A stretch of 64,000 bases of DNA. Source: Arenibacter algicola. Its GTDB lineage: Bacteria; Bacteroidota; Bacteroidia; Flavobacteriales; Flavobacteriaceae. Shown here one piece after another: positions 1 to 64,000 of the stretch. Numbering within the stretch: position 1 is the stretch's first letter; every line of letters starts with the position of its first letter. Position numbers and translations under genes: made by a program. The stretch lies in NCBI RefSeq assembly GCF_018860365.1, contig NZ_JAHKPO010000029.1, forward strand, positions 62,001 through 126,000, written 5' to 3'. The notes below the pieces were generated by a model. It was not told where the DNA came from, made no database searches, and was given only the letters and a program-made list of their open reading frames with translations.

Positions 1-2150
1 GAATGGCCGAGTACGGACTTACCATTTCGGAACTCAACCAAATAGTCAGTACCGCTTTTGCCGGGGCAACCACCGGAAAGGTATTCGAGGGCGAAAGAAG
101 GTTCGACCTTACAGTCAGACTTCAGGAAAAATCCCGAAATGGCATCGCATCCATCCGAAACCTTTATGTACCGCTTGCCAACGGGCAAAAAATTCCGCTA
201 AGGGAAGTGGCCGACATCAGTTTTGAGGATGCACCCGCCCAGATTTCCCGTGATGATACCAGTAGGCGCATTGTTATCGGGGTCAACGTGCGGAATAGGG
301 ACACCCGATCCCTTGTCGAGGAAATGCAGAACACGATACGGCAAAAACTGGATCTTCCACCGGGCTATTCGGTTACGTATGGTGGGGAGTTCGAGAACTT
401 GCAACGGGCGCAGAAAAGACTTTCATTGGTCGTTCCCTTGGCTCTGGTGCTCATATTTGTCGTCCTTTTTATCAGCCTTCGCTCTTTAAAGCAGTCCCTT
501 TTGATCTATACCGCCATTCCCTTTGCGGCTGTGGGCGGCGTTTTTGCGCTCTGGCTGCGCGGTATGCCTTTCAGTATTTCTGCCGGGGTGGGTTTTATTG
601 CCTTGTTCGGGGTTGCGGTGCTCAACGGTCTGGTATTGATAAGCAGTCTTAACGAACTGAAAGCCGATGGTGTGACCGACTTGAGGACGCGAATCAGAAA
701 AGCGACCAAATCGCGTTTGCGACCCATTTTTCTGACCGCCGTAACCGATATCGTTGGATTCTTGCCCATGGCACTTTCCGGTTCTTCGGGCGCTGAAGTG
801 CAGCGACCTTTGGCGACGGTCGTCATAGGCGGGCTCTTTACGGCGACCTTGCTCACATTAATCGTATTACCGGTTTTATACAACTGGTTTGAAAAACCGA
901 AAAGGATGAAAATAAATCCCGCAATTGCAACGGTCTTGGTGTTCTTGGTTTTTTCCCTTTCCACGAAGGCACAGAACCCAATGGACAGCATTGGAATTTC
1001 CCTGGCCCAACTTCAGGAACGGGCGATGAACAACAACCCAATGCTGAGGGCGGACAGCCTCAACATTTATAAAAACAGGAAATTACAGGGCTCGGCCTTC
1101 AATCCCTCGAATACCAGTTTTTTTTATTCTGAGGAAGAAGTGCCGGGCAACGGTGCCGACCGATCCAACCTCGGTACCGGGATCAATAGTTATGGCATTG
1201 GCCAAAGTTTTGATTTCCCAACGACCTATATCCAACGTTCCCAACTATTGAAACAGCGCACGCTTGTGGCCGAAAAAAGCTATCGATTGCAACAGAACGA
1301 ACTTGAAAGACAGGTGGCAACGGCTTATTACAAATGGGTAAATGGATGGCAGAAAGTCGAATTTTATAACCAACTGGACAGTCTATATGCCAATTTTGAA
1401 AAGGCGGCCAAACTTCGCTACGAGACGGGCGAGACCTCCAAACTTGAACAGTTGAACGCCAGTAGCAAGCGAAAGCAAATCGAACTGAAACTGAAGGAAT
1501 CCCGGGTTCTATACAGTTCCGCAATTTTGGAACTGGAACAGTTGACGGCCTCGGAAATTTCCAATGAGAATTATCCTTTAGGGATACAACATACCCCCAT
1601 TTTAAGTTCTGGGAACGATGACGAACTGATGGAGAACAATGCATTTCTTTCCTATCGAAACGAGCTGGTAAACCTGGCCGAGGAAGAAACCGATGTCCAA
1701 CAGTCCCAATGGTTACCGGATATCAATCTACAATATTCGTTACAGACCGTGGATGGGACGAGCGGATTTTATGGTTTTCAGGCGGGAATCAGTGTTCCAT
1801 TGTTTTTCAATTCCCAGAAAGCGAACGTCCAGGCCCTGAAAATCGATAGGATGCGCCAGGAAGAGCTGTTGGAAAGCGAAAGGCTGACCATGAACAAAAG
1901 GGTTTCAACGGCCACCGCAAATTACGGACAATGGTTACAGCAAGTGGCGTATTATGTGGAAACCGGACTACCTATGAGCGAGGAACTGCTTAACGGGGCT
2001 TCGCTTTCCTTTCGTGTTGGGGGTATCGATTATATTGAATACATCCAGAGTCTTTCCGAGGCGACCAATATAAAAACCAATTGGTTCGATGCCCTGCTCA
2101 ATTACAATCTGTCGGTAATCGACCTCGAATACCTAACTGCAAAAAATTAA
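1..2150 (+). CDS. CusA/CzcA heavy-metal RND pump fused to TolC-like outer-membrane factor (5' truncated)
   Basis: The reading frame is already open at the window edge, so this is the C-terminal half of a longer gene. Residues 1 to about 298 (counted from the ATG at 3) match the end of an inner-membrane heavy-metal RND pump: a periplasmic docking segment followed by several hydrophobic helices. From residue 302 the frame continues without a stop into a TolC/CusC-type outer-membrane efflux protein with a long coiled coil. The junction carries an internal Met302 followed by a signal-peptide-like hydrophobic stretch ending in STKAQ, with AAAAGG just upstream of that ATG (906). Such CusA-TolC fusions are known in Bacteroidota. 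The channel part may be released by signal peptidase or started internally; that is inference. It is followed after 4 bp by the adaptor gene, so all three pump parts are made together. Substrate probably Cu/Ag or Co/Zn/Cd. Confidence 0.9.
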   Translation, partial: MAEYGLTISELNQIVSTAFAGATTGKVFEGERRFDLTVRLQEKSRNGIASIRNLYVPLANGQKIPLREVADISFEDAPAQISRDDTSRRIVIGVNVRNRDTRSLVEEMQNTIRQKLDLPPGYSVTYGGEFENLQRAQKRLSLVVPLALVLIFVVLFISLRSLKQSLLIYTAIPFAAVGGVFALWLRGMPFSISAGVGFIALFGVAVLNGLVLISSLNELKADGVTDLRTRIRKATKSRLRPIFLTAVTDIVGFLPMALSGSSGAEVQRPLATVVIGGLFTATLLTLIVLPVLYNWFEKPKRMKINPAIATVLVFLVFSLSTKAQNPMDSIGISLAQLQERAMNNNPMLRADSLNIYKNRKLQGSAFNPSNTSFFYSEEEVPGNGADRSNLGTGINSYGIGQSFDFPTTYIQRSQLLKQRTLVAEKSYRLQQNELERQVATAYYKWVNGWQKVEFYNQLDSLYANFEKAAKLRYETGETSKLEQLNASSKRKQIELKLKESRVLYSSAILELEQLTASEISNENYPLGIQHTPILSSGNDDELMENNAFLSYRNELVNLAEEETDVQQSQWLPDINLQYSLQTVDGTSGFYGFQAGISVPLFFNSQKANVQALKIDRMRQEELLESERLTMNKRVSTATANYGQWLQQVAYYVETGLPMSEELLNGASLSFRVGGIDYIEYIQSLSEATNIKTNWFDALLNYNLSVIDLEYLTAKN

Positions 2151-2154
2151 TAAA

Positions 2155-3339
2155 ATGAACTATATATCAAAAATAGCGGTCTTGGGATTTACGATTTTTT
2201 CGTTGACCGCCTGTAAGGACAATCGGATCGATAGTGCTGGAATAAATGCGGAAAATCCTGAAACAGGACATCATGAAGAAGATCATATTAGCCTAACGCA
2301 GTCACAGGCGGAAGATGCCGGACTTACTTATGGCACATTTGGTCAAGAGGAAATCAAAATACCCATTGAGACCAATGGTAGCATAGAACTCCCGCCCAAC
2401 AATATGGCTTCTATTTCTTCCCTATTGGACGGGTTTGTGGTCAAAATAAACTTCTTGGAGGGCAACGTGGTCAAAAAAGGTCAGGTGTTGGTGGAAATGA
2501 AAGACCCGGCCTACGTCCGCTTACAACAAGAATATATAGGTGTTTATGGGCGTCTGAACTATCTGGAGCAGGAACTGGAACGTCAGCAGATTTTGAACGA
2601 TGCCGATGTAGGGGCAAGGAAAAACCTACAACAGGCCCAATCGGAATATTCCATAAAAAAAGCGGAACTCGCTGCATTGAAAGAACAATTGAATTACGCA
2701 GGTATAAGCGCGACCGAGGTTGAGAACGGCAAGATTCAGAACCGTGTTTACCTACGTGCACCTTTTGGAGGTACGGTCACATCGGTTTCCGCCCACAGTG
2801 GGGAGAAAGTTATGTCCGGCCAAGAGATTATGCAGGTCATCAACCGGGAACATATGCATCTGGAGCTTCAACTCTTCCAAAAGGATATTCCCAAGGTCAA
2901 AAAAGGCCAGAAAGTAATGTTTACCATTCCCGCCTTTGAGGACAGTCCCGTCTTTGAGGGCGAGGTTTCCCTGGTAGGCAGAAATCTGGATTTGGATTCC
3001 AAGACCATTAGGGTACACGCCCATTTCAAGGAAGATGAGTTGTTGATACCAGGGCTGTACACAGAAGCAAAGATTATGCAGGATAGCAAAAAGGTAAGGA
3101 CATTGCCAACGTCGGCCATAGTCTCGGACAAAGGAACTTCTTACTTTTTTATCATAACTGGAACAAATGGAAGTGAAATCAATTTTGAAAAAGTGGCTTT
3201 TGAACCGGGCATAAAATCCACTGATTATGTTCAAATAAAAAACTATTCTAAAGTACAGGACACTACTGCAATTGTAGTGAAAGGCGCATTTACGTTAAAA
3301 GCGGTAATGAACAAATCGGAAGGCGGGCACCAGGATTAA
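2155..3339 (+). CDS. Efflux RND periplasmic adaptor (CusB/CzcB type), lipoprotein
   Basis: Membrane-fusion protein of 394 residues that would connect the RND pump to the outer-membrane channel encoded just upstream. The N-terminus has a lipobox (LTAC, Cys20), so it is probably a lipoprotein. Then follow a His-rich segment (HHEEDH, about residues 39-44) that may bind metal, a barrel-sandwich biotinyl-lipoyl half (about 85-120), an alpha hairpin (about 120-190), the second lipoyl half (GGTVTSVSAHSGEKV, about 205-220) and beta-barrel domains. Length and order are normal for CusB/CzcB. It starts 4 bp after the pump gene and is clearly in the same operon. Confidence 0.92.
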   Translation: MNYISKIAVLGFTIFSLTACKDNRIDSAGINAENPETGHHEEDHISLTQSQAEDAGLTYGTFGQEEIKIPIETNGSIELPPNNMASISSLLDGFVVKINFLEGNVVKKGQVLVEMKDPAYVRLQQEYIGVYGRLNYLEQELERQQILNDADVGARKNLQQAQSEYSIKKAELAALKEQLNYAGISATEVENGKIQNRVYLRAPFGGTVTSVSAHSGEKVMSGQEIMQVINREHMHLELQLFQKDIPKVKKGQKVMFTIPAFEDSPVFEGEVSLVGRNLDLDSKTIRVHAHFKEDELLIPGLYTEAKIMQDSKKVRTLPTSAIVSDKGTSYFFIITGTNGSEINFEKVAFEPGIKSTDYVQIKNYSKVQDTTAIVVKGAFTLKAVMNKSEGGHQD

Positions 3340-3354
3340 AGATGACTTAAAAGG

Positions 3355-4074
3355 ATGGAACCAACACAGATTATCGTCATACTGATATTGAGTTTATTAG
3401 CAGCAACCATTTCAGGGGTTGCCGGGTTTGGTGGCGGTCTCATTCTCTTGCCTTTGCTTACATATTTTGTGCCTCTAAATGTTGCCGTTCCTTTGCTTAC
3501 AGTTGCCCAACTTTTCGGGAATGGCTCAAGGGTATACTTTAGTTACAAAGAGTTAAGGTGGCGACCTGTTATTCTATTTCTATTGGGTGCGATACCCTTT
3601 GCTGTTTTAGGTAGCAGGTTAATGGTAAATATCGATTCCAGCCTTTTGAAAATTTGTATTGGTATCTTTTTGGTCTTGGTGGTAATCTATAAACGCTGTA
3701 ACAAAAAAGACTTCGGTCTCAATCGATATTGGTTAATTCCCGGTGGTGCGATAACAGGTTTCGTCTCAGGTCTTATAGGAAGTGCTGGGCCGGTAGGTGC
3801 CGTATTCTTTTTAGGTCTTAAGCTTCCACCTCTGAGTTATATTTCCAGCGAAGCTTTTACCGCTTTGTCGATGCATCTTACCAAGATTTTTGTCTATGGC
3901 AAGTACGAACTGTTAAATATTGACACCTTTGTTACAGGCACGCTTGCAGGATTTGCGATGGTAGGCGGGAGTTATTTGGGCAAACGGATAATTACAAAAA
4001 TTTCAACTAAAAGAGTGGACTTTATAATTGAAATCTTACTATTGGTCAGTTCGGTTCAATTGATAATTTTTTAA
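3355..4074 (+). CDS. TSUP/TauE-SafE family permease
   Basis: A 239-residue integral membrane protein with about seven hydrophobic segments. The glycine-rich AGFGGGLILLPLL motif near residue 25 and the matching SGLIGSAGPVGAVFF motif in the second half (about 140-155) are typical of the internally duplicated TSUP family (sulfite, sulfoacetate or sulfur-compound exporters). It starts 15 bp after the adaptor gene and continues the same transcription unit. Its substrate cannot be told; its place in a metal-efflux operon suggests export of a sulfur compound or metal-ligand complex, which is inference only. Confidence 0.8.
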   Translation: MEPTQIIVILILSLLAATISGVAGFGGGLILLPLLTYFVPLNVAVPLLTVAQLFGNGSRVYFSYKELRWRPVILFLLGAIPFAVLGSRLMVNIDSSLLKICIGIFLVLVVIYKRCNKKDFGLNRYWLIPGGAITGFVSGLIGSAGPVGAVFFLGLKLPPLSYISSEAFTALSMHLTKIFVYGKYELLNIDTFVTGTLAGFAMVGGSYLGKRIITKISTKRVDFIIEILLLVSSVQLIIF

Positions 4075-4084
4075 AAACAGACAG

Positions 4085-4471
4085 GTGTCGATATTTAAAA
4101 CCATTAAAAATAAGGCCAAAAAACTGAAGCAGGAACTTGTCGTGCTGCATCTTGCTTATGGCCATCCAAAAACACCGTGGACGGCAAAAGCACTTATAGT
4201 TTTGGTTATAAGTTATGCTTTGAGTCCTATAGACCTGATACCGGATTTTATCCCTGTGCTAGGTTTATTGGATGATATCATCCTATTGCCTTTGGGAATC
4301 TATTGGGCGATCAGACTGATTCCGAAAGAGGTGCGCGACGAAAGCCGGATTCAAGCCAAAACCTATCAATGGAATAAAAAGAAAAACGTGGTGGTAGGTT
4401 TCGTAATCGCACTTATTTGGATTGCCATCGCCTTCATCATAATTAATAGTATAGCTCAAAATAAAAATTGA
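4085..4471 (+). CDS. YkvA family (DUF1232) membrane protein
   Basis: A 128-residue protein starting at a GTG. The DUF1232 signature ALSPIDLIPDFIPVLGLLDD sits around residues 44-63 and a C-terminal hydrophobic helix (about 100-120) follows. The biochemical role of the family is unknown. The start is 10 bp after the TSUP gene and the stop (4471) directly abuts the ATG of the Fur gene, so co-transcription with the metal genes is very likely. Confidence 0.8.
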   Translation: MSIFKTIKNKAKKLKQELVVLHLAYGHPKTPWTAKALIVLVISYALSPIDLIPDFIPVLGLLDDIILLPLGIYWAIRLIPKEVRDESRIQAKTYQWNKKKNVVVGFVIALIWIAIAFIIINSIAQNKN

Positions 4472-4888
4472 ATGACAGAAATAGAAAAAACTTTGGAAAA
4501 TAAAAGCGTGCGCCCAACGGCAATGCGCATATTGATTTATAAATATATGGCCGAAAAAGATATCGCGGTCGCGCTTACGGATATCGAGAACGCTTTCGCG
4601 AAAGCGGACAGAACTACTTTATACCGTACCCTTAAAACTTTTGAGGAAAAGGGAATCGTACATCAGATAGATGATGGCACGGGAATTTCAAAATATGCGC
4701 TCTGCGAACCAGGTTGCAATTGTGAACTTGACCAAGATCTGCACTTGCATTTTCATTGCGGTAACTGTGATGAAACGGTCTGTCTGACCGAACATAAAAT
4801 CCCGCATATCAATTTACCGGAAGGTTATATAGCTGAAGATGCGAATTTGGTCATTAAGGGCATTTGCGAAAAGTGTAGTGGACAATAA
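4472..4888 (+). CDS. Fur family metal-responsive regulator
   Basis: A 138-residue regulator of the Fur/Zur/PerR family. The N-terminal winged helix spans about residues 5-80 (recognition region ADRTTLYRTLKTFEEKG). The dimerisation and metal domain contains an HLHFHCGNC segment and a C-terminal CEKC pair, giving the CxxC...CxxC structural zinc site. The ATG follows the preceding stop with no gap. It probably represses or tunes the efflux and P-type ATPase genes on either side in response to Zn or a related metal; the metal is inferred from the neighbours. Confidence 0.88.
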   Translation: MTEIEKTLENKSVRPTAMRILIYKYMAEKDIAVALTDIENAFAKADRTTLYRTLKTFEEKGIVHQIDDGTGISKYALCEPGCNCELDQDLHLHFHCGNCDETVCLTEHKIPHINLPEGYIAEDANLVIKGICEKCSGQ

Positions 4889-4929
4889 ATGCACTTCCGT
4901 TGCACTAAGAATATTTAGATATTGCATCA

Positions 4930-6897
4930 ATGAAAAAGAAAAAAATAAACCTTCGGGACTTAGACACCCAAGAACATTCGGGCGGGCATTCTCACGATGA
5001 TGGTCATAACCACAGCAACCCTGAAGAAGTTTCAAATTTTAGGACCTATTTGCCAGCTATTATCAGTTTCGTGATGCTGATAGCGGGAATTGCCATTGAT
5101 TACTTTGAGGCATTCCCGTTTTTCAAAGGATGGATTCGCATATTGTGGTACACGGTAGCCTATATTCCAGTTGGATTTCCCGTTATAAAGGAAGGATGGG
5201 AAAGTATCAAAAAAGGCGATTTCTTTACCGAATTCTTGCTGATGTCCATCGCAACCTTGGGGGCGTTCGCCATTGGCGAATATCCCGAAGGCGTGGCCGT
5301 GATGCTGTTCTATGCCGTGGGAGAACTGTTCCAAAATGCTGCGGTTAACCGAGCGAAAGGAAACATAAAAGCGTTACTTGATGTACGTCCGAACGAAGCA
5401 TTGGTATATCGTGATGGCGACTTTGTTTCGGTCAATCCCGAGACCGTCCGGATAGGCGAAAAAATTCAGGTACGGGTAGGCGAGAAAGTACCGCTCGATG
5501 GTATTCTACTTTCTGAAAAGGGTTCTTTTAATACCGCAGCATTGACAGGCGAAAGCAAACCCGACACCATTGCCAAGGATGACAAGGTTTTTGCGGGTAG
5601 TATCAACCTTGATGGCGTAATCGAAATCGAGACCACCAAAGAATTTAAGGACAGTTCCATCGCACGTATTCTTGATATGGTACAGAATGCGACCGCCAGA
5701 AAATCTAAGACGGAATTATTTATCAGAAAGTTTGCACGGATTTATACACCTATTGTTGTTTTCCTAGCTATCGGTCTGACATTCTTGCCCTACTTTTTTG
5801 TTGATGATTATGTGTTTAGGGATTGGCTGTATAGAGCATTAATATTCCTAGTGATTTCGTGTCCCTGTGCATTGGTCATTTCTATTCCGTTAGGATATTT
5901 TGGTGGTCTTGGTGCGGCATCGCGCAACGGGATTCTGTTCAAGGGCGCGTCCTTTCTCGATGCCATGACCAAGGTAAATACCGTGGTAATGGACAAAACG
6001 GGAACGGTAACCAAAGGGGTGTTTAAGATTAAGGAAGTAGTCAATAAATCCGCTTTGGAGGAAGCGGAGTTTATGCAGTACTTGATGGCAATGGAAGAAC
6101 AATCCACCCATCCCATTGCCAAGGCGATATTGGAATACAAGGCAGATGGTGCAGATTTTGAAGCGACCGAAGTATCCGAAGTTGCCGGAAAAGGATTGAA
6201 TGGAAGGGTCAACGGGAAAACCATTTTGGTAGGTAACAAAGCCTTAATGACATCGAACAAAATAGAAGTGCCTTCAGAAACAGATAGTATCGTAGAATCA
6301 ATTGTAATGGTCGCCATTGATGAAAAATTTGCAGGTTATGTAACTATTGCCGATGAATTGAAGGAAGATTCCCATCAAGCCATAAAACAAATTAGGGAAT
6401 CGGGAATTTCCAAAATCATTATGCTTTCTGGCGATAAGGATTCCATAACTCAAGAGGTTGCAAAAGAATTAGGGATAGATTGGGCGAAGGGCGGTCTTTT
6501 ACCGGAAGATAAATTGAACGAAGTCGAAAAACTCAAAGCACAACCAGATACGAAGGTTGCCTTTATAGGAGATGGTATCAATGATGCTCCCGTGTTAGCT
6601 ACAAGTGATGTAGGGATTGCAATGGGAGGTCTAGGAAGTGATGTGGCTATTGAAACAGCTGACGTTATCATTCAAAATGACCAACCATCAAAGATTGCAC
6701 GTGCCATAAAAATAGGACGTTCTACACGTAGAATTGTTTGGCAGAATATCGGTTTGGCATTCGGTGTAAAAATTATAGTTCTTATTCTTGGTGCAGGTGG
6801 TCTGGCTACAATGTGGGAAGCTGTTTTTGCTGATGTAGGCGTGGCATTGTTAGCGATATTGAATGCAGTTCGGTTACAAAAGATGAAGTGGGGCTAG
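4930..6897 (+). CDS. Heavy-metal-translocating P1B-type ATPase (CadA/ZntA type)
   Basis: A 655-residue pump with a His/Asp-rich N-terminus (HSGGHSHDDGHNH, about residues 17-29) in place of a ferredoxin-like metal domain. All P1B marks are present: TGES in the actuator domain (about 211), the SCPCAL membrane metal site (about 316), the phosphorylation motif DKTGT (about 355), an HP locus (STHP, about 395) and the hinge GDGINDAP (about 550). The CPC motif and the absence of Cu-type N-terminal domains point to Zn/Cd/Co export across the inner membrane. It is 41 bp downstream of the Fur gene and completes the resistance block. The next 260 bp are the border to a different kind of DNA. Confidence 0.93.
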   Translation: MKKKKINLRDLDTQEHSGGHSHDDGHNHSNPEEVSNFRTYLPAIISFVMLIAGIAIDYFEAFPFFKGWIRILWYTVAYIPVGFPVIKEGWESIKKGDFFTEFLLMSIATLGAFAIGEYPEGVAVMLFYAVGELFQNAAVNRAKGNIKALLDVRPNEALVYRDGDFVSVNPETVRIGEKIQVRVGEKVPLDGILLSEKGSFNTAALTGESKPDTIAKDDKVFAGSINLDGVIEIETTKEFKDSSIARILDMVQNATARKSKTELFIRKFARIYTPIVVFLAIGLTFLPYFFVDDYVFRDWLYRALIFLVISCPCALVISIPLGYFGGLGAASRNGILFKGASFLDAMTKVNTVVMDKTGTVTKGVFKIKEVVNKSALEEAEFMQYLMAMEEQSTHPIAKAILEYKADGADFEATEVSEVAGKGLNGRVNGKTILVGNKALMTSNKIEVPSETDSIVESIVMVAIDEKFAGYVTIADELKEDSHQAIKQIRESGISKIIMLSGDKDSITQEVAKELGIDWAKGGLLPEDKLNEVEKLKAQPDTKVAFIGDGINDAPVLATSDVGIAMGGLGSDVAIETADVIIQNDQPSKIARAIKIGRSTRRIVWQNIGLAFGVKIIVLILGAGGLATMWEAVFADVGVALLAILNAVRLQKMKWG

Positions 6898-6918
6898 AGC
6901 AATTCATCTACTATATCG

Positions 6919-7038
6919 GTAGTTCCGTTAAACGGCCTTTTTATGGGTCAGTTTTGAGGCTCCTGATATTCTTTTATCTAAATGTCCCATTCTTGGTCCT
7001 TTTTAATAGTTTCGCTAATTAACCTTTTACGGAACTAC
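6919..7038. repeat. Inverted repeat pair upstream of the serine recombinase
   Basis: GTAGTTCCGT (6919-6928) and its exact complement ACGGAACTAC (7029-7038) lie 100 bp apart in the gap between the ATPase and recombinase genes. The left arm overlaps a small perfect hairpin CCGTT-A-AACGG (6925-6935). Paired inverted repeats just upstream of a serine recombinase are often its crossover sites or the ends of a mobile unit. No further support is visible. Confidence 0.45.
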
Positions 7039-7141
7039 ATAAGTATATTTAAATGACCGTATTATTAAACTTTCATTTTTCTTGGTTAATAACTCCTAGT
7101 AAGTTCATTTTTCCGGTATAGTTTTCTAGTTTAATTTTAGA

Positions 7142-7155
7142 GGTATAATTATACC
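7142..7155. promoter_or_regulatory. Perfect palindrome in the recombinase leader, candidate operator
   Basis: GGTATAATTATACC is a perfect 14-bp palindrome ending 3 bp before the ATG of the serine recombinase. A dimeric DNA-binding protein, possibly the recombinase itself, could bind here and control its own expression. The position also covers the expected ribosome-binding region. Confidence 0.4.
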
Positions 7156-7158
7156 ATT

Positions 7159-7839
7159 ATGCTATTTGGTTACGTAAGGGTAAGTACTAAAACCCAAAAT
7201 CCCAATTTACAGATTGATGCCCTTTTGAAAGAAGGAGTTTCTGAGCGGAATATCTATCGAGATGTTTCTTCTGGGGCCAAGGCCGAGCGCCATGATCTGG
7301 ATTTGATGATTTCTAAACTAAGAGAAGGAGATACAGTTATTGTTTGGAAACTAGATCGTATAGCGAGGAGTATTTCACATTTATTAAAATTAGTAGATCA
7401 GTTTGAAAGTCTAGGAGTTAGATTCAAAAGCATTAATGACCCCTTCATAGACACGACATCTGCCCATGGTAAATTTATAATTACACTTTTTGGAGCTGTC
7501 GCTCAATTGGAACGAGATATCATAATCGAGCGCACTACCTCAGGTCTTAAAAGTGCTCGCAGGAGAGGTGTACAATTGGGTCGTAAAAAGGGTTTAGGTA
7601 AAGAATCTAAACAAAAGGCCATGTTAGCTGCCTCGTACTATCAAGAAAATAAACTTCCGATAGTAGATATTATGAAGTTGGTAGGAATAAAATCAAAACC
7701 TACCCTTTATAAGTATTTGGCGATTCAGGGAAGGAGAAATTGCAAAGTATGTGGCGAGGTGTTTTGGGACGAAAAACAGGAACTAGAAAGCGCATTTTGT
7801 AAAAGGCATTTAAATATAAAACCAGACTTTAAAAAATAA
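7159..7839 (+). CDS. Serine recombinase (resolvase/invertase family) with C-terminal zinc ribbon
   Basis: A 226-residue small serine recombinase. Residues 1-140 form the catalytic domain: YVRVST with Ser9 as the expected nucleophile, VWKLDRIARS with Arg67 and Arg70, and the AQLERDIIIERT segment leading into the long E helix. A helix-turn-helix spans about 150-190. Unlike standard resolvases it then carries a CxxC...CxxH set (Cys195, Cys198, Cys214, His217) that looks like a zinc ribbon. It sits at the left of the repeat-bounded cassette array and right after the metal block, and is the only recombinase in the window. It could resolve or invert DNA, or drive movement of the array; the last is inference. 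Confidence 0.9.
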   Translation: MLFGYVRVSTKTQNPNLQIDALLKEGVSERNIYRDVSSGAKAERHDLDLMISKLREGDTVIVWKLDRIARSISHLLKLVDQFESLGVRFKSINDPFIDTTSAHGKFIITLFGAVAQLERDIIIERTTSGLKSARRRGVQLGRKKGLGKESKQKAMLAASYYQENKLPIVDIMKLVGIKSKPTLYKYLAIQGRRNCKVCGEVFWDEKQELESAFCKRHLNIKPDFKK

Positions 7840-7841
7840 TT

Positions 7842-9311
7842 ATGGGTTTTGATATTCTTCTCCTCTGGGATAGATTATTAGGGAAATGGGAAACCAAGTC
7901 TGGATTTGGCATAGGCCTTATTTTATTATTTTTTTTGTATTTCTCTGTTTTAAATTATTTTGATATTGAATCTTTCATGATTCCAATTTTAAAGTATTTA
8001 GTCTTTCCCCTTATACTTGCACTATTGGTATTTATTTTTTGGGTTAGTACAACCAACCGTTTTTTTCTAAAATTTTCTAATAAGATTTATACAGGAGTCA
8101 TAGTAGTTCTAGATGATGACAGAGATCGGTTAGTTGTCAATAAAATAGTCGGAAAAGTGATAAACCAGATTAACAAATCTGCTGAATTCCAGGATGGTAT
8201 CCAATTGAAATTATTACCCTCAAATTTTTGCGTTCATGAATCTGAGATTAACAGGTATCATAATAATTTCTATTTCATGTACGACTTGATTATTAGGGTT
8301 TTTGTAGAGTCTGGAAATTACGAATCAATAGAAAAGATCATTGTGGAAAGGTTTTCAGTTACTTTCACACGGAAATCTCCAACATGGAAGAAGAGAATTC
8401 TTTATAATACTATTGATTTAACCCAAGATATGAACTTACTCGTTGGGGCCCGAAACTGGCAATATTTAATTTCAAATAGCGGTATTGATAAGAAAAAATA
8501 TTTGGCCAATTTTCATAATATAATAATTTATTATGTCGTGTTTTACGCTATATACTCAGATAGATATGAAGATGCCCTCAACATACTGGCAAGAGTATTT
8601 GAGCCCAACAATACAATAGTTAAGATTAGTAGAAAAGAGGAGAATAGTGTTACCCTAGAACTTCAACCTTTTAATTTAGCAGAAGCACGACTTTCCACAA
8701 TTTTGGTTGATTTGTTCTTTGATTCTGCGATTAAGAGTTATCACCAAAAGGATATTCCAAAGGCTATTAGTCGACTTGAACAACTTGAAAAGTTAGTGAA
8801 AGTTCACAACCAAAAGTTTGATTTATTTATCAATATGGCGAGATGGAATTATGAATTGGGAAACGTTGATAAAGCTGTCAATTACACCGAACAAGCAAAA
8901 CTCATTGACCCTAAAGCAATTCAAATCTATTTAAATTTGGGTTTTTTCGCAATACTTCAAAACAACGTAACTGATTTTTGCATTAATTTTAAGAAGCTAT
9001 TCGAAATGCGAAATAATCCAGTGATCAACTGGGTTGACGTAATTGATTTTCAATTGAAAGAGCAAGAAAAAATGCCTACTAAATTGCCTTTTTTTAATTT
9101 CTCAATTTCATTTATAGAATATATTTTCATTGATGAATCGAATAAATCAAAATTTAAAAATACAGTTGCTGAATACAAAGAAAACGACGAATATGCGTGT
9201 ATTTTTAAACTTGGATTACATGTGCTTTCGCAACCATATCTCAAAATGGAAACTAATCATCATTTGAACAAAAAACATAGTGGGAACAAGAAGAAAAGGC
9301 GGAAACGCTAA
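7842..9311 (+). CDS. Membrane-anchored TPR protein of unknown function
   Basis: A 489-residue protein starting 2 bp after the recombinase stop, so probably co-expressed with it. Two hydrophobic helices near the N-terminus (about residues 22-40 and 46-68) anchor it. A middle region of unknown fold follows, then helical TPR-like repeats (about 300-400; motifs such as LEQLEKLV, WNYELGNVDKAV, YLNLGFFAI). The tail is very basic (NKKHSGNKKKRRKR), which could contact nucleic acid or membrane. No family is recognised. Confidence 0.6.
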   Translation: MGFDILLLWDRLLGKWETKSGFGIGLILLFFLYFSVLNYFDIESFMIPILKYLVFPLILALLVFIFWVSTTNRFFLKFSNKIYTGVIVVLDDDRDRLVVNKIVGKVINQINKSAEFQDGIQLKLLPSNFCVHESEINRYHNNFYFMYDLIIRVFVESGNYESIEKIIVERFSVTFTRKSPTWKKRILYNTIDLTQDMNLLVGARNWQYLISNSGIDKKKYLANFHNIIIYYVVFYAIYSDRYEDALNILARVFEPNNTIVKISRKEENSVTLELQPFNLAEARLSTILVDLFFDSAIKSYHQKDIPKAISRLEQLEKLVKVHNQKFDLFINMARWNYELGNVDKAVNYTEQAKLIDPKAIQIYLNLGFFAILQNNVTDFCINFKKLFEMRNNPVINWVDVIDFQLKEQEKMPTKLPFFNFSISFIEYIFIDESNKSKFKNTVAEYKENDEYACIFKLGLHVLSQPYLKMETNHHLNKKHSGNKKKRRKR

Positions 9312-9387
9312 CCATTGTTTATTAGATTTTCAAATATATGATATAAAATTTGTCAAATAAATTAGCGTTGCTTTAGGGAATACTTAA

Positions 9388-9598
9388 AAATACAGAGGAC
9401 GGTATAACTAAATTACAGTTAGTACAGTTCCAGGGTGTTTTCAAAGCACTTCTAGTTGAAAAAATTCAAGAAAATGGCAGTTTGGCTAAAATAAAGGTCA
9501 AATGTTTATTGAATGATAACCCCCATTATGAGGAAAACCAATTATTGACTGTTAATTTGAATGATGGAGGATTAATAGAAATTCAAATTCTAGATTAA
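9388..9598 (+). pseudogene. Start-less ORF remnant, possible decayed cassette gene
   Basis: One frame is open from an in-frame TAG just before 9380 to a TAA at 9596-9598 and would encode about 65 residues (ending LTVNLNDGGLIEIQILD) with protein-like composition. It has no ATG, GTG or TTG before the coding-like part, so it appears to be the 3' part of a gene whose 5' end is lost. An array repeat follows 20 bp after the stop, as for intact cassette genes. The 5' boundary is approximate. Confidence 0.35.
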
Positions 9599-9617
9599 GG
9601 AAAACTGTATAAAAACT

Positions 9618-9635
9618 AAAGTTCAAATTAAGGTT
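9618..9635 (+). repeat. Array repeat R1
   Basis: AAAGTTCAAATTAAGGTT, differing from the consensus AAAGTTCAAATAAAGGAT at two positions. Ends 17 bp before the ATG at 9653. Confidence 0.7.
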
Positions 9636-9652
9636 ATATAAATACAAGGAAG

Positions 9653-9907
9653 ATGGAAAACAAACCAAAAGATTTTACTCCAACTGAGTTTATTGAAAAG
9701 GGAGAAAATTTAGTTATGGATAGAAAGCAAGAGAATTTTTATTTAGTTAATGAGGTCGAATATGATTCAGCCAAAAGTGAAGATCAAATCAATTGTGAAA
9801 TTTTGTATTTTATAGAGTATCAGGAAAGTATTAAGTATTTTAGGCATGAACCTAAACTCTTTGATAAGTTGCAACGCGGGAAACTTCAAAGTGTGCTTCT
9901 TCAATAA
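9653..9907 (+). CDS. Small hypothetical protein, cassette gene
   Basis: An 84-residue acidic soluble protein with no recognised family. It starts 17 bp after repeat R1 with AAGGAAG as ribosome-binding site, and its TAA stop (9905-9907) touches the first base of repeat R2. The gene is therefore exactly bounded by two repeat copies. Confidence 0.5.
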   Translation: MENKPKDFTPTEFIEKGENLVMDRKQENFYLVNEVEYDSAKSEDQINCEILYFIEYQESIKYFRHEPKLFDKLQRGKLQSVLLQ

Positions 9908-9924
9908 AGTTTAAATAAACGATG
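9907..9924 (+). repeat. Array repeat R2
   Basis: AAAGTTTAAATAAACGAT. Overlaps the stop of the gene before it and contains the first bases of the ATG (9922) of the gene after it. Confidence 0.8.
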
Positions 9925-10572
9925 GAAAGCAAAAGATTATCTCAAACATTTTCTTGTGGGCACTGTTCAAATATTGCCGCTATGGAAAGTATTGGTCATA
10001 TATTTAAAGACTCCAAAAAAGAAGATAGCCATGATCCATATCCGGCACCTGAAGAAGGATATTATTATGATGTTCTAATTTGCCCTGCATGTACCCGTGA
10101 AAATATTGTAAAATACTTCTGGCATGACTTCATGGAATCTGAGGAAGATGTTAGTTATGAATATTTATATCCTATAGATAATGATATTCCCTTAGGACTA
10201 CCAAATGAGATTAAACTGGCGTATAAAGCTGCGCAAAAAGTTAAGCTTATAGATCCAAACTCTTATGCCTTATTAATTAGAAGACTCTTGGAACTTATTT
10301 GTTTTGATAGAGAAGCTGAGGGATCGTTTTTGTCTAAAAAATTAAAACATCTTGCTGATAAGGGAGAAATACCCGAAAAACTTGTTAAGGTTGCAAAAGG
10401 ACTTAGGCTATTTGGCAATATTGGAGCACACGAGCGTGGTGGTAGCTTAAGTGAAAAAGAAATACCTATTCTAACCAACATGATTAAATCGATTTTGGAG
10501 TATATATATACGGCCCCTCATTTGGCCGAGTTAGCCGAGAGGAAATTAAAAGAAATTGAAAAGTCTAAATAA
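9922..10572 (+). CDS. DUF4145 domain protein with N-terminal zinc ribbon
   Basis: A 216-residue protein. Residues 11-14 (CGHC) and about 57-60 (CPAC) form a likely zinc ribbon. The C-terminal helical part (YALLIRRLLELICF, about 113-126, and GLRLFGNIGAHERG, about 161-174) matches DUF4145, a domain often fused to restriction or nuclease modules and also found alone in mobile DNA. The ATG lies inside repeat R2 and the TAA stop lies inside repeat R3, so both ends of the reading frame use repeat bases. Function unknown; a role in nucleic-acid defence is possible. Confidence 0.7.
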   Translation: MESKRLSQTFSCGHCSNIAAMESIGHIFKDSKKEDSHDPYPAPEEGYYYDVLICPACTRENIVKYFWHDFMESEEDVSYEYLYPIDNDIPLGLPNEIKLAYKAAQKVKLIDPNSYALLIRRLLELICFDREAEGSFLSKKLKHLADKGEIPEKLVKVAKGLRLFGNIGAHERGGSLSEKEIPILTNMIKSILEYIYTAPHLAELAERKLKEIEKSK

Positions 10573-10577
10573 AGGAT
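10560..10577 (+). repeat. Array repeat R3
   Basis: AAAGTCTAAATAAAGGAT. Supplies the last codons and TAA stop (10570-10572) of the upstream gene; its AAAGGA lies 5-10 bp before the next ATG (10581) as a Shine-Dalgarno-like sequence. Confidence 0.85.
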
Positions 10578-10580
10578 ATT

Positions 10581-10937
10581 ATGTTTACAGACATCAATCC
10601 AAAATTACCAATGCGCAATAAAACGATTACCAAGAATTTCTATTTAAACAGATTAGATTTTCAAGAATTTGGAAGTGCAGACTATGATGGTTACTTGATG
10701 CTTAAAAAAGACAATATTCAAATCCACTTTTTTGAGTTCAAAGCACTGAATCCGAAAGAAAATTACGGGCAAGTTTATATAAGAGTAGATGGCATTGAAA
10801 AATTTCACCAATTATTGTTGGACAACGGAACGAGTATTCATCCAAATGGAAGTCTTCAAATAAAACCTTGGGGACAAAGGGAATTTTCAATTCTTGACCC
10901 AGACAATAATTTGCTAACTTTCGGAGAGAGTATTTAA
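10581..10937 (+). CDS. VOC superfamily protein (bleomycin-resistance/glyoxalase fold)
   Basis: A 118-residue single VOC-fold protein. The order of strands and the ending ILDPDNNLLTFGE are typical of bleomycin-resistance-like proteins, which bind and sequester drugs as dimers. The classical glyoxalase metal ligands are not obvious. The start is directly preceded by repeat R3 (AAAGGA spacing 5 bp) and the stop is followed 11 bp later by R4. Such genes are very common as single-gene cassettes. The ligand is unknown. Confidence 0.75.
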   Translation: MFTDINPKLPMRNKTITKNFYLNRLDFQEFGSADYDGYLMLKKDNIQIHFFEFKALNPKENYGQVYIRVDGIEKFHQLLLDNGTSIHPNGSLQIKPWGQREFSILDPDNNLLTFGESI

Positions 10938-10948
10938 AATAGTCGGTT

Positions 10949-10966
10949 AAAGTTCAGATAAAGGAT
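10949..10966 (+). repeat. Array repeat R4
   Basis: AAAGTTCAGATAAAGGAT, one mismatch to consensus, 11 bp after the VOC gene stop. About 70 bp of leader follow before the next ATG (11039). Confidence 0.85.
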
Positions 10967-11038
10967 AGGAGGAACCTATTGAGATTGGAGTATAATTTAT
11001 ACCAAATATAATGACCTGAATAGAATTATTTAACCCTT

Positions 11039-12463
11039 ATGAGACCATTTTCAATAAATCGAGATTTTTACTTTTTTGGAACTTTGCTATTTGTGCTTTG
11101 CGCTGCAATGGGATTGGTACTTGGCGTAGTTCATTTCAAAATAGGGGAAAGGGTTTTTTATCTGCCAACTTTTTCAGTCTGGTTCGTTGTAATGGTTATA
11201 GTTAATATATTAGGGTTATTTGTATTGCTTAAATACTATCAACATAAAAGGTACTCTATCACATTTAAGTTAGGACTTGTTTATGTAATATTATTGGTTT
11301 GTCATTTTATAGTTATCTATACTATGTCGTCGGCAAGGTTATTAGAAGGATTATTCAGATATACATACCCACTGGTCTTAATTTCTGTACTTCTATATTC
11401 GATAAGCCTTATATTTTCAAATGCGGGTAGAAGACCCTGGCTAAAAACAGCCGGTCTCTTTATTTTTGTCCTTGGGTCAATCCAATTACTATCATACATT
11501 TGGAACGTAAATACTGAAAATGTACAGGTCATAATAGCTTTGCAGAAAGTTCGTTCATGGAATTTATTAGCTGAGAGCTTACTTCCCATTCCTTTCCTTT
11601 TGAATTTTTTGAGTGAGAAGAGAAAACTGGAAATGAAAAACGGGAGTCCAATACTGTCAAATGTCCTTAAAGGCTTCTTGCTTATTGCCGGAATAGCCGT
11701 TACAACAACATCTTTTGTTCTAATAAACAATAGTTACAGATTTTCTGATAACCTAAATAATAGACTTGAAAGAGCAAAGGTGCTGGCCCAGCCCTTTGAG
11801 GCTAGAACCCACGTAGGCAGCCAAGGGGTAAAGATACCATATCGATTGCTCAAACCTGTGGATTATGACCCTAATAAAGCATATCCGTTGGTTATTGGCC
11901 TTCATCATGGAGGGGGTCACGGAACGGATAATGCCTTGCAGATAGAATCATCTCCCTATGCTCAAATGCTATCCAAAAATGAAAATAGAAGAAATTATCC
12001 TGCCTTTATTTTTGTGCCACAATGTCCACCTGGATTCACATGGGGAGGGATTCCAAATCAATCGGACGTGGCCACACTAGTTTTTGAGGCTGTAGATGAA
12101 TTGGAAAAAGAATTCAGGATTGATGAAAAAAGGCGTTATGTTATTGGACTTTCTATGGGCGGTTATGGTTCATGGCATTTCATTTCGGTCCGTCCAAAAA
12201 TGTTTGCTGCAGCAATTCCTATTTGTGGAGGTGGTAATCCTGATCTAGCACAAAGCATAATCGACGTTCCAATTTGGGCCTTCCATGGCGAAAAAGATAG
12301 AAGTGTCCCTGTGAGTTTGTCACGTGATATGATCAAGGCTATTAGAGATGCCGGCGGAAATCCGCAGTACACTGAGTTTTCAAGTGCAGGTCATGACATT
12401 TGGAATCAGGTTAATAGTACCGAAGGTTTACTGGATTGGTTTTTTGAACAAAAACTTGAATAA
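11039..12463 (+). CDS. Polytopic membrane protein with C-terminal alpha/beta-hydrolase (esterase) domain
   Basis: A 474-residue two-part protein. The first 235 residues hold about seven hydrophobic helices. Residues 250-474 are an esterase of the PHB-depolymerase/feruloyl-esterase-like kind: oxyanion loop GLHHGGG, nucleophile elbow GLSMGG (Ser372), acid EKDRSVP (Asp420) and base AGHDIW (His452), a complete catalytic triad. The catalytic part would hang on a membrane anchor, probably facing the periplasm. Repeats R4 and R5 flank it. The substrate is unknown. Confidence 0.8.
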   Translation: MRPFSINRDFYFFGTLLFVLCAAMGLVLGVVHFKIGERVFYLPTFSVWFVVMVIVNILGLFVLLKYYQHKRYSITFKLGLVYVILLVCHFIVIYTMSSARLLEGLFRYTYPLVLISVLLYSISLIFSNAGRRPWLKTAGLFIFVLGSIQLLSYIWNVNTENVQVIIALQKVRSWNLLAESLLPIPFLLNFLSEKRKLEMKNGSPILSNVLKGFLLIAGIAVTTTSFVLINNSYRFSDNLNNRLERAKVLAQPFEARTHVGSQGVKIPYRLLKPVDYDPNKAYPLVIGLHHGGGHGTDNALQIESSPYAQMLSKNENRRNYPAFIFVPQCPPGFTWGGIPNQSDVATLVFEAVDELEKEFRIDEKRRYVIGLSMGGYGSWHFISVRPKMFAAAIPICGGGNPDLAQSIIDVPIWAFHGEKDRSVPVSLSRDMIKAIRDAGGNPQYTEFSSAGHDIWNQVNSTEGLLDWFFEQKLE

Positions 12464-12483
12464 GTAAAAATGTATCAAATTAC

Positions 12484-12501
12484 AAAGTTCAAATAAAGGA
12501 T
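12484..12501 (+). repeat. Array repeat R5
   Basis: Exact consensus copy AAAGTTCAAATAAAGGAT, 20 bp after the hydrolase stop. Confidence 0.9.
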
Positions 12502-12554
12502 ATTCTTTACAAAAAGCGGATTTTGTAATGAGTTTTCTGTTTTTCAGGTATATA

Positions 12555-12575
12555 AAAGTTCCGCACATAAAGGAT
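12555..12575 (+). repeat. Array repeat variant with longer spacer
   Basis: AAAGTTC and ATAAAGGAT, the two halves of the array consensus, occur here separated by 5 bases (CGCAC) instead of 2. It lies 71 bp after R5 with no gene between, so it may mark an emptied cassette or a rearranged site. Confidence 0.6.
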
Positions 12576-12636
12576 GTATAGATTATTAATAATCTATATT
12601 CATAGGTTGTAGCCAATTATAAACAAATTCTTAAGA

Positions 12637-13101
12637 ATGGAATTCATTAGGCGTTCAATTTTATCTGATTCTGAAAAACTTGAGATTTTTGAGCTATGGA
12701 ATAATGAATACCCTGAAAAACTATCCTACAAGACACTAAAAGAGCTTGACGAATATCTTAACAAGCTGACTAGCCAGTCTCATATTTTGTTAATTGATTC
12801 AAGCGAAAAAATTGAAGGGTGGTATTTTGACTTTAAAAGAGATAATGAAAAGTGGTTCGCGATAATCTTAGACTCGGACATTCACGGAAAAGGATTTGGA
12901 AATAAAATATTAGAACTTGCAAAACAAAAAGAAAATGAATTAAGTGGATGGGTAATTGACCACAACAAAGACAAAAAGAATAACGGAGAATTTTACAGTT
13001 CACCTTTGAATTTTTATCTCCAAAATGGATTTGAAATATTGACAACCGATAGATTAGAGTCGGCGAAAATATCCGCGGTAAAAATTAAATGGAAAAAATA
13101 A
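12637..13101 (+). CDS. GNAT-family acetyltransferase
   Basis: A 154-residue protein. The central strands and acetyl-CoA loop (HGKGFGNKILELAKQKE, about residues 85-101) fit the R/QxxGxG/A motif of GNAT N-acetyltransferases, and YLQNGFEILTTDR near the end fits the fold's C-terminal half. The substrate is unknown. It is the single gene between repeats R5 and R6 and is typical cassette cargo. Confidence 0.75.
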   Translation: MEFIRRSILSDSEKLEIFELWNNEYPEKLSYKTLKELDEYLNKLTSQSHILLIDSSEKIEGWYFDFKRDNEKWFAIILDSDIHGKGFGNKILELAKQKENELSGWVIDHNKDKKNNGEFYSSPLNFYLQNGFEILTTDRLESAKISAVKIKWKK

Positions 13102-13122
13102 AAACTTTCTGCGACATTTAGT

Positions 13123-13140
13123 AAAGTTCAAATAAAGGAT
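13123..13140 (+). repeat. Array repeat R6
   Basis: Exact consensus copy, 21 bp after the GNAT gene stop. Confidence 0.9.
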
Positions 13141-13235
13141 TAAAAATATAATCGAAATATTATTGATTAACTTAGTCTTATAAGCGAGATATTCAAGGAT
13201 ACTATCACATTGTTACAAACAATTAAAATGATAAT

Positions 13236-13703
13236 ATGAAAGCATGGAATTTTAAAGTAAAAAGTAATCTTTTAGAGATTAGTAAGAAATTAGAATCCGC
13301 GCTTGGGTCCCTTAATGGATTTGTTTTTGATATGGATAATGATAAACACAATTCAATAACATTTAAAATGCGTAAACGAATTCTGTACGCATGGTACATG
13401 GTATTCCATAATTGGACTATTGTTAACGGAAAATTATTTAAAACGGATACGGAATATGAGACCTACGTAGAAATTTCTTTTACTCAACACTTTCTAATAA
13501 CATTGATAATATTTACACATATGTTCTTAGGTTTGGGTTTCTTAATCGCAATAATTTCAGGAATGAGTAGCAGTGCTTCCATGTACATACTTGGAGGAAT
13601 ACTATTAGCAGTAGGAATTGTATTATGGATTGCCATACAGAAAAAATTTGAAAAGGATATTCAAGAATATAAGACATTAATTTCTGAAATATTAGAGTCT
13701 TGA
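13236..13703 (+). CDS. Hypothetical two-helix membrane protein
   Basis: A 155-residue protein. The N-terminal 80 residues are soluble and basic; two strong hydrophobic helices (about 86-108 and 114-134) follow and then a short charged tail. No family is recognised. It lies between repeats R6 and R7 with about 95 bp of leader. Confidence 0.55.
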   Translation: MKAWNFKVKSNLLEISKKLESALGSLNGFVFDMDNDKHNSITFKMRKRILYAWYMVFHNWTIVNGKLFKTDTEYETYVEISFTQHFLITLIIFTHMFLGLGFLIAIISGMSSSASMYILGGILLAVGIVLWIAIQKKFEKDIQEYKTLISEILES

Positions 13704-13757
13704 AAGAGTTATCATTCCGTAACAAAACCTCCTATGAAAAGCCTAGACCAGTTCTCT

Positions 13758-13775
13758 AAAGTTCAAATAAAGGAT
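13758..13775 (+). repeat. Array repeat R7
   Basis: Exact consensus copy. It is preceded by a longer shared stretch (CTCCTATGAAAAG and CCAGTTCTCT) also found before R8 and partly before R11, and followed by a perfect hairpin. Confidence 0.92.
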
Positions 13776-13794
13776 AGCATCAATGATGCTATCC
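13772..13794. repeat. Perfect hairpin joined to repeat R7
   Basis: GGATAGCATCA and its exact complement TGATGCTATCC are separated by a single A. The first four bases are the end of repeat R7. An identical hairpin follows R16 (22451-22473). A stem this short-looped is better seen as a protein or recombination site than as a terminator, since no T-run follows. Confidence 0.75.
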
Positions 13795-13811
13795 CGTCGT
13801 TAGCAGTAACC

Positions 13812-13845
<34 letters not shown>

Positions 13846-13878
13846 GATAACATTGAGCAAACCATTAAATCGGAGCAA

Positions 13879-14337
13879 TTATAGATAGTCATCCTTTATA
13901 AGATAACTATCTATTACCATGTCAAAAATATTATCTTCAATAACAACTTGTTTGAATATTTCTACTTGCATCCCTGCGTCGACCTCGTCTTCATTCATAG
14001 ATTGTGCGTCAGCAATATAAAAATTCCATGAAATCAAATCAATTTTATCTTGATGCTCAAATAATAATTTGGCAAGTTCCAATTTTGACGCCGATACTTT
14101 TATCAGAGTACCCCATTTATCAAAGCCTGCAATATTGGCGATTACATGCTGTGCGTTCATGAGGCTAAAATTTTGCTCGTCGATATCAAAGTCCGAAATA
14201 ATATCATAAATTTGAAAATACTTCGGCGAATACTCGTACTGAAAACGGCCTATCGTTTTGTCAACAAGAGGAGTTTGGGTCTTGAAGTCCCTGTGTAGAT
14301 TTTTTGCTTGAAGTTTGAAGTAGTCAATAGTGTTCAT
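13879..14337 (-). CDS. Conserved hypothetical protein, inverted cassette gene
   Basis: A 152-residue acidic soluble protein with no known function; its N-terminal style (MNTIDYFKLQAKNL) and FDKWGTLIKVS/ELAKLLFEH segments recall small uncharacterised Bacteroidota proteins. It is one of two minus-strand genes in an otherwise plus-strand array. Its own start is preceded on the minus strand by a variant of the array repeat (14344-14362), which suggests a whole cassette in inverted orientation. Confidence 0.6.
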   Translation of the reverse strand: MNTIDYFKLQAKNLHRDFKTQTPLVDKTIGRFQYEYSPKYFQIYDIISDFDIDEQNFSLMNAQHVIANIAGFDKWGTLIKVSASKLELAKLLFEHQDKIDLISWNFYIADAQSMNEDEVDAGMQVEIFKQVVIEDNIFDMVIDSYLIKDDYL

Positions 14338-14873
14338 AATATAATCCTTTAGTTCAAAGACTATTATCCTGAAATTTTGCGTTCGTATACTGTGGTTGGA
14401 TAATAAGCTCTGAAGGGGTTATATTATCTAGTTATTGGTTGATGAAATCTTCGCACGAACGAGCAGGCATACCAAAAACACCTGACACAAATATAAAAAA
14501 TTCCATTCAAATTATTCTTTACTATTCTAATTTTTTTCCTTTGTTTAAAAATAACCAGGCTACTGCTGACAAAAGGGTAAATTAACTGTTTCTGAAATCT
14601 GCGAGAGTGTAAATAATTCTAGATACGTATTACAAGTATTTAAGAAATAAAGAACAAGCAACAAGGTTAGAGACTAATTTAGTGTAAAGGCTAATCTTTA
14701 ACTTTTGTAAACTATGTGCCTTAACGAACATACCCAAAAAACCAAAAACATATATTATAAATTTCGTTTTGCCAACACAAATATCTACGATTGAAAATAA
14801 TTATATGAAAAATGCTTAAATTGAGAAATGAAAAAACAGCAAAAAAATATCTATACCCTTAACTGTTAAAGGC
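14338..14873. other. 536-bp intergenic region
   Basis: Very AT-rich and without a convincing ORF. It separates the divergent genes at 14337 and 14874 and probably carries both promoters. Apart from the inverted repeat variant at its left end I see no RNA gene or strong hairpin. Confidence 0.5.
14344..14362 (-). repeat. Inverted copy of the array repeat (variant)
   Basis: Read on the minus strand, AGTCT, six bases and then TAAAGGAT; R3 has AGTCT, three bases and TAAAGGAT. It ends 6 bp before the ATG of the minus-strand gene, the same placement as plus-strand copies. The spacer is 3 bp longer, as in the variant at 12555. Confidence 0.5.
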
Positions 14874-15656
14874 ATGAAAATAAATTTAAATCATCACATA
14901 AGTTTAGTAGTCTTCGTTTTTTTTATAGTCTTAACAAGTGTCATTAGTGCTCAAACCAACCAATCGTTATTTGATGTCCCAACTGCTGAAAATGTTCTTA
15001 AAAATGTTAAGGGTAAGAATATGGTAGATACTTATGCTAAACAATGTGCGGCTTTAGTGGTTATGCAGGATATTTCAAGATTATATCAGTTTAAAAATGG
15101 TAAGTCTAAAATTGTCGCCATGCAACTTGAAGAATATAGCAATGCAGTGAGAAACGTTTATAGTAATTATTTAAATGAAACGAATGCCCCAGATAAATGG
15201 TCAGGATTATGGAAAAATTATTATTACCATACTCCTGAGTTCCCCGAAGAGATGCGTGAATTACTTTTAAGCGAGAATGCAAAAGTAAACTACAATGCCA
15301 GAGTTAAAGAACAAAACATTATATCTGGAAATGAATACGATAAAATGAGAGCTGAAGAAAGAAAAGTACAAGAAGCAAAAGATAAAGAGGAACAAAAAAT
15401 AACTGACCGATACATACGACTGACTATTTTTGTAATTGGATTGTTGTTAGGTGTTTTTATCTTAATTAAAGCAAGAAATTGGAATAATAAATTAAGGCAA
15501 TATGAATTTGAAAATATTACTGATGGTGGTGTGATTCAATTTACAAATTTTAAAGATGCAGAAAATCATAGAAAAAACAAGCAATATGCAGGGTGTTTAT
15601 GGGGTTTGGGCGTAATAGTTACTATTTTTATGATAATTGTGTTCCTTATGACATAA
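14874..15656 (+). CDS. Hypothetical exported/membrane protein
   Basis: A 260-residue protein with an N-terminal signal peptide ending in VISAQ, a helical periplasmic region (about 30-170) with a charged coiled-coil-like part (MRAEERKVQEAKDKEEQK), a transmembrane helix (about 180-198) and a last hydrophobic helix at the C-terminus (about 240-258). No family is recognised. It shares the R7-R8 segment with the inverted gene. Confidence 0.55.
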   Translation: MKINLNHHISLVVFVFFIVLTSVISAQTNQSLFDVPTAENVLKNVKGKNMVDTYAKQCAALVVMQDISRLYQFKNGKSKIVAMQLEEYSNAVRNVYSNYLNETNAPDKWSGLWKNYYYHTPEFPEEMRELLLSENAKVNYNARVKEQNIISGNEYDKMRAEERKVQEAKDKEEQKITDRYIRLTIFVIGLLLGVFILIKARNWNNKLRQYEFENITDGGVIQFTNFKDAENHRKNKQYAGCLWGLGVIVTIFMIIVFLMT

Positions 15657-15805
15657 CTGCACTTTAATTAAGTACTGAGCCTGTATGAATAAAGCTTATA
15701 TCTTAATGCAAGAAAAGGGATATACTTACCTCCTTGCAGACTAAATAATAATAAGCACGAACGCACAACACCTTGCTCCTATGAAAAGCACTAGTCCAGT
15801 TCTCT

Positions 15806-15823
15806 AAAGTTCAAATAAAGGAT
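15806..15823 (+). repeat. Array repeat R8
   Basis: Exact consensus copy. The GTG start of the next gene is one base after its end. The 40 bp before it closely match those before R7. Confidence 0.92.
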
Positions 15824-15824
15824 A

Positions 15825-16316
15825 GTGAATTTAATAGAAAATATATCGCAAAACTGGGAGGAGCTACCGGTTAACTACGAAGACCTTGAACATCTAGCTC
15901 TAGAAGTTCCAAGAAAACCGGGTATTTATCAAATTTTAACCAATGTACCTAAAGAATTATTTGTTCAATTTGGCAGCAGAACTGACAAAAAACACTATAA
16001 CTTAGAAAAGAAAATCAGAGAATCAGATAAGTTGCCAGAAGAATTTAAAATTCTTCAGCAGGGTTCTAACAAATATATTGTTTACACCGGGCATAGCTAT
16101 AACCTAAGACAAAGATTTAAAGAGCATTTCAAAGGTTCCAAAGGAACAGGTTGTCTTGCTCTTTTTCAAATAGAAAAACTAAGAAGTTTTCAGTGGGATT
16201 TTCAATTTATTGAATTAGGAAAATATGATGGTTACTTTGACAGTAAACTACAGCGTACTTTTCTTGAACAAAAATATAGAGCAGAAATTGGCTGGCCAAT
16301 ACTTTGTAGTCAATAA
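15825..16316 (+). CDS. GIY-YIG nuclease domain protein
   Basis: A 163-residue protein starting at GTG directly after repeat R8, whose AAAGGA serves as ribosome-binding site. KPGIYQI (about residues 30-36) and YIVYTGHSYNLRQRFKEHF (about 85-103) form the GIY and YIG strands and the conserved Arg helix of GIY-YIG nucleases, and LEQKYRAEIGWPIL carries the likely catalytic Glu. Related stand-alone domains act on DNA in repair, homing or defence. The stop is one base before repeat R9. Confidence 0.72.
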   Translation: MNLIENISQNWEELPVNYEDLEHLALEVPRKPGIYQILTNVPKELFVQFGSRTDKKHYNLEKKIRESDKLPEEFKILQQGSNKYIVYTGHSYNLRQRFKEHFKGSKGTGCLALFQIEKLRSFQWDFQFIELGKYDGYFDSKLQRTFLEQKYRAEIGWPILCSQ

Positions 16317-16317
16317 A

Positions 16318-16335
16318 AAAGTTTAAATAAAGGAT
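16318..16335 (+). repeat. Array repeat R9
   Basis: AAAGTTTAAATAAAGGAT, one mismatch to consensus, starting one base after the GIY-YIG gene stop. Confidence 0.88.
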
Positions 16336-16408
16336 GAATAAGGAGAATATGTTGTAAAATCGCCCATTTATTGGTCTAATTATATAGGAGGAAAATAAAG
16401 AAGGTGCC

Positions 16409-17272
16409 TTAAGAAATTTCAAGTTTATATCCCACGCCATGGATATTGATAATATTTATGGAATCATCGTCTTCAAATTTTTTCCGGATTTTCGAAATGA
16501 AGGTGTCCAGGCTCCGGCCAACAAAAACCCCATTATCTTCCCAAACCGCTTTAATGAGGAAGTCGCGTCTAATAATTTGATTTGGTTTTTCAGCAAATAT
16601 TGAAATCAATTCACATTCCTTCATACTAAGTTTAATAGTGGAACTACCTCTTACCAATTTATTCTGTTCTTTATGAAATTCATAATTACCAATTTTCGAA
16701 AACGGTGAAAGGCCTTCCTCGGAATAACTCATTTTCTCTTTCTTCCAATACAGCAATCCAAAACCTAAGAATCCTATTCCAATCAAAGAAATTATGGAAG
16801 AGTTCTTATTTTGTATTAATAACGATTGCTGCTCTGTAAAAAGAATTTTAATTTTATAATTATCCTTGGGCAGGTTTCGCCCAATGCAAGGAATAATGTT
16901 TTTTTCCATGTCCTTTTTGATTTCATAGCTATAAGAGACTTCCCCACTATCAAGGTTGATAACTTCTACGATATAGTTAATGGGCAAATGTGCAGTCTCA
17001 AAACTATGGCCAATAATAGTTACCAAGCTGTCGGGTAGAATCGACAACTTGTTTTGAAATGATAGTTCAAAATTATTCTTGTCCAATTCAACTATAGGCA
17101 ATATCAGTGATGTGGAGTCATCGTTCGACAATAGCAACCTGTTTCCCGAATCCCTTAAAGCAATTTTTACCCGCTCCGAAAAATTGTCATTTTCATCAAT
17201 GCCTACATAAGCCAATAAGGCAAAAGAAGATAGAACCAGCAAAAAACCTGAAATCAAAATTCTGTACTTCAT
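16409..17272 (-). CDS. Membrane-anchored winged-helix transcription regulator (ToxR-like)
   Basis: About 287 residues from the ATG at 17272 (an upstream ATG at 17290 adds six). An N-terminal signal or anchor helix, an extracytoplasmic sensor region (about 25-160), a transmembrane helix (about 163-180) and a C-terminal OmpR/PhoB-type winged helix (about 195-285; ECELISIFAEKPNQIIRRDFLIKAVW split over the fold, ending GVGYKLEI). A one-protein sensor-regulator like ToxR, but with the DNA-binding domain last. It is divergent from the YceI gene and probably controls it. The segment R9-R10 holds this regulator plus two genes, unlike the single-gene cassettes. Confidence 0.78.
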   Translation of the reverse strand: MKYRILISGFLLVLSSFALLAYVGIDENDNFSERVKIALRDSGNRLLLSNDDSTSLILPIVELDKNNFELSFQNKLSILPDSLVTIIGHSFETAHLPINYIVEVINLDSGEVSYSYEIKKDMEKNIIPCIGRNLPKDNYKIKILFTEQQSLLIQNKNSSIISLIGIGFLGFGLLYWKKEKMSYSEEGLSPFSKIGNYEFHKEQNKLVRGSSTIKLSMKECELISIFAEKPNQIIRRDFLIKAVWEDNGVFVGRSLDTFISKIRKKFEDDDSINIINIHGVGYKLEIS

Positions 17273-17340
17273 TATAATAATCATTACCAAGATTCAATTA
17301 GGTAAAAAGTTACAATTTTTTACACTTGTTTTACATTTTT

Positions 17341-17374
17341 TTGACATGATTTGGGAAACGTGACCATAGTTTTG
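17341..17374 (+). promoter_or_regulatory. Bacteroidota-type promoter of the YceI gene
   Basis: TAGTTTTG (17367-17374) fits the Bacteroidota -7 element TAnnTTTG and a TTTG ending at 17343 fits the -33 element with a spacing of 23 bases, slightly long. The expected start of transcription is a few bases before the ATG at 17390. Confidence 0.45.
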
Positions 17375-17389
17375 ATATAAATAGTAATC

Positions 17390-17980
17390 ATGAAAAAAGG
17401 TATATTATTATTATTATTCATCCTATGTTCAGTAGGTTTGGCAAGGGCACAAGAGGAGATTAAAATGAACACAAGCGAAAGTTTAATTAAGTGGACTGGC
17501 TCCAATCTTTTTAAGTTTAACAAACACCACGGTACTGTAAACTTTAAGAGTGGTGTGATTCTTAAAGATAAGGATTCTTTATCAGGAGGACGATTTGAGA
17601 TAGACATGAATTCTATTATAAATACCGATGGAAAATATAATGAAATGTTGGTATGGCACCTTAAAAATGAAGACTTTTTCAATGTAGAAAAATATCCAAA
17701 TGCCAAATTAGAAATTACGGGAATAAAATATTCCGACAGCATCAATTTGGATATTGAAGCGAATTTGACCATCAAAAATATAACCGAGCCAATAGCATAC
17801 AAGGCTATTTTAAAACATGATAAGGGCAAGTTGGTAATGACAACTAAATTTATTATTGATCGAACACGGTGGAAAGTGAACTATGAATCCAAGAGTTTGC
17901 TAAGTAGCTTAAAGGACGATACCATTTCCGATGCAATCGAATTCGAGGTTACTGTTGTCGCCAAAAACGAAAAATTGTGA
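17390..17980 (+). CDS. YceI-family periplasmic protein
   Basis: A 196-residue secreted protein with a signal peptide (cut near LARAQ). The lipocalin-like YceI beta-barrel is visible from SLIKWTGSN and the FEIDMNSI strand to the final IEFEVTVVA. YceI proteins bind isoprenoid-type lipids in the periplasm; the role here is unknown. It is divergent from the membrane regulator and only 2 bp before the WD40 gene, suggesting an operon. Confidence 0.85.
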   Translation: MKKGILLLLFILCSVGLARAQEEIKMNTSESLIKWTGSNLFKFNKHHGTVNFKSGVILKDKDSLSGGRFEIDMNSIINTDGKYNEMLVWHLKNEDFFNVEKYPNAKLEITGIKYSDSINLDIEANLTIKNITEPIAYKAILKHDKGKLVMTTKFIIDRTRWKVNYESKSLLSSLKDDTISDAIEFEVTVVAKNEKL

Positions 17981-17982
17981 AC

Positions 17983-18939
17983 ATGGAAATAAGAAAAGTG
18001 ATTATAATATACTGCCTTCTTATAATGGGTATAATGGATTGTTATTCGCAAGAACAGGATGAAAACAGAATTCTTTGGACAGCCAATTGGAGCAACGATG
18101 GTAATTTTATTGCTGTAGGGGGTGATGACAAAAGAATTAGAATATATAATGGCCACACTTTTGAACTACTTAGAATCTATAAGAATGAATCTGAAGTCAA
18201 ACGGGTTAGATGGCATCCTATAAAAAATATTTTGGCGATAGCCGCTATTGACAATGGTTCGAAAATCTTGGACGTTGAAAATGACAGGACTATTCAATTT
18301 GAAAGTGGAGATAATATTGGTGGTAGATCGATAGCCTGGAATTTCAATGGAGAATTGATTGCGATTGCAGATTATGAAGGGGTTCTAACTATTTGGACAA
18401 AAGATGGACAGCTCACTAACACTATAAAAAAAGAAGATACGAAAAGTTATGTTGCAGTTGATTGGCACCCTTTTAAAAACGAAATTATTGTTCTAGGTGA
18501 CGACATGTGGATCTATAACGAAAATGGGGATCTCCTGAAAAAAATTAAACATCGTGACGAGAAAGTATTGATGCTTTGTGTGAAATGGCACAAATCGGGA
18601 AAGTTCTTTGTAACAGGAGATTATGGAGATAATAAGGTCCCCTATAAACCATTACTGCAATTTTGGAATCCTAGCGGAACATTGATCCGGCAAATTGAGG
18701 TAAGTAAGACGGAATACAGAAATATAAGTTGGAATAAAACAGGTAACAGGTTGGCAACTGCGAGCGACGCTTTAAGAATATGGTCCAAAAAAGGGAAATT
18801 ATTAAAAACGGGATTCTCAGATGATAATTTGTGGGGAGTTGATTGGAGTCCTGACGGAAAGTATATTGTTACCTCTAGCCATTTTGGAAAAGTTATTGTT
18901 TGGGATAGGAATGCTAATGTTGTACGAAAATTAAATTAA
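17983..18939 (+). CDS. Secreted WD40-repeat protein
   Basis: About 318 residues with an N-terminal signal peptide (ending CYSQE). Six to seven WD-type repeats are seen (ANWSNDGNFIAVGG, VRWHPIKNILAIA, IAWNFNGELIAIA, VDWHPFKNEIIVL, ISWNKTGNRLATA, VDWSPDGKYIVTS), enough for a beta-propeller. Probably a periplasmic or surface binding scaffold. It follows YceI after 2 bp; a GTG at 17977 overlapping the YceI stop is an alternative start. Confidence 0.82.
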   Translation: MEIRKVIIIYCLLIMGIMDCYSQEQDENRILWTANWSNDGNFIAVGGDDKRIRIYNGHTFELLRIYKNESEVKRVRWHPIKNILAIAAIDNGSKILDVENDRTIQFESGDNIGGRSIAWNFNGELIAIADYEGVLTIWTKDGQLTNTIKKEDTKSYVAVDWHPFKNEIIVLGDDMWIYNENGDLLKKIKHRDEKVLMLCVKWHKSGKFFVTGDYGDNKVPYKPLLQFWNPSGTLIRQIEVSKTEYRNISWNKTGNRLATASDALRIWSKKGKLLKTGFSDDNLWGVDWSPDGKYIVTSSHFGKVIVWDRNANVVRKLN

Positions 18940-18952
18940 AAATAATATTGAT

Positions 18953-18970
18953 AAAGTTCAATTAAACAAT
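18953..18970 (+). repeat. Array repeat R10
   Basis: AAAGTTCAATTAAACAAT, four mismatches to consensus, 13 bp after the WD40 gene stop. Confidence 0.6.
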
Positions 18971-19021
18971 GGTCTAGGACAAAACATCTTTGAAATCAAA
19001 CTACAAATCAAATACATAAAA

Positions 19022-20101
19022 ATGACTATACTGAATACTCAAATTTATCTTCTCCTATTTTCTGTTGTTCTTATTACTTCCTGTGGTGCTAAGGACAAAC
19101 CAGCCAGATCAGAAAACACTACAAATGAATCAGAAGCAACCCCAAAAAAAAATTCACAAATATCCGAATATATAAGACAAATATTTCAGGATAAAAATGG
19201 AAACCTATGGTTTGGCACTAATGGGTATGGCGTAGCGCACTATGATGGAGATAGCATTTCTTATTTCTCCAATGCACAGGGATTTGATGGGCAACAAATT
19301 ACTGGCATCACAGAAGATAGGGAGAAAAATATATGGTTCGCTACGGACCATGGTGTTGTGAAATACGACTGGTCAAGTAATAATGAAGGTGGCAAACGGT
19401 TCACCAATTATACTGATTGGAAATATTTTAGAGGTCAAGGATTCTGGAGCATATTTGCGGACCGTAAAAATAATATTTGGGCAGGTTCAGAAACAGGTAT
19501 ATTTCTATTTGATGGCACAAACTGGGCGCCATTTGAACTTCCCTATCCTGAGAAAGTGACGGGCGAATTTATCACCAAGGGAACAAGCTGGTCTATAACA
19601 GAGGATAGGGCAGGTAATATGTGGTTTAGCACAAATGGTTTTGGTGGCTTTAAATTTGATGGCCGATCATTTACACAATATTCTGAAAAAGATGGGCTAA
19701 CGGATAACAGCGTTGACAATATAATGGAAGATAGCAAGGGGAATATATGGTTCGGAACAAGATTTGGTGGGGTAAGTCGATATGATGGTTTAACCTTTAC
19801 CAATTACACCGAAAAGAATAGTATTGGTAACAATGAAGTTTGTGTCATTTATGAAGATAAGAAGGGAAATATCTGGTTTAGCTCTGAAGGCTATGGTGTA
19901 TATCGTTATAATGGGGAATCTCTTCCGAACGGTAAGGCCAGCTTTACCAATTACAGTCAAAAGCAAGGTCTCGATGTTAGGGCTGTACAAACAATTTTTG
20001 AAGATAAAGAAGGTCGACTTTGGGTTGGTGGCGGAGGCGGACTTTATCGGTACGATGGTAAATCCTTTTTTAATGTCACAAAGAATGGACCTTGGAAGTA
20101 A
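19022..20101 (+). CDS. Two-component-regulator-propeller (Reg_prop) lipoprotein
   Basis: A 359-residue lipoprotein (lipobox ITSC, Cys21) made almost wholly of about seven repeats of the Reg_prop type (IFQDKNGNLWFGT, ITEDREKNIWFAT, IFADRKNNIWAGS, IMEDSKGNIWFGT, IYEDKKGNIWFSS, IFEDKEGRLWVGG). In hybrid two-component systems such propellers sense ligands; here only the propeller is present, with no kinase part. It is the only gene between R10 and R11. Confidence 0.83.
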   Translation: MTILNTQIYLLLFSVVLITSCGAKDKPARSENTTNESEATPKKNSQISEYIRQIFQDKNGNLWFGTNGYGVAHYDGDSISYFSNAQGFDGQQITGITEDREKNIWFATDHGVVKYDWSSNNEGGKRFTNYTDWKYFRGQGFWSIFADRKNNIWAGSETGIFLFDGTNWAPFELPYPEKVTGEFITKGTSWSITEDRAGNMWFSTNGFGGFKFDGRSFTQYSEKDGLTDNSVDNIMEDSKGNIWFGTRFGGVSRYDGLTFTNYTEKNSIGNNEVCVIYEDKKGNIWFSSEGYGVYRYNGESLPNGKASFTNYSQKQGLDVRAVQTIFEDKEGRLWVGGGGGLYRYDGKSFFNVTKNGPWK

Positions 20102-20162
20102 TATACTTGAGAAAAAAAACCCATAACAATGTATCTTAAGAGAAGTATTAGTCTAGTTCTCT

Positions 20163-20180
20163 AAAGTTCTAATAAAGAAT
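20163..20180 (+). repeat. Array repeat R11
   Basis: AAAGTTCTAATAAAGAAT, two mismatches. The 15 bases before it (AGTCTAGTTCTCT) match those before R7 and R8. Confidence 0.8.
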
Positions 20181-20439
20181 CATTTAAAGTCCGTAACGGA
20201 ACTTTCACTGCTATTCATACGTAGGCATGCTTAGGTCTATATGCAGGGTATCATCAATAGTGATATTCATTTGTTGGGGGCAAGCCTTTTAGGACAGTAA
20301 ACAATAAAAAGTTAAAGGACATATTTGACAGGGCAATTCTGAGACACTGATTTGCCTTCTACAACCATGACTAGGACTTCTCAATTGAAATGGACTCTGC
20401 TGAAACAGCTACAACCGTAAAAGTAAATTCGAACCAACT
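20181..20439. other. Long leader after R11 with a hairpin
   Basis: About 260 bp without an ORF. It starts with a near-perfect palindrome (20187-20206: AAAGTCCGT, A, ACGGAACTTT) whose ACGGAACT also occurs in the inverted repeat at 7029. AAAAAGTTAAAGGAC near 20308 may be a damaged repeat copy. Confidence 0.4.
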
Positions 20440-21081
20440 ATGATGAAACAGCACCTCTTTGCCCTACTTTCTACCTTGCTTTTTACACAGGTAGGAATTG
20501 CCCAATCCACTGGCGCCTTTACTGATTATCGCGATAGACAAACGTATAAAACCATCAGCTTTAAAAACGCTTTGACGGGCACTACATTTACATGGATGGC
20601 CCAAAACCTGAACTATAAAGTACAGGGCAGTTACGCGTATGATGACAATGAGAACAATCGAAAAGAGCTAGGCTTGCTATACACCTGGGAAGCAGCAAAA
20701 AAAGCTTGCCCAAACGGTTGGCATTTGGCAACGGATAGCGAATGGTCTATACTTGTGAGTGAATTTGGCGGAACCGACAAGGCAGGTGAAGCCCTCAAAA
20801 GCGTAAATGGCTGGAAAGAAGACGGCAACGGCACTAACAGCAGCGGGTTTAATGCGCTTCCAGGAGGTCAGCGCATGGCCGGTGGTAGTTATCGCGTCCT
20901 TGGTATCCTCGGTTTATGGTGGTCGTCCACGCATACCGGTGAAGAGGGCAAAGCCTGGGAATGGAACTTGCATTATGGTGGCCCATCCAATGTTGAACCA
21001 CTTAAATCAAATAAATCAAAAGTGTTCCGTTTCGATGCTGATATTCTTGGCGGACTATCGGTCCGTTGCGTTCGGAATTGA
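20440..21081 (+). CDS. FISUMP (Fibrobacter succinogenes major paralogous) domain protein
   Basis: A 213-residue secreted protein with signal peptide (ending GIAQS). It shows the FISUMP pattern: WMAQNLNYK, LGLLYTWEAAKKACPNGWHLATDSEWSIL in pieces, FNALPGGQRM, WWSSTHTGEEGKAWEWNL and the closing SVRCVRN. The domain is common in surface proteins of Bacteroidota and Fibrobacter and its function is unknown. It lies between R11 and R12. Confidence 0.85.
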   Translation: MMKQHLFALLSTLLFTQVGIAQSTGAFTDYRDRQTYKTISFKNALTGTTFTWMAQNLNYKVQGSYAYDDNENNRKELGLLYTWEAAKKACPNGWHLATDSEWSILVSEFGGTDKAGEALKSVNGWKEDGNGTNSSGFNALPGGQRMAGGSYRVLGILGLWWSSTHTGEEGKAWEWNLHYGGPSNVEPLKSNKSKVFRFDADILGGLSVRCVRN

Positions 21082-21148
21082 CTTATTTTATTTAAGTAAG
21101 TTTCCCAAATTTTCGAACAAAGCACACTTCAAAATTGTTTAATTTAGA

Positions 21149-21166
21149 AATGTTCAAATAAGGGAT
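21149..21166 (+). repeat. Array repeat R12
   Basis: AATGTTCAAATAAGGGAT, three mismatches. Only 55 bp separate its start from that of R13. Confidence 0.75.
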
Positions 21167-21203
21167 GAGTTAGACACTTTCTCGGAAAAACGTAATAGAA
21201 TTG

Positions 21204-21221
21204 AAAATTCAAGTAAGGGAT
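21204..21221 (+). repeat. Array repeat R13
   Basis: AAAATTCAAGTAAGGGAT, three mismatches. Its last two bases are the start of the ATG at 21220. Confidence 0.72.
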
Positions 21222-21738
21222 GAGAATAATATTAGCTATAAGTATTGGATTATTAGTATTGAATTGTCATGCTCAAAATGAGAATCCGTCAATAAGAAAC
21301 TTACTTCTTGAGCAATTGAAGCATACGCATAACAAAGAAGACTGGTTCGCTCCGATAAATATGGCCTTGGACGGTGTTACGGCCGAACAATCAAATTGGA
21401 GAGATAATTCGGAAAACCATTCAATAGGGCAATTGGTGTCGCACTTGATATTTTGGAACGAACGAGTACTCAATGCCTTTGAAGGAAATACCCTCCCCGA
21501 TTTTAATGATGACAATAATACTACTTTTAAACAGTTTAAAGGTGAGCAATGGCCTCTAGCAATCAGAAAGTTGGATAGCATTCAAACTGAATGGGAACAG
21601 AAAGTAATTGCGGCCACAGAGGAACAACTAAATGAATGGAGCTCGAACATTGTGAATGTTTGTTCCCATAACGCCTATCATACAGGGCAAATAATCTATA
21701 TTAGAAAGAGAAATGGATGGTGGCGAAAAATGGAATGA
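21220..21738 (+). CDS. DinB-family protein, exported
   Basis: A 172-residue protein with a short N-terminal hydrophobic segment (probable signal peptide ending NCHAQ) and a DinB four-helix bundle. The three metal His are likely those in SIGQLVSHLIFWNER and HNAYHTGQI. DinB/YfiT proteins are metal-dependent thiol transferases or related enzymes; a secreted form is less usual. The ATG overlaps repeat R13, whose GGGA provides the ribosome-binding site; R14 follows 10 bp after the stop. Confidence 0.75.
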   Translation: MRIILAISIGLLVLNCHAQNENPSIRNLLLEQLKHTHNKEDWFAPINMALDGVTAEQSNWRDNSENHSIGQLVSHLIFWNERVLNAFEGNTLPDFNDDNNTTFKQFKGEQWPLAIRKLDSIQTEWEQKVIAATEEQLNEWSSNIVNVCSHNAYHTGQIIYIRKRNGWWRKME

Positions 21739-21748
21739 CCACTAAACC

Positions 21749-21766
21749 AAAGTTTAAATAAATGGT
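21749..21766 (+). repeat. Array repeat R14
   Basis: AAAGTTTAAATAAATGGT, ending exactly before the ATG at 21767. Confidence 0.75.
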
Positions 21767-21976
21767 ATGTTAGAAGATGGTTTTAGGTCGCATAGATATA
21801 GCGATATATTGGGCAACTTAAGGGAGAATGGTTTTCTGAACGTTGAGGATGTTAGTAAGCTGCTAAAAGAATTTACAAGTACAAAAAAAATTACTTTTGC
21901 TTGCATAAGCAATGAAAAAGCCAAAATAGTTTCAGAAGCATTGATTGATAACTATAATCGACAAAAGTCTAAATAA
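21767..21976 (+). CDS. Small hypothetical protein, cassette gene
   Basis: A 69-residue charged helical protein of unknown function. Its ATG follows repeat R14 with no gap and its last codons and stop (QKSK then TAA) are made from repeat R15. The smallest clear cassette of the array. Confidence 0.5.
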   Translation: MLEDGFRSHRYSDILGNLRENGFLNVEDVSKLLKEFTSTKKITFACISNEKAKIVSEALIDNYNRQKSK

Positions 21977-21981
21977 TCATT
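21964..21981 (+). repeat. Array repeat R15
   Basis: AAAGTCTAAATAATCATT. Gives the stop (21974-21976) of the gene before it and lies 3 bp before the GTG start after it. Confidence 0.72.
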
Positions 21982-21984
21982 GGC

Positions 21985-22422
21985 GTGAGAGATAATATTT
22001 CCAATAGTTATGTAGCTCTTGAACTTCCCGTACAATGGGGTGATATGGATGCTGCACAACACGTGAACAACACAGTTTACCTTCGCTGGATAGAATCGGC
22101 ACGTATTGAGATGTTTCAAAAAATGCATGAAGGCGAGTTCGATTCTAATAGGATAGTTCCTATATTGGCTTGGCAGGATTGTAAATATATCTTTCCCGTG
22201 ACCTATCCAGATCAAGTTGTCATTTCTTTGGATATAATTGAATTGTTGGAAGATAGAGTGCTTTGCGAAGGTAAAATCTATAGCAAAAAACATAAGGGAA
22301 TTGTTGCAATATCTCAATCGTTGTTAATGGCCTATGATATGAAGGAATTAAAAAAATACCCCTTTCCTCAGACTTGGAGAAAAACATTCATAGATTTTTA
22401 TGGGGAATCGATTTTAAAATAA
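21985..22422 (+). CDS. Acyl-CoA thioesterase-like hotdog protein (4HBT family)
   Basis: A 145-residue protein starting at GTG 21985. VQWGDMDAAQHVNNTVYLRW (about residues 15-34) is the 4HBT motif with the catalytic Asp and the HVN helix start; the central helix and five strands follow. It probably hydrolyses acyl-CoA thioesters; the substrate is unknown. Bounded by R15 and R16. Confidence 0.83.
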   Translation: MRDNISNSYVALELPVQWGDMDAAQHVNNTVYLRWIESARIEMFQKMHEGEFDSNRIVPILAWQDCKYIFPVTYPDQVVISLDIIELLEDRVLCEGKIYSKKHKGIVAISQSLLMAYDMKELKKYPFPQTWRKTFIDFYGESILK

Positions 22423-22436
22423 TTCATATGCCCTAA

Positions 22437-22454
22437 AAAGTTCAAATAAAGGAT
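22437..22454 (+). repeat. Array repeat R16
   Basis: Exact consensus copy, 14 bp after the thioesterase stop, followed by the same hairpin as R7. Confidence 0.92.
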
Positions 22455-22473
22455 AGCATCAATGATGCTATCC
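22451..22473. repeat. Perfect hairpin joined to repeat R16
   Basis: Arms GGATAGCATCA and TGATGCTATCC with a single-base loop, identical to that at 13772. Together with the repeat this makes an identical block of about 40 bp at two places. Confidence 0.75.
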
Positions 22474-22501
22474 CGTTGATACACCTCATTAGAAAATAAA
22501 T

Positions 22502-23689
22502 ATGAGTACTGAAATACATTTAATAAACTGGAGAGGAGGAAATGTCCAAGCTGAGAGATTGGGAGCCAAAATTCTAATCATGGAAGGCTTTGAATCTGTC
22601 GATCCTCAATGTCCATTAGGAGGTCCAGACGGTCTTAAGGATATAATTTGTGAAAAGAATGGATGGGACTATGTTGCTGCATGCTATTTTGGGATTGATC
22701 AAAAGGCATTTAAGGATATTAAAGATAAATTCAACCATGACTTGGAAGGAGTCCACAAAAACGATGCAGATGGAATAGTATTTATAGCTAACCAACATAT
22801 TACTCCAGGAGAACGAACAGAATTAATTGAATTAGCATCACAGCAAGATAAGAAAGCCATAATATACCATAAAGAAAGAATAGTAGCTCTCTTAAATAGT
22901 CCAATGGGGTACGGGATTAGGCTTGAACTTTTTGGAATTGAAATGAATAAGGAAGAACAAACAAGTTTTTTCTCGCAACAAAACAACTTTTTGAAAAAGT
23001 TACTTGACAAACAATCTGAATATCTTTTAGATGAAATTGGAAAAAGATTCAGCTCAATAAAGTCTCCTCTTAAAAGAATTGAGCGAGTCGCAAACATGAC
23101 ATATGAAACCACTCTAAGTACAAGTGACTTAGTGAAGAAGAATGATAGAAGTGGAAGAGATAAAATTAAAGTAGTATTTCCTAAAGGTGACATAAATTCG
23201 AGTGAATTAGATTTAGCGGAACTTTGCTCACTCCATAAATTACTTCTATTTGGAGAACAAGGAACACAATTAGGAGAATTAAGGACACAAAAAGTTTGGA
23301 TTGGAAGTCCAACTGCAACTGGAATAGAAAATGCCACTTTTATACCGCCAGAACCAGAAATAGTAGCTGATGAAACAACTGGACTTCTGGAATGGTGGAG
23401 AACTAATTATACAGAGATTAAGAAAGATAGTCCAACTAACAAAATAAGTGCATTAGTCCATTTTCATCACCAATTTTTAAGAATTCACCCTTTTCTTGAT
23501 GGTAACGGGAGAGTCGCAAGATTCATTCTAAATCAACAAGCATCTGAACTATTTGAAATTGAACACAAGATTATAATTGATGACACTGATTTATATTATT
23601 TAGCTCTGAACGAAGGGCATAAAGGAAATTTGGAATCTTTAAATCGGTTAATAACTCAAGCCCTATTTGGAATGGAAACACTTGAATAA
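22502..23689 (+). CDS. Fic-domain protein with N-terminal nuclease-like domain
   Basis: A 395-residue protein. The C-terminal half carries the Fic motif HPFLDGNGRVAR (His329), expected to transfer AMP or another nucleotide part to target proteins. Residues 1-140 are different: a segment like AERLGAKILIMEGF followed by GGPDGLKDI resembles the core of Mrr-like PD-(D/E)xK domains, but the expected catalytic Lys is not obvious (YVAACYF follows), so it may be an inactive DNA or target-sensing domain. A candidate toxin or defence effector. It lies between R16 and R17. Confidence 0.82.
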   Translation: MSTEIHLINWRGGNVQAERLGAKILIMEGFESVDPQCPLGGPDGLKDIICEKNGWDYVAACYFGIDQKAFKDIKDKFNHDLEGVHKNDADGIVFIANQHITPGERTELIELASQQDKKAIIYHKERIVALLNSPMGYGIRLELFGIEMNKEEQTSFFSQQNNFLKKLLDKQSEYLLDEIGKRFSSIKSPLKRIERVANMTYETTLSTSDLVKKNDRSGRDKIKVVFPKGDINSSELDLAELCSLHKLLLFGEQGTQLGELRTQKVWIGSPTATGIENATFIPPEPEIVADETTGLLEWWRTNYTEIKKDSPTNKISALVHFHHQFLRIHPFLDGNGRVARFILNQQASELFEIEHKIIIDDTDLYYLALNEGHKGNLESLNRLITQALFGMETLE

Positions 23690-23691
23690 CG

Positions 23692-23765
23692 AGGTGTAAC
23701 AAGTGATATAAGATCAGACTTGCTATCGCTGCGTCCACTACATATCACCGATACGTTGAAAGTTT
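23692..23765. repeat. attC-like imperfect inverted repeat after the Fic gene
   Basis: Between the Fic stop and R17, AACAAGTGATAT (from 23700) and ATATCACCGATACGTT (to 23757) form an imperfect palindrome with AAC and GTT at its outer ends and a 7-bp GTGATAT/ATATCAC core. This resembles the general plan of integron attC sites, but most cassettes of the array are too tightly packed to hold one. Confidence 0.35.
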
Positions 23766-23776
23766 AAAAAAAGGAT
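23759..23776 (+). repeat. Array repeat R17
   Basis: AAAGTTTAAAAAAAGGAT, two mismatches, 10 bp before the ATG at 23787. Confidence 0.8.
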
Positions 23777-23786
23777 TATCAAGAAC

Positions 23787-23975
23787 ATGAGATATAAAGT
23801 TGCTCAAGGCATAATAAGCTTTGTTATTCTTACATTAGTTGGTTGCACAAAAGAGGAAGAATGTACAAGGATTGATAAAATTGGTGGTGGATTATTGCAC
23901 GAACAGGAAATTGAAGTCCCATGCGATTTTCCGGAGCCCAAACCCTTAGGCACGCTTCCAAATCAAAAAATCTAA
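23787..23975 (+). CDS. Small hypothetical lipoprotein
   Basis: A 62-residue peptide with a lipoprotein signal (LVGC, Cys20) and a short mature part with two further Cys. No family recognised. Single gene between R17 and R18. Confidence 0.5.
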   Translation: MRYKVAQGIISFVILTLVGCTKEEECTRIDKIGGGLLHEQEIEVPCDFPEPKPLGTLPNQKI

Positions 23976-24001
23976 ATTGGGGTGAAGTAATCCCGAAACA
24001 T

Positions 24002-24019
24002 AAAGTCTAAATAAACGAT
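24002..24019 (+). repeat. Array repeat R18
   Basis: AAAGTCTAAATAAACGAT, three mismatches, 5 bp before the ATG at 24025. Confidence 0.8.
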
Positions 24020-24024
24020 ATTAC

Positions 24025-24336
24025 ATGACCATAAAAAGAACCAATCATATAATTCATGATGATGAAGTTGAAATAGATTCCTTTCAATTGCAAATAATGT
24101 TTGGTCCTTCATATAAAGAGGACATAGAAATTGCGGTGAACTCTATATTTTGTAATTGTGGTGCCCAAAGTAAAAAGTTGGTCAACTATAAAAGTTATCT
24201 AAATAACCTTAATGACGTTATTTTAAAAGGGTTGTGCAATTCTTGCAATACCTTTGCCGCAAGATATATCGAGACGGGAGAGCGCAAGGGCATCGAGAAA
24301 ATCGCAAACCGAATCAGAAAATTAAACAAAGCTTAA
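24025..24336 (+). CDS. Hypothetical protein with zinc-finger-like cysteines
   Basis: A 103-residue protein with CNCG (about residues 47-50) and CNSC (about 75-78) that could form a zinc site, and a basic C-terminal helix. No family recognised. The gene ends within 2 bp of repeat R19. Confidence 0.5.
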   Translation: MTIKRTNHIIHDDEVEIDSFQLQIMFGPSYKEDIEIAVNSIFCNCGAQSKKLVNYKSYLNNLNDVILKGLCNSCNTFAARYIETGERKGIEKIANRIRKLNKA

Positions 24337-24352
24337 AATTCAAATAAAGGGT
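24335..24352 (+). repeat. Array repeat R19
   Basis: AAAATTCAAATAAAGGGT, two mismatches, overlapping the stop of the gene before it. Confidence 0.78.
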
Positions 24353-24366
24353 GGTTAGAAAACAAG

Positions 24367-24407
24367 TATTTTTGAATATGGTGCAAAAAAGAACTATATT
24401 GCACCAT
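24367..24407 (+). promoter_or_regulatory. parDE promoter and operator
   Basis: TATTTTTG (24367-24374) fits the Bacteroidota -7 element. Just after it, ATGGTGCAA (24378-24386) and TTGCACCAT (24399-24407) form a perfect 9-bp inverted repeat, 11 bp before the antitoxin ATG. This is the position of an antitoxin binding site for autorepression. Confidence 0.6.
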
Positions 24408-24418
24408 AATTTAAAATT

Positions 24419-24661
24419 ATGGAAACAGTAAGAAAATCAATCACTTTTACCGATCAACAGGATGGTTGGATAAAGCTTAGGGTTCAGGCGGGGGACTTTA
24501 CCAATGATAGTGAATACATAAGAGATTTGGTAAGAAAGGATCAAGAACAGAATATGAAGCTCCTAGAACTTAAAACTGCCATAGATGAAGGGTTGCAAAG
24601 CGGAAGAAGCAATCTGAAAATAAGCGACATTATCGCAAAAGTGGATAATGGGGAATTATAG
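24419..24661 (+). CDS. Type II antitoxin, ParD-like (ribbon-helix-helix)
   Basis: An 80-residue antitoxin. An N-terminal ribbon-helix-helix (RKSITFTDQQDGWIKLRV, then NDSEYIRDLVRKD) binds DNA as a dimer and the acidic C-terminus would wrap the toxin. It overlaps the toxin gene by 14 bp. An inverted repeat directly upstream is a likely own operator. Confidence 0.88.
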   Translation: METVRKSITFTDQQDGWIKLRVQAGDFTNDSEYIRDLVRKDQEQNMKLLELKTAIDEGLQSGRSNLKISDIIAKVDNGEL

Positions 24662-24941
24662 TTTATCTGCAAGGGCACAATATGACCTAGTGGGTATGTA
24701 TAAGTACGGAATAAAGTTTTTTGGCCCTGACCAGGCGACCAAGTACTTACTCGATCTGGAAGGTTTTTTGGAAGAACTAGCTGAACGACCAGAATTGGCC
24801 AAAGATGCCTCGACAATTGCCGATTCCTTAAAATATTTCAGTTATAAAGCCCATGTAATTTTTTATCAATTTCACAATGCAAACGAAATTTTTATTATCA
24901 GGATTTTGGGCAAACGCATGAACTTCATTGAACATTTATAA
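24648..24941 (+). CDS. Type II toxin, ParE/RelE superfamily
   Basis: A 97-residue protein with the ParE/RelE fold pattern: YSLSARAQYDLVGMYKYG at the start, a DLEGFLEELAERPELAKDA helix pair and the closing FYQFHNANEIFIIRILGKRM. By its pairing with ParD it is expected to poison DNA gyrase, though RelE-like action is possible. The stop touches repeat R20, the last of the array. Toxin-antitoxin pairs at array ends are known to stabilise cassette arrays. Confidence 0.88.
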   Translation: MGNYSLSARAQYDLVGMYKYGIKFFGPDQATKYLLDLEGFLEELAERPELAKDASTIADSLKYFSYKAHVIFYQFHNANEIFIIRILGKRMNFIEHL

Positions 24942-24957
24942 AGTTTAATAAAATGAT
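24940..24957 (+). repeat. Array repeat R20 (last copy)
   Basis: AAAGTTTAATAAAATGAT, a weaker copy overlapping the toxin stop and the start codon of the next reading frame. It marks the right end of the array and the return to ICE backbone. Confidence 0.6.
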
Positions 24958-25203
24958 GAAAGACCAAAAGGGCATATTGATAAAATGCATCAAAAATGAT
25001 GTCCCGGCGTTCGTGACTGTCGGTCACGATTTATTTACCGTGCCAACTTGGAGGCCTATTATCAGGTCGCAAAGGAAAACGGGGCGGATACCGAGTTTTT
25101 GAAGGACATGAATCTTGTCGTACAAGAAATAAAAGATTTTCAAAAGCAGGAACCGGATAGGGTACGCATACCCAAGCTAAAAGCGTTCGAGATCGAAAAA
25201 TAA
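24954..25203 (+). pseudogene. Frameshifted ICE backbone gene
   Basis: The frame starting ATGATG encodes about 32 residues (GILIKCIKNDVPAFVTVGHD) to near 25047 and then leaves frame. In the next frame a coding-like sequence runs on (LEAYYQVAKENGADTEF to LKAFEIEK) to a TAA at 25201-25203. Adding one base at 25047-25050 (ACTTGG to ACTTTGG) restores one continuous protein of about 83 residues, so a 1-bp deletion has broken it. It resembles a small conserved protein of unknown function often seen next to the alpha-CTD-like and radC genes of flavobacterial ICEs (from memory). Confidence 0.7.
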
Positions 25204-25210
25204 AAAGAAC

Positions 25211-25546
25211 ATGATCACTTACTATGAATTTTTGGAAGCCCTATCCACCATAAGAAAATTCAAGAAACAAGTTCCTCTCCTTTATAAGGAAATGGAAGAG
25301 GAGGTCAACTTGATATCCAAATTTGTCAACGTTGACAAGAACACCAAGATCTGCCAATTGCCGTTGTCCACCCGGGCATTGAACGTATTGAAAGCAATAG
25401 ACCATATCGACATATGGGAAGGAACGACCCAGGACTTGGCCAAGCTCTCGATGAAGAAACTTTTGGGCACCAAGAATGCAGGAAGAAGAACTGTCGACGA
25501 GATAAAGGAACTTTGTCTGTTCGCCAATCTGCAAATGAAACCTTAG
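25211..25546 (+). CDS. Free-standing RNA polymerase alpha-CTD-like protein
   Basis: A 111-residue protein. The second half (LPLSTRALNVLKAI, then DLAKLSMKKLL, then AGRRTVDEIKELC) matches the helix-hairpin-helix C-terminal domain of RNA polymerase alpha subunit, the part that binds UP elements and activators. The dimerising N-terminal domain is absent and is replaced by about 45 residues of helix. Such a protein could act as a transcription or DNA-binding factor of the ICE, or compete with host alpha-CTD. It lies 7 bp after the broken gene. Confidence 0.75.
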   Translation: MITYYEFLEALSTIRKFKKQVPLLYKEMEEEVNLISKFVNVDKNTKICQLPLSTRALNVLKAIDHIDIWEGTTQDLAKLSMKKLLGTKNAGRRTVDEIKELCLFANLQMKP

Positions 25547-26193
25547 CACATTAACCTTCTAGCCAAACTTTCAGCAGTTCTTTTGCTACATGTAATAGTT
25601 CTATTGAATTTACATTTGTAAATATGTAAATTATTCCCAATCCCAAACTTACTTGCCATCATTTCCATTTAGGAAACTTTATCTCTATTTTTTTTATTCT
25701 TATCATTTTTTCCATTAAAAAGACAACCATTTTGACCCTCTACTAGCAAGATATCCATTTGATATATGCAAAAAAAGGACATCGGTTCGAGTTAGCGTGT
25801 AACATGAACATTGGGATTCCGCACTTGCGTAATTTTTCAGGACTAAGGGATCGACTATGGGCGGAATCGTCCTAATATCAATATTTTATGGTTACAATTA
25901 ATTTCTATACCGATCTAACTGGGTTCGTTTTAAAAAGGGAATCGAACTCTTCCAAAATGATCTGGGAGTTTCTTATTTATTAGGGTAGGTGCCAGCCTAA
26001 AAATTCATTTTTCATACTTATGCCGCAATTTAATCAAGCCGCATTTGCCCTGTCCATGTAGTATTTGAAAAAATGGGGTATCCCTCCTGTCGGGGGAGCC
26101 CACCACAATTTTTTAAAATCTCCACATGGACTTATCCCCACCGCTACGCTCCTGTTGATTTTTTTCGCCGCATAATCTTAAAAACATACTATT
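25547..26193. other. 647-bp structured non-coding region
   Basis: No credible ORF. Two nested inverted repeats are visible: GATTCCGC (25815-25822) with GCGGAATC (25861-25868), and AGGAC (25839) with GTCCT just after. A GC-rich hairpin-like part (CCCTCCTGTCGGGGGAG) lies near 26086. This may be a regulatory RNA, a replication start or a transfer-related site; nothing decides between these. Confidence 0.4.
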
Positions 26194-26655
26194 ATGAAAG
26201 ACATTCGAATCGCAACCTTTAAAGATTTCGTTGGAGAGCTAACGGCCATTTACAGGAGAACAGAACTACCCACTTTTCAAATAACCTCTTCGAGTTCCGT
26301 GAGAGAGTTCATTTATCCATATTTTGACGATGTAATGGACGATCACGAAGAAGTGAAGGTCATACATTTGAACCGTAAAAATCAGGTGGTGAACATACAC
26401 CATCTAACATCTGGCACCGATAACGGTTGTCTCATTTCGACAAAGGATGTGCTGCGACATGCCATCCTGATCAAAACAAGCTCCCTGATCCTGGTTCACA
26501 ACCATCCATCTGGCAATCTGAAACCTTCAGAAGCAGATAAACAGATCTCCAACAAATTGAGGGAAGCCTCTAAGTTGGTGGACATATCAACCCTTGACAG
26601 TATAATAATCACCAGGGAGGGATATTACTCCTTCGCAGATGAAGGGCTTTTTTAA
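26194..26655 (+). CDS. RadC-like JAB-domain protein
   Basis: A 153-residue protein of the RadC/JAB family. The metal site HNHPSGNLKPSEAD (about residues 107-120) is the JAMM-type HxHPSG...D motif. The helix-hairpin-helix part of housekeeping RadC is missing, which is normal for the short forms carried by ICEs and prophages, where they are thought to help against host restriction or in DNA repair. Its stop lies inside a hairpin. Confidence 0.9.
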   Translation: MKDIRIATFKDFVGELTAIYRRTELPTFQITSSSSVREFIYPYFDDVMDDHEEVKVIHLNRKNQVVNIHHLTSGTDNGCLISTKDVLRHAILIKTSSLILVHNHPSGNLKPSEADKQISNKLREASKLVDISTLDSIIITREGYYSFADEGLF

Positions 26656-26662
26656 GTCCTTC
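26641..26662 (+). terminator. Hairpin overlapping the radC stop
   Basis: GAAGGGCTT, TTTT and AAGTCCTTC form a 9-bp stem with one G-T pair and a 4-base loop, followed by a weak T-rich stretch. It covers the last codons of the radC-like gene. Confidence 0.4.
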
Positions 26663-26703
26663 ATTTTGATTAAAATATATAATTTAAATTGTACGCTTTT
26701 AAG

Positions 26704-26711
26704 TACTTTTG
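26704..26711 (+). promoter_or_regulatory. Possible -7 element of the small gene at 26738
   Basis: TACTTTTG matches TAnnTTTG and lies 26 bp before the ATG. A good -33 TTTG at the normal distance is not seen. Between it and the ATG, AAGTTCAAAAATC recalls the first half of the array repeat. Confidence 0.35.
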
Positions 26712-26737
26712 TAATAAGTTCAAAAATCTATACCACT

Positions 26738-26932
26738 ATGGATTATAAGTTTGTACCCCTAAGAAATTGGTTGTTGGAACGGGAAGCTCTCTCTATTAGG
26801 AAGTTGGAGGACAACTGTAAAATGCCAAGGGATACCCTACGCCATTTCCTGAATGAACGAAGGGACTTTCCGGAAAGGCATTATGAATCTTTATTAAAAG
26901 AGTTGGTAAAGTATGGGTTTCATCGGGATTAA
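26738..26932 (+). CDS. Small DNA-binding-like protein
   Basis: A 64-residue protein from the ATG at 26738; an upstream in-frame start would overlap radC and is unlikely. LLEREALSIRKLEDNCKMP and TLRHFLNERRDFPERH look like a helix-turn-helix with a short tail (residues about 10-45). Possibly a small regulator of the ICE. Confidence 0.55.
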   Translation: MDYKFVPLRNWLLEREALSIRKLEDNCKMPRDTLRHFLNERRDFPERHYESLLKELVKYGFHRD

Positions 26933-27292
26933 ATCCTCTACTTAAGAATTTAAAGAAACAAAACCCTAAAGCCAGAGCCATGAGGCCAAACAGGGCAACA
27001 GGTGTTACACTAAAGGGTTTTTGTAAATTTATGGAAGTTTAATTAAATGAAGATATAATTAGTGTTTTAATGATTGCCATACCTACGCTCATAATATTTA
27101 TCTTTATGCAAAGGTCTAAAACATGTTCTTATGAAATGAGCCATGAAAATTCTTGATATCAACCGAAATCGAAGATTCACGAACTCCAAAATTTAAAATA
27201 AAAACTCGTGAGTACATGATTATTGGCGAATTACACCCGCCTGAATGAAGTAGTCGGGCAGGTCTGACCTTTTAAAAACAAAAAAATAACAG
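26933..27292. other. 360-bp intergenic region
   Basis: No gene seen. ACAAAACCCT (about 26957) and AGGGTTTTTG (about 27015) could pair as a long-looped terminator for the small upstream gene. The remainder is AT-rich. Confidence 0.35.
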
Positions 27293-27778
27293 ATGAAAAT
27301 TATTACTAATGTTTTTCTCATTTTTTCTATTTTGATATTTTTTGCATGTAGTAATGATAATGATAATCTTTCAGAATCGGACAAGGCTCAAGCCTTACTG
27401 GGCCAATGGGAATATCAATCTATTATGACCGATAGGGCAGTGGATATCAATGGCGACGGCACCTCAAATATAGATTTGTTCAATACACAGGAAATCAAAC
27501 AATGTATCAAAGATAATTTGACCTTTTTTGCTGAAAGGGGAGAAGGCGAGAAAGGTGTTTATAACATTAACGAGAACGGGCTTGCTTGTGATGGAAATCA
27601 AGCTTTTACTACGATAGAAACCGACACTTATCAACTCGTAAACAATAATCGTATCGTTTTTGAAACACGAAATGAAATGAAGATAATGGAGTTTACCAAA
27701 AATAAACTTGTGGTAGAGACCCAGGATAATCTTGGCGGCACCGATGTTTTGGTAACCATTATTCTCAAAAAAAGTTAA
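27293..27778 (+). CDS. Lipocalin-like lipoprotein
   Basis: A 161-residue lipoprotein (lipobox FFAC, Cys19). GQWEYQSIM near residue 38 and the later strands are like the lipocalin-like domains found in many Bacteroidota lipoproteins. DINGDGTSNIDLFN (about 51-64) looks like a calcium-binding loop. It faces the tra operon tail to tail. Function unknown. Confidence 0.6.
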   Translation: MKIITNVFLIFSILIFFACSNDNDNLSESDKAQALLGQWEYQSIMTDRAVDINGDGTSNIDLFNTQEIKQCIKDNLTFFAERGEGEKGVYNINENGLACDGNQAFTTIETDTYQLVNNNRIVFETRNEMKIMEFTKNKLVVETQDNLGGTDVLVTIILKKS

Positions 27779-27810
27779 TTCCCATAATGGTTCTTATGTT
27801 ACCTTTTCCT

Positions 27811-30800
27811 TTAGACTCTTATTATTGACCCCCTTACGGTATTACTCCATTGTCCATTACTGTCCTGTACCCTAACCTCATAATCTTGGTCTAGATACTT
27901 AAGTCTATTCTCTCTGGGTTCTTCCTCTAGTTCAAAATAACGTTCAACACCCGTTCCTCTGGCGTCATTGTAATTGAATAGCATTGTATCCCATCTTCTA
28001 TCATCAATGTTGTAAATACGAACCTCCACCTGTTGTAAAGTAGCACCGTTGTACGCTTCGGAACAATTTGCAGCAAAACAGGTATATATCCGAACCACGT
28101 AGTCACAGCCATTTAGACCACCACATCGTATATTATGCTTCTCTCCTTTGACGGCTGCTGTGGGCTTTTTAAGCATTAATATCGATTCACTGGTGGTCTG
28201 TGATATGCCGGTTGAATTCTCGACACGGAAATTAATAGTAAAACTGTCGTCGATTTGTGGATAAAACTGCATCGCAACAGACCCGTACTCCAGGGGAATA
28301 ACCTCACCTTCCCTATATATCTTTCCCTGATGGTTTATATAACCCCCATTCATATCGGCGAATTCAAATGTCATTTGGTACATGACAGTTGTATCGTGTC
28401 CAGAGGCGGCATTTGTGACCACATTCAATAGGAAGGGTTGATTTTCATATTTATCTTGGGTTGATTGGCCGATAGTAAGATCAAAAAATTCTTCATACTT
28501 TTCAAAATTGATATTTACATCTGCTGTTTTTTCAACCTCTGAAGATGATCTGACCGTAAACTCAATATTATGGTTGGATTCAGATATACCAGTATACCTT
28601 CCCTGGAAAGAGCCAACTGGAACGTTAAAACTTTCACCTGCCGCATAAGTATTGCCTTGAAATTCAAAGCTACCGTTGCTGCCTCCGGATGAAAAATACA
28701 TCACATAGCTATCTCCTCCGATGCCCAATTCGGTAATATTGAAATTAATATCTACAGTTTCTCCAATATAAACCTGTGATTGTGTCGCATTTGCTGTAAA
28801 ATTATAATTCTTTGGCGTTACGCCGATGGATATGGTAACCGTTTTTTCCAGACCGGTATCGTTTTGAACATAAAAGGTTAAATTGATATTGCTCTCGTCG
28901 GTACCTTCCAGACTCCAGTTGAAATTTCCTTTGGGAATATCATAAATATTTCCTGCACTCACTTCTGTGCCATTTTCATTCCTAATAAGGGCATTGCCGT
29001 TTGAGCTATATCTGATATTATATTCTGAAGAACCAATACTTTCCGAAATGTTGAAGTTAAGCGAGGTGATCTCCCCGACTGAAATATCTGTTTTTTGACT
29101 TCCACCTGTGAACAGAAAATCCACTTGGTTGTAGTTCACCATAGTATTCGCAGTATGAGTCACATTTGCACTTGACTCTACACTCAGAACTATATCATGC
29201 TGACCAGCTTGGGTACCAGTATAGACTACATTATTGTTATTTGGTACAAGTTGAAATTTTTCGCCTGGTCCGTATTCTATTCCGTTTACTCGAAGTGAAC
29301 TATTTCTGCCGGATGAATAAAAGGCTTCATAAGTATCATTGGTTCCTTCAGGTATTTCATTGATGTCAATAATTATATCTACTGGTAAATTTGCAAACTC
29401 GGAAGTCTTTGACGGGGTCATACTCAATGTAAAATCGTTCTGTTTAGTTTCAAGGTCAATATTGACCGGCCCCACTTCCTGACCGTAATTGTCGGTTACA
29501 ATAAATGAAATTTGGTGCGAACCTAAACTTTCTGGATAATAAAAAAGTGAAAAGTTGCCAAGTTCCACTGGATAGCCTGTTGAGTTCTGTAGGGTGTTGT
29601 CATGGATCCCGGTCAGCCTTCCGTTGCCCTCCACAATTTCATAGGAAATATTGTAATCTATATTCTCTGTGTTGCCATTGGATTTAATATTAAAATTGAG
29701 TTGAGTACGCTCATTTAAAAAAACTGAATTGCTTTCTGAATTACCGGAAAAAGTAAATGGGATGTTCGCCACCTCGATTTCAACGCTGTCCTGTTTTATC
29801 TGTCCGTTGGAATCCCTCACATCAAAGAATATTGTCCGTTTTCCCAGTTCAGTACTCGTAAAAGTGAAATTGTAGGAATTGGGAATTATAGGCCTAAATT
29901 TACCTGGATCCATTACGCCACCGTTCTGGTCGCGCACGATACCTGCACCTTCGCTAGTAGATGAAAAGGAATGGGTAATTTCATATGCTACGTCAGATTC
30001 TTCGTCTTGGGTCCTCAGATCTATGGCGACGGCCAAATTAGTATTCAATTCCACTTGGGTCGATGCAGCAGTGGCATTAATTGTAAAGCCGAGGTTAAGT
30101 ACAGTAATAAGAAGAACCTCGGTCAAGGTAGCACCATCAGGAGCTTTGGCCGTAACGATTAATTTATGTTCGCCCAAGGTATCTGGAAGGTATCCCATCT
30201 CTGAAATTCCTTTTGGTAAGTTAAATGGCTTTCCAGCGTCAAAGGCTTCTTCTTTCAAATAGAGTTTCCCGGTTCCATTTTCTATCTGATACCTTATTTC
30301 AAATTCCCCTTTATTATCGGGGTTTTCAGTTTCCTTATCCCTAAGTAGTGTAACGTTCACAGGATTCTTGGAATTGATGATAAAATCGTTGACCCCTTTG
30401 TTTAGCAAAAAGCTAAAACTGGCGTATTTGGCATAGTGCAATAGTTCCAATTTTTTCTCCCTGGCATTTGAATCCCAAGCAATGAAGTTAATTTTATGCA
30501 TGCCAGTATCGATGGCTACATAATTATATGACCACTGCTTGTCTATAATGTTCAGCGTATCATTCTCAAGGATAGTATCGCCTAACATGTTCATGAAGTA
30601 TCCTTTGCCATTCAAAGTCGTAAATCGCGCATAATAATGAACAGTACTTATTTCTTTTTCAGGAACAATTGAAAATAAAGTTTTGGCACTTTCAAAAACG
30701 AAACTGGTTTCAGGCTGTTCAATGGAGAAATCAAAATCAAAATCATCCAAAATTATATCCTCAAAATCCTTGCTACAAGCAATGATAAGCACTGATATTA

Positions 30801-30855
30801 AGGCGACAAGCCCCAGCACTACTTTAGTTACTCTTTTGTAGTTTTTCATCTTCAA
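27811..30855 (-). CDS. traQ: Giant TraQ-like conjugal transfer lipoprotein with eight tandem domains
   Basis: A 1014-residue lipoprotein (lipobox IIAC, Cys27). After the anchor come eight domains of about 95-105 residues, each starting with a pattern like FxFTxxATxSxxxxxE and containing an xGYP/xGExF...LGxHxI strand set; examples start at LGFTINATA, IPFTFSGNS, NDFTLSMTP, VDFLFTGGS, NYNFTANAT and EFFDLTIGQ. Each resembles the single TraQ/DUF3872 domain of CTnDOT. A different Cys-containing C-terminal domain (about 905-1014; CGGLNGCDY, CFAANCSEA) ends the protein. CTnDOT TraQ is far smaller, so this is a large expansion. It is the last gene of the tra operon and was probably recruited as a surface fibre for cell contact (inference). 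Confidence 0.75.
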   Translation of the reverse strand: MKMKNYKRVTKVVLGLVALISVLIIACSKDFEDIILDDFDFDFSIEQPETSFVFESAKTLFSIVPEKEISTVHYYARFTTLNGKGYFMNMLGDTILENDTLNIIDKQWSYNYVAIDTGMHKINFIAWDSNAREKKLELLHYAKYASFSFLLNKGVNDFIINSKNPVNVTLLRDKETENPDNKGEFEIRYQIENGTGKLYLKEEAFDAGKPFNLPKGISEMGYLPDTLGEHKLIVTAKAPDGATLTEVLLITVLNLGFTINATAASTQVELNTNLAVAIDLRTQDEESDVAYEITHSFSSTSEGAGIVRDQNGGVMDPGKFRPIIPNSYNFTFTSTELGKRTIFFDVRDSNGQIKQDSVEIEVANIPFTFSGNSESNSVFLNERTQLNFNIKSNGNTENIDYNISYEIVEGNGRLTGIHDNTLQNSTGYPVELGNFSLFYYPESLGSHQISFIVTDNYGQEVGPVNIDLETKQNDFTLSMTPSKTSEFANLPVDIIIDINEIPEGTNDTYEAFYSSGRNSSLRVNGIEYGPGEKFQLVPNNNNVVYTGTQAGQHDIVLSVESSANVTHTANTMVNYNQVDFLFTGGSQKTDISVGEITSLNFNISESIGSSEYNIRYSSNGNALIRNENGTEVSAGNIYDIPKGNFNWSLEGTDESNINLTFYVQNDTGLEKTVTISIGVTPKNYNFTANATQSQVYIGETVDINFNITELGIGGDSYVMYFSSGGSNGSFEFQGNTYAAGESFNVPVGSFQGRYTGISESNHNIEFTVRSSSEVEKTADVNINFEKYEEFFDLTIGQSTQDKYENQPFLLNVVTNAASGHDTTVMYQMTFEFADMNGGYINHQGKIYREGEVIPLEYGSVAMQFYPQIDDSFTINFRVENSTGISQTTSESILMLKKPTAAVKGEKHNIRCGGLNGCDYVVRIYTCFAANCSEAYNGATLQQVEVRIYNIDDRRWDTMLFNYNDARGTGVERYFELEEEPRENRLKYLDQDYEVRVQDSNGQWSNTVRGSIIRV

Positions 30856-30860
30856 TGAGT

Positions 30861-31400
30861 TTAGAACAGAAAATAGCGAAGACCGATTCCGACATAAGGA
30901 TAAAAATTTCCTATATCGCTATTGACGTGATAGTATTCGTTGGCCTTTAGTAAAAAGGAGAAATCATTGCTGAGGGTTATTTCCCCTTCCAGTCCCAAAT
31001 AGGCTCCATATATAAATTGACTTTTAGCATCTATGATCGCTCCGTTCTCAAGCAAGTTGCTGCCATTGTTAATGACCTCGTATCCGATAATTGCCCCACC
31101 GCCAAAATTGACGGCATACCGTTTAAAATTTTTCTGTTCCCAAATCTTGATGAAGTATCCGGGCTGTACAGTGAAAATGTTATAAGGAATATCAAACGTA
31201 CCTTTATCCTCTGCAATGGCGGCGAATATGCTTAATTGCACATAACGCTCTCTGTTTACGTGGTAATTGAACGTGGCCATTATACCATAGCCATCCTCCG
31301 CGTAACCCCCGCTTATTCCGACCGATGAGGCATAATTACCGCTTTGCGTATATGCCGTTGTCGTAATGAAAAGTGCCAAAACGGCTATAGAGTTCCTCAT
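30861..31400 (-). CDS. traO: Conjugal transfer protein TraO, outer-membrane beta-barrel
   Basis: A 179-residue protein with signal peptide (TTAYTQS) and alternating beta-barrel strands ending in a C-terminal aromatic (GIGLRYFLF), as expected for an outer-membrane barrel. The pattern SVGISGGYAEDGYGIMATFNY fits TraO of Bacteroidota conjugative elements. It lies between traN and traQ in the usual order. Confidence 0.85.
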   Translation of the reverse strand: MRNSIAVLALFITTTAYTQSGNYASSVGISGGYAEDGYGIMATFNYHVNRERYVQLSIFAAIAEDKGTFDIPYNIFTVQPGYFIKIWEQKNFKRYAVNFGGGAIIGYEVINNGSNLLENGAIIDAKSQFIYGAYLGLEGEITLSNDFSFLLKANEYYHVNSDIGNFYPYVGIGLRYFLF

Positions 31401-31402
31401 TT

Positions 31403-32380
31403 TTAAAAGTTTATGGGATTATTGATAATTTCATGGCCAATGCGCAATGAAAGATTGCGGTTGCCGGACTCTTCGTCCAATTCCACCAGAACCTCTTTTT
31501 TCTCATCCAAGGCAAACTTTTTAAATACCACAACAAAATGGTTCTCGCTTTTTCCTGCAATGGTTTTAGGTTGTTTATATACAAAAACCGGTTTGAGCTC
31601 CATTTTTTGGTTACTACTGCTATTTTTATAGTTGGTTGCAATTTGATGCTTTATAAAATTGATATCCATATCAAGGCCTTCCTTGTTTTCTATTCTATAT
31701 TGAAAATAAAGCTCGTCCTCGTTATAGTAGACACCTTTTAGCCATAGGAAAACATTGTCCAATCTAGAAAAATACCGACTGATTTTAGGCTTGTCGAATT
31801 GCATATAATAACATCGAAGGCGATAATATTCCAAGGGGTCGGATAGGTACAATTCTTTGGTAGCACTATCTTTAAAATTACCAGCAACTATTTTGTCGGA
31901 GTTTTTAATATGAGAAATAGTGTCCATTTTCTCCATTTCATTGTTAAGCTTCTCAGGTGTTGCTATCTGCCGCTGATTTTCATTCCTTTTTTCAATTGGT
32001 TTTCCCTCAATGTTGGCAACGGCCATTTCTTGAGTGATGTACCATGTCGTTTTTTCCGGAACCGCAACCAATTCCAATACAAAATCGTAAACGTTTCCAG
32101 TATCAGTAATGACCAAATAGTTGGTTACATTTTCTTTTTCGATGGCGAGTTCATCGTAATAGAGTTTTATTATTCGGCCACTAAATTTGCCGCCTTCCGG
32201 TTTTGGTAAGTCCACAATAAAACCGAAATCGTTGCCGATACTACTTTCGGAAATGTTTTCAGGAAAAATAAGAATGGTCTTGAAGTCCTTTGATATTTGC
32301 AAGGTATCGCTAGAGGCTTGGCCAACCAACGCACACCCTGAAAATAGGACCGATATGAGCAATAGTGCCTTCATCATCAC
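31403..32380 (-). CDS. traN: Conjugal transfer protein TraN (DUF4138)
   Basis: A 325-residue exported protein with a lipobox-like SGC near residue 16. Strands such as ILIFPENISESSIG and LYLKGVYYNEDELYF-type segments fit DUF4138/TraN, the VirB9-like outer part of the channel. Its start overlaps the traM stop by one base, so translation is coupled. Confidence 0.85.
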   Translation of the reverse strand: MMMKALLLISVLFSGCALVGQASSDTLQISKDFKTILIFPENISESSIGNDFGFIVDLPKPEGGKFSGRIIKLYYDELAIEKENVTNYLVITDTGNVYDFVLELVAVPEKTTWYITQEMAVANIEGKPIEKRNENQRQIATPEKLNNEMEKMDTISHIKNSDKIVAGNFKDSATKELYLSDPLEYYRLRCYYMQFDKPKISRYFSRLDNVFLWLKGVYYNEDELYFQYRIENKEGLDMDINFIKHQIATNYKNSSSNQKMELKPVFVYKQPKTIAGKSENHFVVVFKKFALDEKKEVLVELDEESGNRNLSLRIGHEIINNPINF

Positions 32381-33390
32381 TATATTTTTTTTGGTTTTAG
32401 AATTACACGGTCTCCATTTACCAAAAGTATCTTGTCTTTCTGTTTGTATTTTTTCTTTTGGAAAAAATTGCCAAAGGAGCGTACCAGGTTTTGTGCCAAT
32501 GGAATTTCTACTGTTTCGCCGACAGCCTCCGATAATTCGTTTACACTTTGTTGTTGAATATCGGCTGTGAATTCCTGCAACAATTGACCAGCTCGCTCAT
32601 TGTGCAGTCCGACCATGCCATCTTCCTGATCAATTGCGGTCAATTCCATTGCTAAATTGTCAATATTGGTTATTTCCAATAAAACCCTTGATCCTTTCAC
32701 GTTGGCTGTTGCGTATACAAATGTATTCCTAGGGAATCGCCTACCCTTGTAATAGATATCATCCTTTAAGATCAGGGTAACACGGTTACCAGGTAAAATA
32801 AACTGGTCACGGTAAATTGCTGCATCGAATGCTATTGTATTTGTCTTTGAGTCGGTGGATGGTTCTGTATATGGAGCGGAATAATCCTGACTACGGGCAA
32901 GCCTTTGATCCCTTGCTTGCATCAATAGATTTCTGTATTCCAGTTTTTTTTGTGCATCCGTGGTTTTGGAAGTGTACTCGGGAATAATTGTTTCGGGATA
33001 TGAAGTGTCCTTGACACTCCTATTGCTACTGTTTTCCTTTTCATCCAAAGAAAAGTTATTGAGTTCCTCTAAAATACGTTCTAAGGAATCTTTCTCATTC
33101 TTGGTTTCTAAAATGCTCTTGAAGAGTCCTTTTGACCTCAATTGATCAAGTGAATCTTGTTGTAACTTTTTGTAAATATCGTTAGGTTTCGTAGCATCGA
33201 GTTGTTTGTTATGGTCCGGCAAATTATTGTTGTACGCATCGTCATTGTTACTTTTGTGCTTGTCCTTGCCCATAGTACTGATACTGGTCATTACAAAGAA
33301 TACTGCCAGAAGAACTATAATAGGGGCAAAGAAAGCGAACAGTCTATGCCGTTTTATCCAAAGATTGAATTGGTCAATTTTGCGATTCAT
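32380..33390 (-). CDS. traM: Conjugal transfer protein TraM
   Basis: A 336-residue protein with one transmembrane helix (about residues 17-36), a long disordered and charged linker (about 40-190) and a C-terminal beta-rich VirB10-like region (ILKDDIYYKGRRFPRNTFVYA, about 205-225). This is the layout of TraM of CTnDOT-type systems, which spans the periplasm. Confidence 0.87.
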   Translation of the reverse strand: MNRKIDQFNLWIKRHRLFAFFAPIIVLLAVFFVMTSISTMGKDKHKSNNDDAYNNNLPDHNKQLDATKPNDIYKKLQQDSLDQLRSKGLFKSILETKNEKDSLERILEELNNFSLDEKENSSNRSVKDTSYPETIIPEYTSKTTDAQKKLEYRNLLMQARDQRLARSQDYSAPYTEPSTDSKTNTIAFDAAIYRDQFILPGNRVTLILKDDIYYKGRRFPRNTFVYATANVKGSRVLLEITNIDNLAMELTAIDQEDGMVGLHNERAGQLLQEFTADIQQQSVNELSEAVGETVEIPLAQNLVRSFGNFFQKKKYKQKDKILLVNGDRVILKPKKI

Positions 33391-33400
33391 AGGTTCGTAA

Positions 33401-34018
33401 TTACAAATCTTGGTTGTTTAAAACGTCGAACTTTATAATCTTAAGTCCGTTCAAATTATTTGGAGTTGAGTTGGTCTCTACCAAGTACCCTTTGGTTATC
33501 ATATTCCGATATTCCACATTGCCACTCTTTAAAATCCTTTGTTTTCCAACGAATCGAAATGGAAATGGATATTCGGAGTAATCCACGAAAATTGAATCCT
33601 TTTCTATCTCTATCGAATAGCCACTTTTGGCGATATCCTCGTAATAGTTTTGATCGATCAAACGATTGTACAGCCTTTGTACCGAATGATCGGCCATATA
33701 CAGCGCCTTATCTTCGATATTTCTCTTGATATGGCGTAAATCGGGTTCCAACGCAAAAAACAATTCATGGAAATTGGCAATATGGCCTTCACATAAAATA
33801 TCTATTGCCCGCTTGTAGTCCTTTATCCTGACGGCAGCCAGCTTCTGGCCGTTATCGAGCAGATAGAAATTGTTTTTGGCGCTCTCGTTCGTCTTGTAGG
33901 TATAAAAGATATTGAGGATAGTGGTTACGAACGTGAGAATTAAAGATACATATAGCACTTTATTACTCCTACTACCAATCTTGCTTAAATCGTTGAAAAT
34001 CTTATAATTACCGTCCAT
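33401..34018 (-). CDS. traK: Conjugal transfer protein TraK
   Basis: A 205-residue VirB8-like protein: short cytoplasmic N-terminus, one transmembrane helix (about 20-40) and a periplasmic domain starting with the YKTNESAKNNFYLLDNG segment typical for TraK. It is 46 bp after traJ. The small traL gene usually found next is absent, since only 10 bp separate traK and traM. Confidence 0.87.
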   Translation of the reverse strand: MDGNYKIFNDLSKIGSRSNKVLYVSLILTFVTTILNIFYTYKTNESAKNNFYLLDNGQKLAAVRIKDYKRAIDILCEGHIANFHELFFALEPDLRHIKRNIEDKALYMADHSVQRLYNRLIDQNYYEDIAKSGYSIEIEKDSIFVDYSEYPFPFRFVGKQRILKSGNVEYRNMITKGYLVETNSTPNNLNGLKIIKFDVLNNQDL

Positions 34019-34064
34019 CTGTTTTTTTGATATCGTTTAAAGTCAATTTTTATCGTTAAACCGC

Positions 34065-34976
34065 TTATTGTATTAAGGTTCTTACTCCCTTTGTAGCTCC
34101 TCCCGTGTTTGCATCAACTGTCGTTTGTACTACTTTTTTCACATAGTGTTTTGCCTGATCCTTCAAATGGCCGGCACTAACGCTCATTCCCTGGACGATG
34201 AAGTTGGATAATATTGGGGCCTTTAGATAAACAAAAACGTTCATCAACATCAATATACCACAGGTGAGCACTAAACCTAAGTTCGCATCTCTTTCTGATA
34301 GTAGTGAGTCTATGAGCTTATCCAACACGTGCAACATGAAGTTATCGATAAGGTGAAGCATGGGTATCCATAGGCAGACACTCATGAATTTTTGTAGCCA
34401 TGCCTTCCACATACCTGAAAATACAGGGATGAAGGATAACCCTATATTTAATGGCCCAAATATTATCAACACGAACAAATAGACTACGGACATTGCTTTT
34501 ATTCCCACGAATACAACGGCGGAAATAACGGATGCAATGGCAGTAACACCGGAAGTGAAAGCCCCGAGAACAAGTACTTGTATAGCCTCCGGATCTCCTT
34601 GTAGAAGTACCCAGGAAACACCAAAATCTACCATAGCTGTTGTCTGGGCCACCAAAATTTTAATATGGAGGACGTCCCATGAAATATCATTAGCCTTTAG
34701 GGACATTCCAATTCCTTGGTAGAATTCAAGAATGGTCCTTGTCAGGGCCCGATAATTAAAAAGGACAAAGGCCAATGGCATCCATTTGAGATGTTCGAAA
34801 ATATCAGCTCGCTTATCCTTATTGAGAAACACTAGAATGGCAAAAACCGAGATACCAATACATGCGAAAACCTGACCGATTTCTATCATCGGGTCTACAA
34901 TTTCGTAGGCATCTAAAATATATTGATCAAAAAGTTCATTGACCGATTCCCGTATTCCTTTGTCAGTGATGTTCAT
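34065..34976 (-). CDS. traJ: Conjugal transfer protein TraJ
   Basis: A 303-residue membrane protein with about six hydrophobic segments (for example VFACIGISVFAILVFL and YLFVLIIFGPLNIGLSFIP). This matches TraJ, the VirB6-like inner-membrane channel part, in length and gene order. It follows the traI-like gene after 7 bp. Confidence 0.87.
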   Translation of the reverse strand: MNITDKGIRESVNELFDQYILDAYEIVDPMIEIGQVFACIGISVFAILVFLNKDKRADIFEHLKWMPLAFVLFNYRALTRTILEFYQGIGMSLKANDISWDVLHIKILVAQTTAMVDFGVSWVLLQGDPEAIQVLVLGAFTSGVTAIASVISAVVFVGIKAMSVVYLFVLIIFGPLNIGLSFIPVFSGMWKAWLQKFMSVCLWIPMLHLIDNFMLHVLDKLIDSLLSERDANLGLVLTCGILMLMNVFVYLKAPILSNFIVQGMSVSAGHLKDQAKHYVKKVVQTTVDANTGGATKGVRTLIQ

Positions 34977-34983
34977 ACCATGA

Positions 34984-35601
34984 TTAGTTTTGATTCATAT
35001 TGATCAATGTGCGGCGAGATTCTCGGAGGGAATTGATTTGTGATAGTTTATGATTATAAACAATTAGGTTGTCCAAAATGGTTTCCAGTTTAAGGTTAAT
35101 GGCATCGACCTTCTTTAGCCGTTCCTCGGGCAAAATGATGGCTTTGGTATTTATAATTTCATTGCATTGTTGAAATAGATTTTTAGTCTCCAAAAGAGCG
35201 TTGGTGGCATAACCAATAAATTCATCGATTTCCTTTCGCTCCAAATATTCCAATTCTTGGACGGTCTGTTTGGAAGTTCTATATGCTTCGAGAATCTTCA
35301 TTTTTAGTTCTATGGCCAAACTCACATCGGTCGATCCGGTCACATATTTGGGTGCCTGTTTCTTAGCTTCTAGCTCTTCTTTCAGAATTTCTCTGGATTT
35401 AGAGGTTTCATTATTGTTTTTCTCCATTAGATTAATCAACTGGGACAAGTTTTTATTTACAGCTTTTAGCTCTAGGTTGATATTCATGAGCTGGCTGTTG
35501 ACCATCCCAACGCTAGTGTTGGTGGCAACATCTGTAACTGGAATCTGGGAAAAAATTGCTAGGTGGAGCATTAGACTCAGAATTACTGGGGTTAGTTTCA
35601 T
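34984..35601 (-). CDS. Conjugal transfer protein TraI-like (VirB5-type, coiled coil)
   Basis: About 205 residues from the ATG at 35601, chosen because it starts a signal peptide (LILSLMLHLAIFSQ-like); the longer frame from 35634 would overlap traG and spoil the signal. The mature part is almost all helical, with heptad-like segments (NINLELKAVNKNLSQLINLMEK). By position between traG and traJ it corresponds to TraI/DUF4141 of Bacteroidota elements. Confidence 0.72.
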   Translation of the reverse strand: MKLTPVILSLMLHLAIFSQIPVTDVATNTSVGMVNSQLMNINLELKAVNKNLSQLINLMEKNNNETSKSREILKEELEAKKQAPKYVTGSTDVSLAIELKMKILEAYRTSKQTVQELEYLERKEIDEFIGYATNALLETKNLFQQCNEIINTKAIILPEERLKKVDAINLKLETILDNLIVYNHKLSQINSLRESRRTLINMNQN

Positions 35602-35611
35602 TTTTTTGGTT

Positions 35612-38146
35612 TTATAGGTTATTGTCAAAGGCATATGCCTTAGCCGTCAATTCCCAATTTTTATGATTTTTATTGTATAGTTGTTTGATCTTGGCACTTT
35701 CGGTGGGGTTGGTTTCATAAATACACTTTTCTTCCAAAGATGTTTCCACACCATACACCTTTACCTTGTCCATCCAACAAAATGCAACCTCACGGAATTT
35801 CCTGTCTTTTGGTAGGTCTTTGTTGAGAGAAAGAATGAGTTGTTTCTGTTTTTCACCCAATCCCATTAAGGACTGTATTTTATCAAAGGATCTGGCAAAG
35901 TCGCGCATATCCAAAAACACTTTTATATGCGAATTGACCACAATAGCATTTTTGATGATTTCAGAGGATATAAAATCATCAACTTTTTGGGAAATGAAGA
36001 TTGGCTGGCCGCCCAACTTTCTGGCCATTCTGGACTGGTTGTTAAAGTAGTGTACAAGTTCCGGTCTTACTAGAGCCTTCCAGGCTTCGTCGACGGCCAG
36101 TATTTTATTAATGGATAATTTAGAAGGGTCGTGCATCTTCTTGTTGAATATTTCCATAATCATCAAGGCGGTAATAGGAAATAGCAGTTCGTTATCAATC
36201 AATTTGCCCAATTTGAAATAAATAATCTTTTCATCACTTAGGCTGGAAATCCGATCGTCCAATTTGTTCAGTAAGCTTCCCCTTGTGCCATTGGCATAGT
36301 ATTTTTCCAAAAGGAACATGAACACATCAGGATCGAACTTTTCCTTTGGGACCTTTTTAGTTTTAATATAGGTTGCAATGTAGATTTTGCAGTATTCAAA
36401 AAAGGTATCGAACTTATAATTTTTGTCTTCATTTTTCCACATCCATTCGTAATAGTCGGTAATCAAAAATTCCAAAACGGTATTCGTTATTTCTGATCCG
36501 CCTATATTCCCATCCTGACCAATAATCAATTTTAGAAGGGTTACAAGGTAAACTAGCTTTCCTTGAGCCAACGTTTTGCCCTTGACGTCACTTTCAAGAG
36601 AATCATATTTGTCCAATAAAAAGGGGTTGAATGTAAACGGCTTTTCATCATCGTGCTGCAACGTTACACCGCCAAATACTTCAGTAAGTCTATCGTATGA
36701 GTTGCCATCTTCCATAATTATGGCCTCCGCGCCCTGTCTTAGTTCGGAAGCAAAATAATGATTGGCTAAATAAGACTTGCCACCACCTGATCCCGAGGCG
36801 ACCAACATGCCCCGATTGAAGATCCAATCTTTTTTTTCCGGTTCCCTGTACACAGATACTGAAAGCGGTTGACCAGATATTCGGTCAACCAACCGCAATC
36901 CATCAACAGCCCTGGTTGCATCTTTATAACCACCTTCAAAATAGAGTAGGGCAGTGGCCATATCACTGGGCATGGGCATGTACATATCGGAAGATATCCC
37001 GATTGCGTTTCCGGCTACACCTGCAAAGAAAAGGTTCTTACGGTCTATGGTGTTGTGTTTGGCATTTATCCTTAGTTTTTTGAAAGCGCTTGTAATGGAG
37101 TTTTCCATTTGCTTGGGCTGATTCCCTACTTCATCAAAACCAAAAACATTGAGATGGTAAAAAACAGATTCCTTATGATTTTCCAAAATTTCTTTGGTAT
37201 AATCATAAATCTGGTCCGCATAGATGGCATTGCTGTCATCTTTTTTGCCATTACCGAACCGTAGAAAGCTTTTGGCTTTTTTTCTTAAGCTTGTGAGGAC
37301 TTTTTCTTGATTTGGAATATAGATATATTGGTTAATAACGTGCTCATGGGGAACTTTGAAACCTAAAGAAAAAAGATTGCCTATAGGAAACCGGTTTTGT
37401 CGGGTAGTGAACTTTCCATAAAATTCGTAGGTACCGATATGGTCCTTATTAAACTGGTCCAAGTTTTCAAGGGTAAAAAACTGTCCTTGTTTATTACCCA
37501 CATGTATGGTGTTGTTGTCAAAATCTACATCCACCAGATTTGTGTTATTTTCCTTAAGGCCAAAATATTTTGCGTAAAGTCCATTTTGGGAAAATAAGTC
37601 GTTGTATTCAAGAATATGCGATGCTATGAGTCCGGAGGAATTGATCAGATTGTTCACGTTCTGTACCTGAGCTTCAAAATCTGCTAGCAAACTACTATTG
37701 ATGAATTCATCGGGAACGGTTTGGGTCAGATAGAAATCCCGGTTTTTCTCTAAAAAGGAGTTCGCCCGTTTGGAATTGTATTTGATATAGTTTTCTGGAA
37801 CAACACTGATATATAAATAATGCGTTCCAACTAAATAGGGACGATCTTGAAAATGTTTTTCGTTTGCCCTTTCCATCATATCGCCCTGCAGTCTTTCTGA
37901 TATGGGCGTATAGTTTTCCTGGAGGAAGAAATCTTGCCTATGCAAGAGTCTATTTGGGCCTAAAATATTTATGATGTTCAAGAAAAGTTCTTGAAGGGTA
38001 CCATAGTCTTTGGTGTCCAATGTGAACACTTCGGGTAGAATAAGCTGTAATGGAATTGTTAAACATCCCCTTTCTTTTGATATTAATGCCTGCCGTTCAT
38101 ATCCGTATATAGGGAATGCATCCCAAAGAGCTACCTGTTTTCCCAT
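35612..38146 (-). CDS. traG: Conjugation ATPase TraG (VirB4 family)
   Basis: An 844-residue VirB4-type ATPase that powers assembly of the transfer channel. The Walker A motif ASGSGGGKSYLA sits near residue 449 and the Walker B-like ILAVDEAWK near 690. MGKQVALWDAFPIYG at the start is typical for the Bacteroidota TraG family. It overlaps the traF stop by 16 bp. Note that in this nomenclature TraG is VirB4, not the VirD4 coupling protein. Confidence 0.93.
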   Translation of the reverse strand: MGKQVALWDAFPIYGYERQALISKERGCLTIPLQLILPEVFTLDTKDYGTLQELFLNIINILGPNRLLHRQDFFLQENYTPISERLQGDMMERANEKHFQDRPYLVGTHYLYISVVPENYIKYNSKRANSFLEKNRDFYLTQTVPDEFINSSLLADFEAQVQNVNNLINSSGLIASHILEYNDLFSQNGLYAKYFGLKENNTNLVDVDFDNNTIHVGNKQGQFFTLENLDQFNKDHIGTYEFYGKFTTRQNRFPIGNLFSLGFKVPHEHVINQYIYIPNQEKVLTSLRKKAKSFLRFGNGKKDDSNAIYADQIYDYTKEILENHKESVFYHLNVFGFDEVGNQPKQMENSITSAFKKLRINAKHNTIDRKNLFFAGVAGNAIGISSDMYMPMPSDMATALLYFEGGYKDATRAVDGLRLVDRISGQPLSVSVYREPEKKDWIFNRGMLVASGSGGGKSYLANHYFASELRQGAEAIIMEDGNSYDRLTEVFGGVTLQHDDEKPFTFNPFLLDKYDSLESDVKGKTLAQGKLVYLVTLLKLIIGQDGNIGGSEITNTVLEFLITDYYEWMWKNEDKNYKFDTFFEYCKIYIATYIKTKKVPKEKFDPDVFMFLLEKYYANGTRGSLLNKLDDRISSLSDEKIIYFKLGKLIDNELLFPITALMIMEIFNKKMHDPSKLSINKILAVDEAWKALVRPELVHYFNNQSRMARKLGGQPIFISQKVDDFISSEIIKNAIVVNSHIKVFLDMRDFARSFDKIQSLMGLGEKQKQLILSLNKDLPKDRKFREVAFCWMDKVKVYGVETSLEEKCIYETNPTESAKIKQLYNKNHKNWELTAKAYAFDNNL

Positions 38147-38454
38147 AACAATAGATTTTTATAGTCATTGCCTATTTTGATGGAATCAGGTTTGGAAGCA
38201 TCTGCAAGTTTTTTGACAAAGCCATTGGCACCATAGGTCCTGGAGTAAAATAGCAAGATCATGAATACGACGACAATTGCTATACCAGTAATTAGCATGG
38301 CAAGCAACATAGAAATAAAGGTGGATAGAATAAGACCAGTTATAATGGCTGCTGTACCAAGGTATATACAGTAATAAATGTATTTTGCGTTGAGACCTTT
38401 GTAATAGACATCTTTTTGCAGCCCTTTCTTTATAGGAATGTGGCAGTTTTCCAT
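38131..38454 (-). CDS. traF: Conjugal transfer protein TraF (DUF4133)
   Basis: A 107-residue protein. IKKGLQKDVYYKGLNAKYIYY is followed by two hydrophobic helices (about 30-75), the DUF4133/TraF pattern (VirB3-like). It overlaps traG and is 12 bp after traE. Confidence 0.88.
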   Translation of the reverse strand: MENCHIPIKKGLQKDVYYKGLNAKYIYYCIYLGTAAIITGLILSTFISMLLAMLITGIAIVVVFMILLFYSRTYGANGFVKKLADASKPDSIKIGNDYKNLLLWENR

Positions 38455-38466
38455 AATACGGGAAAT

Positions 38467-38787
38467 TTAGATGTTAGCTATTTCCTCACCTATGGCGATC
38501 AGAGCAAAAAAAATGGCGATACCAATAATAATCTTGCCCAATTTATTGGCCAGGTCCGTCTGCTGATCTCGAATATATAGATAGGTCAAACCGGTTATGG
38601 CAATGGCCACACCAGCAATAACCTTAATAATATCGACAATTTCCCTGGAGAGGTTTTTCGAATCGTTCTTGAAATCCTGTGCTTCCTGAAGCAGTTGATC
38701 GAATTGACCATAGGAGCACACGGTTATGGATAACAGAATTAAAAATAGAAGAAATGTTTCAATTTTCGGATTCCGGCGGTATTTCAT
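38467..38787 (-). CDS. traE: Conjugal transfer protein TraE (DUF4134)
   Basis: About 106 residues from the ATG at 38787, which gives a proper signal peptide ending in VCSYGQ; starting further upstream would put charged residues before it. Two hydrophobic helices follow (VIAGVAIAITGLTYLYI and IIIGIAIFFALIAIG). DUF4134/TraE is the VirB2-like subunit family. The start overlaps the preceding gene by 29 bp. Confidence 0.85.
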   Translation of the reverse strand: MKYRRNPKIETFLLFLILLSITVCSYGQFDQLLQEAQDFKNDSKNLSREIVDIIKVIAGVAIAITGLTYLYIRDQQTDLANKLGKIIIGIAIFFALIAIGEEIANI

Positions 38788-39109
38788 TGGCCGTATCCTT
38801 GTTGCGGATGACTTTGAGTTTTTCATGCTTTTTGCGAGTTATGGAATTTGAATCATCTTCAAATGAACCCTCTCTAAAAGCTTCCAAAAGTTTAGAAGTG
38901 TCTTCCACTTCGTTTATCTGGTCGAGTACAGCGTTTAAATCGGTCTTATCATTATCTGATTTATATACAAATTTATCATTTAAACGCAAATAATCTAATT
39001 TTTTTGAATGTTTTTTTGTTTTTGTGCTTTTTTTGGATAATAGCACCCACATGATATACCCGTACCAAACAATGGCAAGACCGAACAATATGTACCAGTA
39101 ACTGCTCAA
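38759..39109 (-). CDS. Conjugation operon membrane protein, TraD position
   Basis: A 116-residue protein with one N-terminal transmembrane helix (about residues 4-24) and a charged cytoplasmic tail. No family is recognised with confidence. It lies between the traB-like and traE genes, the place of traC/traD in related elements, and overlaps traE. Confidence 0.6.
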   Translation of the reverse strand: MSSYWYILFGLAIVWYGYIMWVLLSKKSTKTKKHSKKLDYLRLNDKFVYKSDNDKTDLNAVLDQINEVEDTSKLLEAFREGSFEDDSNSITRKKHEKLKVIRNKDTANEIPPESEN

Positions 39110-39118
39110 ATTTCAGTT

Positions 39119-39565
39119 TTATTTTTGCTCAATGAGCGTAATTAATTTTTCATAATTTCTATTCGTAAAATCCATCAAAACCTTTCGGATCAAATCGTTC
39201 CTTGAGGTTTTGACACCCATTTTGTAGGAAATACCCATTGCCAGTTTTTCGTACTTCATTGCACAATCGCTGTTGATGGTCATAAAAAAGGTTTCTTTTT
39301 TATTTTTCAATTTATCGGTTTGCAATAACACATCCAACTGTTTTCCCATATTATGGTTATTTTCAGAAGGACTATCTTCCTTCGGTTTCCTATTTTTCTC
39401 CAACTTGTTAATAGCATCCTCCTTTCTAACGTTGAGGGAAGTGGTTTGTTGTTTTAGGCCCATACGATCTAGTTTGAGCTGTTCTAGCGTACTTGATGTC
39501 TCCTGGTTTTTATTTGCCATTTGCTCCAGCAGATCAAGTGTGGTGATTTTTTTCTGTTTTCCCAT
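39119..39565 (-). CDS. TraB-like protein (DUF3408)
   Basis: A 148-residue protein with a charged N-terminal half and a C-terminal helical domain (FFMTINSDCAMKYEKLAM, RNDLIRKVLMDFTNRN) typical of DUF3408, found next to ParA-like TraA in Bacteroidota ICEs. It may act as the ParB-like partner or a DNA-binding repressor. It is 11 bp downstream of the ParA gene. Confidence 0.7.
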   Translation of the reverse strand: MGKQKKITTLDLLEQMANKNQETSSTLEQLKLDRMGLKQQTTSLNVRKEDAINKLEKNRKPKEDSPSENNHNMGKQLDVLLQTDKLKNKKETFFMTINSDCAMKYEKLAMGISYKMGVKTSRNDLIRKVLMDFTNRNYEKLITLIEQK

Positions 39566-39576
39566 TGAAATCTAGT

Positions 39577-40260
39577 TTATAAATTCGATAACTGTTCTAA
39601 TTCTTCGAGGAATTTTTTAATATCCATATCCCCTTCTTCCTTATTTTCGGGAATAGGGTATAGGGTATTCCTGTATTGTTCCTTGTATATAGTCCTGTCC
39701 TTGACCACACTTCGCATTATAGGGATGCCGGCTTCTTCGAACTGTTGACGGAGCAATGAAAACTTGTTTTTCCTTACCAATTTATACTTGTTGAAAAATA
39801 AGTTGACACTTTTGAGTACCCGCTCCTCATTGTCCAGAAAGTTGTTCTTTAAGGTAAAATAGAAATTGGAGGTGCTGTCTATTTCCAATTCGTCGTGGGT
39901 AAATGGGATGAAAATATGTTCCACATATAACAGGCCCTTGACCATTTCTATGTTCAGACTCCCGGGTAGATCCAGTATAATATAATCCATTAGACCGTAA
40001 TATTTCATAATTGTGTCTTGGATAGATCCCACTGTTACCCGTTCTATAGTGTAAGGCTCCAATTCCTTAATTTCCGAAGCATCCAAGAAACTAAGTTCAC
40101 GCTGTCTTTTTTTATAGATCGAATACTGTGGATTGTCACCATCAAGGAGCACTACCTTTTTTCCTTTTGCATAATGAAGATTGGAAGCAAGGATAAGGTT
40201 TAGGGTCGTTTTTCCTATACCACCTTTTTCACCTACGATACTTATAATTTTTGTTTCCAT
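39577..40260 (-). CDS. traA: ParA-family ATPase (TraA-like)
   Basis: A 227-residue ParA/Soj-like ATPase. The deviant Walker A GEKGGIGKTT is at residues 10-19, the A' motif VVLLDGDNPQYS near 36-47 and the B motif YIILDLPGS near 92-100. It probably keeps the excised element in the cell or positions the transfer machine. First gene of the tra operon, reading away from the mob genes. Confidence 0.9.
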   Translation of the reverse strand: METKIISIVGEKGGIGKTTLNLILASNLHYAKGKKVVLLDGDNPQYSIYKKRQRELSFLDASEIKELEPYTIERVTVGSIQDTIMKYYGLMDYIILDLPGSLNIEMVKGLLYVEHIFIPFTHDELEIDSTSNFYFTLKNNFLDNEERVLKSVNLFFNKYKLVRKNKFSLLRQQFEEAGIPIMRSVVKDRTIYKEQYRNTLYPIPENKEEGDMDIKKFLEELEQLSNL

Positions 40261-41258
40261 AATCTAGATATATATTTTGATATGTACATATATTATTGAG
40301 CCGTTATAATCATATATTGGAATATGAATATATATTTATAGGGATATATTTACATATAAATATATTTGAATATGCACCTATATTTATATTTAAATATATG
40401 TATATAATTAATTAATAATCAGGTTTTTATAATAAATAATTTAATGTAGGATCATATAAAACCATATCAAAACAGATAGGTACAGTGGGAGGTTCCATAT
40501 GGTTTTATGCATTGATTTTTGCTGAGGATTTTTGAACTTTTTACTAATCATGTAGAGGATATTATTACCACTTTTTACGCCTGGATAGAGTTTTGGTTTT
40601 TTTTCATCACCTCAATATGGTTTATTAGTGAAACTCAATTTTGAGAAGTCAGTAAGACGCAATGAAAATTGAAAGTTGAACTAATCCCGCCATTTTCGGC
40701 GGGATCTAAGTTCAATGCCTTGACCCTGGGGGCGATTCCTATTATGGGATTCAGGGCAAGCCCTGAGGTTTAATACCTTTTAATTAAGTTTTTGAAGGGA
40801 CGGGAATTAATATAATGCTGGTTTCTGTATATTTCCAAATCCCTCCGGAAGTCGAGCAACACTTCCACTACAACCCTCCCCATGCGGACACGCTTCGACG
40901 GTCCACTTGGGAAGTCTTTCCCCTCCAGTTTTCCACGACCTCCTCGGGACCGCACAAAAGTACAAGCGCCCAAAAAGTCGCTTGACCTTTCTTCGCCCAA
41001 CCCACAAAAAATAGTTGTATTTCATTGTTTCTCAACATTTCCAATGCATCAAATAAGACCATATAATTCTTATGCCTGTACCCGTTTATATCCATATGGA
41101 CTGATATGCATTTGAGATGTAAAATACTGATTATTAGATTGTTGTAATCAATTTTATTCTGCTATATTTATCCGTGTAGACGGATAGCAAGTTATGTTTT
41201 AAGCATCTTAAAACGCCTACTTCTTACGAAGTGAAAAACGATAAAATCGATTCAAAAA
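40261..41258. other. 1-kb intergenic region, probable origin of transfer
   Basis: Lies between the divergent traA and mob genes. 40262-40420 is extremely AT-rich with many TATAT runs. 40453-40508 holds an inverted repeat (ATAAAACCATAT and ATATGGTTTTAT). 40676-40715 is a strong two-part hairpin (TTGAACT...ATCCCGCC with GGCGGGAT...AGTTCAA). A tight hairpin TCAGGGC-AA-GCCCTGA follows near 40752. 40850-41000 is GC-rich, open in several frames at once on both strands and not protein-like. This position and structure fit oriT plus the tra and mob promoters. Confidence 0.55.
40676..40715. repeat. Strong compound hairpin in the putative oriT
   Basis: Outer arms TTGAACT/AGTTCAA and inner arms ATCCCGCC/GGCGGGAT, with a small internal loop between and a 6-base end loop (ATTTTC). 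No T-run follows, so a DNA structural or relaxosome site is preferred over a terminator. Confidence 0.6.
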
Positions 41259-41642
41259 ATGGTTAGTAACAGAGGCGGGAGAAAACATTTGGGGGACAGG
41301 AAGCGAGAGCATGCCATAACGCTTAGGTTCAATCGCACGGAACTGGAAAAGGTAAAGGCCATCCTGCAATCCTATAATCTTGATTTTCGGAAACGGGGAA
41401 CCGTCGGGCCTTTCCTAAGAAAGCTTATCCTAAACAGGGAAACCATAAAAGAGAAACGAGTTCCAGATGAAATATCGAACCTCAGTTACCAATTGAACAA
41501 AATAGGATCCAACATCAACCAACTGGTAAAGGTGGCCAACTACAAGAGTATGCGAAGCCCAAATGCTAGTCTAGAGCGGGAGATGCAAAAGGTTAGCGAA
41601 CTGATGATAGAACTTATAGAAACGATCAACAACGGAAATTAA
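41259..41642 (+). CDS. Mobilisation accessory protein, MobC-like (relaxosome)
   Basis: A 127-residue basic protein. A ribbon-helix-helix-like start (HAITLRFNRTELEKVKAIL, about residues 17-35) and the MobC signature LNKIGSNINQLVKVANY (about 78-94) are visible. MobC-type proteins open DNA at oriT and recruit the relaxase. The next gene starts one base after its stop. In Bacteroides papers the same protein is often called MobA. Confidence 0.85.
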   Translation: MVSNRGGRKHLGDRKREHAITLRFNRTELEKVKAILQSYNLDFRKRGTVGPFLRKLILNRETIKEKRVPDEISNLSYQLNKIGSNINQLVKVANYKSMRSPNASLEREMQKVSELMIELIETINNGN

Positions 41643-41643
41643 A

Positions 41644-43938
41644 ATGATAGCAAGGATACTATATCGGAATAATGTGCAGGGGGTAATGAATTATGTATTG
41701 GGCAAGGCCGATAGCATTATACTGGGCTTCCAGAACACCTATTCGGAAACCGATACCAACACAGCATTTTTCGGTAGGGTCCTTTGCTATCTCGGCAATC
41801 GGCACGATTCTGAAAGTCGATATGTACATGCGACTATCAATCTTCCCCGCGGCGAACATTTGGAAGACACCGACTTTTTTGAACTGTCCAAAGCGTATAT
41901 GGAACATATGGGCTATGGAGAACAACCTTATATGGTGGTACGCCACCACGATACCAAGCACGAGCATGTCCACATAGTCTCGACCACCATAAGGGAAGAT
42001 TGTCTGCAGATAAATCTTTCCAATGATTTTAAAAGGAATGTAGCCACCCAAAAATACCTTGAAAAACAGTTCGGCCTTTCCCCGTCTCCTGATAAACGAC
42101 AGGACAGGGAACTCCCAATTTATCGGATCCCGCAATTCAAGAACGAGGACATTAACGGGGTCAGGTTCTATATACAGGATATCACAAACAATATGCTCCA
42201 GAAGTACAAGGTGCGAAGCTTTAAAGAATTGTCCGAAATATTGAGTCCGCATCATATCCATTTAAGGATGGTAGACCACAATGGCAGGGATGGCGTATCT
42301 TTTGGGGTCGATGTAGAAAATGGCTACAGTTCAAGATTTATCAACGGCTCTAACGTACATCCTCAATTAAGCGGCCCAAAACTGCAAAAGGTTTTTGAAC
42401 GGAACGTAAGTTCCAAGCTATTACCTATGGTCAAAAAGCGTTTGGAAAAGCAAATAGTAACGACATATAAATTGTTCAAGAACATTCACATGGAAGACCT
42501 GCCGGATGTATTTAAATCCTATCAGAATCTGGATTGTGAATTGCTTTACGGAAGGAAAGGCCAACTAAGTGACATTATTATCTATGATAAATCAGGATTT
42601 ATTTGTAGAACTTCGGAAATAAGTTCGAGGATAAATTTCGCAAACCATCCACATCTAACCAATTCCGTGAATGGGCAAACCAGCATAGATGTGGATAGCA
42701 ACCAGTTTGTTCTTGAAATACAAAAACTAATAAAAAATGCCTTATACAAGGCCTATTTCGATGCCAATAAACGTGATATATTGTTATCGGAATTTGTATC
42801 GCTCATAAGTTTTAAGGAGGTGCTTCCCTTTTTGGCGAGTTCGGAACGATATGCATTTCTAAACCATTACATATCCGAAAATAATGGTAGTACCTTGTTG
42901 ATTTCAGTACAAAAGGAAATTGAGAGCATGCGAGATATGTTGGGTATAACGGAATCAAAGAAAGAACTCAAAATACTGGAAAATAGGGTTTCAATTATAA
43001 AAAAGGTATTGGAAGCCAATGTATTCGATATTTCGGGGAGTAAAAGTACCTTATTTTATTTGTTACAAGGTTTGGGCCTCAAATATAGTAATGGCGCTAT
43101 ATCCTATATCAACTCTGATGTCCATTCGGTTAAGATGTTCCTGGACAATTATTATATACCAAATGAGAATGAAGCCTACATATCCTTTGGTTGTATCAAT
43201 CAAAATGAAAGGGTATTGGAAATGTTAATGGAAGAAAAAAGAGCTAGGGCTGCCGATTTAAACGCTACCGCTTTTTTCCTTCCCATGCTATTACCCCAAC
43301 TATACGGTTCAATGAGATCGGATTATGGAAAGTGGTATGAAGAACATAGTTTGAAGGCATATCTCCATAAAACGGAACGGCTTCATTGGCATTACGAAAA
43401 ATCCGCAATCGATTATATAAAACTGTTCAACGCCAAGGGATTTAATTTTAAGCTAATAGGGAATGATATTTCCATCACCTCTATTTATTCAAAACATGGG
43501 GTCAGTATTCCGTTAGCATTAAAAACCCAGGCATACCTTAAATCGATCAAGAATTTAGATCAAGTGTTGAACGAGCAATCCAAAACAATATCCAACATAT
43601 TGGATGAGGGTAGGGGACAGCTTAAAAACTTATGGCTTTCCTATTTGATAGAAAAAGAATTATACGGTAAAGCTGCTTTTATGATGGTCTACGATAAATT
43701 ACGTCCAAATTTGGATATGGACGTTATGGAATACCATTTTGAAAAGGGATTGCGTGAACGGTTACTTCAAGTATCCAAACGAAAGTTAAATGCGCAACAG
43801 ACAACTACTTTGCGTAGGAGTGCCTTTGTCTTCAGTACGTTTTTAGGAAATAGACCATATAAGGATGAAGAAGTATTTAATGGATTTAAGGACGAGTTTA
43901 CAGATTATTCCAAACGTAAAGGAATTTACCTTTATTGA
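41644..43938 (+). CDS. Relaxase, MOBP type (MobB of Bacteroidota ICEs)
   Basis: A 764-residue relaxase. The metal-binding motif HHDTKHEHVH (His102, Asp103, His106, His108, His110) is clear. N-terminal Tyr7 or Tyr17 are candidate nicking residues. YVHATINLPRGE and the first 260 residues form the relaxase domain; the long C-terminal part (about 300-764) has no recognised motif and may bind the coupling protein. It cuts at oriT and pilots the DNA strand. Family members are often 300-450 residues, so this is a long form. Confidence 0.9.
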   Translation: MIARILYRNNVQGVMNYVLGKADSIILGFQNTYSETDTNTAFFGRVLCYLGNRHDSESRYVHATINLPRGEHLEDTDFFELSKAYMEHMGYGEQPYMVVRHHDTKHEHVHIVSTTIREDCLQINLSNDFKRNVATQKYLEKQFGLSPSPDKRQDRELPIYRIPQFKNEDINGVRFYIQDITNNMLQKYKVRSFKELSEILSPHHIHLRMVDHNGRDGVSFGVDVENGYSSRFINGSNVHPQLSGPKLQKVFERNVSSKLLPMVKKRLEKQIVTTYKLFKNIHMEDLPDVFKSYQNLDCELLYGRKGQLSDIIIYDKSGFICRTSEISSRINFANHPHLTNSVNGQTSIDVDSNQFVLEIQKLIKNALYKAYFDANKRDILLSEFVSLISFKEVLPFLASSERYAFLNHYISENNGSTLLISVQKEIESMRDMLGITESKKELKILENRVSIIKKVLEANVFDISGSKSTLFYLLQGLGLKYSNGAISYINSDVHSVKMFLDNYYIPNENEAYISFGCINQNERVLEMLMEEKRARAADLNATAFFLPMLLPQLYGSMRSDYGKWYEEHSLKAYLHKTERLHWHYEKSAIDYIKLFNAKGFNFKLIGNDISITSIYSKHGVSIPLALKTQAYLKSIKNLDQVLNEQSKTISNILDEGRGQLKNLWLSYLIEKELYGKAAFMMVYDKLRPNLDMDVMEYHFEKGLRERLLQVSKRKLNAQQTTTLRRSAFVFSTFLGNRPYKDEEVFNGFKDEFTDYSKRKGIYLY

Positions 43939-44054
43939 TTAGTCGATTCTGTTCCGGAAAACATTTAAATCATAATATAGGAAATTATTTATGTGAGATT
44001 AGATTGATTAGTGTTGTGAACAAGAGTAGGTTCTACCTCTCTTGTTAAAACAAA

Positions 44055-44112
44055 GGTAATTTTTTATTATATTTACCCTCGTTAATAAAACGTAAGTAAT
44101 TATTACCCTCAT
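44055..44112 (+). promoter_or_regulatory. Direct repeats before the Fic gene, candidate operator
   Basis: TTACCCTC occurs at 44073-44080 and 44103-44110, exactly 30 bp apart, and the complementary GGTAA occurs at 44055. The second copy ends 7 bp before the ATG. The Fic protein ends in a winged-helix domain, so own control is possible. Confidence 0.4.
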
Positions 44113-44117
44113 TCAAA

Positions 44118-45194
44118 ATGGCAGCATTTAATAGAAATACGCCCTACAATAATTTACCGTTATTACCACCAAAGACGGCATTGGAAACCACTAATGTCTT
44201 GCGAAAGACCATTGATGCCAGTAGGGCTCTGGCACAGCTAAACGGTATGCTCACCAATTTGCCTAACCCTACGCTGTTTTTGGACACCATACATTTACAA
44301 GAAGCAAAGGCTAGTTCCGAAATAGAGAACATCATAACTACCAATGATGATCTGTACAAATCTATAGTGGCGGACAAAAAGTTTGATAACCCTGCAACTA
44401 AAGAGGTGATAAGCTATAAAGAAGCCCTTTGGAATGGTTTGCGCGATATAGAAAAACGTCCTTTTATAAGTACAAATTTGTGCATTGAAATTGTTCAGAG
44501 TATTAAAAAGAATACCGCTGGCATTAGAACAACGCCAGGAACTGCTTTAAAAAATCCAAAAGGTGAAACTATCTACACGCCACCTATAGGTGAAAATGTG
44601 ATAAGAGAGAAATTGGCAAATCTAGAAACCTTTATTAATGGTGAAGATGCTATGGACCCATTAATAAAAATGGCATTAATGCATTATCAATTTGAAGCAA
44701 TTCACCCCTTTAACGATGGTAATGGGAGAACAGGACGTATTTTGTTGTTACTCTATTTAAAACTTGAAAAATTGCTGGATACACCCGCTATTTACTTAAG
44801 TGAGTATATTATAAAAAATAAAGCTGATTATTATAACAAACTACGTGAGGTTACCGAAAATAATGCATGGGAATCGTGGATATTATATATGCTCGATATG
44901 GTAGAATATACTGCTAAAAAGGGATTACAGCGTTTAAAGGACGTAACCGATTTAATGCAAATAATGACCACGGAAATTAAAGAAACCTTGCCAAAAGTAT
45001 ATACTAAAGAGCTTGTAGAAATATTATTTAGATTGCCATATACTAAAAGACAATTTTTAATCGATGCCAAATTAGGAACACCCAAAACTGTTGGTAATTA
45101 TCTAATAGCATTGGAAGAAGCTGGGTTTTTAATATCTGAAAAAGTAGGTAAAGAAAAATTATACCTCAACCATAGGTTAATGGCTGTTTTATAG
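44118..45194 (+). CDS. Fic-family protein with inhibitory helix and winged-helix tail
   Basis: A 358-residue protein. The Fic motif HPFNDGNGRTGR starts at His196. SSEIEN (residues 66-71) in the N-terminal helix fits the inhibitory (S/T)xxxE(G/N) motif, so this is a class II, self-inhibited Fic enzyme. The last 60 residues (VEILFRLPYTKRQFL, TPKTVGNYLIALEEAGFL) are a winged helix. It probably modifies proteins with AMP and controls its own gene. First gene of the plus-strand island inserted between relaxase and coupling protein genes; AT-rich compared with the backbone. Confidence 0.88.
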   Translation: MAAFNRNTPYNNLPLLPPKTALETTNVLRKTIDASRALAQLNGMLTNLPNPTLFLDTIHLQEAKASSEIENIITTNDDLYKSIVADKKFDNPATKEVISYKEALWNGLRDIEKRPFISTNLCIEIVQSIKKNTAGIRTTPGTALKNPKGETIYTPPIGENVIREKLANLETFINGEDAMDPLIKMALMHYQFEAIHPFNDGNGRTGRILLLLYLKLEKLLDTPAIYLSEYIIKNKADYYNKLREVTENNAWESWILYMLDMVEYTAKKGLQRLKDVTDLMQIMTTEIKETLPKVYTKELVEILFRLPYTKRQFLIDAKLGTPKTVGNYLIALEEAGFLISEKVGKEKLYLNHRLMAVL

Positions 45195-45468
45195 GCATCC
45201 TAGGTGTCTAAAATCGTTTAAGGAAATGAAACGTATAATTGATATTTATAGAATTTTATGAAAGCCCATTTGTTGAAGATTCACCTCAAAACCGCAATCT
45301 AGAGGGAATACAAAAAGGTGACATTTAGAAAAACTGATATTGGTTGGACACATTGTCATAAATAAAATAGAATTTTGTAAAAAAGACTATTAGCATATAG
45401 GTACTTAAAGTGTTAATGCTAATTAAGTTTTACTATTTTAGAGGCTTAATAATACTTCAAGATAGTTA

Positions 45469-48400
45469 ATGGCATTATTCCAAACATCCGTACTTAAATC
45501 ACATCTCGCTTTACTAAACGAAGCAGCAGTCGATAAAGCATATAAAAAATATCAAAAATACTTCTGGAACACTGCGATACAGGAAAATATTAAAAGTGCA
45601 AAAGAAGAACAATATCAAGCAATATTTCTTAATGAATTATTCGTTAATATATTAGGCTATACGTTATTTCCTAACCCTAACTCAAACCTGACTACAGAGT
45701 TTAAAAATGAAAAGAATGCACGTAAGGCAGACGGTGCAATTCTAAAGGATGGAAATGCTATTGGAGTCATTGAATTAAAAGGAACCAATACGAAGGACCT
45801 GGAGAGTATCCGTAGACAAGCGTTCGATTATAAAGCAAATCAAAGAGGATGTGTCTATGTAATTACATCAAATTTTGAAAAGCTACGTTTTTATATCAAC
45901 GATGCCACGGAGTTTGAAGAGTTTGATTTATTCACACTTTTACAAGACAGATTTAAACTACTGTATTTATGTTTACATATTGATAGCATTCTTAATAATA
46001 CATCCCTAAAAATTAAAGAGGCATCTATTGTTGTAGAAGAAGAAATTACCAAAGCTTTTTACAAGGATTACTCAATCTTCAAGCGTGAACTATATCGCGA
46101 TTTGGTTAAGAGGAATGCTAAAACCGTAAGAATTAGGTTAGGAGCAATAGAGGGTATTGAAAATCAAGAAGATATTGCACGCCTCGAGAAGAATGTAAAA
46201 TTAACCTTGTTCAAAAAGTCTCAAAAACTAATAGATCGTTTCCTGTTTGTATTTTTTGCAGAAGATAGAATGTTATTACCTTCTAATTCTACGCTTCAAA
46301 TATTAAATAAGTGGAAAGATGATTGGGATTTCGGCGATGAACGTCCGTTATACAATCTTTTTAAGCAGTATTTCAATTTTCTGGACATAGGCCGCAGAGG
46401 AACAGAAAAACGGGCGGAAATCTACGCATACAATGGCGGTCTGTTTAAACCGGATACCATTCTTGATGCACTGGAAATCGACAATGACCTTTTGTACAAA
46501 TACACAACAAAATTATCTATTTATGATTTTGAAAGTCAGGTAGATGTAAATATACTAGGACATATTTTCGAAAATTCTCTTAATGAAATTGAAAGTGTTA
46601 ACGCAGAGATAGAGGGTGATAATTTTGACAAACAGACCAGCAAGCGTAAAAAAGATGGGGTATTCTATACACCAAAGTATATTACCAAGTATATAGTAGA
46701 AAATACGGTTGGTAAACTTTGTGAAGAAAAGAAAATTGAGTTAGACTTCCACGAAGAAGAGTATTTTAAAGGTCGTAAAAATCGTAATAAAACTACCATA
46801 GAAAGGCTTGTTAAAATTCTTGATGAATATCGAGATTGGTTATTGCAATTAACAATTTGTGACCCTGCTTGTGGTTCTGGAGCGTTTTTAAACCAAGCTC
46901 TTGATTTTTTGATTAAGGAACATACCTATATTGATGAACTAAAAACCAAAATTTTAGGTGGTGGTTTGCAGTTTCCAGATATTGAAAACACCATTCTTGA
47001 AAATAACATTTATGGTGTAGACTTGAACGAAGAAAGCGTGGAAATCGCCAAACTTTCACTTTGGTTACGTACTGCACAGCCACGCCGAAAACTGAACGAC
47101 TTAAGCAGCAATATCAAATGTGGGAACAGTTTAATCGATGATAAAAAAGTTGCTGGTGACAAAGCGTTTAAGTGGGAAAATGAGTTTCCTGATGTTTTTG
47201 CTGATGGTGGTTTTGATGTGGTGATCGGGAATCCGCCTTATGTTCGGCCAAGAAGCCTCAATTTCATTCAACAAGAATGGCTAATTAAAAATTTTATTTG
47301 TGCGGAAAACCAATTTGATCTATACCATTTGTTTATCGAACAAGCTGAAAATATAAAGAAACCGGATGGGATTGTTTCTTATATTCTTCCAAACGCTTTT
47401 TTAGCTAATGAAAATTCTAAGAAACTAAGAAAATACATATTGGATTTTTGCACAATCAGTACTATAATTGAATGTGGGTCAAAGGTTTTTCCAGATGCTT
47501 CAGTAGAAGTTCTTATATATATCTTTTATAGTAAGGCTGAAGTAGCTCAATTTGGTTTTCTTGAAAATACACAATTCGTGAGGTCAAATTATTTCAATCC
47601 GAAACTGTTTTATGATAATTTCAATATTAATTTCACTGTAACTCTATCAGAAATAGGGATGAAATTACATCAAAAAATAAAAAAGGCATCTCTAAAACTT
47701 GGAGACTTAACTGACGTAATGGGAGGTATTAAGGAATATCAGGTAGGAAAAGGTAAACCGCCACAAACAAAGGAAGATAGAGAGTTGTCTAGGTTTAATT
47801 CTACGTATAAAACTAATGAAACCTATGTTAAAGAAGTACGAGGTAAACATGTAAATCCATATTATTTGGATTGGAATGAGGAGTACATAAGTTATGGGCC
47901 ATGGCTTGCAGAACCAAGAAACCCCGAATTCTTTAAGGGGACAAGACTATTTATGCGACAAATCCCAGGAAGGAATAGACTATATGCTTGTTATACCAAT
48001 GAAGACTTTGTAGTAGACCAATCGGCATACATAATAAAACCTCAGAAAGAATCTGAATTCGAAATTAAATCTATACTTCCATTAATAAATTCTAAACTTA
48101 TTTTTTGGTACTATCGAAACGAAAACAATGAATTTGACCAATTATTTCCAAAAATTAAATCAAAAGAAATTAAAAATCTTCCGATACATATAGATTTTAA
48201 ATCTGTAGAAGATAAGATGCTTGATCGAGCAAATATTCTAAATAATTTGAATGATAATCTATTCCAAAGTCTAAAAGATTTCATAAAATTCTTAATTCAT
48301 ACTCACATATTAAATGGGCTTTCTAAAAAACTCCAAAACTGGCACGAACTCCCTTTCAGCGACTTCATAAAAGAACTCAACAAAGCCATAAAAGCAACTA

Positions 48401-48612
48401 ATAAATTAAGAGCAGTAGAAGATTTATCACTTGTTCCAGAATTGACCAAAAAGGATGAATTTGAGTGGATGGAACTTTTTGAGGAGAACAAGAAAAAAGC
48501 ACAAGAACTGCAAACGCAAATCGCCACTACAGAAAAAGAAATAGATAAGATGGTTTATGAATTGTATGGGCTGACGGAGGAGGAAATTAGGATTGTGGAG
48601 AAAAGTAATTAA
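45469..48612 (+). CDS. Type IIG restriction-modification enzyme (Eco57I-like)
   Basis: A 1047-residue single-chain restriction and methylation enzyme. The N-terminal nuclease domain has a PD-(D/E)xK core: ADGAI (Asp88) and VIELKGT (Glu102, Lys104). The amino-methyltransferase domain has motif I DPACGSGAFL (about residue 465) and motif IV NPPYV (about 588), the adenine N6 type. The last 350 residues serve as target recognition and helical spacer. It would both cut foreign DNA and methylate the host, without separate subunits. The next gene starts only 19 bp after the stop. Confidence 0.9.
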   Translation: MALFQTSVLKSHLALLNEAAVDKAYKKYQKYFWNTAIQENIKSAKEEQYQAIFLNELFVNILGYTLFPNPNSNLTTEFKNEKNARKADGAILKDGNAIGVIELKGTNTKDLESIRRQAFDYKANQRGCVYVITSNFEKLRFYINDATEFEEFDLFTLLQDRFKLLYLCLHIDSILNNTSLKIKEASIVVEEEITKAFYKDYSIFKRELYRDLVKRNAKTVRIRLGAIEGIENQEDIARLEKNVKLTLFKKSQKLIDRFLFVFFAEDRMLLPSNSTLQILNKWKDDWDFGDERPLYNLFKQYFNFLDIGRRGTEKRAEIYAYNGGLFKPDTILDALEIDNDLLYKYTTKLSIYDFESQVDVNILGHIFENSLNEIESVNAEIEGDNFDKQTSKRKKDGVFYTPKYITKYIVENTVGKLCEEKKIELDFHEEEYFKGRKNRNKTTIERLVKILDEYRDWLLQLTICDPACGSGAFLNQALDFLIKEHTYIDELKTKILGGGLQFPDIENTILENNIYGVDLNEESVEIAKLSLWLRTAQPRRKLNDLSSNIKCGNSLIDDKKVAGDKAFKWENEFPDVFADGGFDVVIGNPPYVRPRSLNFIQQEWLIKNFICAENQFDLYHLFIEQAENIKKPDGIVSYILPNAFLANENSKKLRKYILDFCTISTIIECGSKVFPDASVEVLIYIFYSKAEVAQFGFLENTQFVRSNYFNPKLFYDNFNINFTVTLSEIGMKLHQKIKKASLKLGDLTDVMGGIKEYQVGKGKPPQTKEDRELSRFNSTYKTNETYVKEVRGKHVNPYYLDWNEEYISYGPWLAEPRNPEFFKGTRLFMRQIPGRNRLYACYTNEDFVVDQSAYIIKPQKESEFEIKSILPLINSKLIFWYYRNENNEFDQLFPKIKSKEIKNLPIHIDFKSVEDKMLDRANILNNLNDNLFQSLKDFIKFLIHTHILNGLSKKLQNWHELPFSDFIKELNKAIKATNKLRAVEDLSLVPELTKKDEFEWMELFEENKKKAQELQTQIATTEKEIDKMVYELYGLTEEEIRIVEKSN

Positions 48613-48631
48613 GAAAGTAATCTCATGGGTA

Positions 48632-50437
48632 ATGGTGAAAGTTGAATTAATATCAATCATTAAAGCTTGGGCGGAAGAGAGGATATGGTTCCTTATAACT
48701 ATAATTGTATTTGTAATTTTAGTTGCTACTCCTCTAGCAAGAATAACAGCATTTTTACCAGATTACTTAAATCTATCTCAGGTTAACTCTAAAGAATATT
48801 TCGGCTTAATTATTGGAGCTATTGCATCCATTTTTGGTATTCTTATGGCTGTTATTATAATAACCCTTGAATTTTTTAAAGAGAGGCTTAACAAAAATGA
48901 ACACGTTAATCCATTAGAAAACAAACTAATAAGAAATTCAATTTATAATTCTGTAAATCTTATTGGTTTGTCTTTTATAGCTTACATTTTCGTTGATAGT
49001 TTCAACACCGCAAAAAGCCTAACTATTGGCTATTTTCTAGGTATAATGTTCATAGCCTATATATATTCAGTTTTTCCGGTGTTAAAAAACATTATTGGTA
49101 AAAGCAGTCAAATAAAAAACAACATTGATTTAACCAACACTTTAATCCTAAATTCGTTTAAAACGGCTTCAAGATATAGACATAATAAACCAGAAGAAAC
49201 AAATGAAGTGTTGAAAACACTTAAAAAGGAGTTAGACTCTTATATATTATCGAACAATGTTTCTTCTTACGAAAAAATTAATACGGATATTTTATCAAAA
49301 GCACTTATTTTAATTTCCAATGGACAAGACAGAAATAGCTGTGATGTTATTATTAGCGGTTTAGTGTGGTTATGGAGAGAAAATTGTAAAACTGCTATTA
49401 GAGTTAATGACAATCAATACTTCGAGTTGGTTTGGAACTACTTAAAGGATGTTTATGTTTATTTTGCAAATAAAAAAGCCCCTCTTTTACACTTACAAGA
49501 TTTGCATTTTTTTATAATTTTCGATTTTTTAAAATTGCATATAAAACTTGGTAATTCCATACCGCTTTCTACAGCTTTGGATTGTATAGAAATTTCCTTT
49601 AAGGCTAATCTTAACAATAATTGTCCAAAACAAGAAGATATTCGGGATTTAGTTGAAATGTATGAAGGTGTCAATTTTGAGGGTAATGTTTTTTACAACG
49701 ATACTCAATGGGATGAGATTATAAGTATCAATGGTTGTTTAAGCAGAATACAAGAAACAGCAATTAAGATTGGAGATAAGGATGCTTTTGAAGAAAGTAG
49801 TAGAAGAATCCAAAACGTTTGTGCTGAATTGAATTTTCATGTTTCATCACTTGGTAATTATCAAAAAGGAATAATCACTTTGCAAAGCCTTACAGCATCG
49901 TTTAGTAATAGTCATGATGCTCTGAAAAGTGGAATGTATGAGAGTACCTTAGATTGTCTTAATATTCCTAAATATTTGATAAAGCGATTAATTGAAGAGG
50001 AAAATATTGATAATAGAGATATTAGAATAATTATCCAAACGCTTGCAGATTACATAATATTAGCATTTAAAGAAAAAAAGCTGTTTATGAATAAAACTTA
50101 CGGAACCCTAAATGACTTCTGTATGATTGGTATTTATTCATTGAAATATTACAAAGAAAATAGTATTGCCAAACAAACTGTTAAATACATAATTAAAGTT
50201 TTAAGACATTTAAAGGAATTAGCGGAGGAAGACATGTCAACAATTAATTCAAATGACTATTTGGCAATAAAAAGTAGAATAAAACATTTTGCGGATGTTG
50301 CTGAAAGATGTGATTGGAATAATGAATGTGAAAAACCGGTAAAAAAGTGGAGGAAGATCCAAAATGATTTTAAAAATGTTTCAGAAGATATTGATTTTGG
50401 TATCGTGAAATGGAAGTTGAATAACAAAATAAAATAA
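48632..50437 (+). CDS. Unknown four-helix membrane protein with large helical domain (defence-island context)
   Basis: About 601 residues from ATG 48632; a TTG at 48593 inside the restriction gene would add 13 residues. Four transmembrane helices lie near the N-terminus (about residues 20-40, 60-85, 105-125 and 135-155, one ending in YFGLIIGAIASIFG), followed by about 430 residues of cytoplasmic helical repeats with many Cys and Asn. No family recognised. It lies 19 bp after the type IIG gene and 60 bp before a SLATT membrane gene. A membrane-acting defence effector or regulator is possible, but this is inference from place only. Confidence 0.6.
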   Translation: MVKVELISIIKAWAEERIWFLITIIVFVILVATPLARITAFLPDYLNLSQVNSKEYFGLIIGAIASIFGILMAVIIITLEFFKERLNKNEHVNPLENKLIRNSIYNSVNLIGLSFIAYIFVDSFNTAKSLTIGYFLGIMFIAYIYSVFPVLKNIIGKSSQIKNNIDLTNTLILNSFKTASRYRHNKPEETNEVLKTLKKELDSYILSNNVSSYEKINTDILSKALILISNGQDRNSCDVIISGLVWLWRENCKTAIRVNDNQYFELVWNYLKDVYVYFANKKAPLLHLQDLHFFIIFDFLKLHIKLGNSIPLSTALDCIEISFKANLNNNCPKQEDIRDLVEMYEGVNFEGNVFYNDTQWDEIISINGCLSRIQETAIKIGDKDAFEESSRRIQNVCAELNFHVSSLGNYQKGIITLQSLTASFSNSHDALKSGMYESTLDCLNIPKYLIKRLIEEENIDNRDIRIIIQTLADYIILAFKEKKLFMNKTYGTLNDFCMIGIYSLKYYKENSIAKQTVKYIIKVLRHLKELAEEDMSTINSNDYLAIKSRIKHFADVAERCDWNNECEKPVKKWRKIQNDFKNVSEDIDFGIVKWKLNNKIK

Positions 50438-50497
50438 ATAATATTACACAAATTAAAAAATGGGGTTTAATCTAGGGACTTACAAAATATTAATTAA

Positions 50498-51175
50498 ATG
50501 AAATTATCGGAAAAAGAAAAAAACGCACCTGGCGGTTACTTAAGCAAAAGTTTTCTAGAGGAGTTAAATTTCAAAATGTGGTCTACAAAGGGTGCACGTT
50601 TCAATTGTGACAAGCGATTACGCACAAAAGGAAATGCTTCCAACGGTGGGTTGTCAATAATATCAGCGTATTTGATAATAGCAAGTTTAATAACGGTATT
50701 TAATATTGAGTTCGGTGTTAGTCAAGAAGTACTCAACTTCACAATTACTGGTTTATCTATTTTAGTTTTAGTATTTACACAGTTTGAAAATGCACAGAAA
50801 TACGATTTAGTAGCAAAAACTCATCACGATAGTGGTTTAAAAATTTCTGAACTTTATAATGAATTAAGGATATTTAAAACATTGCAAAATAATCCTACTG
50901 ATGAAGAAATTTTAGATTTTGCTCGGGAAATAGTAAGGAAATATGAAAATGTATTAAGCACATCTGGTAATCACTCAAGAATAGATTATGATAGATTCTT
51001 AATAACAAACATAGAATGGATGAAGAAAAATGAACCAGATAAAATCAAAAACCTTAACAAGGATAAAATTGCGTTTCTTTACTACTGGAATATATACGGG
51101 TGGTATTTACTGCTAATCATATCTCCCCCGATTTTATTTATATTATTAATGTTGTTTACCCAGACTACATATTAA
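50498..51175 (+). CDS. SLATT-domain membrane protein
   Basis: A 225-residue protein with the SLATT plan: a basic start with RFNCDKRLRTKGNASNGG, two adjoining transmembrane helices (about 52-95), a helical part (FENAQKYDLVAKTHHDSGLK in pieces, then ISELYNELRIF) and a last transmembrane helix (about 197-218). SLATT proteins are predicted pore-forming effectors in nucleotide-signal (CBASS-like), retron-like and other defence systems. No nucleotide cyclase or reverse transcriptase is found next to it here. Confidence 0.75.
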   Translation: MKLSEKEKNAPGGYLSKSFLEELNFKMWSTKGARFNCDKRLRTKGNASNGGLSIISAYLIIASLITVFNIEFGVSQEVLNFTITGLSILVLVFTQFENAQKYDLVAKTHHDSGLKISELYNELRIFKTLQNNPTDEEILDFAREIVRKYENVLSTSGNHSRIDYDRFLITNIEWMKKNEPDKIKNLNKDKIAFLYYWNIYGWYLLLIISPPILFILLMLFTQTTY

Positions 51176-51325
51176 TAATAAAAAAGCAATCCAGACAGTT
51201 CATATATTTCAAAAATAAACTTGACTATTAAATTTATATAAGATATAAAATGAAGAAATTAATTTCTGAAATTGTTGTATTATTATATTTCTGTGGTAAT
51301 TCACTTTATTAATTTTATTTAAAAA

Positions 51326-52270
51326 ATGGGAGAGTATTCTAAAGAAATAGGCGAAAGAGGAGAAGACATTGTTGAATATCTTTTTAAAGAATTACTGGGA
51401 TATCCACATTATAGATCTAATATTTCTATTCCATGTTCCTACGGTAGCGAACACAGCCCTATAAAAGATAAGATAAAGACAACCCATGGTGTTGATGGTT
51501 TAGTGTCATATACTACTCCACTTGAGAATACGTGTTTAGAAATAGGGGTTATTTCAGTTAAGTATACCAAGGATAAATACCCCAATGCCCCAAGAACCAA
51601 ATTTAAAAATTACTTTGAGGATTTAGCATGGACACAACAATGTTTTGCACTTACAGATATTAAATCTGAAATAGAGAGTAAGTCTGTTAATGTTGATGAT
51701 ACTATTATTACAGGTGTACTTTTTTGGCTATCTGACAACGAAGATTCTAAAGATAAAGATTTATTGCATGACATCGCCAAATCTCAGTTTGCAGGCGATG
51801 GTTTAAAATTCGATAAAATTATTTTTGTCGACAATAGTCGCATGTCATTTATTTATGGTGTGCTTCAAAAATTTAAGGATAAATATGGTCCAAGCAATAT
51901 TGACTTCATTTATCCAAAAACAGGACGTAATCTTTATCCTGAGCATAATGAGAATTTCGGAAAACAATTTCCAATGGATTTTTTCTCTTACGATATTCTT
52001 CCTTTAAGGATTGTTGATGAAAACAAAAGAATTTCTTTATTTCTGATTTGTAGAAAGCCATACGATAAAAATGAACTTGTTCAAATTGTTGGTCTAGCAA
52101 AAAGTTTTAATCAATTGGAAGCAACATCTGAAACTGTCATTGGATTTCCAGACTATAATAAAATTGATAACTCAGACGAAATTAATTCAGTATTGATGGG
52201 ACTAGCTGATAGCAGTTTTTATTCTCAAATAAAAGTAATTAATTACAATACAGACTTTAGAAATATTTAA
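51326..52270 (+). CDS. GapS4a-like protein, putative PD-(D/E)xK nuclease
   Basis: A 314-residue protein. The start GEYSKEIGERGEDIVEYLFKELLGY looks like the first helix of a Mrr/Holliday-type nuclease; HGVDGLVSY (about residues 54-62) and LEIGVISVKYT (about 70-80) give a D...ExxxxK-like core. Together with the next gene 3 bp later it resembles the two-gene anti-phage system GAPS4 (GapS4a and GapS4b), as remembered from the published family. Confidence in the family name is moderate; the two-gene unit itself is clear. Confidence 0.55.
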   Translation: MGEYSKEIGERGEDIVEYLFKELLGYPHYRSNISIPCSYGSEHSPIKDKIKTTHGVDGLVSYTTPLENTCLEIGVISVKYTKDKYPNAPRTKFKNYFEDLAWTQQCFALTDIKSEIESKSVNVDDTIITGVLFWLSDNEDSKDKDLLHDIAKSQFAGDGLKFDKIIFVDNSRMSFIYGVLQKFKDKYGPSNIDFIYPKTGRNLYPEHNENFGKQFPMDFFSYDILPLRIVDENKRISLFLICRKPYDKNELVQIVGLAKSFNQLEATSETVIGFPDYNKIDNSDEINSVLMGLADSSFYSQIKVINYNTDFRNI

Positions 52271-52273
52271 TTT

Positions 52274-53395
52274 ATGGAATCTCAAAACAGAACATTTTTA
52301 CCTTACGGAGATAGTCTAAGAGTATTAATTGCACACTCAGAATTGTCTGCTTCCAACCATAGATCAATTTTAAACAATAAAGGAATCTTTTTAGGGGATT
52401 ATGATAAGAATAATACTGTACCGGCGCTAATGAAGCTTTTACTGGATCCTTCAGAATTTCAAGAATTGATTGACCTCCAATCCTCAAAAGAGGATAATGA
52501 AAAATTTAGAACCTTAAAATTACCGTGGAAGAGTAATACTGATTTATTAGAGAATATCCCTGAAAACTTTAACCTAAATAAGCTAATTAAAGAAAGCACT
52601 TCATATAGTCCAACATTTAAAGTTATTGGTTCACCTCAATTTAAGCCAATTAATGGGGATAGAAACAAGATACTATTGGAATATATTGTTGAACGACAAA
52701 ACAATACCAAAGGGTGGGACGAGCTCCGAACTCAACATAAAGGAAGCCTTACCCTTGAAAAAACCTCAGATGGTGGCCTTCAACTTATTCTAACAAAAAC
52801 TCATACCGCTAAAGAGACTAATGAATTAGGAGAGGCTGTGTTAAAAAATCTTAAATCTCATTTTAAAAAAGAAAATTATATTTCAAATGAGGATGATTTC
52901 GAAAGGATACTATTCAATCATTTTCTTAATGAAAATAGATATCAATTTTTAGTGGGTTTTACAAATCCTTTTCACGGTTCAATTGATTTTATCAAACTTA
53001 CTGATTTGACTGTTAGTCCAGATTCAAAAATAGTCCCACCTAAAGAAATTAAAGAATTTTTAGATGGTATAAACAAACTAAGACTACAAGGTGAAGCTCT
53101 ACAGCAACATATGTTGATATCAAAAAAAGAATATCATGACAGAATAGTTTTTAGCTCCTTAACCATAAGATATAAATTCATGTTTGCAGAAGCTCGTGGC
53201 ACTTGCGTAGTAGAATTCGTTTTTTCTGATTATGAAGATCAACAAAATAAAGATGCAGAATTCCAGTTTTATATTCAATCTATATCTCTAGAAAGAGCCT
53301 ACCGACAGCACGCCAATAAACAAAAGGTCCGTAAGTTTTTAAATACAGCAATAGAAACGCAAAAGATATTTTTATATGAAAAATATAAGGTTTGA
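52274..53395 (+). CDS. GapS4b-like protein
   Basis: A 373-residue soluble protein. The N-terminus (LPYGDSLRVLIAHSEL, then LNNKGIFLGDYDKNNTVPALMKLLL and LLDPSEFQEL) fits what is known of GapS4b proteins, the partner of the GapS4a nuclease. The remainder is alpha/beta with no catalytic motif that I can name. It begins 3 bp after the gapS4a-like gene, closes the island, and is followed by the opposite-strand regulator. Confidence 0.55.
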   Translation: MESQNRTFLPYGDSLRVLIAHSELSASNHRSILNNKGIFLGDYDKNNTVPALMKLLLDPSEFQELIDLQSSKEDNEKFRTLKLPWKSNTDLLENIPENFNLNKLIKESTSYSPTFKVIGSPQFKPINGDRNKILLEYIVERQNNTKGWDELRTQHKGSLTLEKTSDGGLQLILTKTHTAKETNELGEAVLKNLKSHFKKENYISNEDDFERILFNHFLNENRYQFLVGFTNPFHGSIDFIKLTDLTVSPDSKIVPPKEIKEFLDGINKLRLQGEALQQHMLISKKEYHDRIVFSSLTIRYKFMFAEARGTCVVEFVFSDYEDQQNKDAEFQFYIQSISLERAYRQHANKQKVRKFLNTAIETQKIFLYEKYKV

Positions 53396-53482
53396 GACCA
53401 TGAAAATTTAAAAAAAGAAATAATTTTTTATAATATCAGCTGACTCCAGAAAAATTTCGCCACGCTATTACGCAATCTATTT

Positions 53483-53881
53483 TTAAATCTTCTTCTTAAA
53501 CTCTGTTAAGGCGTTTACAATGGCGGATTCCAAATCCTTGTATTCCTCTTGAACATCGGTCTGGTACACCACATTCTCCCCAATATTGTCTTTAGGAATA
53601 AACTCGTTGTCCTCTGTAAGAATCCATGCTGGATTATACCCTAGCGAGTAATAATATAAAACCAATTTTATAGTAGTCAGGGATATGGCCCCGCGTTCTA
53701 CATTGACCAAGGTATTATAGTCCATATCAAAACGTTCGGTTATCGATTTAATGGAAAACTCGCTTGAACGTTTATTGCCGGTATCCTTTTCTATCAGCTC
53801 TTCGCGAATCATCCTTAAACGTTCGCTGATGTATGCGAAATCCTCAGTAGAGGCTCTCATCATCTCGTCAATATCTTTCAT
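53483..53881 (-). CDS. XRE-family helix-turn-helix regulator
   Basis: A 132-residue protein. A helix-turn-helix is seen at about residues 20-75 (ISERLRMIREEL, then SIKSITERFDMDYNTLVNVERG, then LVLYYYSLGYNPAWIL), followed by an acidic linker and C-terminal helix. It lies 21 bp after the coupling-protein gene in the same direction and may control ICE genes; the start of the gene is typical for XRE proteins in Bacteroidota. Confidence 0.8.
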   Translation of the reverse strand: MKDIDEMMRASTEDFAYISERLRMIREELIEKDTGNKRSSEFSIKSITERFDMDYNTLVNVERGAISLTTIKLVLYYYSLGYNPAWILTEDNEFIPKDNIGENVVYQTDVQEEYKDLESAIVNALTEFKKKI

Positions 53882-53902
53882 GTTTTTAATTTTAAATATA
53901 GA

Positions 53903-56419
53903 TTATTCCTTATACATTTCTATAGGATAGCTCGACAATAAACTTTCCAAAGAATCAGTAAATACGTCTGTTTGAGTAACCGCCGAAACGCTTTCAAAAG
54001 TAGGTGTTTCATATTGCCTGCGAAAGGCATCTGCCAACTCCCTACTGGATTTACTGCGGTATTTCTTCATAAAATCTTTTGCAATGACCTCATCCTTTTC
54101 CAAGGATACCGCTATTTTATCGCCAATTTTGTGTTCGTCAAAAATAGCCAACTTTGGTTTATTTCCAGTACAATGAACATATTCCCGTTCAACAAGCTCA
54201 TTGATATCTTTGATCACCTTTAAAAAATTAGCATCCAGAATCCTATCTATTTCCTTGTCTATATACATGCGATTTACCAACGCAGTAATATAGTGCTCTA
54301 TATGTTGTGTTGAACCGGAATCATCCTTTGTCAATTCCTCCAATTTTTGTAGATGGTCGAACAATTTTAGCTCATGGGCTAAAGGAACGAACTGCATTTG
54401 TTTTATATGATTATCGTATTGATCTGCTGCAAACTCCTTAATGTAAATCGTATAAAAGTGCAAATAATTCGTTTGACCAAAATCAAGATTTCTCACAACA
54501 TCAAAAAAGTCAAGCCTGTGTATCAGCTTCATTTTGGCGTCAACCAATTCCTGATGGTTTTCACTTTTAAATTTGGTATGTACGGGCATATCGTATTTCC
54601 CTTGTATCTTTTTGGATTCCATATTCGGTTTTAACAACCCATAACACAGTTTTTGTTCAATAGGGTTTTCAAAGGTGTCGGCTACAATGCCCCCAAAATA
54701 ACCTGTAGACATACTGGTAATCTTGCTTTTTGGCAACAATTCCGAAAGAATGGTACTGAAATTGACTGTGGTATCGTTATTGGATATTGCCTTGCTTTTT
54801 TTTCCTTGATGGATGCGTCCGAATATCTCACTGATCCTTCGGGCCGTTTCCCCTTTTGCAGCTCCACTGAACACATTGGAGCAGTTGTCAAAGATGACCT
54901 CCGCCAGTTCCCTGCCGTAATCGGCTATCAATTGTGTAATGCTCTGTATCCCCAGTACCGTGGCAACATAATGGGACCTTCCGGTATCGATTATCTTGCG
55001 AAGTCCCATAATGAAAACGGTTGGGAGTTCATCCAGGATAAGACCCAAAGGCCTACAGCCAGGTTTATTTACCACTTGCAAAACCTTATTAATATAGAGT
55101 CCTATTGGAGCGGCATAGATTTCGGAACGGTCCGGATTATTTTGAATACAGACTATTTTAGGTTTTTGCGGGTTATTGATGTCCAAACGAAAATCGTTGC
55201 CTGTCATGATAAAATAGATTTCCTTGCTGGCCAACATGGAAAGTGATATTTGGGCGCTTGCGGTCTGACCGGCCAACTGCTGGCCCGCTTGCCGCTCCAT
55301 GGCATCCTTGAAAGGAATCATCAGACTACGGACTTCTACTTCCCTCATCATAATTTCCAACAAGTATTCAATGTTTATTGTAGATAACGTTATGACATGT
55401 GGCAAAGTGCAGATATTCTCACCTGTCTCCTCGGATTTTTTCTTCAAGTACCAGATCAGCCCCGAAACAAAACTAATGGCACTTTTTGAAAAGAAATCAC
55501 TGCGCTTTATCCAATCTTTGTTCAGATTTTTCATGATAATTGTAGCAGCATCTGCGGCATCGGTCTGGTTTCGCATTAAATATGGGTCGATAGGGTTACA
55601 GCGATGCGATTTTTCTATATTGTCAAAACTCAAGGTATAAAACTCGGGTAGTTTGGATTTTTCTTGAACATCGTTTGTGCGCTCCTTTTTTCTGCGCCAA
55701 TAGTTGTAGGCCACCTTACTAAGCGTATCGAACTTAAAATCATAAATCAATAGCGTAAAGTTCTTTTCTATCATTTGCTCTATAATCTCTTCGATCAGCG
55801 CGAAGGATTTTCCACTACCTGGTGTACCTATAACCAATAAGGCCCGGAACAAGTTGACAAAATTTATCCACCCTTTCCTTAGTTGCCCTTGGTAATGGTA
55901 TTCATAGGGAATGTTTACGGAATACTCTGTATCTATGAATTCTTCCATCTGCTGAAATGTTTCGTTCCGATCGTTAAAAGGGTCATCCTCGGCATCATTG
56001 ACAAAGTCCATCACTTGGAAAATATGTACCGAACCAGAAACAGAAAACAGGAAACCGATATTATATAAAATCAAAGAGCACCAGAGCAAACTGATTTGGG
56101 AAGGTTTAAAATATCCTGTTATAAATAACAGTACACAGCCAATTCCAAAATACGTTAGGCCGGTCAAAAATGATTTGTCCTCTTTTTTTCTGGGATTATA
56201 TAGCATAACCGAACCTAAAATGAACATCAATAATATTGTTCTTCCGGGTAAGGGCTCTTGCAAAGGCTTAAATCGAATAAGGAAATCATGTATGATTTGT
56301 GAAAGTTGTGAATCACATTCCAGATATTGCACGATCGGGTAATAGGAAATAAAGCCTATAATAGCAAAAAAGGTTACCGAAAGTAGCATGGCCGAGAATG
56401 CCAGATTCTTGTCGTTCAT
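53903..56419 (-). CDS. Type IV coupling protein (VirD4/TraG-type, MobC of Bacteroides)
   Basis: An 838-residue inner-membrane ATPase. About four hydrophobic helices are found in the first 135 residues. The Walker A motif GTPGSGKSFALIEE is near residue 198 and a Walker B-like LGLILDELPTVF near 455. It brings the relaxase-DNA complex to the Tra channel. It belongs to the same transfer system as the relaxase at 41644, from which it is now separated by the defence island. Confidence 0.92.
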   Translation of the reverse strand: MNDKNLAFSAMLLSVTFFAIIGFISYYPIVQYLECDSQLSQIIHDFLIRFKPLQEPLPGRTILLMFILGSVMLYNPRKKEDKSFLTGLTYFGIGCVLLFITGYFKPSQISLLWCSLILYNIGFLFSVSGSVHIFQVMDFVNDAEDDPFNDRNETFQQMEEFIDTEYSVNIPYEYHYQGQLRKGWINFVNLFRALLVIGTPGSGKSFALIEEIIEQMIEKNFTLLIYDFKFDTLSKVAYNYWRRKKERTNDVQEKSKLPEFYTLSFDNIEKSHRCNPIDPYLMRNQTDAADAATIIMKNLNKDWIKRSDFFSKSAISFVSGLIWYLKKKSEETGENICTLPHVITLSTINIEYLLEIMMREVEVRSLMIPFKDAMERQAGQQLAGQTASAQISLSMLASKEIYFIMTGNDFRLDINNPQKPKIVCIQNNPDRSEIYAAPIGLYINKVLQVVNKPGCRPLGLILDELPTVFIMGLRKIIDTGRSHYVATVLGIQSITQLIADYGRELAEVIFDNCSNVFSGAAKGETARRISEIFGRIHQGKKSKAISNNDTTVNFSTILSELLPKSKITSMSTGYFGGIVADTFENPIEQKLCYGLLKPNMESKKIQGKYDMPVHTKFKSENHQELVDAKMKLIHRLDFFDVVRNLDFGQTNYLHFYTIYIKEFAADQYDNHIKQMQFVPLAHELKLFDHLQKLEELTKDDSGSTQHIEHYITALVNRMYIDKEIDRILDANFLKVIKDINELVEREYVHCTGNKPKLAIFDEHKIGDKIAVSLEKDEVIAKDFMKKYRSKSSRELADAFRRQYETPTFESVSAVTQTDVFTDSLESLLSSYPIEMYKE

Positions 56420-56495
56420 AATGTAATCAGAGTGTTAGAGAAACTTACCTAGTACAGATTGTCCTTTAATTCTTCTGATAAGGGGTCCATGAGTA

Positions 56496-58052
56496 TCATT
56501 CTATCAAGTTTTGTAAGTTATTGTTATTCTTTATTTCCCATTTCTTTTTTTCAGGAGTAAGGGGAGCATTTTTCTTTAAATGCGCCCTGATTTCCGAAAA
56601 GGGAATGGTATAGCTAAATTTCAATCCAAAATCGCATTCCACGCTGTTGCTATTTATTGATTTTATGATACCAAGGTTAGGTGCGCCTTCAGGCCCTTTG
56701 GTTGTTTTCAATTCAATTTGATCACCGATGACCATAGCATTCGGGTTGAGGGTCTCCATTTTAACATATTTCACCTTCTTGGAATCCCTTAGGTCATCGT
56801 TCCAATCCTTTCCCTTGGATTTGTGGATAGTTGCCTTAAACGGGAGATAAAGTTCGTTAATGGTCTCTAACAGGATTTTGAAGAGATTTTTTTCTCCGTC
56901 AATATGAATGGTATTAAAAACTTCTGCTAAGGAAAATTCCAATATAATCCTGTCCGTAGATCTTACCCATTCGATAGAATTCGACATAAGTTTATCCCAT
57001 CCTAGTTGGGACGTTAATTTTTCCTCCAGCAAGGTGATATGATTGGTCAATTGAGCCTGAACTTTTGTGGTGTAGTTGATATTAAGGCTTACATTTCCGT
57101 GGTTGTATGAACTTTCCAAATATACATTTGGATTAAAACGGTTGATAAGGTTGGTAAATAACTTTAGGTCAAACTCGAAACCTTTGATATCATTGTCCAT
57201 TATGGATACCAGGGATACACCGTTTGACTTTAGGTAATCTTCGGTTAACTGACCGAAGAACTCTAACTTTTTTTGATACACGTTGCCACTAAAGGATACA
57301 TAAAAATTATCTGGACCACCATATAGTTCATGGTAGGAGAGGAGGTCTATCCCGCTTTCCGCTACTATAATTTTTGAAGGATGCTTGATGGGGTTGGAAT
57401 AAAATAGGAAATGATCTTTTTGGTTCAAGACTAGGCGAAACTTTTTAATTTTATTGTCTCTACTGCTCTTATATGTTTTATTGTAGAGGATATAATTTTG
57501 GGGATGGTCGTTCAAATCGTACTTTGGAAAGGCAATATTGGCGTTTTTATTGCTTATATCCCTTATGGAATAGGCATTTAGCAAACGGCCTTGAAACAAT
57601 GGATCGTCAATTGTGGTCTTTGATATACAACGTTGCTGCCTTAGATAATGTGAGTTTCGCAATGGAACGATATTAAAATTTTCCTCCAAGGTTTTCCTTA
57701 CTAACTTGGAACTTCGAACTTTCATAGGGGTATTTTCCATATAACCAATCCCATTCACTATTTCGAGACCGGCCTGAACGGCTTTAAAAAAATTAATGTT
57801 ACGCTTCATCAAGTACATAAAGAAAAGCCCTTTGTCCTGGGAATCATTTCGGTTAAAATAGGTTACGGGTTCCCTGGCCATTTGTAGTACAATGCGATCT
57901 TTGTCGTTCTTAAATTCCATGGAACCTGCACTTTTTTTTATCAATTTGTACCCATTTTGATGTAAGTACATCGGAAAATTGACCTCGGAATTGATTTTTG
58001 AAATCAATCTTTTATAATATTCAGGGTCATCTATGTAGTTAGGACTTTGCAT
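56496..58052 (-). CDS. TOPRIM-domain primase-like protein (DUF3991 type)
   Basis: A 518-residue protein. The first 120 residues resemble the CHC2-derived part of primases without zinc Cys (FPMYLHQNGYKLIKKSAG, MYLMKRN). A TOPRIM domain follows with IIVAESGIDLLSY (the conserved Glu, about 228) and SIMDNDIKGFE (the DxD, about 280). It could prime synthesis of the incoming strand after transfer. The C-terminal region has no known motif. Confidence 0.72.
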   Translation of the reverse strand: MQSPNYIDDPEYYKRLISKINSEVNFPMYLHQNGYKLIKKSAGSMEFKNDKDRIVLQMAREPVTYFNRNDSQDKGLFFMYLMKRNINFFKAVQAGLEIVNGIGYMENTPMKVRSSKLVRKTLEENFNIVPLRNSHYLRQQRCISKTTIDDPLFQGRLLNAYSIRDISNKNANIAFPKYDLNDHPQNYILYNKTYKSSRDNKIKKFRLVLNQKDHFLFYSNPIKHPSKIIVAESGIDLLSYHELYGGPDNFYVSFSGNVYQKKLEFFGQLTEDYLKSNGVSLVSIMDNDIKGFEFDLKLFTNLINRFNPNVYLESSYNHGNVSLNINYTTKVQAQLTNHITLLEEKLTSQLGWDKLMSNSIEWVRSTDRIILEFSLAEVFNTIHIDGEKNLFKILLETINELYLPFKATIHKSKGKDWNDDLRDSKKVKYVKMETLNPNAMVIGDQIELKTTKGPEGAPNLGIIKSINSNSVECDFGLKFSYTIPFSEIRAHLKKNAPLTPEKKKWEIKNNNNLQNLIE

Positions 58053-58064
58053 AGGAAGGATGTA

Positions 58065-58097
58065 AAATGGCCGACATGCTTGGCGTGTCGGCCATTT
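58065..58097 (-). terminator. Strong hairpin between two ICE genes
   Basis: AAATGGCCGACA and TGTCGGCCATTT form a perfect 12-bp stem with a 9-base loop between the DUF3945 and TOPRIM genes. A short T-run follows on the minus strand (CATTTTAC). Likely a terminator or attenuator that sets the level of the downstream TOPRIM gene. Confidence 0.65.
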
Positions 58098-58119
58098 GCT
58101 TGAATTAGTATAAACTGAG

Positions 58120-58962
58120 TTACATGCTTATGGCGTTTTTAGGCTGTTTCTTTTTTTTTTCGCCGTCAATGGTTTTGTTCTCCTTGGCCTCCTTATCCAA
58201 AACAATGGTTTTGTCCAAATTTTTGTAAAGAAAACGTTGGTTTTTAGCACTCCATCGAACCATATAGGTCAAAGGTCCTTTTTGTGTCTTTCGAATGGTG
58301 ATCTTCACTTCTTCCCCTTTGTTCAAAATATCTGCCTGTTGTTTGGTCAATATTTGGCCCAGAACATACATATTTGCAGACACAGCCGATTTTGTACGGA
58401 TATCGTTCAGTTTTGGCTCGTAATAGGCCAGTTTTTGGAAGGTATCTCCGCTCAAGGAAGTTCCGGTAAACTGAATGGTCTTGCCTTCCTTTACCATGTC
58501 ATGGTATTCATCCTTGGTAAATTGATATTGAAAGGCGTTGGCATCTTCAAGTTTAACCTGTTCCTTACGTTTGATCTGTACATCCAGTCTGGAACCGTAA
58601 GTGGAGTTGTATAGCATTTGGACCATCTTGACCGTTTCCTTTAATTTGCCATCATTGATGTATGTTGTCTCGATCAACTGCTCCCTACCTTCTAGAATCG
58701 ACTCTTGAATGTTGGGTTCCAACTTCTCAAAACTTATGTAAGCGCCTTCCAAACGTCTTTTTACATCGGCCTCGGCAAATTGTTGGTCTTTGTTTTTTAG
58801 AATTTCCACATTTCTGCTGTCCTTCAACATTTCAAAAGATGGATTATTACCGGCTTTTATTTTGAAGGTTTTATCGTCTATGGATATTGCTTCGGCCTTT
58901 TGCCAAACTTGATTGACATTAACGAATACTTTTTGAATCGTGTTTTCTACTTGATTTTCCAT
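58120..58962 (-). CDS. DUF3945-type protein of the ICE backbone
   Basis: A 280-residue protein of the DUF3945/DUF4099 group carried by Bacteroidota ICEs next to DNA-processing genes. Segments such as FQYQFTKDEYHDMVKEGKTI, GTSLSGDTFQKLAYYEPKLN and LTKQQADILNKGEEVKITI are repeated-module-like. The end is very basic. It may bind DNA; the role is unknown. A strong hairpin follows its stop. Confidence 0.68.
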   Translation of the reverse strand: MENQVENTIQKVFVNVNQVWQKAEAISIDDKTFKIKAGNNPSFEMLKDSRNVEILKNKDQQFAEADVKRRLEGAYISFEKLEPNIQESILEGREQLIETTYINDGKLKETVKMVQMLYNSTYGSRLDVQIKRKEQVKLEDANAFQYQFTKDEYHDMVKEGKTIQFTGTSLSGDTFQKLAYYEPKLNDIRTKSAVSANMYVLGQILTKQQADILNKGEEVKITIRKTQKGPLTYMVRWSAKNQRFLYKNLDKTIVLDKEAKENKTIDGEKKKKQPKNAISM

Positions 58963-58981
58963 TTTTGAGTGATTTTTAATT

Positions 58982-59054
58982 GTTACGGAATTTGAATTTG
59001 TTACTTTTGAATAACTTTCGAATCAGGAGTGATTTGTGAGTTACGGAATTTGAA
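58982..59054. repeat. Short direct repeat before the DUF3945 gene
   Basis: GTTACGGAATTTGAA occurs at 58982-58996 and 59040-59054, 58 bp apart, in the leader of the minus-strand DUF3945 gene. Possible operator pair or duplication trace. Confidence 0.6.
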
Positions 59055-59060
59055 GGAAAG

Positions 59061-59080
59061 AGGGCGGGAGCGCCCTTTTT
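59061..59080. terminator. Terminator after the degenerate TOPRIM gene
   Basis: AGGGCG, GGAG, CGCCCT form a 6-bp GC-rich stem with 4-base loop; T-rich sequence is present on both sides (stronger on the plus strand). Placed just after the stop of the gene at 59086. Confidence 0.5.
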
Positions 59081-59085
59081 CCATT

Positions 59086-60309
59086 TTATAGGGCAATCCT
59101 ATATTCTTTCAATTCTACCTCCTTCCTTTCATTAACTTGATTTTGAGAATTTTCCCATTCAGTATACCAATTGTCAGACTTTGGCTTTAGAATATCTATC
59201 GTCTTGTTCAGGTAGTTTTTGTAATACGACCACACCAATAATTTAATGGCGTTGGATTCAATGGGTAAACGGACTTTAATGTCTTCATTATCCTTGGAAA
59301 CCAGAATACTGTATTTGTTCAGCCTGTTTTGGTCTATGATTTTGTTGAAATTCAAAAAGCTTTGGGCCAAGTCTTGGTTAAAGCGTCTGGTATGGTCGTA
59401 AAAGCGGGAGAAGGATTTTTCCTTTCCCATGGGGAAGCGTAATAGTATATCCCTATCGGTCAAGGTCAAATTAAAATCGGAATCCTTTGTATATGATATA
59501 AAATGGAGGTCCCGCAAATAGCCCTCTATTTTTTTATTTCCCGTGAAGCTTAAAAAGAGTTTGTCCACTTTCGTAAGCCTTTGTATCTGGAAAAGTATAT
59601 CGGTCGTCTGGGAATTTATCGCTCCCAATGCCATGTATACTACATTTTTTAATTGGAATTTTTTATGGAATGCCAAAGCTTCCTTAGGATCTTTAAAAAG
59701 AAAAAGGCCCTCTATTCTCTTTGGAATATTGGAGTACCAAAGGGAGTGTTTTATAGCTGATTCTTTATAAGGGACTACTTCTTTGTCCGTATCTAGGAAA
59801 TATCCGCAGACCTCGTTCTGCAGATTGAACAAAGGAAATAGCGGACCACCTTCATGATTTTGGAAAACACGCCCCGAAAAGGGAATAGAGCTTTCCACAC
59901 CATGATATAGGTCTTTGGAAGTATCTTGGAGTGGTGACCTGTAAGATAGAAAGTGATTATAATCCTTTGGTACTATTTTTAGAGTGGATTCCGGGTTATT
60001 GGATATTAGAAGGGTTATGGTTTCCAATACTTTGTTATATAGGCTATCTACCTTATCCCATATCAGTTCCTTGCCGATTCCTTCAACTTTTGATACATGC
60101 TCAGTAATTAGGTCGGAGGCGGATAGTTTTTCCTGTGGCCGTTGCACCTTATAATAAAAATATCCTTTTTCGGTATTTATGATCACATAGTGCTCACCAC
60201 CGTTCTTAAGTATAAGGTGGGTATTTTCGGATTGCACAACTCGGTACCCCAAATGTTCAAAGAGATTTGGAAGGTGTATTAGGTGGTCTTCTATAAGCCA
60301 GTTGTTCAT
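59086..60309 (-). CDS. Primase-like protein with degenerate TOPRIM domain
   Basis: A 407-residue protein related in layout to the TOPRIM protein at 56496: LPNLFEHLGYRVVQSENTH at the start, a middle part (PLFPLFNLQNEVCGYFLD) and a TOPRIM-like region (GLFLFKDPKEALAFHKKF, then KLFLSFTGNKKIEGY). The conserved Glu and DxD appear replaced (FKDP and SFTG), so it is probably not a catalyst and may be a structural or DNA-binding paralogue. Divergent from the M23 gene. Confidence 0.6.
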   Translation of the reverse strand: MNNWLIEDHLIHLPNLFEHLGYRVVQSENTHLILKNGGEHYVIINTEKGYFYYKVQRPQEKLSASDLITEHVSKVEGIGKELIWDKVDSLYNKVLETITLLISNNPESTLKIVPKDYNHFLSYRSPLQDTSKDLYHGVESSIPFSGRVFQNHEGGPLFPLFNLQNEVCGYFLDTDKEVVPYKESAIKHSLWYSNIPKRIEGLFLFKDPKEALAFHKKFQLKNVVYMALGAINSQTTDILFQIQRLTKVDKLFLSFTGNKKIEGYLRDLHFISYTKDSDFNLTLTDRDILLRFPMGKEKSFSRFYDHTRRFNQDLAQSFLNFNKIIDQNRLNKYSILVSKDNEDIKVRLPIESNAIKLLVWSYYKNYLNKTIDILKPKSDNWYTEWENSQNQVNERKEVELKEYRIAL

Positions 60310-60370
60310 CTTATTCTGATAATTTGTTTATTTGTATATAAATAGTAATTTTGCTTATAAATACAAATAT

Positions 60371-61210
60371 ATGATTTTTTTTGAATCTACAATTTTTTGG
60401 AGGAAAAAAGTAGGTGTCACCAAACCAAAGTCAGCTAAAACCTTTGGAAAAAAAGAATTCGCCTATTTTCTTTTTTTAATCATTATGAGCCTGTTCTATA
60501 TAATTTGGTACGGCTTTGGTATTTCAACTCAACGACTTGAGGATACCACGGTCACAATGGACCTTTATGAAGAACGACTTAAAATTAATCTAGGATCTAC
60601 GTTAACGGATTCGCACCTTGTAGAAAGGGAACGTAATCAGTTGCTAATGGCAATTGAAGAACGAATAGTTACATTTTTATACCAAATTCCTGATTTTTCC
60701 TATATCGGTTCTTTAGAGACATACCTAAAATACCGACCTCAGTTGCTAGAGCAATTTCCATCTGCAGTTCCGTTGGAGAAAGGCAACTATTCTGTTACGA
60801 GCAACTATGGCATTCGCATCCATCCAATTTCTGAAAAAAAGAAAAAACACTATGGAATCGATTTGGCCACCGCGAGTGGAAAATATGTTTATGCATCGGC
60901 ATCAGGTACCATTAAGGATATCTTATATTCCAAAAAAGGCTATGGTACACATATTATCATTAAACATCGCTTCGGTTTTGAAACATTATATGGACATCTA
61001 AACAAGGTGCTTGTCCGAAAAGGGCAAAAAGTAAAACAACATGAAATCATTGGTACGGTGGGTAGTACTGGAAGTTCCACTGGAAACCATCTACACTATG
61101 AGATACTCAAGAACATGCTACAAATAGACCCAAAACTTTCATTCAACCTTAAGAAAAATATTTATACCCATTTAATTGAATCGAATACGACCGATAATGG
61201 GGTAGAGTGA
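60371..61210 (+). CDS. M23-family (LytM) peptidoglycan endopeptidase
   Basis: About 279 residues from the ATG at 60371 (a TTG at 60332 is possible but less likely). One transmembrane helix (about residues 33-53) anchors it; the C-terminal LytM domain (about 145-260) has HYGIDLA (H...D) and the closing HLHYE motif. Such enzymes open the cell wall for the transfer channel. Last ICE gene before the chromosomal flank; opposite in direction to the neighbouring genes. Confidence 0.87.
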   Translation: MIFFESTIFWRKKVGVTKPKSAKTFGKKEFAYFLFLIIMSLFYIIWYGFGISTQRLEDTTVTMDLYEERLKINLGSTLTDSHLVERERNQLLMAIEERIVTFLYQIPDFSYIGSLETYLKYRPQLLEQFPSAVPLEKGNYSVTSNYGIRIHPISEKKKKHYGIDLATASGKYVYASASGTIKDILYSKKGYGTHIIIKHRFGFETLYGHLNKVLVRKGQKVKQHEIIGTVGSTGSSTGNHLHYEILKNMLQIDPKLSFNLKKNIYTHLIESNTTDNGVE

Positions 61211-61761
61211 GAAAATTGGGTTAAGTACACTATTCTAAATCTAAGTATTACTACACTAAAAATAATAGCTAATACCTTCACATATCACCAGACGCTAGAA
61301 AAGGGTGTTTTTTTTGTTTATTGGAAAAAAAGACACAATAGCGCTCCAAGCAATTTCATGTAAATATGAAAGGTATGGGCGCATGCCAAAGATGATTTTA
61401 AATATCCTGATTATACCATTTTTCTAATTTGAAAAGTAGATTAATAACCATCAAAAGTAAATTCAACCTTGACCAAAACCACTTATATTCTTCGATTAGG
61501 ATAAAAAAATCTGGATAAAATAAAAATGTAAAAACGACATCATTTTGATTAAAGTAAGTTCAATTAGCAGGTTATTACGCATTTTCCCACCGATAGAACT
61601 AAGACTAAAATCAATTCATTACAAAAATGAGAGCCAAATAATTAGTGATAGGTCTTTTTGAAGCGAAAGCAATGTTATGTAAGTAAATTTTAGAATGTTG
61701 TACATATGTTGTACAGAGAAATAAAAAAAGGCTCTCGATTTCTCAAAAGCCTTGTTATTAC
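61211..61761. other. Probable right end of the ICE, non-coding
   Basis: About 550 bp, AT-rich, no ORF. It includes two TTGTACA copies (61698 to 61715) that could be integrase arm sites, and a terminator-like hairpin near the tRNA. The exact attachment site cannot be placed without the other end of the element. Confidence 0.45.
61723..61753 (-). terminator. Terminator of the tRNA-Met gene
   Basis: Read on the minus strand, AAGGCT (61753-61748) pairs with AGCCTT (61733-61728) and is followed by a run of T (61729-61723). It begins 9 bp after the 3' end of the tRNA. Confidence 0.7.
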
Positions 61762-61838
61762 TGGTAGCGAGAGGGGGGCACGATCCCCCGACCTCCGGGT
61801 TATGAATCCGACGCTCTAACCAACTGAGCTACCTCGCC
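61762..61838 (-). tRNA. tRNA-Met (anticodon CAT)
   Basis: On the minus strand a cloverleaf starts GGCGAGGTAGCTCAGTTGG, with anticodon loop ATTCATAAC and 3' CCA encoded (61762-61764). D stem GCTC/GAGC and a T stem of five G-C pairs are clear. The acceptor stem has G-T pairs at both ends, and the T loop ATCGTGC lacks the usual TTC start, though the stem is perfect. It may be elongator Met or, if modified, Ile; the G-T pair at 1-72 cannot decide. As the first chromosomal feature next to the ICE end it is a candidate attachment gene. Confidence 0.9.
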
Positions 61839-61973
61839 ATGCCGTTTTTAACGGGTGCAAATATAAAGTTAATTTTCTGTCCTATCCAAATTAGATTGCT
61901 AAAAATATTATCTCAGTTTTATTTTTTAATCATTTATAAATATATATATTGTCCGCCATAAACACTATTCAGA

Positions 61974-62357
61974 ATGAGCGATAAAATTAAATTTGAAGTT
62001 GAATTCGTAATTCAATCCTCACCACAACTACTATATCAATATATATCTACCCCCTCAGGACTATCCGAATGGTTCGCAGATAACGTAAATTCCAGAGGTG
62101 AAATGTTCAATTTTATTTGGGATGGCTCCGAAGAGCAGGCAAAATTATTAAAGCGCAAGAGCGATGAATTTGTAAAATTTACCTGGGTAGCGGAAGAAGA
62201 TGATAGCTTTTTTGAAATGCGCATTATCGTAGACGAAATAACCAAAGATGTGTCTCTTTTTATTACCGATTTTGCAGAGGAGGATGAAGTGGACGAATCT
62301 AAAATGCTATGGGAGAACCAAGTATCCAGTTTAAAACAGGTATTGGGTTCGGCCTAA
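61974..62357 (+). CDS. START-like/SRPBCC domain protein
   Basis: A 127-residue protein with the helix-grip fold of the AHSA1/START-like group: SPQLLYQYISTPSGLSEWFAD (about residues 14-34), then FVKFTWVAEEDDSFFEMRI. Short proteins of this kind are conserved in Flavobacteriia next to a class IV aminotransferase gene. Function unknown. A strong terminator follows. Confidence 0.85.
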   Translation: MSDKIKFEVEFVIQSSPQLLYQYISTPSGLSEWFADNVNSRGEMFNFIWDGSEEQAKLLKRKSDEFVKFTWVAEEDDSFFEMRIIVDEITKDVSLFITDFAEEDEVDESKMLWENQVSSLKQVLGSA

Positions 62358-62385
62358 TACATTAATGGAATATAACGTATCTTTG

Positions 62386-62411
62386 GCCTTGATTTTTTCA
62401 AGGCTTTTTTT
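62386..62411 (+). terminator. Rho-independent terminator abutting the next start codon
   Basis: GCCTTGA and TCAAGGC form a perfect 7-bp stem with a 5-T loop, followed by seven T (62405-62411). The ATG of the aminotransferase begins on the very next base (62412). Confidence 0.85.
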
Positions 62412-63257
62412 ATGGTTAATTTTAACGGAAACCTACTTTCTAAAAACTCATCTTACTTTAATCACGATAATAGGGGACTCCGCTATGGCGATGCCCTGTT
62501 CGAGTCCATTAGGGTAGTAAACGGAAAAATATTCTTTTGGGAGGACCACTATCTTCGGCTTATGGCTTCCATGCGGATTCTGAGAATGGAAATCCCCATG
62601 AATTTTACCATGGAATTTCTGGAAGAACAAATATTGGCCTGTGTGGATGCCAACGGCCTGTTGGAGAAACCGGCTAGGATACGATTTACCGTTTTTAGAA
62701 ATAACGGCGGACTATATCTGCCGCAAACCAATGACGTCTCTTATATTATTGAGGCCAATGTTTTGGATTCCCCATTCTTTACCTTAAATAATGATGCCTA
62801 CGAAGTAGAGCTTTTTAAGGATTTTTATGTGAACCCGGATATGCTTTCTACCTTAAAGAGCAATAATAAGGTAATTAATGTGGTGGGCAGTATTTTTGCT
62901 TCCGAAAACGGATATCAGAACTGTCTTTTGCTGAACCAGGAAAAAAAGGTGGTGGAAGCCCTTAATGGCAATCTCTTTTTGGTAAAAGATCAACATATTA
63001 AAACCCCACCCTTAAAGGACGGATGCTTGAACGGAATTGTGCGCAAGAAACTGATCGCTATTTTAGGTTCCCTGGATAAATACCAATTTGAAGAAGCTTT
63101 TATTTCTCCCTTCGAGCTGCAGAAAGCGGATGAACTTTTCATAACCAACGCAATCACCGGTATTCAACCCATTACAAAATATAGAAAGAAAGAGTACGAA
63201 ACTAAGGTAGCTGCCGATTTATTGGGCAAACTTAATGCGGCTGCGAGGCTAAACTAA
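62412..63257 (+). CDS. Class IV aminotransferase (branched-chain/aminodeoxychorismate-lyase-like)
   Basis: A 281-residue PLP enzyme of fold type IV. RYGDALFESIRVVNG at about 24-38 and the TLKSNNKVINVVG region (about 144-156) with the likely PLP Lys are typical, as is the ending ELFITNAITGIQPI. It could be an aminodeoxychorismate lyase or a D-amino-acid/branched-chain transaminase; sequence alone does not decide. The ATG follows directly after a terminator, so it needs a leaderless or unusual start. Confidence 0.87.
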   Translation: MVNFNGNLLSKNSSYFNHDNRGLRYGDALFESIRVVNGKIFFWEDHYLRLMASMRILRMEIPMNFTMEFLEEQILACVDANGLLEKPARIRFTVFRNNGGLYLPQTNDVSYIIEANVLDSPFFTLNNDAYEVELFKDFYVNPDMLSTLKSNNKVINVVGSIFASENGYQNCLLLNQEKKVVEALNGNLFLVKDQHIKTPPLKDGCLNGIVRKKLIAILGSLDKYQFEEAFISPFELQKADELFITNAITGIQPITKYRKKEYETKVAADLLGKLNAAARLN

Positions 63258-63267
63258 GTATTCTTGG

Positions 63268-63828
63268 TTAATTTAGGTTAGGGTTTTCAGGGGCATTGGA
63301 CCATATCAGGTAATTTCCGCCCAATTCCATCATTTTTTCCTTCCAAAAAGCGTTGGAAGATTTTTGTATGATGGAACTTTCGTAGACATTTTTTACCACG
63401 ACCCATGATTTTGAGTGCAATTCCTGGTCCAACTGTAAAGAGGACCAACCGGAATATCCCAAAAAGAAACGGATATCGTTTTCAGAAATGACCTTATTAT
63501 TGATCAGGTCCACAATAGAACCAAAATCTCCGCCCCAATAAATTCCGTCCGAAATTTCAATGCTATTTTCTATCAGATCCGGGACCTTGTGGATAAAATA
63601 AAGATTATCCTGTTCTACCGGACCGCCATTGTATACCTGAAAAGGCAAATCTATTTCGGTAACCAGATCATTTATACTATAGTCCAAAGGCTTGTTCAGA
63701 ATAAAACCAACAGACCCCTCATTGTTATGCTCCGCCAACAGAACTATAGATCTGTTAAAGGAAACATCACCCGAAAGTGTAGGCTCAGCAATAAGGAGTT
63801 TGCCTTTTTTTGGTTTTTCAGCGACCAT
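63268..63828 (-). CDS. yqgE: YqgE/AlgH family protein
   Basis: About 186 residues from the ATG at 63828, which gives the usual YqgE length; the longer frame from 63900 would cross the upstream terminator. GKLLIAEPTLSGDVSFNRSIVLLAEH (in two parts) and GSVGFILNKPL near the start, VYNGGPVEQDNLYFIH in the middle and FFLGYSGWSSLQL near 130 are family marks. Conserved housekeeping protein of uncertain role. Confidence 0.92.
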   Translation of the reverse strand: MVAEKPKKGKLLIAEPTLSGDVSFNRSIVLLAEHNNEGSVGFILNKPLDYSINDLVTEIDLPFQVYNGGPVEQDNLYFIHKVPDLIENSIEISDGIYWGGDFGSIVDLINNKVISENDIRFFLGYSGWSSLQLDQELHSKSWVVVKNVYESSIIQKSSNAFWKEKMMELGGNYLIWSNAPENPNLN

Positions 63829-63889
63829 ATTTTTAGTTCTAGTATCCCTAAAATAAAACAATTCCGTTAATCTGAAAAGTCTTTTGTAC

Positions 63890-63925
63890 AAAAAAAGCAC
63901 TTCCGGTTAGAGAAGTGCTTTCTAT
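63890..63925 (-). terminator. Terminator of the HU-like gene
   Basis: AGCACTTC (63897-63904) and GAAGTGCT (63912-63919) form an 8-bp stem with a 7-base loop; on the minus strand a T-run follows. It lies between the HU-like gene and yqgE. Confidence 0.8.
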
Positions 63926-63942
63926 GTATAATGATATTATGA

Positions 63943-64000
63943 TTAGTTTACTGCACCGCTCAAATCAGCACCTGCCTTAAACTTCACTACATTTTTAGCT
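63943..64000 (-). CDS. HU-family DNA-binding protein (C-terminal end only)
   Basis: The last 18 codons of a minus-strand gene that continues beyond the window: AKNVVKFKAGADLSGAVN then TAA. This is the characteristic end of HU/IHF-type histone-like proteins (PAKxVVKFKAG). A terminator hairpin follows at 63925-63890. Confidence 0.8.
   Translation of the reverse strand, partial: AKNVVKFKAGADLSGAVN

Follow-up and report, generated by a model that had tools for sequence, protein, structure and literature searches.

Integrons are devices by which bacteria collect and shuffle genes, and they rest on one family of tyrosine recombinases and on folded attC sites. The window, i.e., the whole 64,000-nucleotide stretch of Arenibacter algicola DNA analyzed here, raises the question of whether a recombinase of the serine type can head an array of this kind. 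A preliminary description, made from the sequence alone, had proposed the serine recombinase at the left border of a run of 18-bp repeats as a candidate driver of the array. Our analysis suggests that the window very probably holds an integron-like gene cassette system whose enzyme is a small serine recombinase and not a tyrosine integrase.

Recombinase gene and array sites in the window

The recombinase gene (positions 7159 to 7839, + strand) is intact and is linked to the array. Its product, a small serine recombinase of 226 amino acids, matches PF00239 (E value, 3.5e-41) and is composed of a resolvase catalytic domain, a long E-helix, a C-terminal HTH, and a zinc-ribbon tail; the CxxC...CxxH motif described before is indeed found at its C terminus. 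Among 41 aligned recombinase sequences, residues R7, S9, R67, R70, and E124 are invariant, and R44 and D66 are kept in more than 90%. The structure model (pLDDT, 83.8) has the fold order of small serine recombinases (N-terminal catalytic domain, long helix, and C-terminal HTH), and its best PDB match is the gamma-delta resolvase 1gdt (E value, 6.7e-15; 36% identity in the fold match). The gene is not the fixed resolvase of a known transposon, the case that had been named as speaking against a role in the array. A genome search with PF00239 and PF00589 gave no second match in the window span, in agreement with the earlier statement that this is the only recombinase there; the nearest tyrosine recombinase on the same contig (C18:57704) lies outside the window. 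Between the recombinase and the first array site is a gene for a membrane TPR protein (7842 to 9311, + strand), which starts 2 bp past the recombinase stop codon, as noted before. We rejected it as a conserved partner: it is locus specific, with a tblastn match solely in the window's own locus among the loci compared.

The array begins at position 9618, with the recombinase gene at its left border as previously described. From there to position 24957, AAAGTTYAAATAAASGAT occurs in 18 strong copies, without exception on the recombinase strand. With a site matrix, 20 array matches scoring above 9.5 were found in the window, all on the + strand, against a background in shuffled sequence of 0.008 matches per kb per strand above a score of 8. 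The 18-bp repeats are thus far beyond chance. Site 1 (9618 to 9635; score, 18.9), the first after the recombinase, has the overlap TT, and in site 2 (9906 to 9923; 28.0) the AT begins the ATG of an open reading frame (ORF) at 9922. They are followed by sites 3 (10560 to 10577; 25.1), 4 (10949 to 10966; 24.7), 5 (12484 to 12501; 30.0), 6 (13123 to 13140; 30.0), 7 (13758 to 13775; 30.0), 8 (15806 to 15823; 30.0), 9 (16318 to 16335; 27.4), and 10 (18953 to 18970; 21.7). Site 11 (20163 to 20180; 17.3) precedes a FISUMP-domain cassette; then come sites 12 (21149 to 21166; 16.7) and 13 (21749 to 21766; 14.8), each followed by a weak, degenerate site (21204 to 21221 [11.4] and 21964 to 21981 [9.9], respectively). 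Site 14 (22437 to 22454; 30.0) precedes a Fic/DOC cassette (PF02661), sites 15 (23759 to 23776; 24.7) and 16 (24002 to 24019; 25.6) follow, and site 17 (24335 to 24352; 16.6), with the overlap GT, precedes a ParD/ParE toxin-antitoxin cassette (PF03693 and PF05016). Site 18 (24940 to 24957; 15.9) is the last recognizable one. Over all loci compared, the overlap is AT at 406 of 429 array sites, and in 345 array sites the conserved information is limited to positions 1 to 18. Upstream sequence classes such as ATGAAAAGCC or AATCCCGC were considered as attC arms and rejected, being present at some sites only.

Throughout the array (9618 to 24957, + strand), the 18-bp site has sharp borders and separates mostly single-gene cassettes of a single orientation. 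Of 198 cassettes compared, 194 have their longest ORF on the strand of the array, giving a co-oriented tandem layout of mostly single ORFs with a median site spacing of 602 bp and a median coding fraction of 0.90; a start codon is located at site position 17 in 56 of 194 cassettes. The cargo sampled is mixed. The window cassettes include DUF4145, glyoxalase-like, hydrolase, weak GNAT, GIY-YIG, YceI, WD40, regulator-propeller, FISUMP, Fic, and ParDE families as well as unassigned ORFs, and no immunity family is among the 25 of 60 families listed from a Pfam scan of 120 of the 155 listed cassette ORFs. Some cassette genes resemble defense or toxin-antitoxin genes.

Array-linked recombinases in other genomes

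The occurrence of homologues beside the 18-bp repeats in other genomes had been set beforehand as a test. In named genomes, 46 members of the array-type clade have 3 kb or more of sequence downstream. Sites are present there in 37 of them (the other nine have no downstream site), while 24 serine recombinases from outside this clade have none (Fisher P = 1.1e-11), and all 229 downstream sites are on the recombinase strand. Twenty places with serine recombinases were compared in Arenibacter: all four array-type recombinases have both an array and a leader site (see below), and the 16 other loci, covering 284 kb, have no site. In the phylogenetic tree, 51 array-linked rows and three zinc-ribbon rows without an array form one clade (support, 99/82). 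The zinc-ribbon tail was rejected as the cause of the array link. It is not the determinant, because the sister subclade without the tail likewise heads arrays and has leader sites, while a long zinc-ribbon subgroup heads no arrays and three zinc-ribbon rows (L115, L139, and L142) lack them.

Arrays also occur apart from the recombinase. Genome G120 has 37 pattern matches and no PF00239 match, with only a recombinase remnant; three genomes (G164, G177, and G037) have small site clusters and no PF00239 match; one locus in four Arenibacter genomes has arrays without an adjacent recombinase; and G210 has no copy of an array-type recombinase in its genome. Of the 61 genomes that gave a pattern match in the family search, 52 have just one or two, which is about the level of a reversed control pattern. 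The viral contigs gave seven pattern matches, none of them a relative, and relatives in plasmids and phages were found only below 60% identity.

Arrays without an adjacent serine recombinase could mean that the cassettes are moved by another enzyme, e.g., a tyrosine recombinase acting in trans, and that the serine recombinase is a hitchhiker or is active at its own leader only. Tyrosine recombinases are indeed present in nine of nine genomes tested, and two arrays end, at their far end, at related tyrosine recombinases (L002, 1503 to 2792; L020, 14672 to 15916). However, in G120 no tyrosine recombinase lies closer than about 65 kb to an array, the serine clade recurs at array heads and no other gene family did so in our comparison, and the leader site of the serine recombinase contains an array half-site. 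We therefore regard this explanation as unlikely. The clade association and the half-site copy before the gene support the proposed link between the serine recombinase and the array.

Leader site and probable cassette exchange

The leader site is a dyad-symmetric element (7040 to 7073, - strand) composed of the half-site AAAGTTTAATAATACG (7073 to 7058), the overlap GT (AC on the + strand; 7057 to 7056), and a second half-site, CATTTAAATATACTTA (7055 to 7040). One half of it equals the array repeat. Its distance from the recombinase gene is about 103 to 110 bp, and this position (about -103 to -110) is conserved, with a positive score at 46 of 54 loci. The preliminary description had overlooked this site. 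At the 46 loci, the overlap is GT in 36, AC in 7, GC in 2, and AT in 1. When the second arm of the leader is compared with the first arm in inverted form, 8.1 of 16 positions agree (4.5 expected by chance); at array sites the agreement is 4.5 (4.7 expected by chance). The 2-bp overlap of the leader site is flanked by a pair of inverted arms, and array sites show one arm only. The leader site with its array half-site marks where the recombinase module ends on the left, as judged from a comparison of module edges: identity between the window and L060 is 98% inside this edge and 49% outside it.

Two other upstream features had been connected with the recombinase. The 10-bp inverted repeats, GTAGTTCCGT (6919 to 6928) and its reverse complement (7029 to 7038), do exist but are no part of this system. 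They were rejected as sites of this recombinase because the stretch at 6983 to 7041 (+ strand), which contains the right arm, matches with 86% identity over 59 bp the leader of a different serine recombinase, encoded elsewhere in this genome (G000:C19:493576-493634), and is a remnant of such a leader. The ACGGAACT core, said to be shared with a palindrome at 20187 to 20206, occurs six times in the window, counting both strands. A search of 20150 to 20260 for perfect palindromes of 10 or more gave none; we judged the core unrelated to the system.

Comparison of related loci indicates that cassettes have been gained, lost, and reordered from site to site. A 5.8-kb block is missing exactly from site to site in an orthologous locus: L160 has 5,757 bp between two sites, L164 has a single site there, and the flanks are 99% and 97% identical. 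Whole blocks are present or absent with their limits exactly at sites. Two cassette stretches, 737 and 747 bp long (99.5% and 96% identity), are common to L081 and L086 in a different order, with both ends in sites. Four loci (L076, L077, L078, and L082) are 94 to 96% identical up to the first site and then carry four different cassettes. In three groups, related genomes part directly past the first site, and L090 and L091 share the proximal cassettes and differ beyond them. As for the window itself, the cassette at 9618 to 9906 is 96% identical in L143, the FISUMP cassette after site 11 is also present in L131 (82%), and the two-cassette block from 23759 is common to the window and L161 (97%). 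The cassette of site 13 (21749) recurs in L060, L143, L144, and L146 and also in L002, the second array of the same genome. Cassettes recur in other genomes among other neighbors, with homology breaking at the repeat. Matches outside the recombinase have alignment ends at sites in 10 of 32 cases on the left and 6 of 31 on the right (about 3 expected each), an enrichment that is only moderate because cassette matches are mixed with unrelated repeats.

These comparisons also bear on the idea that the 18-bp repeat is an expression signal (a ribosome-binding or promoter element) common to a set of genes. The repeat often ends in a start codon and has an AAAGGA-like sequence. This idea is very improbable, however, given that strong copies are concentrated in tandem arrays at which homology breaks, that one and the same cassette carries differing copies upstream, that gains and losses of blocks extend from one site to another, and that an inverted copy bounds the recombinase module.

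With the repeat taken as a recombination site, its variants point to where the crossover may lie. Of 36 pairs with upstream DNA in common, 2 differ at site position 15, versus 16 of 39 pairs with downstream DNA in common; with each site used once, this contrast (2 of 22 versus 7 of 23) is not significant (P = 0.13), whereas for pooled positions 1 to 16, with each site used once, P is 0.0005. A crossover at the center of the 18-mer (the GTTYAAATRAAC pseudopalindrome) was rejected, and the right end appears more likely, because right-hand positions mostly follow the upstream DNA and because the leader dyad is centered on positions 17 and 18. The 16-bp arm, however, does not always move with the upstream cassette: the site at 24335 of the window and that at 9498 of L161 share upstream DNA and differ at positions 4, 10, 15, and 17.

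Proposed mechanism and known recombination systems

Catalysis, cassette capture, and the exact crossover point are what we infer from these sequence comparisons. The recombinase would bind the 16-bp half-site AAAGTTYAAATAAASG and cut at the adjoining AT; strand exchange between two such sites would excise a cassette as a circle or insert one, preferentially at the first site beside the recombinase. Recognition at an array site would be one-sided, since its second arm is arbitrary cassette DNA. Because the AT overlap is often the first two letters of the ATG of the next cassette, exchange would keep genes joined to their start, and the tight packing of the cassettes with coding sequence suggests that they are most probably without promoters of their own and are read from upstream. 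The leader overlap, GT or AC, is unlike the AT of the array, so the leader would not be expected to recombine with it. Taken together, we consider it likely that marine Flavobacteriaceae possess a convergent integron, in which a serine recombinase captures, shuffles, and deletes promoterless cassettes at a one-armed, double-stranded site, with an AT overlap that doubles as the ATG start, and in which a two-armed leader with a different overlap holds the recombinase module in place.

The likeness to integrons (IntI, attI, and attC, including the Vibrio chromosomal integrons) extends to a single recombinase gene with a leader recombination site and a downstream array, to cassettes that mostly hold one gene, run in one direction, and have unrelated and often unknown functions, to toxin-antitoxin cassettes, and to arrays without a recombinase. 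However, integrons have a tyrosine recombinase, while the head gene here encodes a serine recombinase and the window has no PF00589 match; their attC sites are long, imperfect palindromes that are folded in single-stranded form, while the site here is an 18-bp half-site plus AT overlap; and, unlike in integrons, the leader site here is opposite in direction and has a different overlap. The shared architecture (co-oriented single-gene cassettes, toxin-antitoxin cassettes, and chromosomal arrays) might suggest a divergent but otherwise ordinary integron with an unrecognized integrase, the sites being its attC sites. This is the least probable reading: no tyrosine integrase heads the arrays, the enzyme linked to them is of the serine type, and conservation is absent beyond the 18 bp, so that there is no sign of folded attC arms.

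Among serine recombinases, the gamma-delta/Tn3 resolvases, Gin, and Hin share with the present system the catalytic domain, E-helix, C-terminal HTH, and a site of two arms (here, the leader) around a 2-bp center. They resolve or invert one fixed segment, and known small serine recombinases act on two-armed sites; in contrast, we find open-ended arrays, one-armed sites, and, in one subclade, a zinc-ribbon tail. IS607-type transposases are also serine recombinases, with low target specificity and an N-terminal DNA-binding domain, whereas the enzyme here has the small-resolvase domain order and scores 27.1 bits with the IS607 family model, far below the cutoff of 110. The rAID array differs in that its head gene is predicted to encode a tyrosine recombinase and its cargo consists of orphan immunity genes, in contrast to the serine recombinase and mixed sampled cargo here. 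Searches of open-access PMC papers listed no description of a serine-recombinase cassette array; PMC12247911 and PMC8618304 were consulted.

In marine flavobacteria, the integron appears to have a second version that arose independently. If this is true, cassette capture evolved more than once, with unrelated chemistry and a short site, which would account for a pool of small mobile genes in these bacteria and would raise the question of how a serine recombinase dimer can act where just one arm of the site is conserved. The 18-bp site provides a simple handle for detecting such arrays in any genome.

The two-armed leader site may also serve autoregulation. Between it and the ATG of the recombinase lies a perfect 14-bp palindrome, GGTATAATTATACC (7142 to 7155), which is present as previously described but is not rare by itself, since the window has 11 perfect 14-bp palindromes. 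It is kept upstream of the closest recombinase relatives and is probably an operator or promoter element.

Association of the recombinase clade with the repeats

In the window, a serine recombinase gene encoding 226 aa (positions 7159-7839; PF00239, E 3.5e-41; CxxC...CxxH tail) is followed by an array of AAAGTTYAAATAAASGAT sites at 9618-24957, all on the + strand (18 at a matrix score of at least 14, plus 2 weaker). The catalytic residues are conserved in comparison with relatives, and the structure model (pLDDT 83.8) resembles gamma-delta resolvase in its predicted fold (PDB 1gdt, E 6.7e-15). A TPR gene starts 2 bp past the recombinase stop codon, and the window cassettes encode, among others, a Fic protein, a ParDE pair, a glyoxalase-like protein, GIY-YIG, FISUMP, and WD40 proteins. 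Unlike in the window with its TPR gene, the recombinase in both arrays of genome G080 is directly followed by a near-identical 334-aa gene (L018, 16148-17152; L020, 3375-4379).

In the family survey, 199 genomes were searched with the protein and the same number with the repeat pattern. Repeat clusters lie downstream of close recombinases on the same strand. At least three pattern hits were found in 4/6 genomes with a close recombinase (E 1e-55 or better, a cut of our choosing) versus 5/193 others (p 2.9e-5). For a site matrix, 83 sites were taken from the window and from these family genomes with repeat clusters; the matrix was then run on 80 loci of named species (the top 80 among 223 relatives), four of which (L071, L098, L110, and L125) are apparently the same places as earlier loci. 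The preliminary description had proposed the window recombinase as a candidate driver of the array, with homologues to be sought beside 18-bp repeats elsewhere. Such homologues exist in other genomes: among 53 loci of the array-linked clade, downstream sequence reaches 3 kb or more in 46, of which 37 carry a downstream site, versus 0/24 of those with 3 kb downstream among 27 other serine recombinases (p 1.1e-11). The 229 downstream sites all share the strand of the recombinase; upstream sites comprise 30 at the leader position, two others on the - strand, and one on the + strand. L131, one of the 27 other recombinases, has seven sites upstream of the recombinase, on both strands, and its contig does not include the array head. 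Two members of the clade carry record names from outside Flavobacteriaceae, L063 (Oleispira MAG) and L103 (Cytophaga sp. FL35), the former of which, on a short MAG contig of 3.7 kb, may be misbinned.

As a control within Arenibacter, 20 of the places of 24 recombinase matches in 18 genomes were examined. Arrays and leader sites were found in 4/4 places of the 51% class, and the site matrix found 0 sites in 284 kb at the sixteen places of other classes. In a tree of 87 proteins, a row was counted as array-linked if it had one or more downstream sites or scored 9 or higher at the leader. The 51 array-linked rows group with three long zinc-ribbon rows that lack an array in a single clade (99/82), and all other rows fall on the other side. 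Because 12/51 array-linked rows lack the zinc-ribbon pattern (one of the twelve, L097, stops at a contig edge), the zinc-ribbon tail is ruled out as the tie between enzyme and array. An Arenibacter zinc-ribbon subgroup with a long extra C terminus (L139-L142 and L115; 283-291 aa) lacks both an array and a leader site.

Array sites, leader sites, and the probable crossover point

Across 345 array sites, information is found only at positions 1-18, besides a weak preference at positions 19-20 that is due to ATG starts. By the leader dyad, the overlap falls on positions 17-18, and these are AT in 406/429 array sites. No second arm was detected in array sites (4.5/16 positions versus 4.7 by chance).

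The leader site (7040-7073 in the window) lies inverted roughly 103 to 110 bp before the start codon and consists of AAAGTTYAAWWAAACG, the overlap, and a second arm like CGTTTAAATATACT. In a survey of 54 loci, 46 had a positive score (one of these at -121), with a GT overlap in 36/46 and AC in 7/46; the second arm equals the inverted first arm at 8.1/16 positions, compared with 4.5 for random sequence drawn from these loci. Matches between recombinase modules start at -125 to -95 in 64/105 cases, with a peak at -107/-106, and the window and L060 are 98% identical inside the leader edge and 49% outside. The leader site thus marks an edge of the recombinase module. Several loci, mostly of the subclade without the zinc ribbon, have a further inverted copy near -24. 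To the left of the module, about 7/54 loci carry leader motifs of a different serine recombinase class (window 6983-7041; flanks of L059, L061, L077, L115, L143, and L146), as if the module tended to sit beside or inside elements of that class.

Sites with common upstream but not downstream DNA differ at position 15 in 2/36 pairs, and those with common downstream but not upstream DNA in 16/39 (p 0.0003, but the pairs are not independent). When every site enters only one pair, the counts are 2/22 versus 7/23 (p 0.13) for position 15 and 19/352 versus 48/368 differing letters (p 0.0005) for positions 1-16 pooled. By these contrasts, the 16-bp arm in most cases remains joined to the cassette upstream of it, which would be expected if exchange occurs at the AT; window 24335 versus L161 9498 is a clear exception. 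In genome G184, a repeat is fused to a recombinase gene at about codon 119, and the joint is at the end of the repeat, in agreement with exchange at this point.

Cassettes, their mobility, and relation to known systems

The median of 280 inter-site gaps is 602 bp. Of the 198 gaps that measure 120-1500 bp and have a longest ORF of at least 80 codons, 194 have this ORF on the array strand; coding sequence fills a median fraction of 0.90, and the stop codon precedes the next site by a median of about 13 bp. The site's AT and the following G form the start codon in 56/194, and ATG occurs at positions 17-19 in 118/336 sites (p 3e-16 versus base composition). In 120 ORFs drawn at random from the 155 cassette ORFs listed in named loci, we found 60 Pfam families; those among the matches listed, which include Abi_alpha, ParE, Fic, APH, beta-lactamase, and methyltransferases, have at most two members each. 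The same ORFs matched 39 PADLOC models, many of which represent candidate defence genes.

Three kinds of sequence evidence point to cassette mobility. (i) There is an empty site. L160 (G211) and L164 (G206) are one and the same locus, with 99% identity left of site 5609/7359 and 97% from site 11366/7359 onward; a 5757-bp block bounded by two sites and containing further sites is present in L160 and missing from L164. (ii) The same cassettes occur beside other neighbours. Two stretches, of 737 bp (99.5%) and 747 bp (96%), are common to L081 and L086, have their ends in sites, and stand in opposite order; the window cassette at 9618 is also in L143 (96%), that at 21749 recurs in L060, L143, L144, L146, and the second array of the window's own genome, and the two-cassette block 23759-24335 is also in L161 (97%). 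(iii) Arrays diverge beside the recombinase. As far as the first site, L076, L077, L078, and L082 agree at 94-96% identity, and beyond it they have four different cassettes; the group L083, L085, L086, and L089 and the pair L081 and L092 diverge likewise.

By its anatomy, the system would work like an integron. It does not belong to the integrons, because the head enzyme falls outside the definition in PMC8618304 and the site lacks attC arms. An rAID identity is ruled out by the head enzyme, a serine recombinase here and a predicted tyrosine recombinase in the rAID arrays of PMC12247911. We call the system a serine-recombinase cassette array; no published description was found in one open-access library, and one could exist beyond it.

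Arrays without an adjacent recombinase and other array loci

Genome G120, with 37 pattern hits, gave no match to PF00239 and has only a 95-aa remnant, and G164, G177, and G037 have small site clusters and no serine recombinase at the search threshold used. One Arenibacter array locus has no adjacent recombinase in G203, G206, G210, and G211; array-type recombinase copies exist elsewhere in the genomes of G203, G206, and G211. Integron arrays without a recombinase are known, and the recombinase-less arrays look like them. Since the L160/L164 empty site sits in such a locus, we infer that the recombinase would act in trans.

The genome of the window has a second, small array on contig C11 (L001, 16448-17065; L002, 1170-1402). 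At its head is a recombinase gene that belongs to the other subclade and is broken by a single stop codon; its far end has a tyrosine recombinase. The flank to the right of the window's array (25202-30000), which contains an RNA polymerase alpha-CTD-like gene and RadC, is an array locus common to five Arenibacter genomes (window; L159, L160, L162, and L164). The ATPase left of the window's array is not on the contig of the right-flank locus in G203, G206, G210, and G211, and in G200 it lies about 1 Mb from the matching flank; this split hints at a rearrangement.
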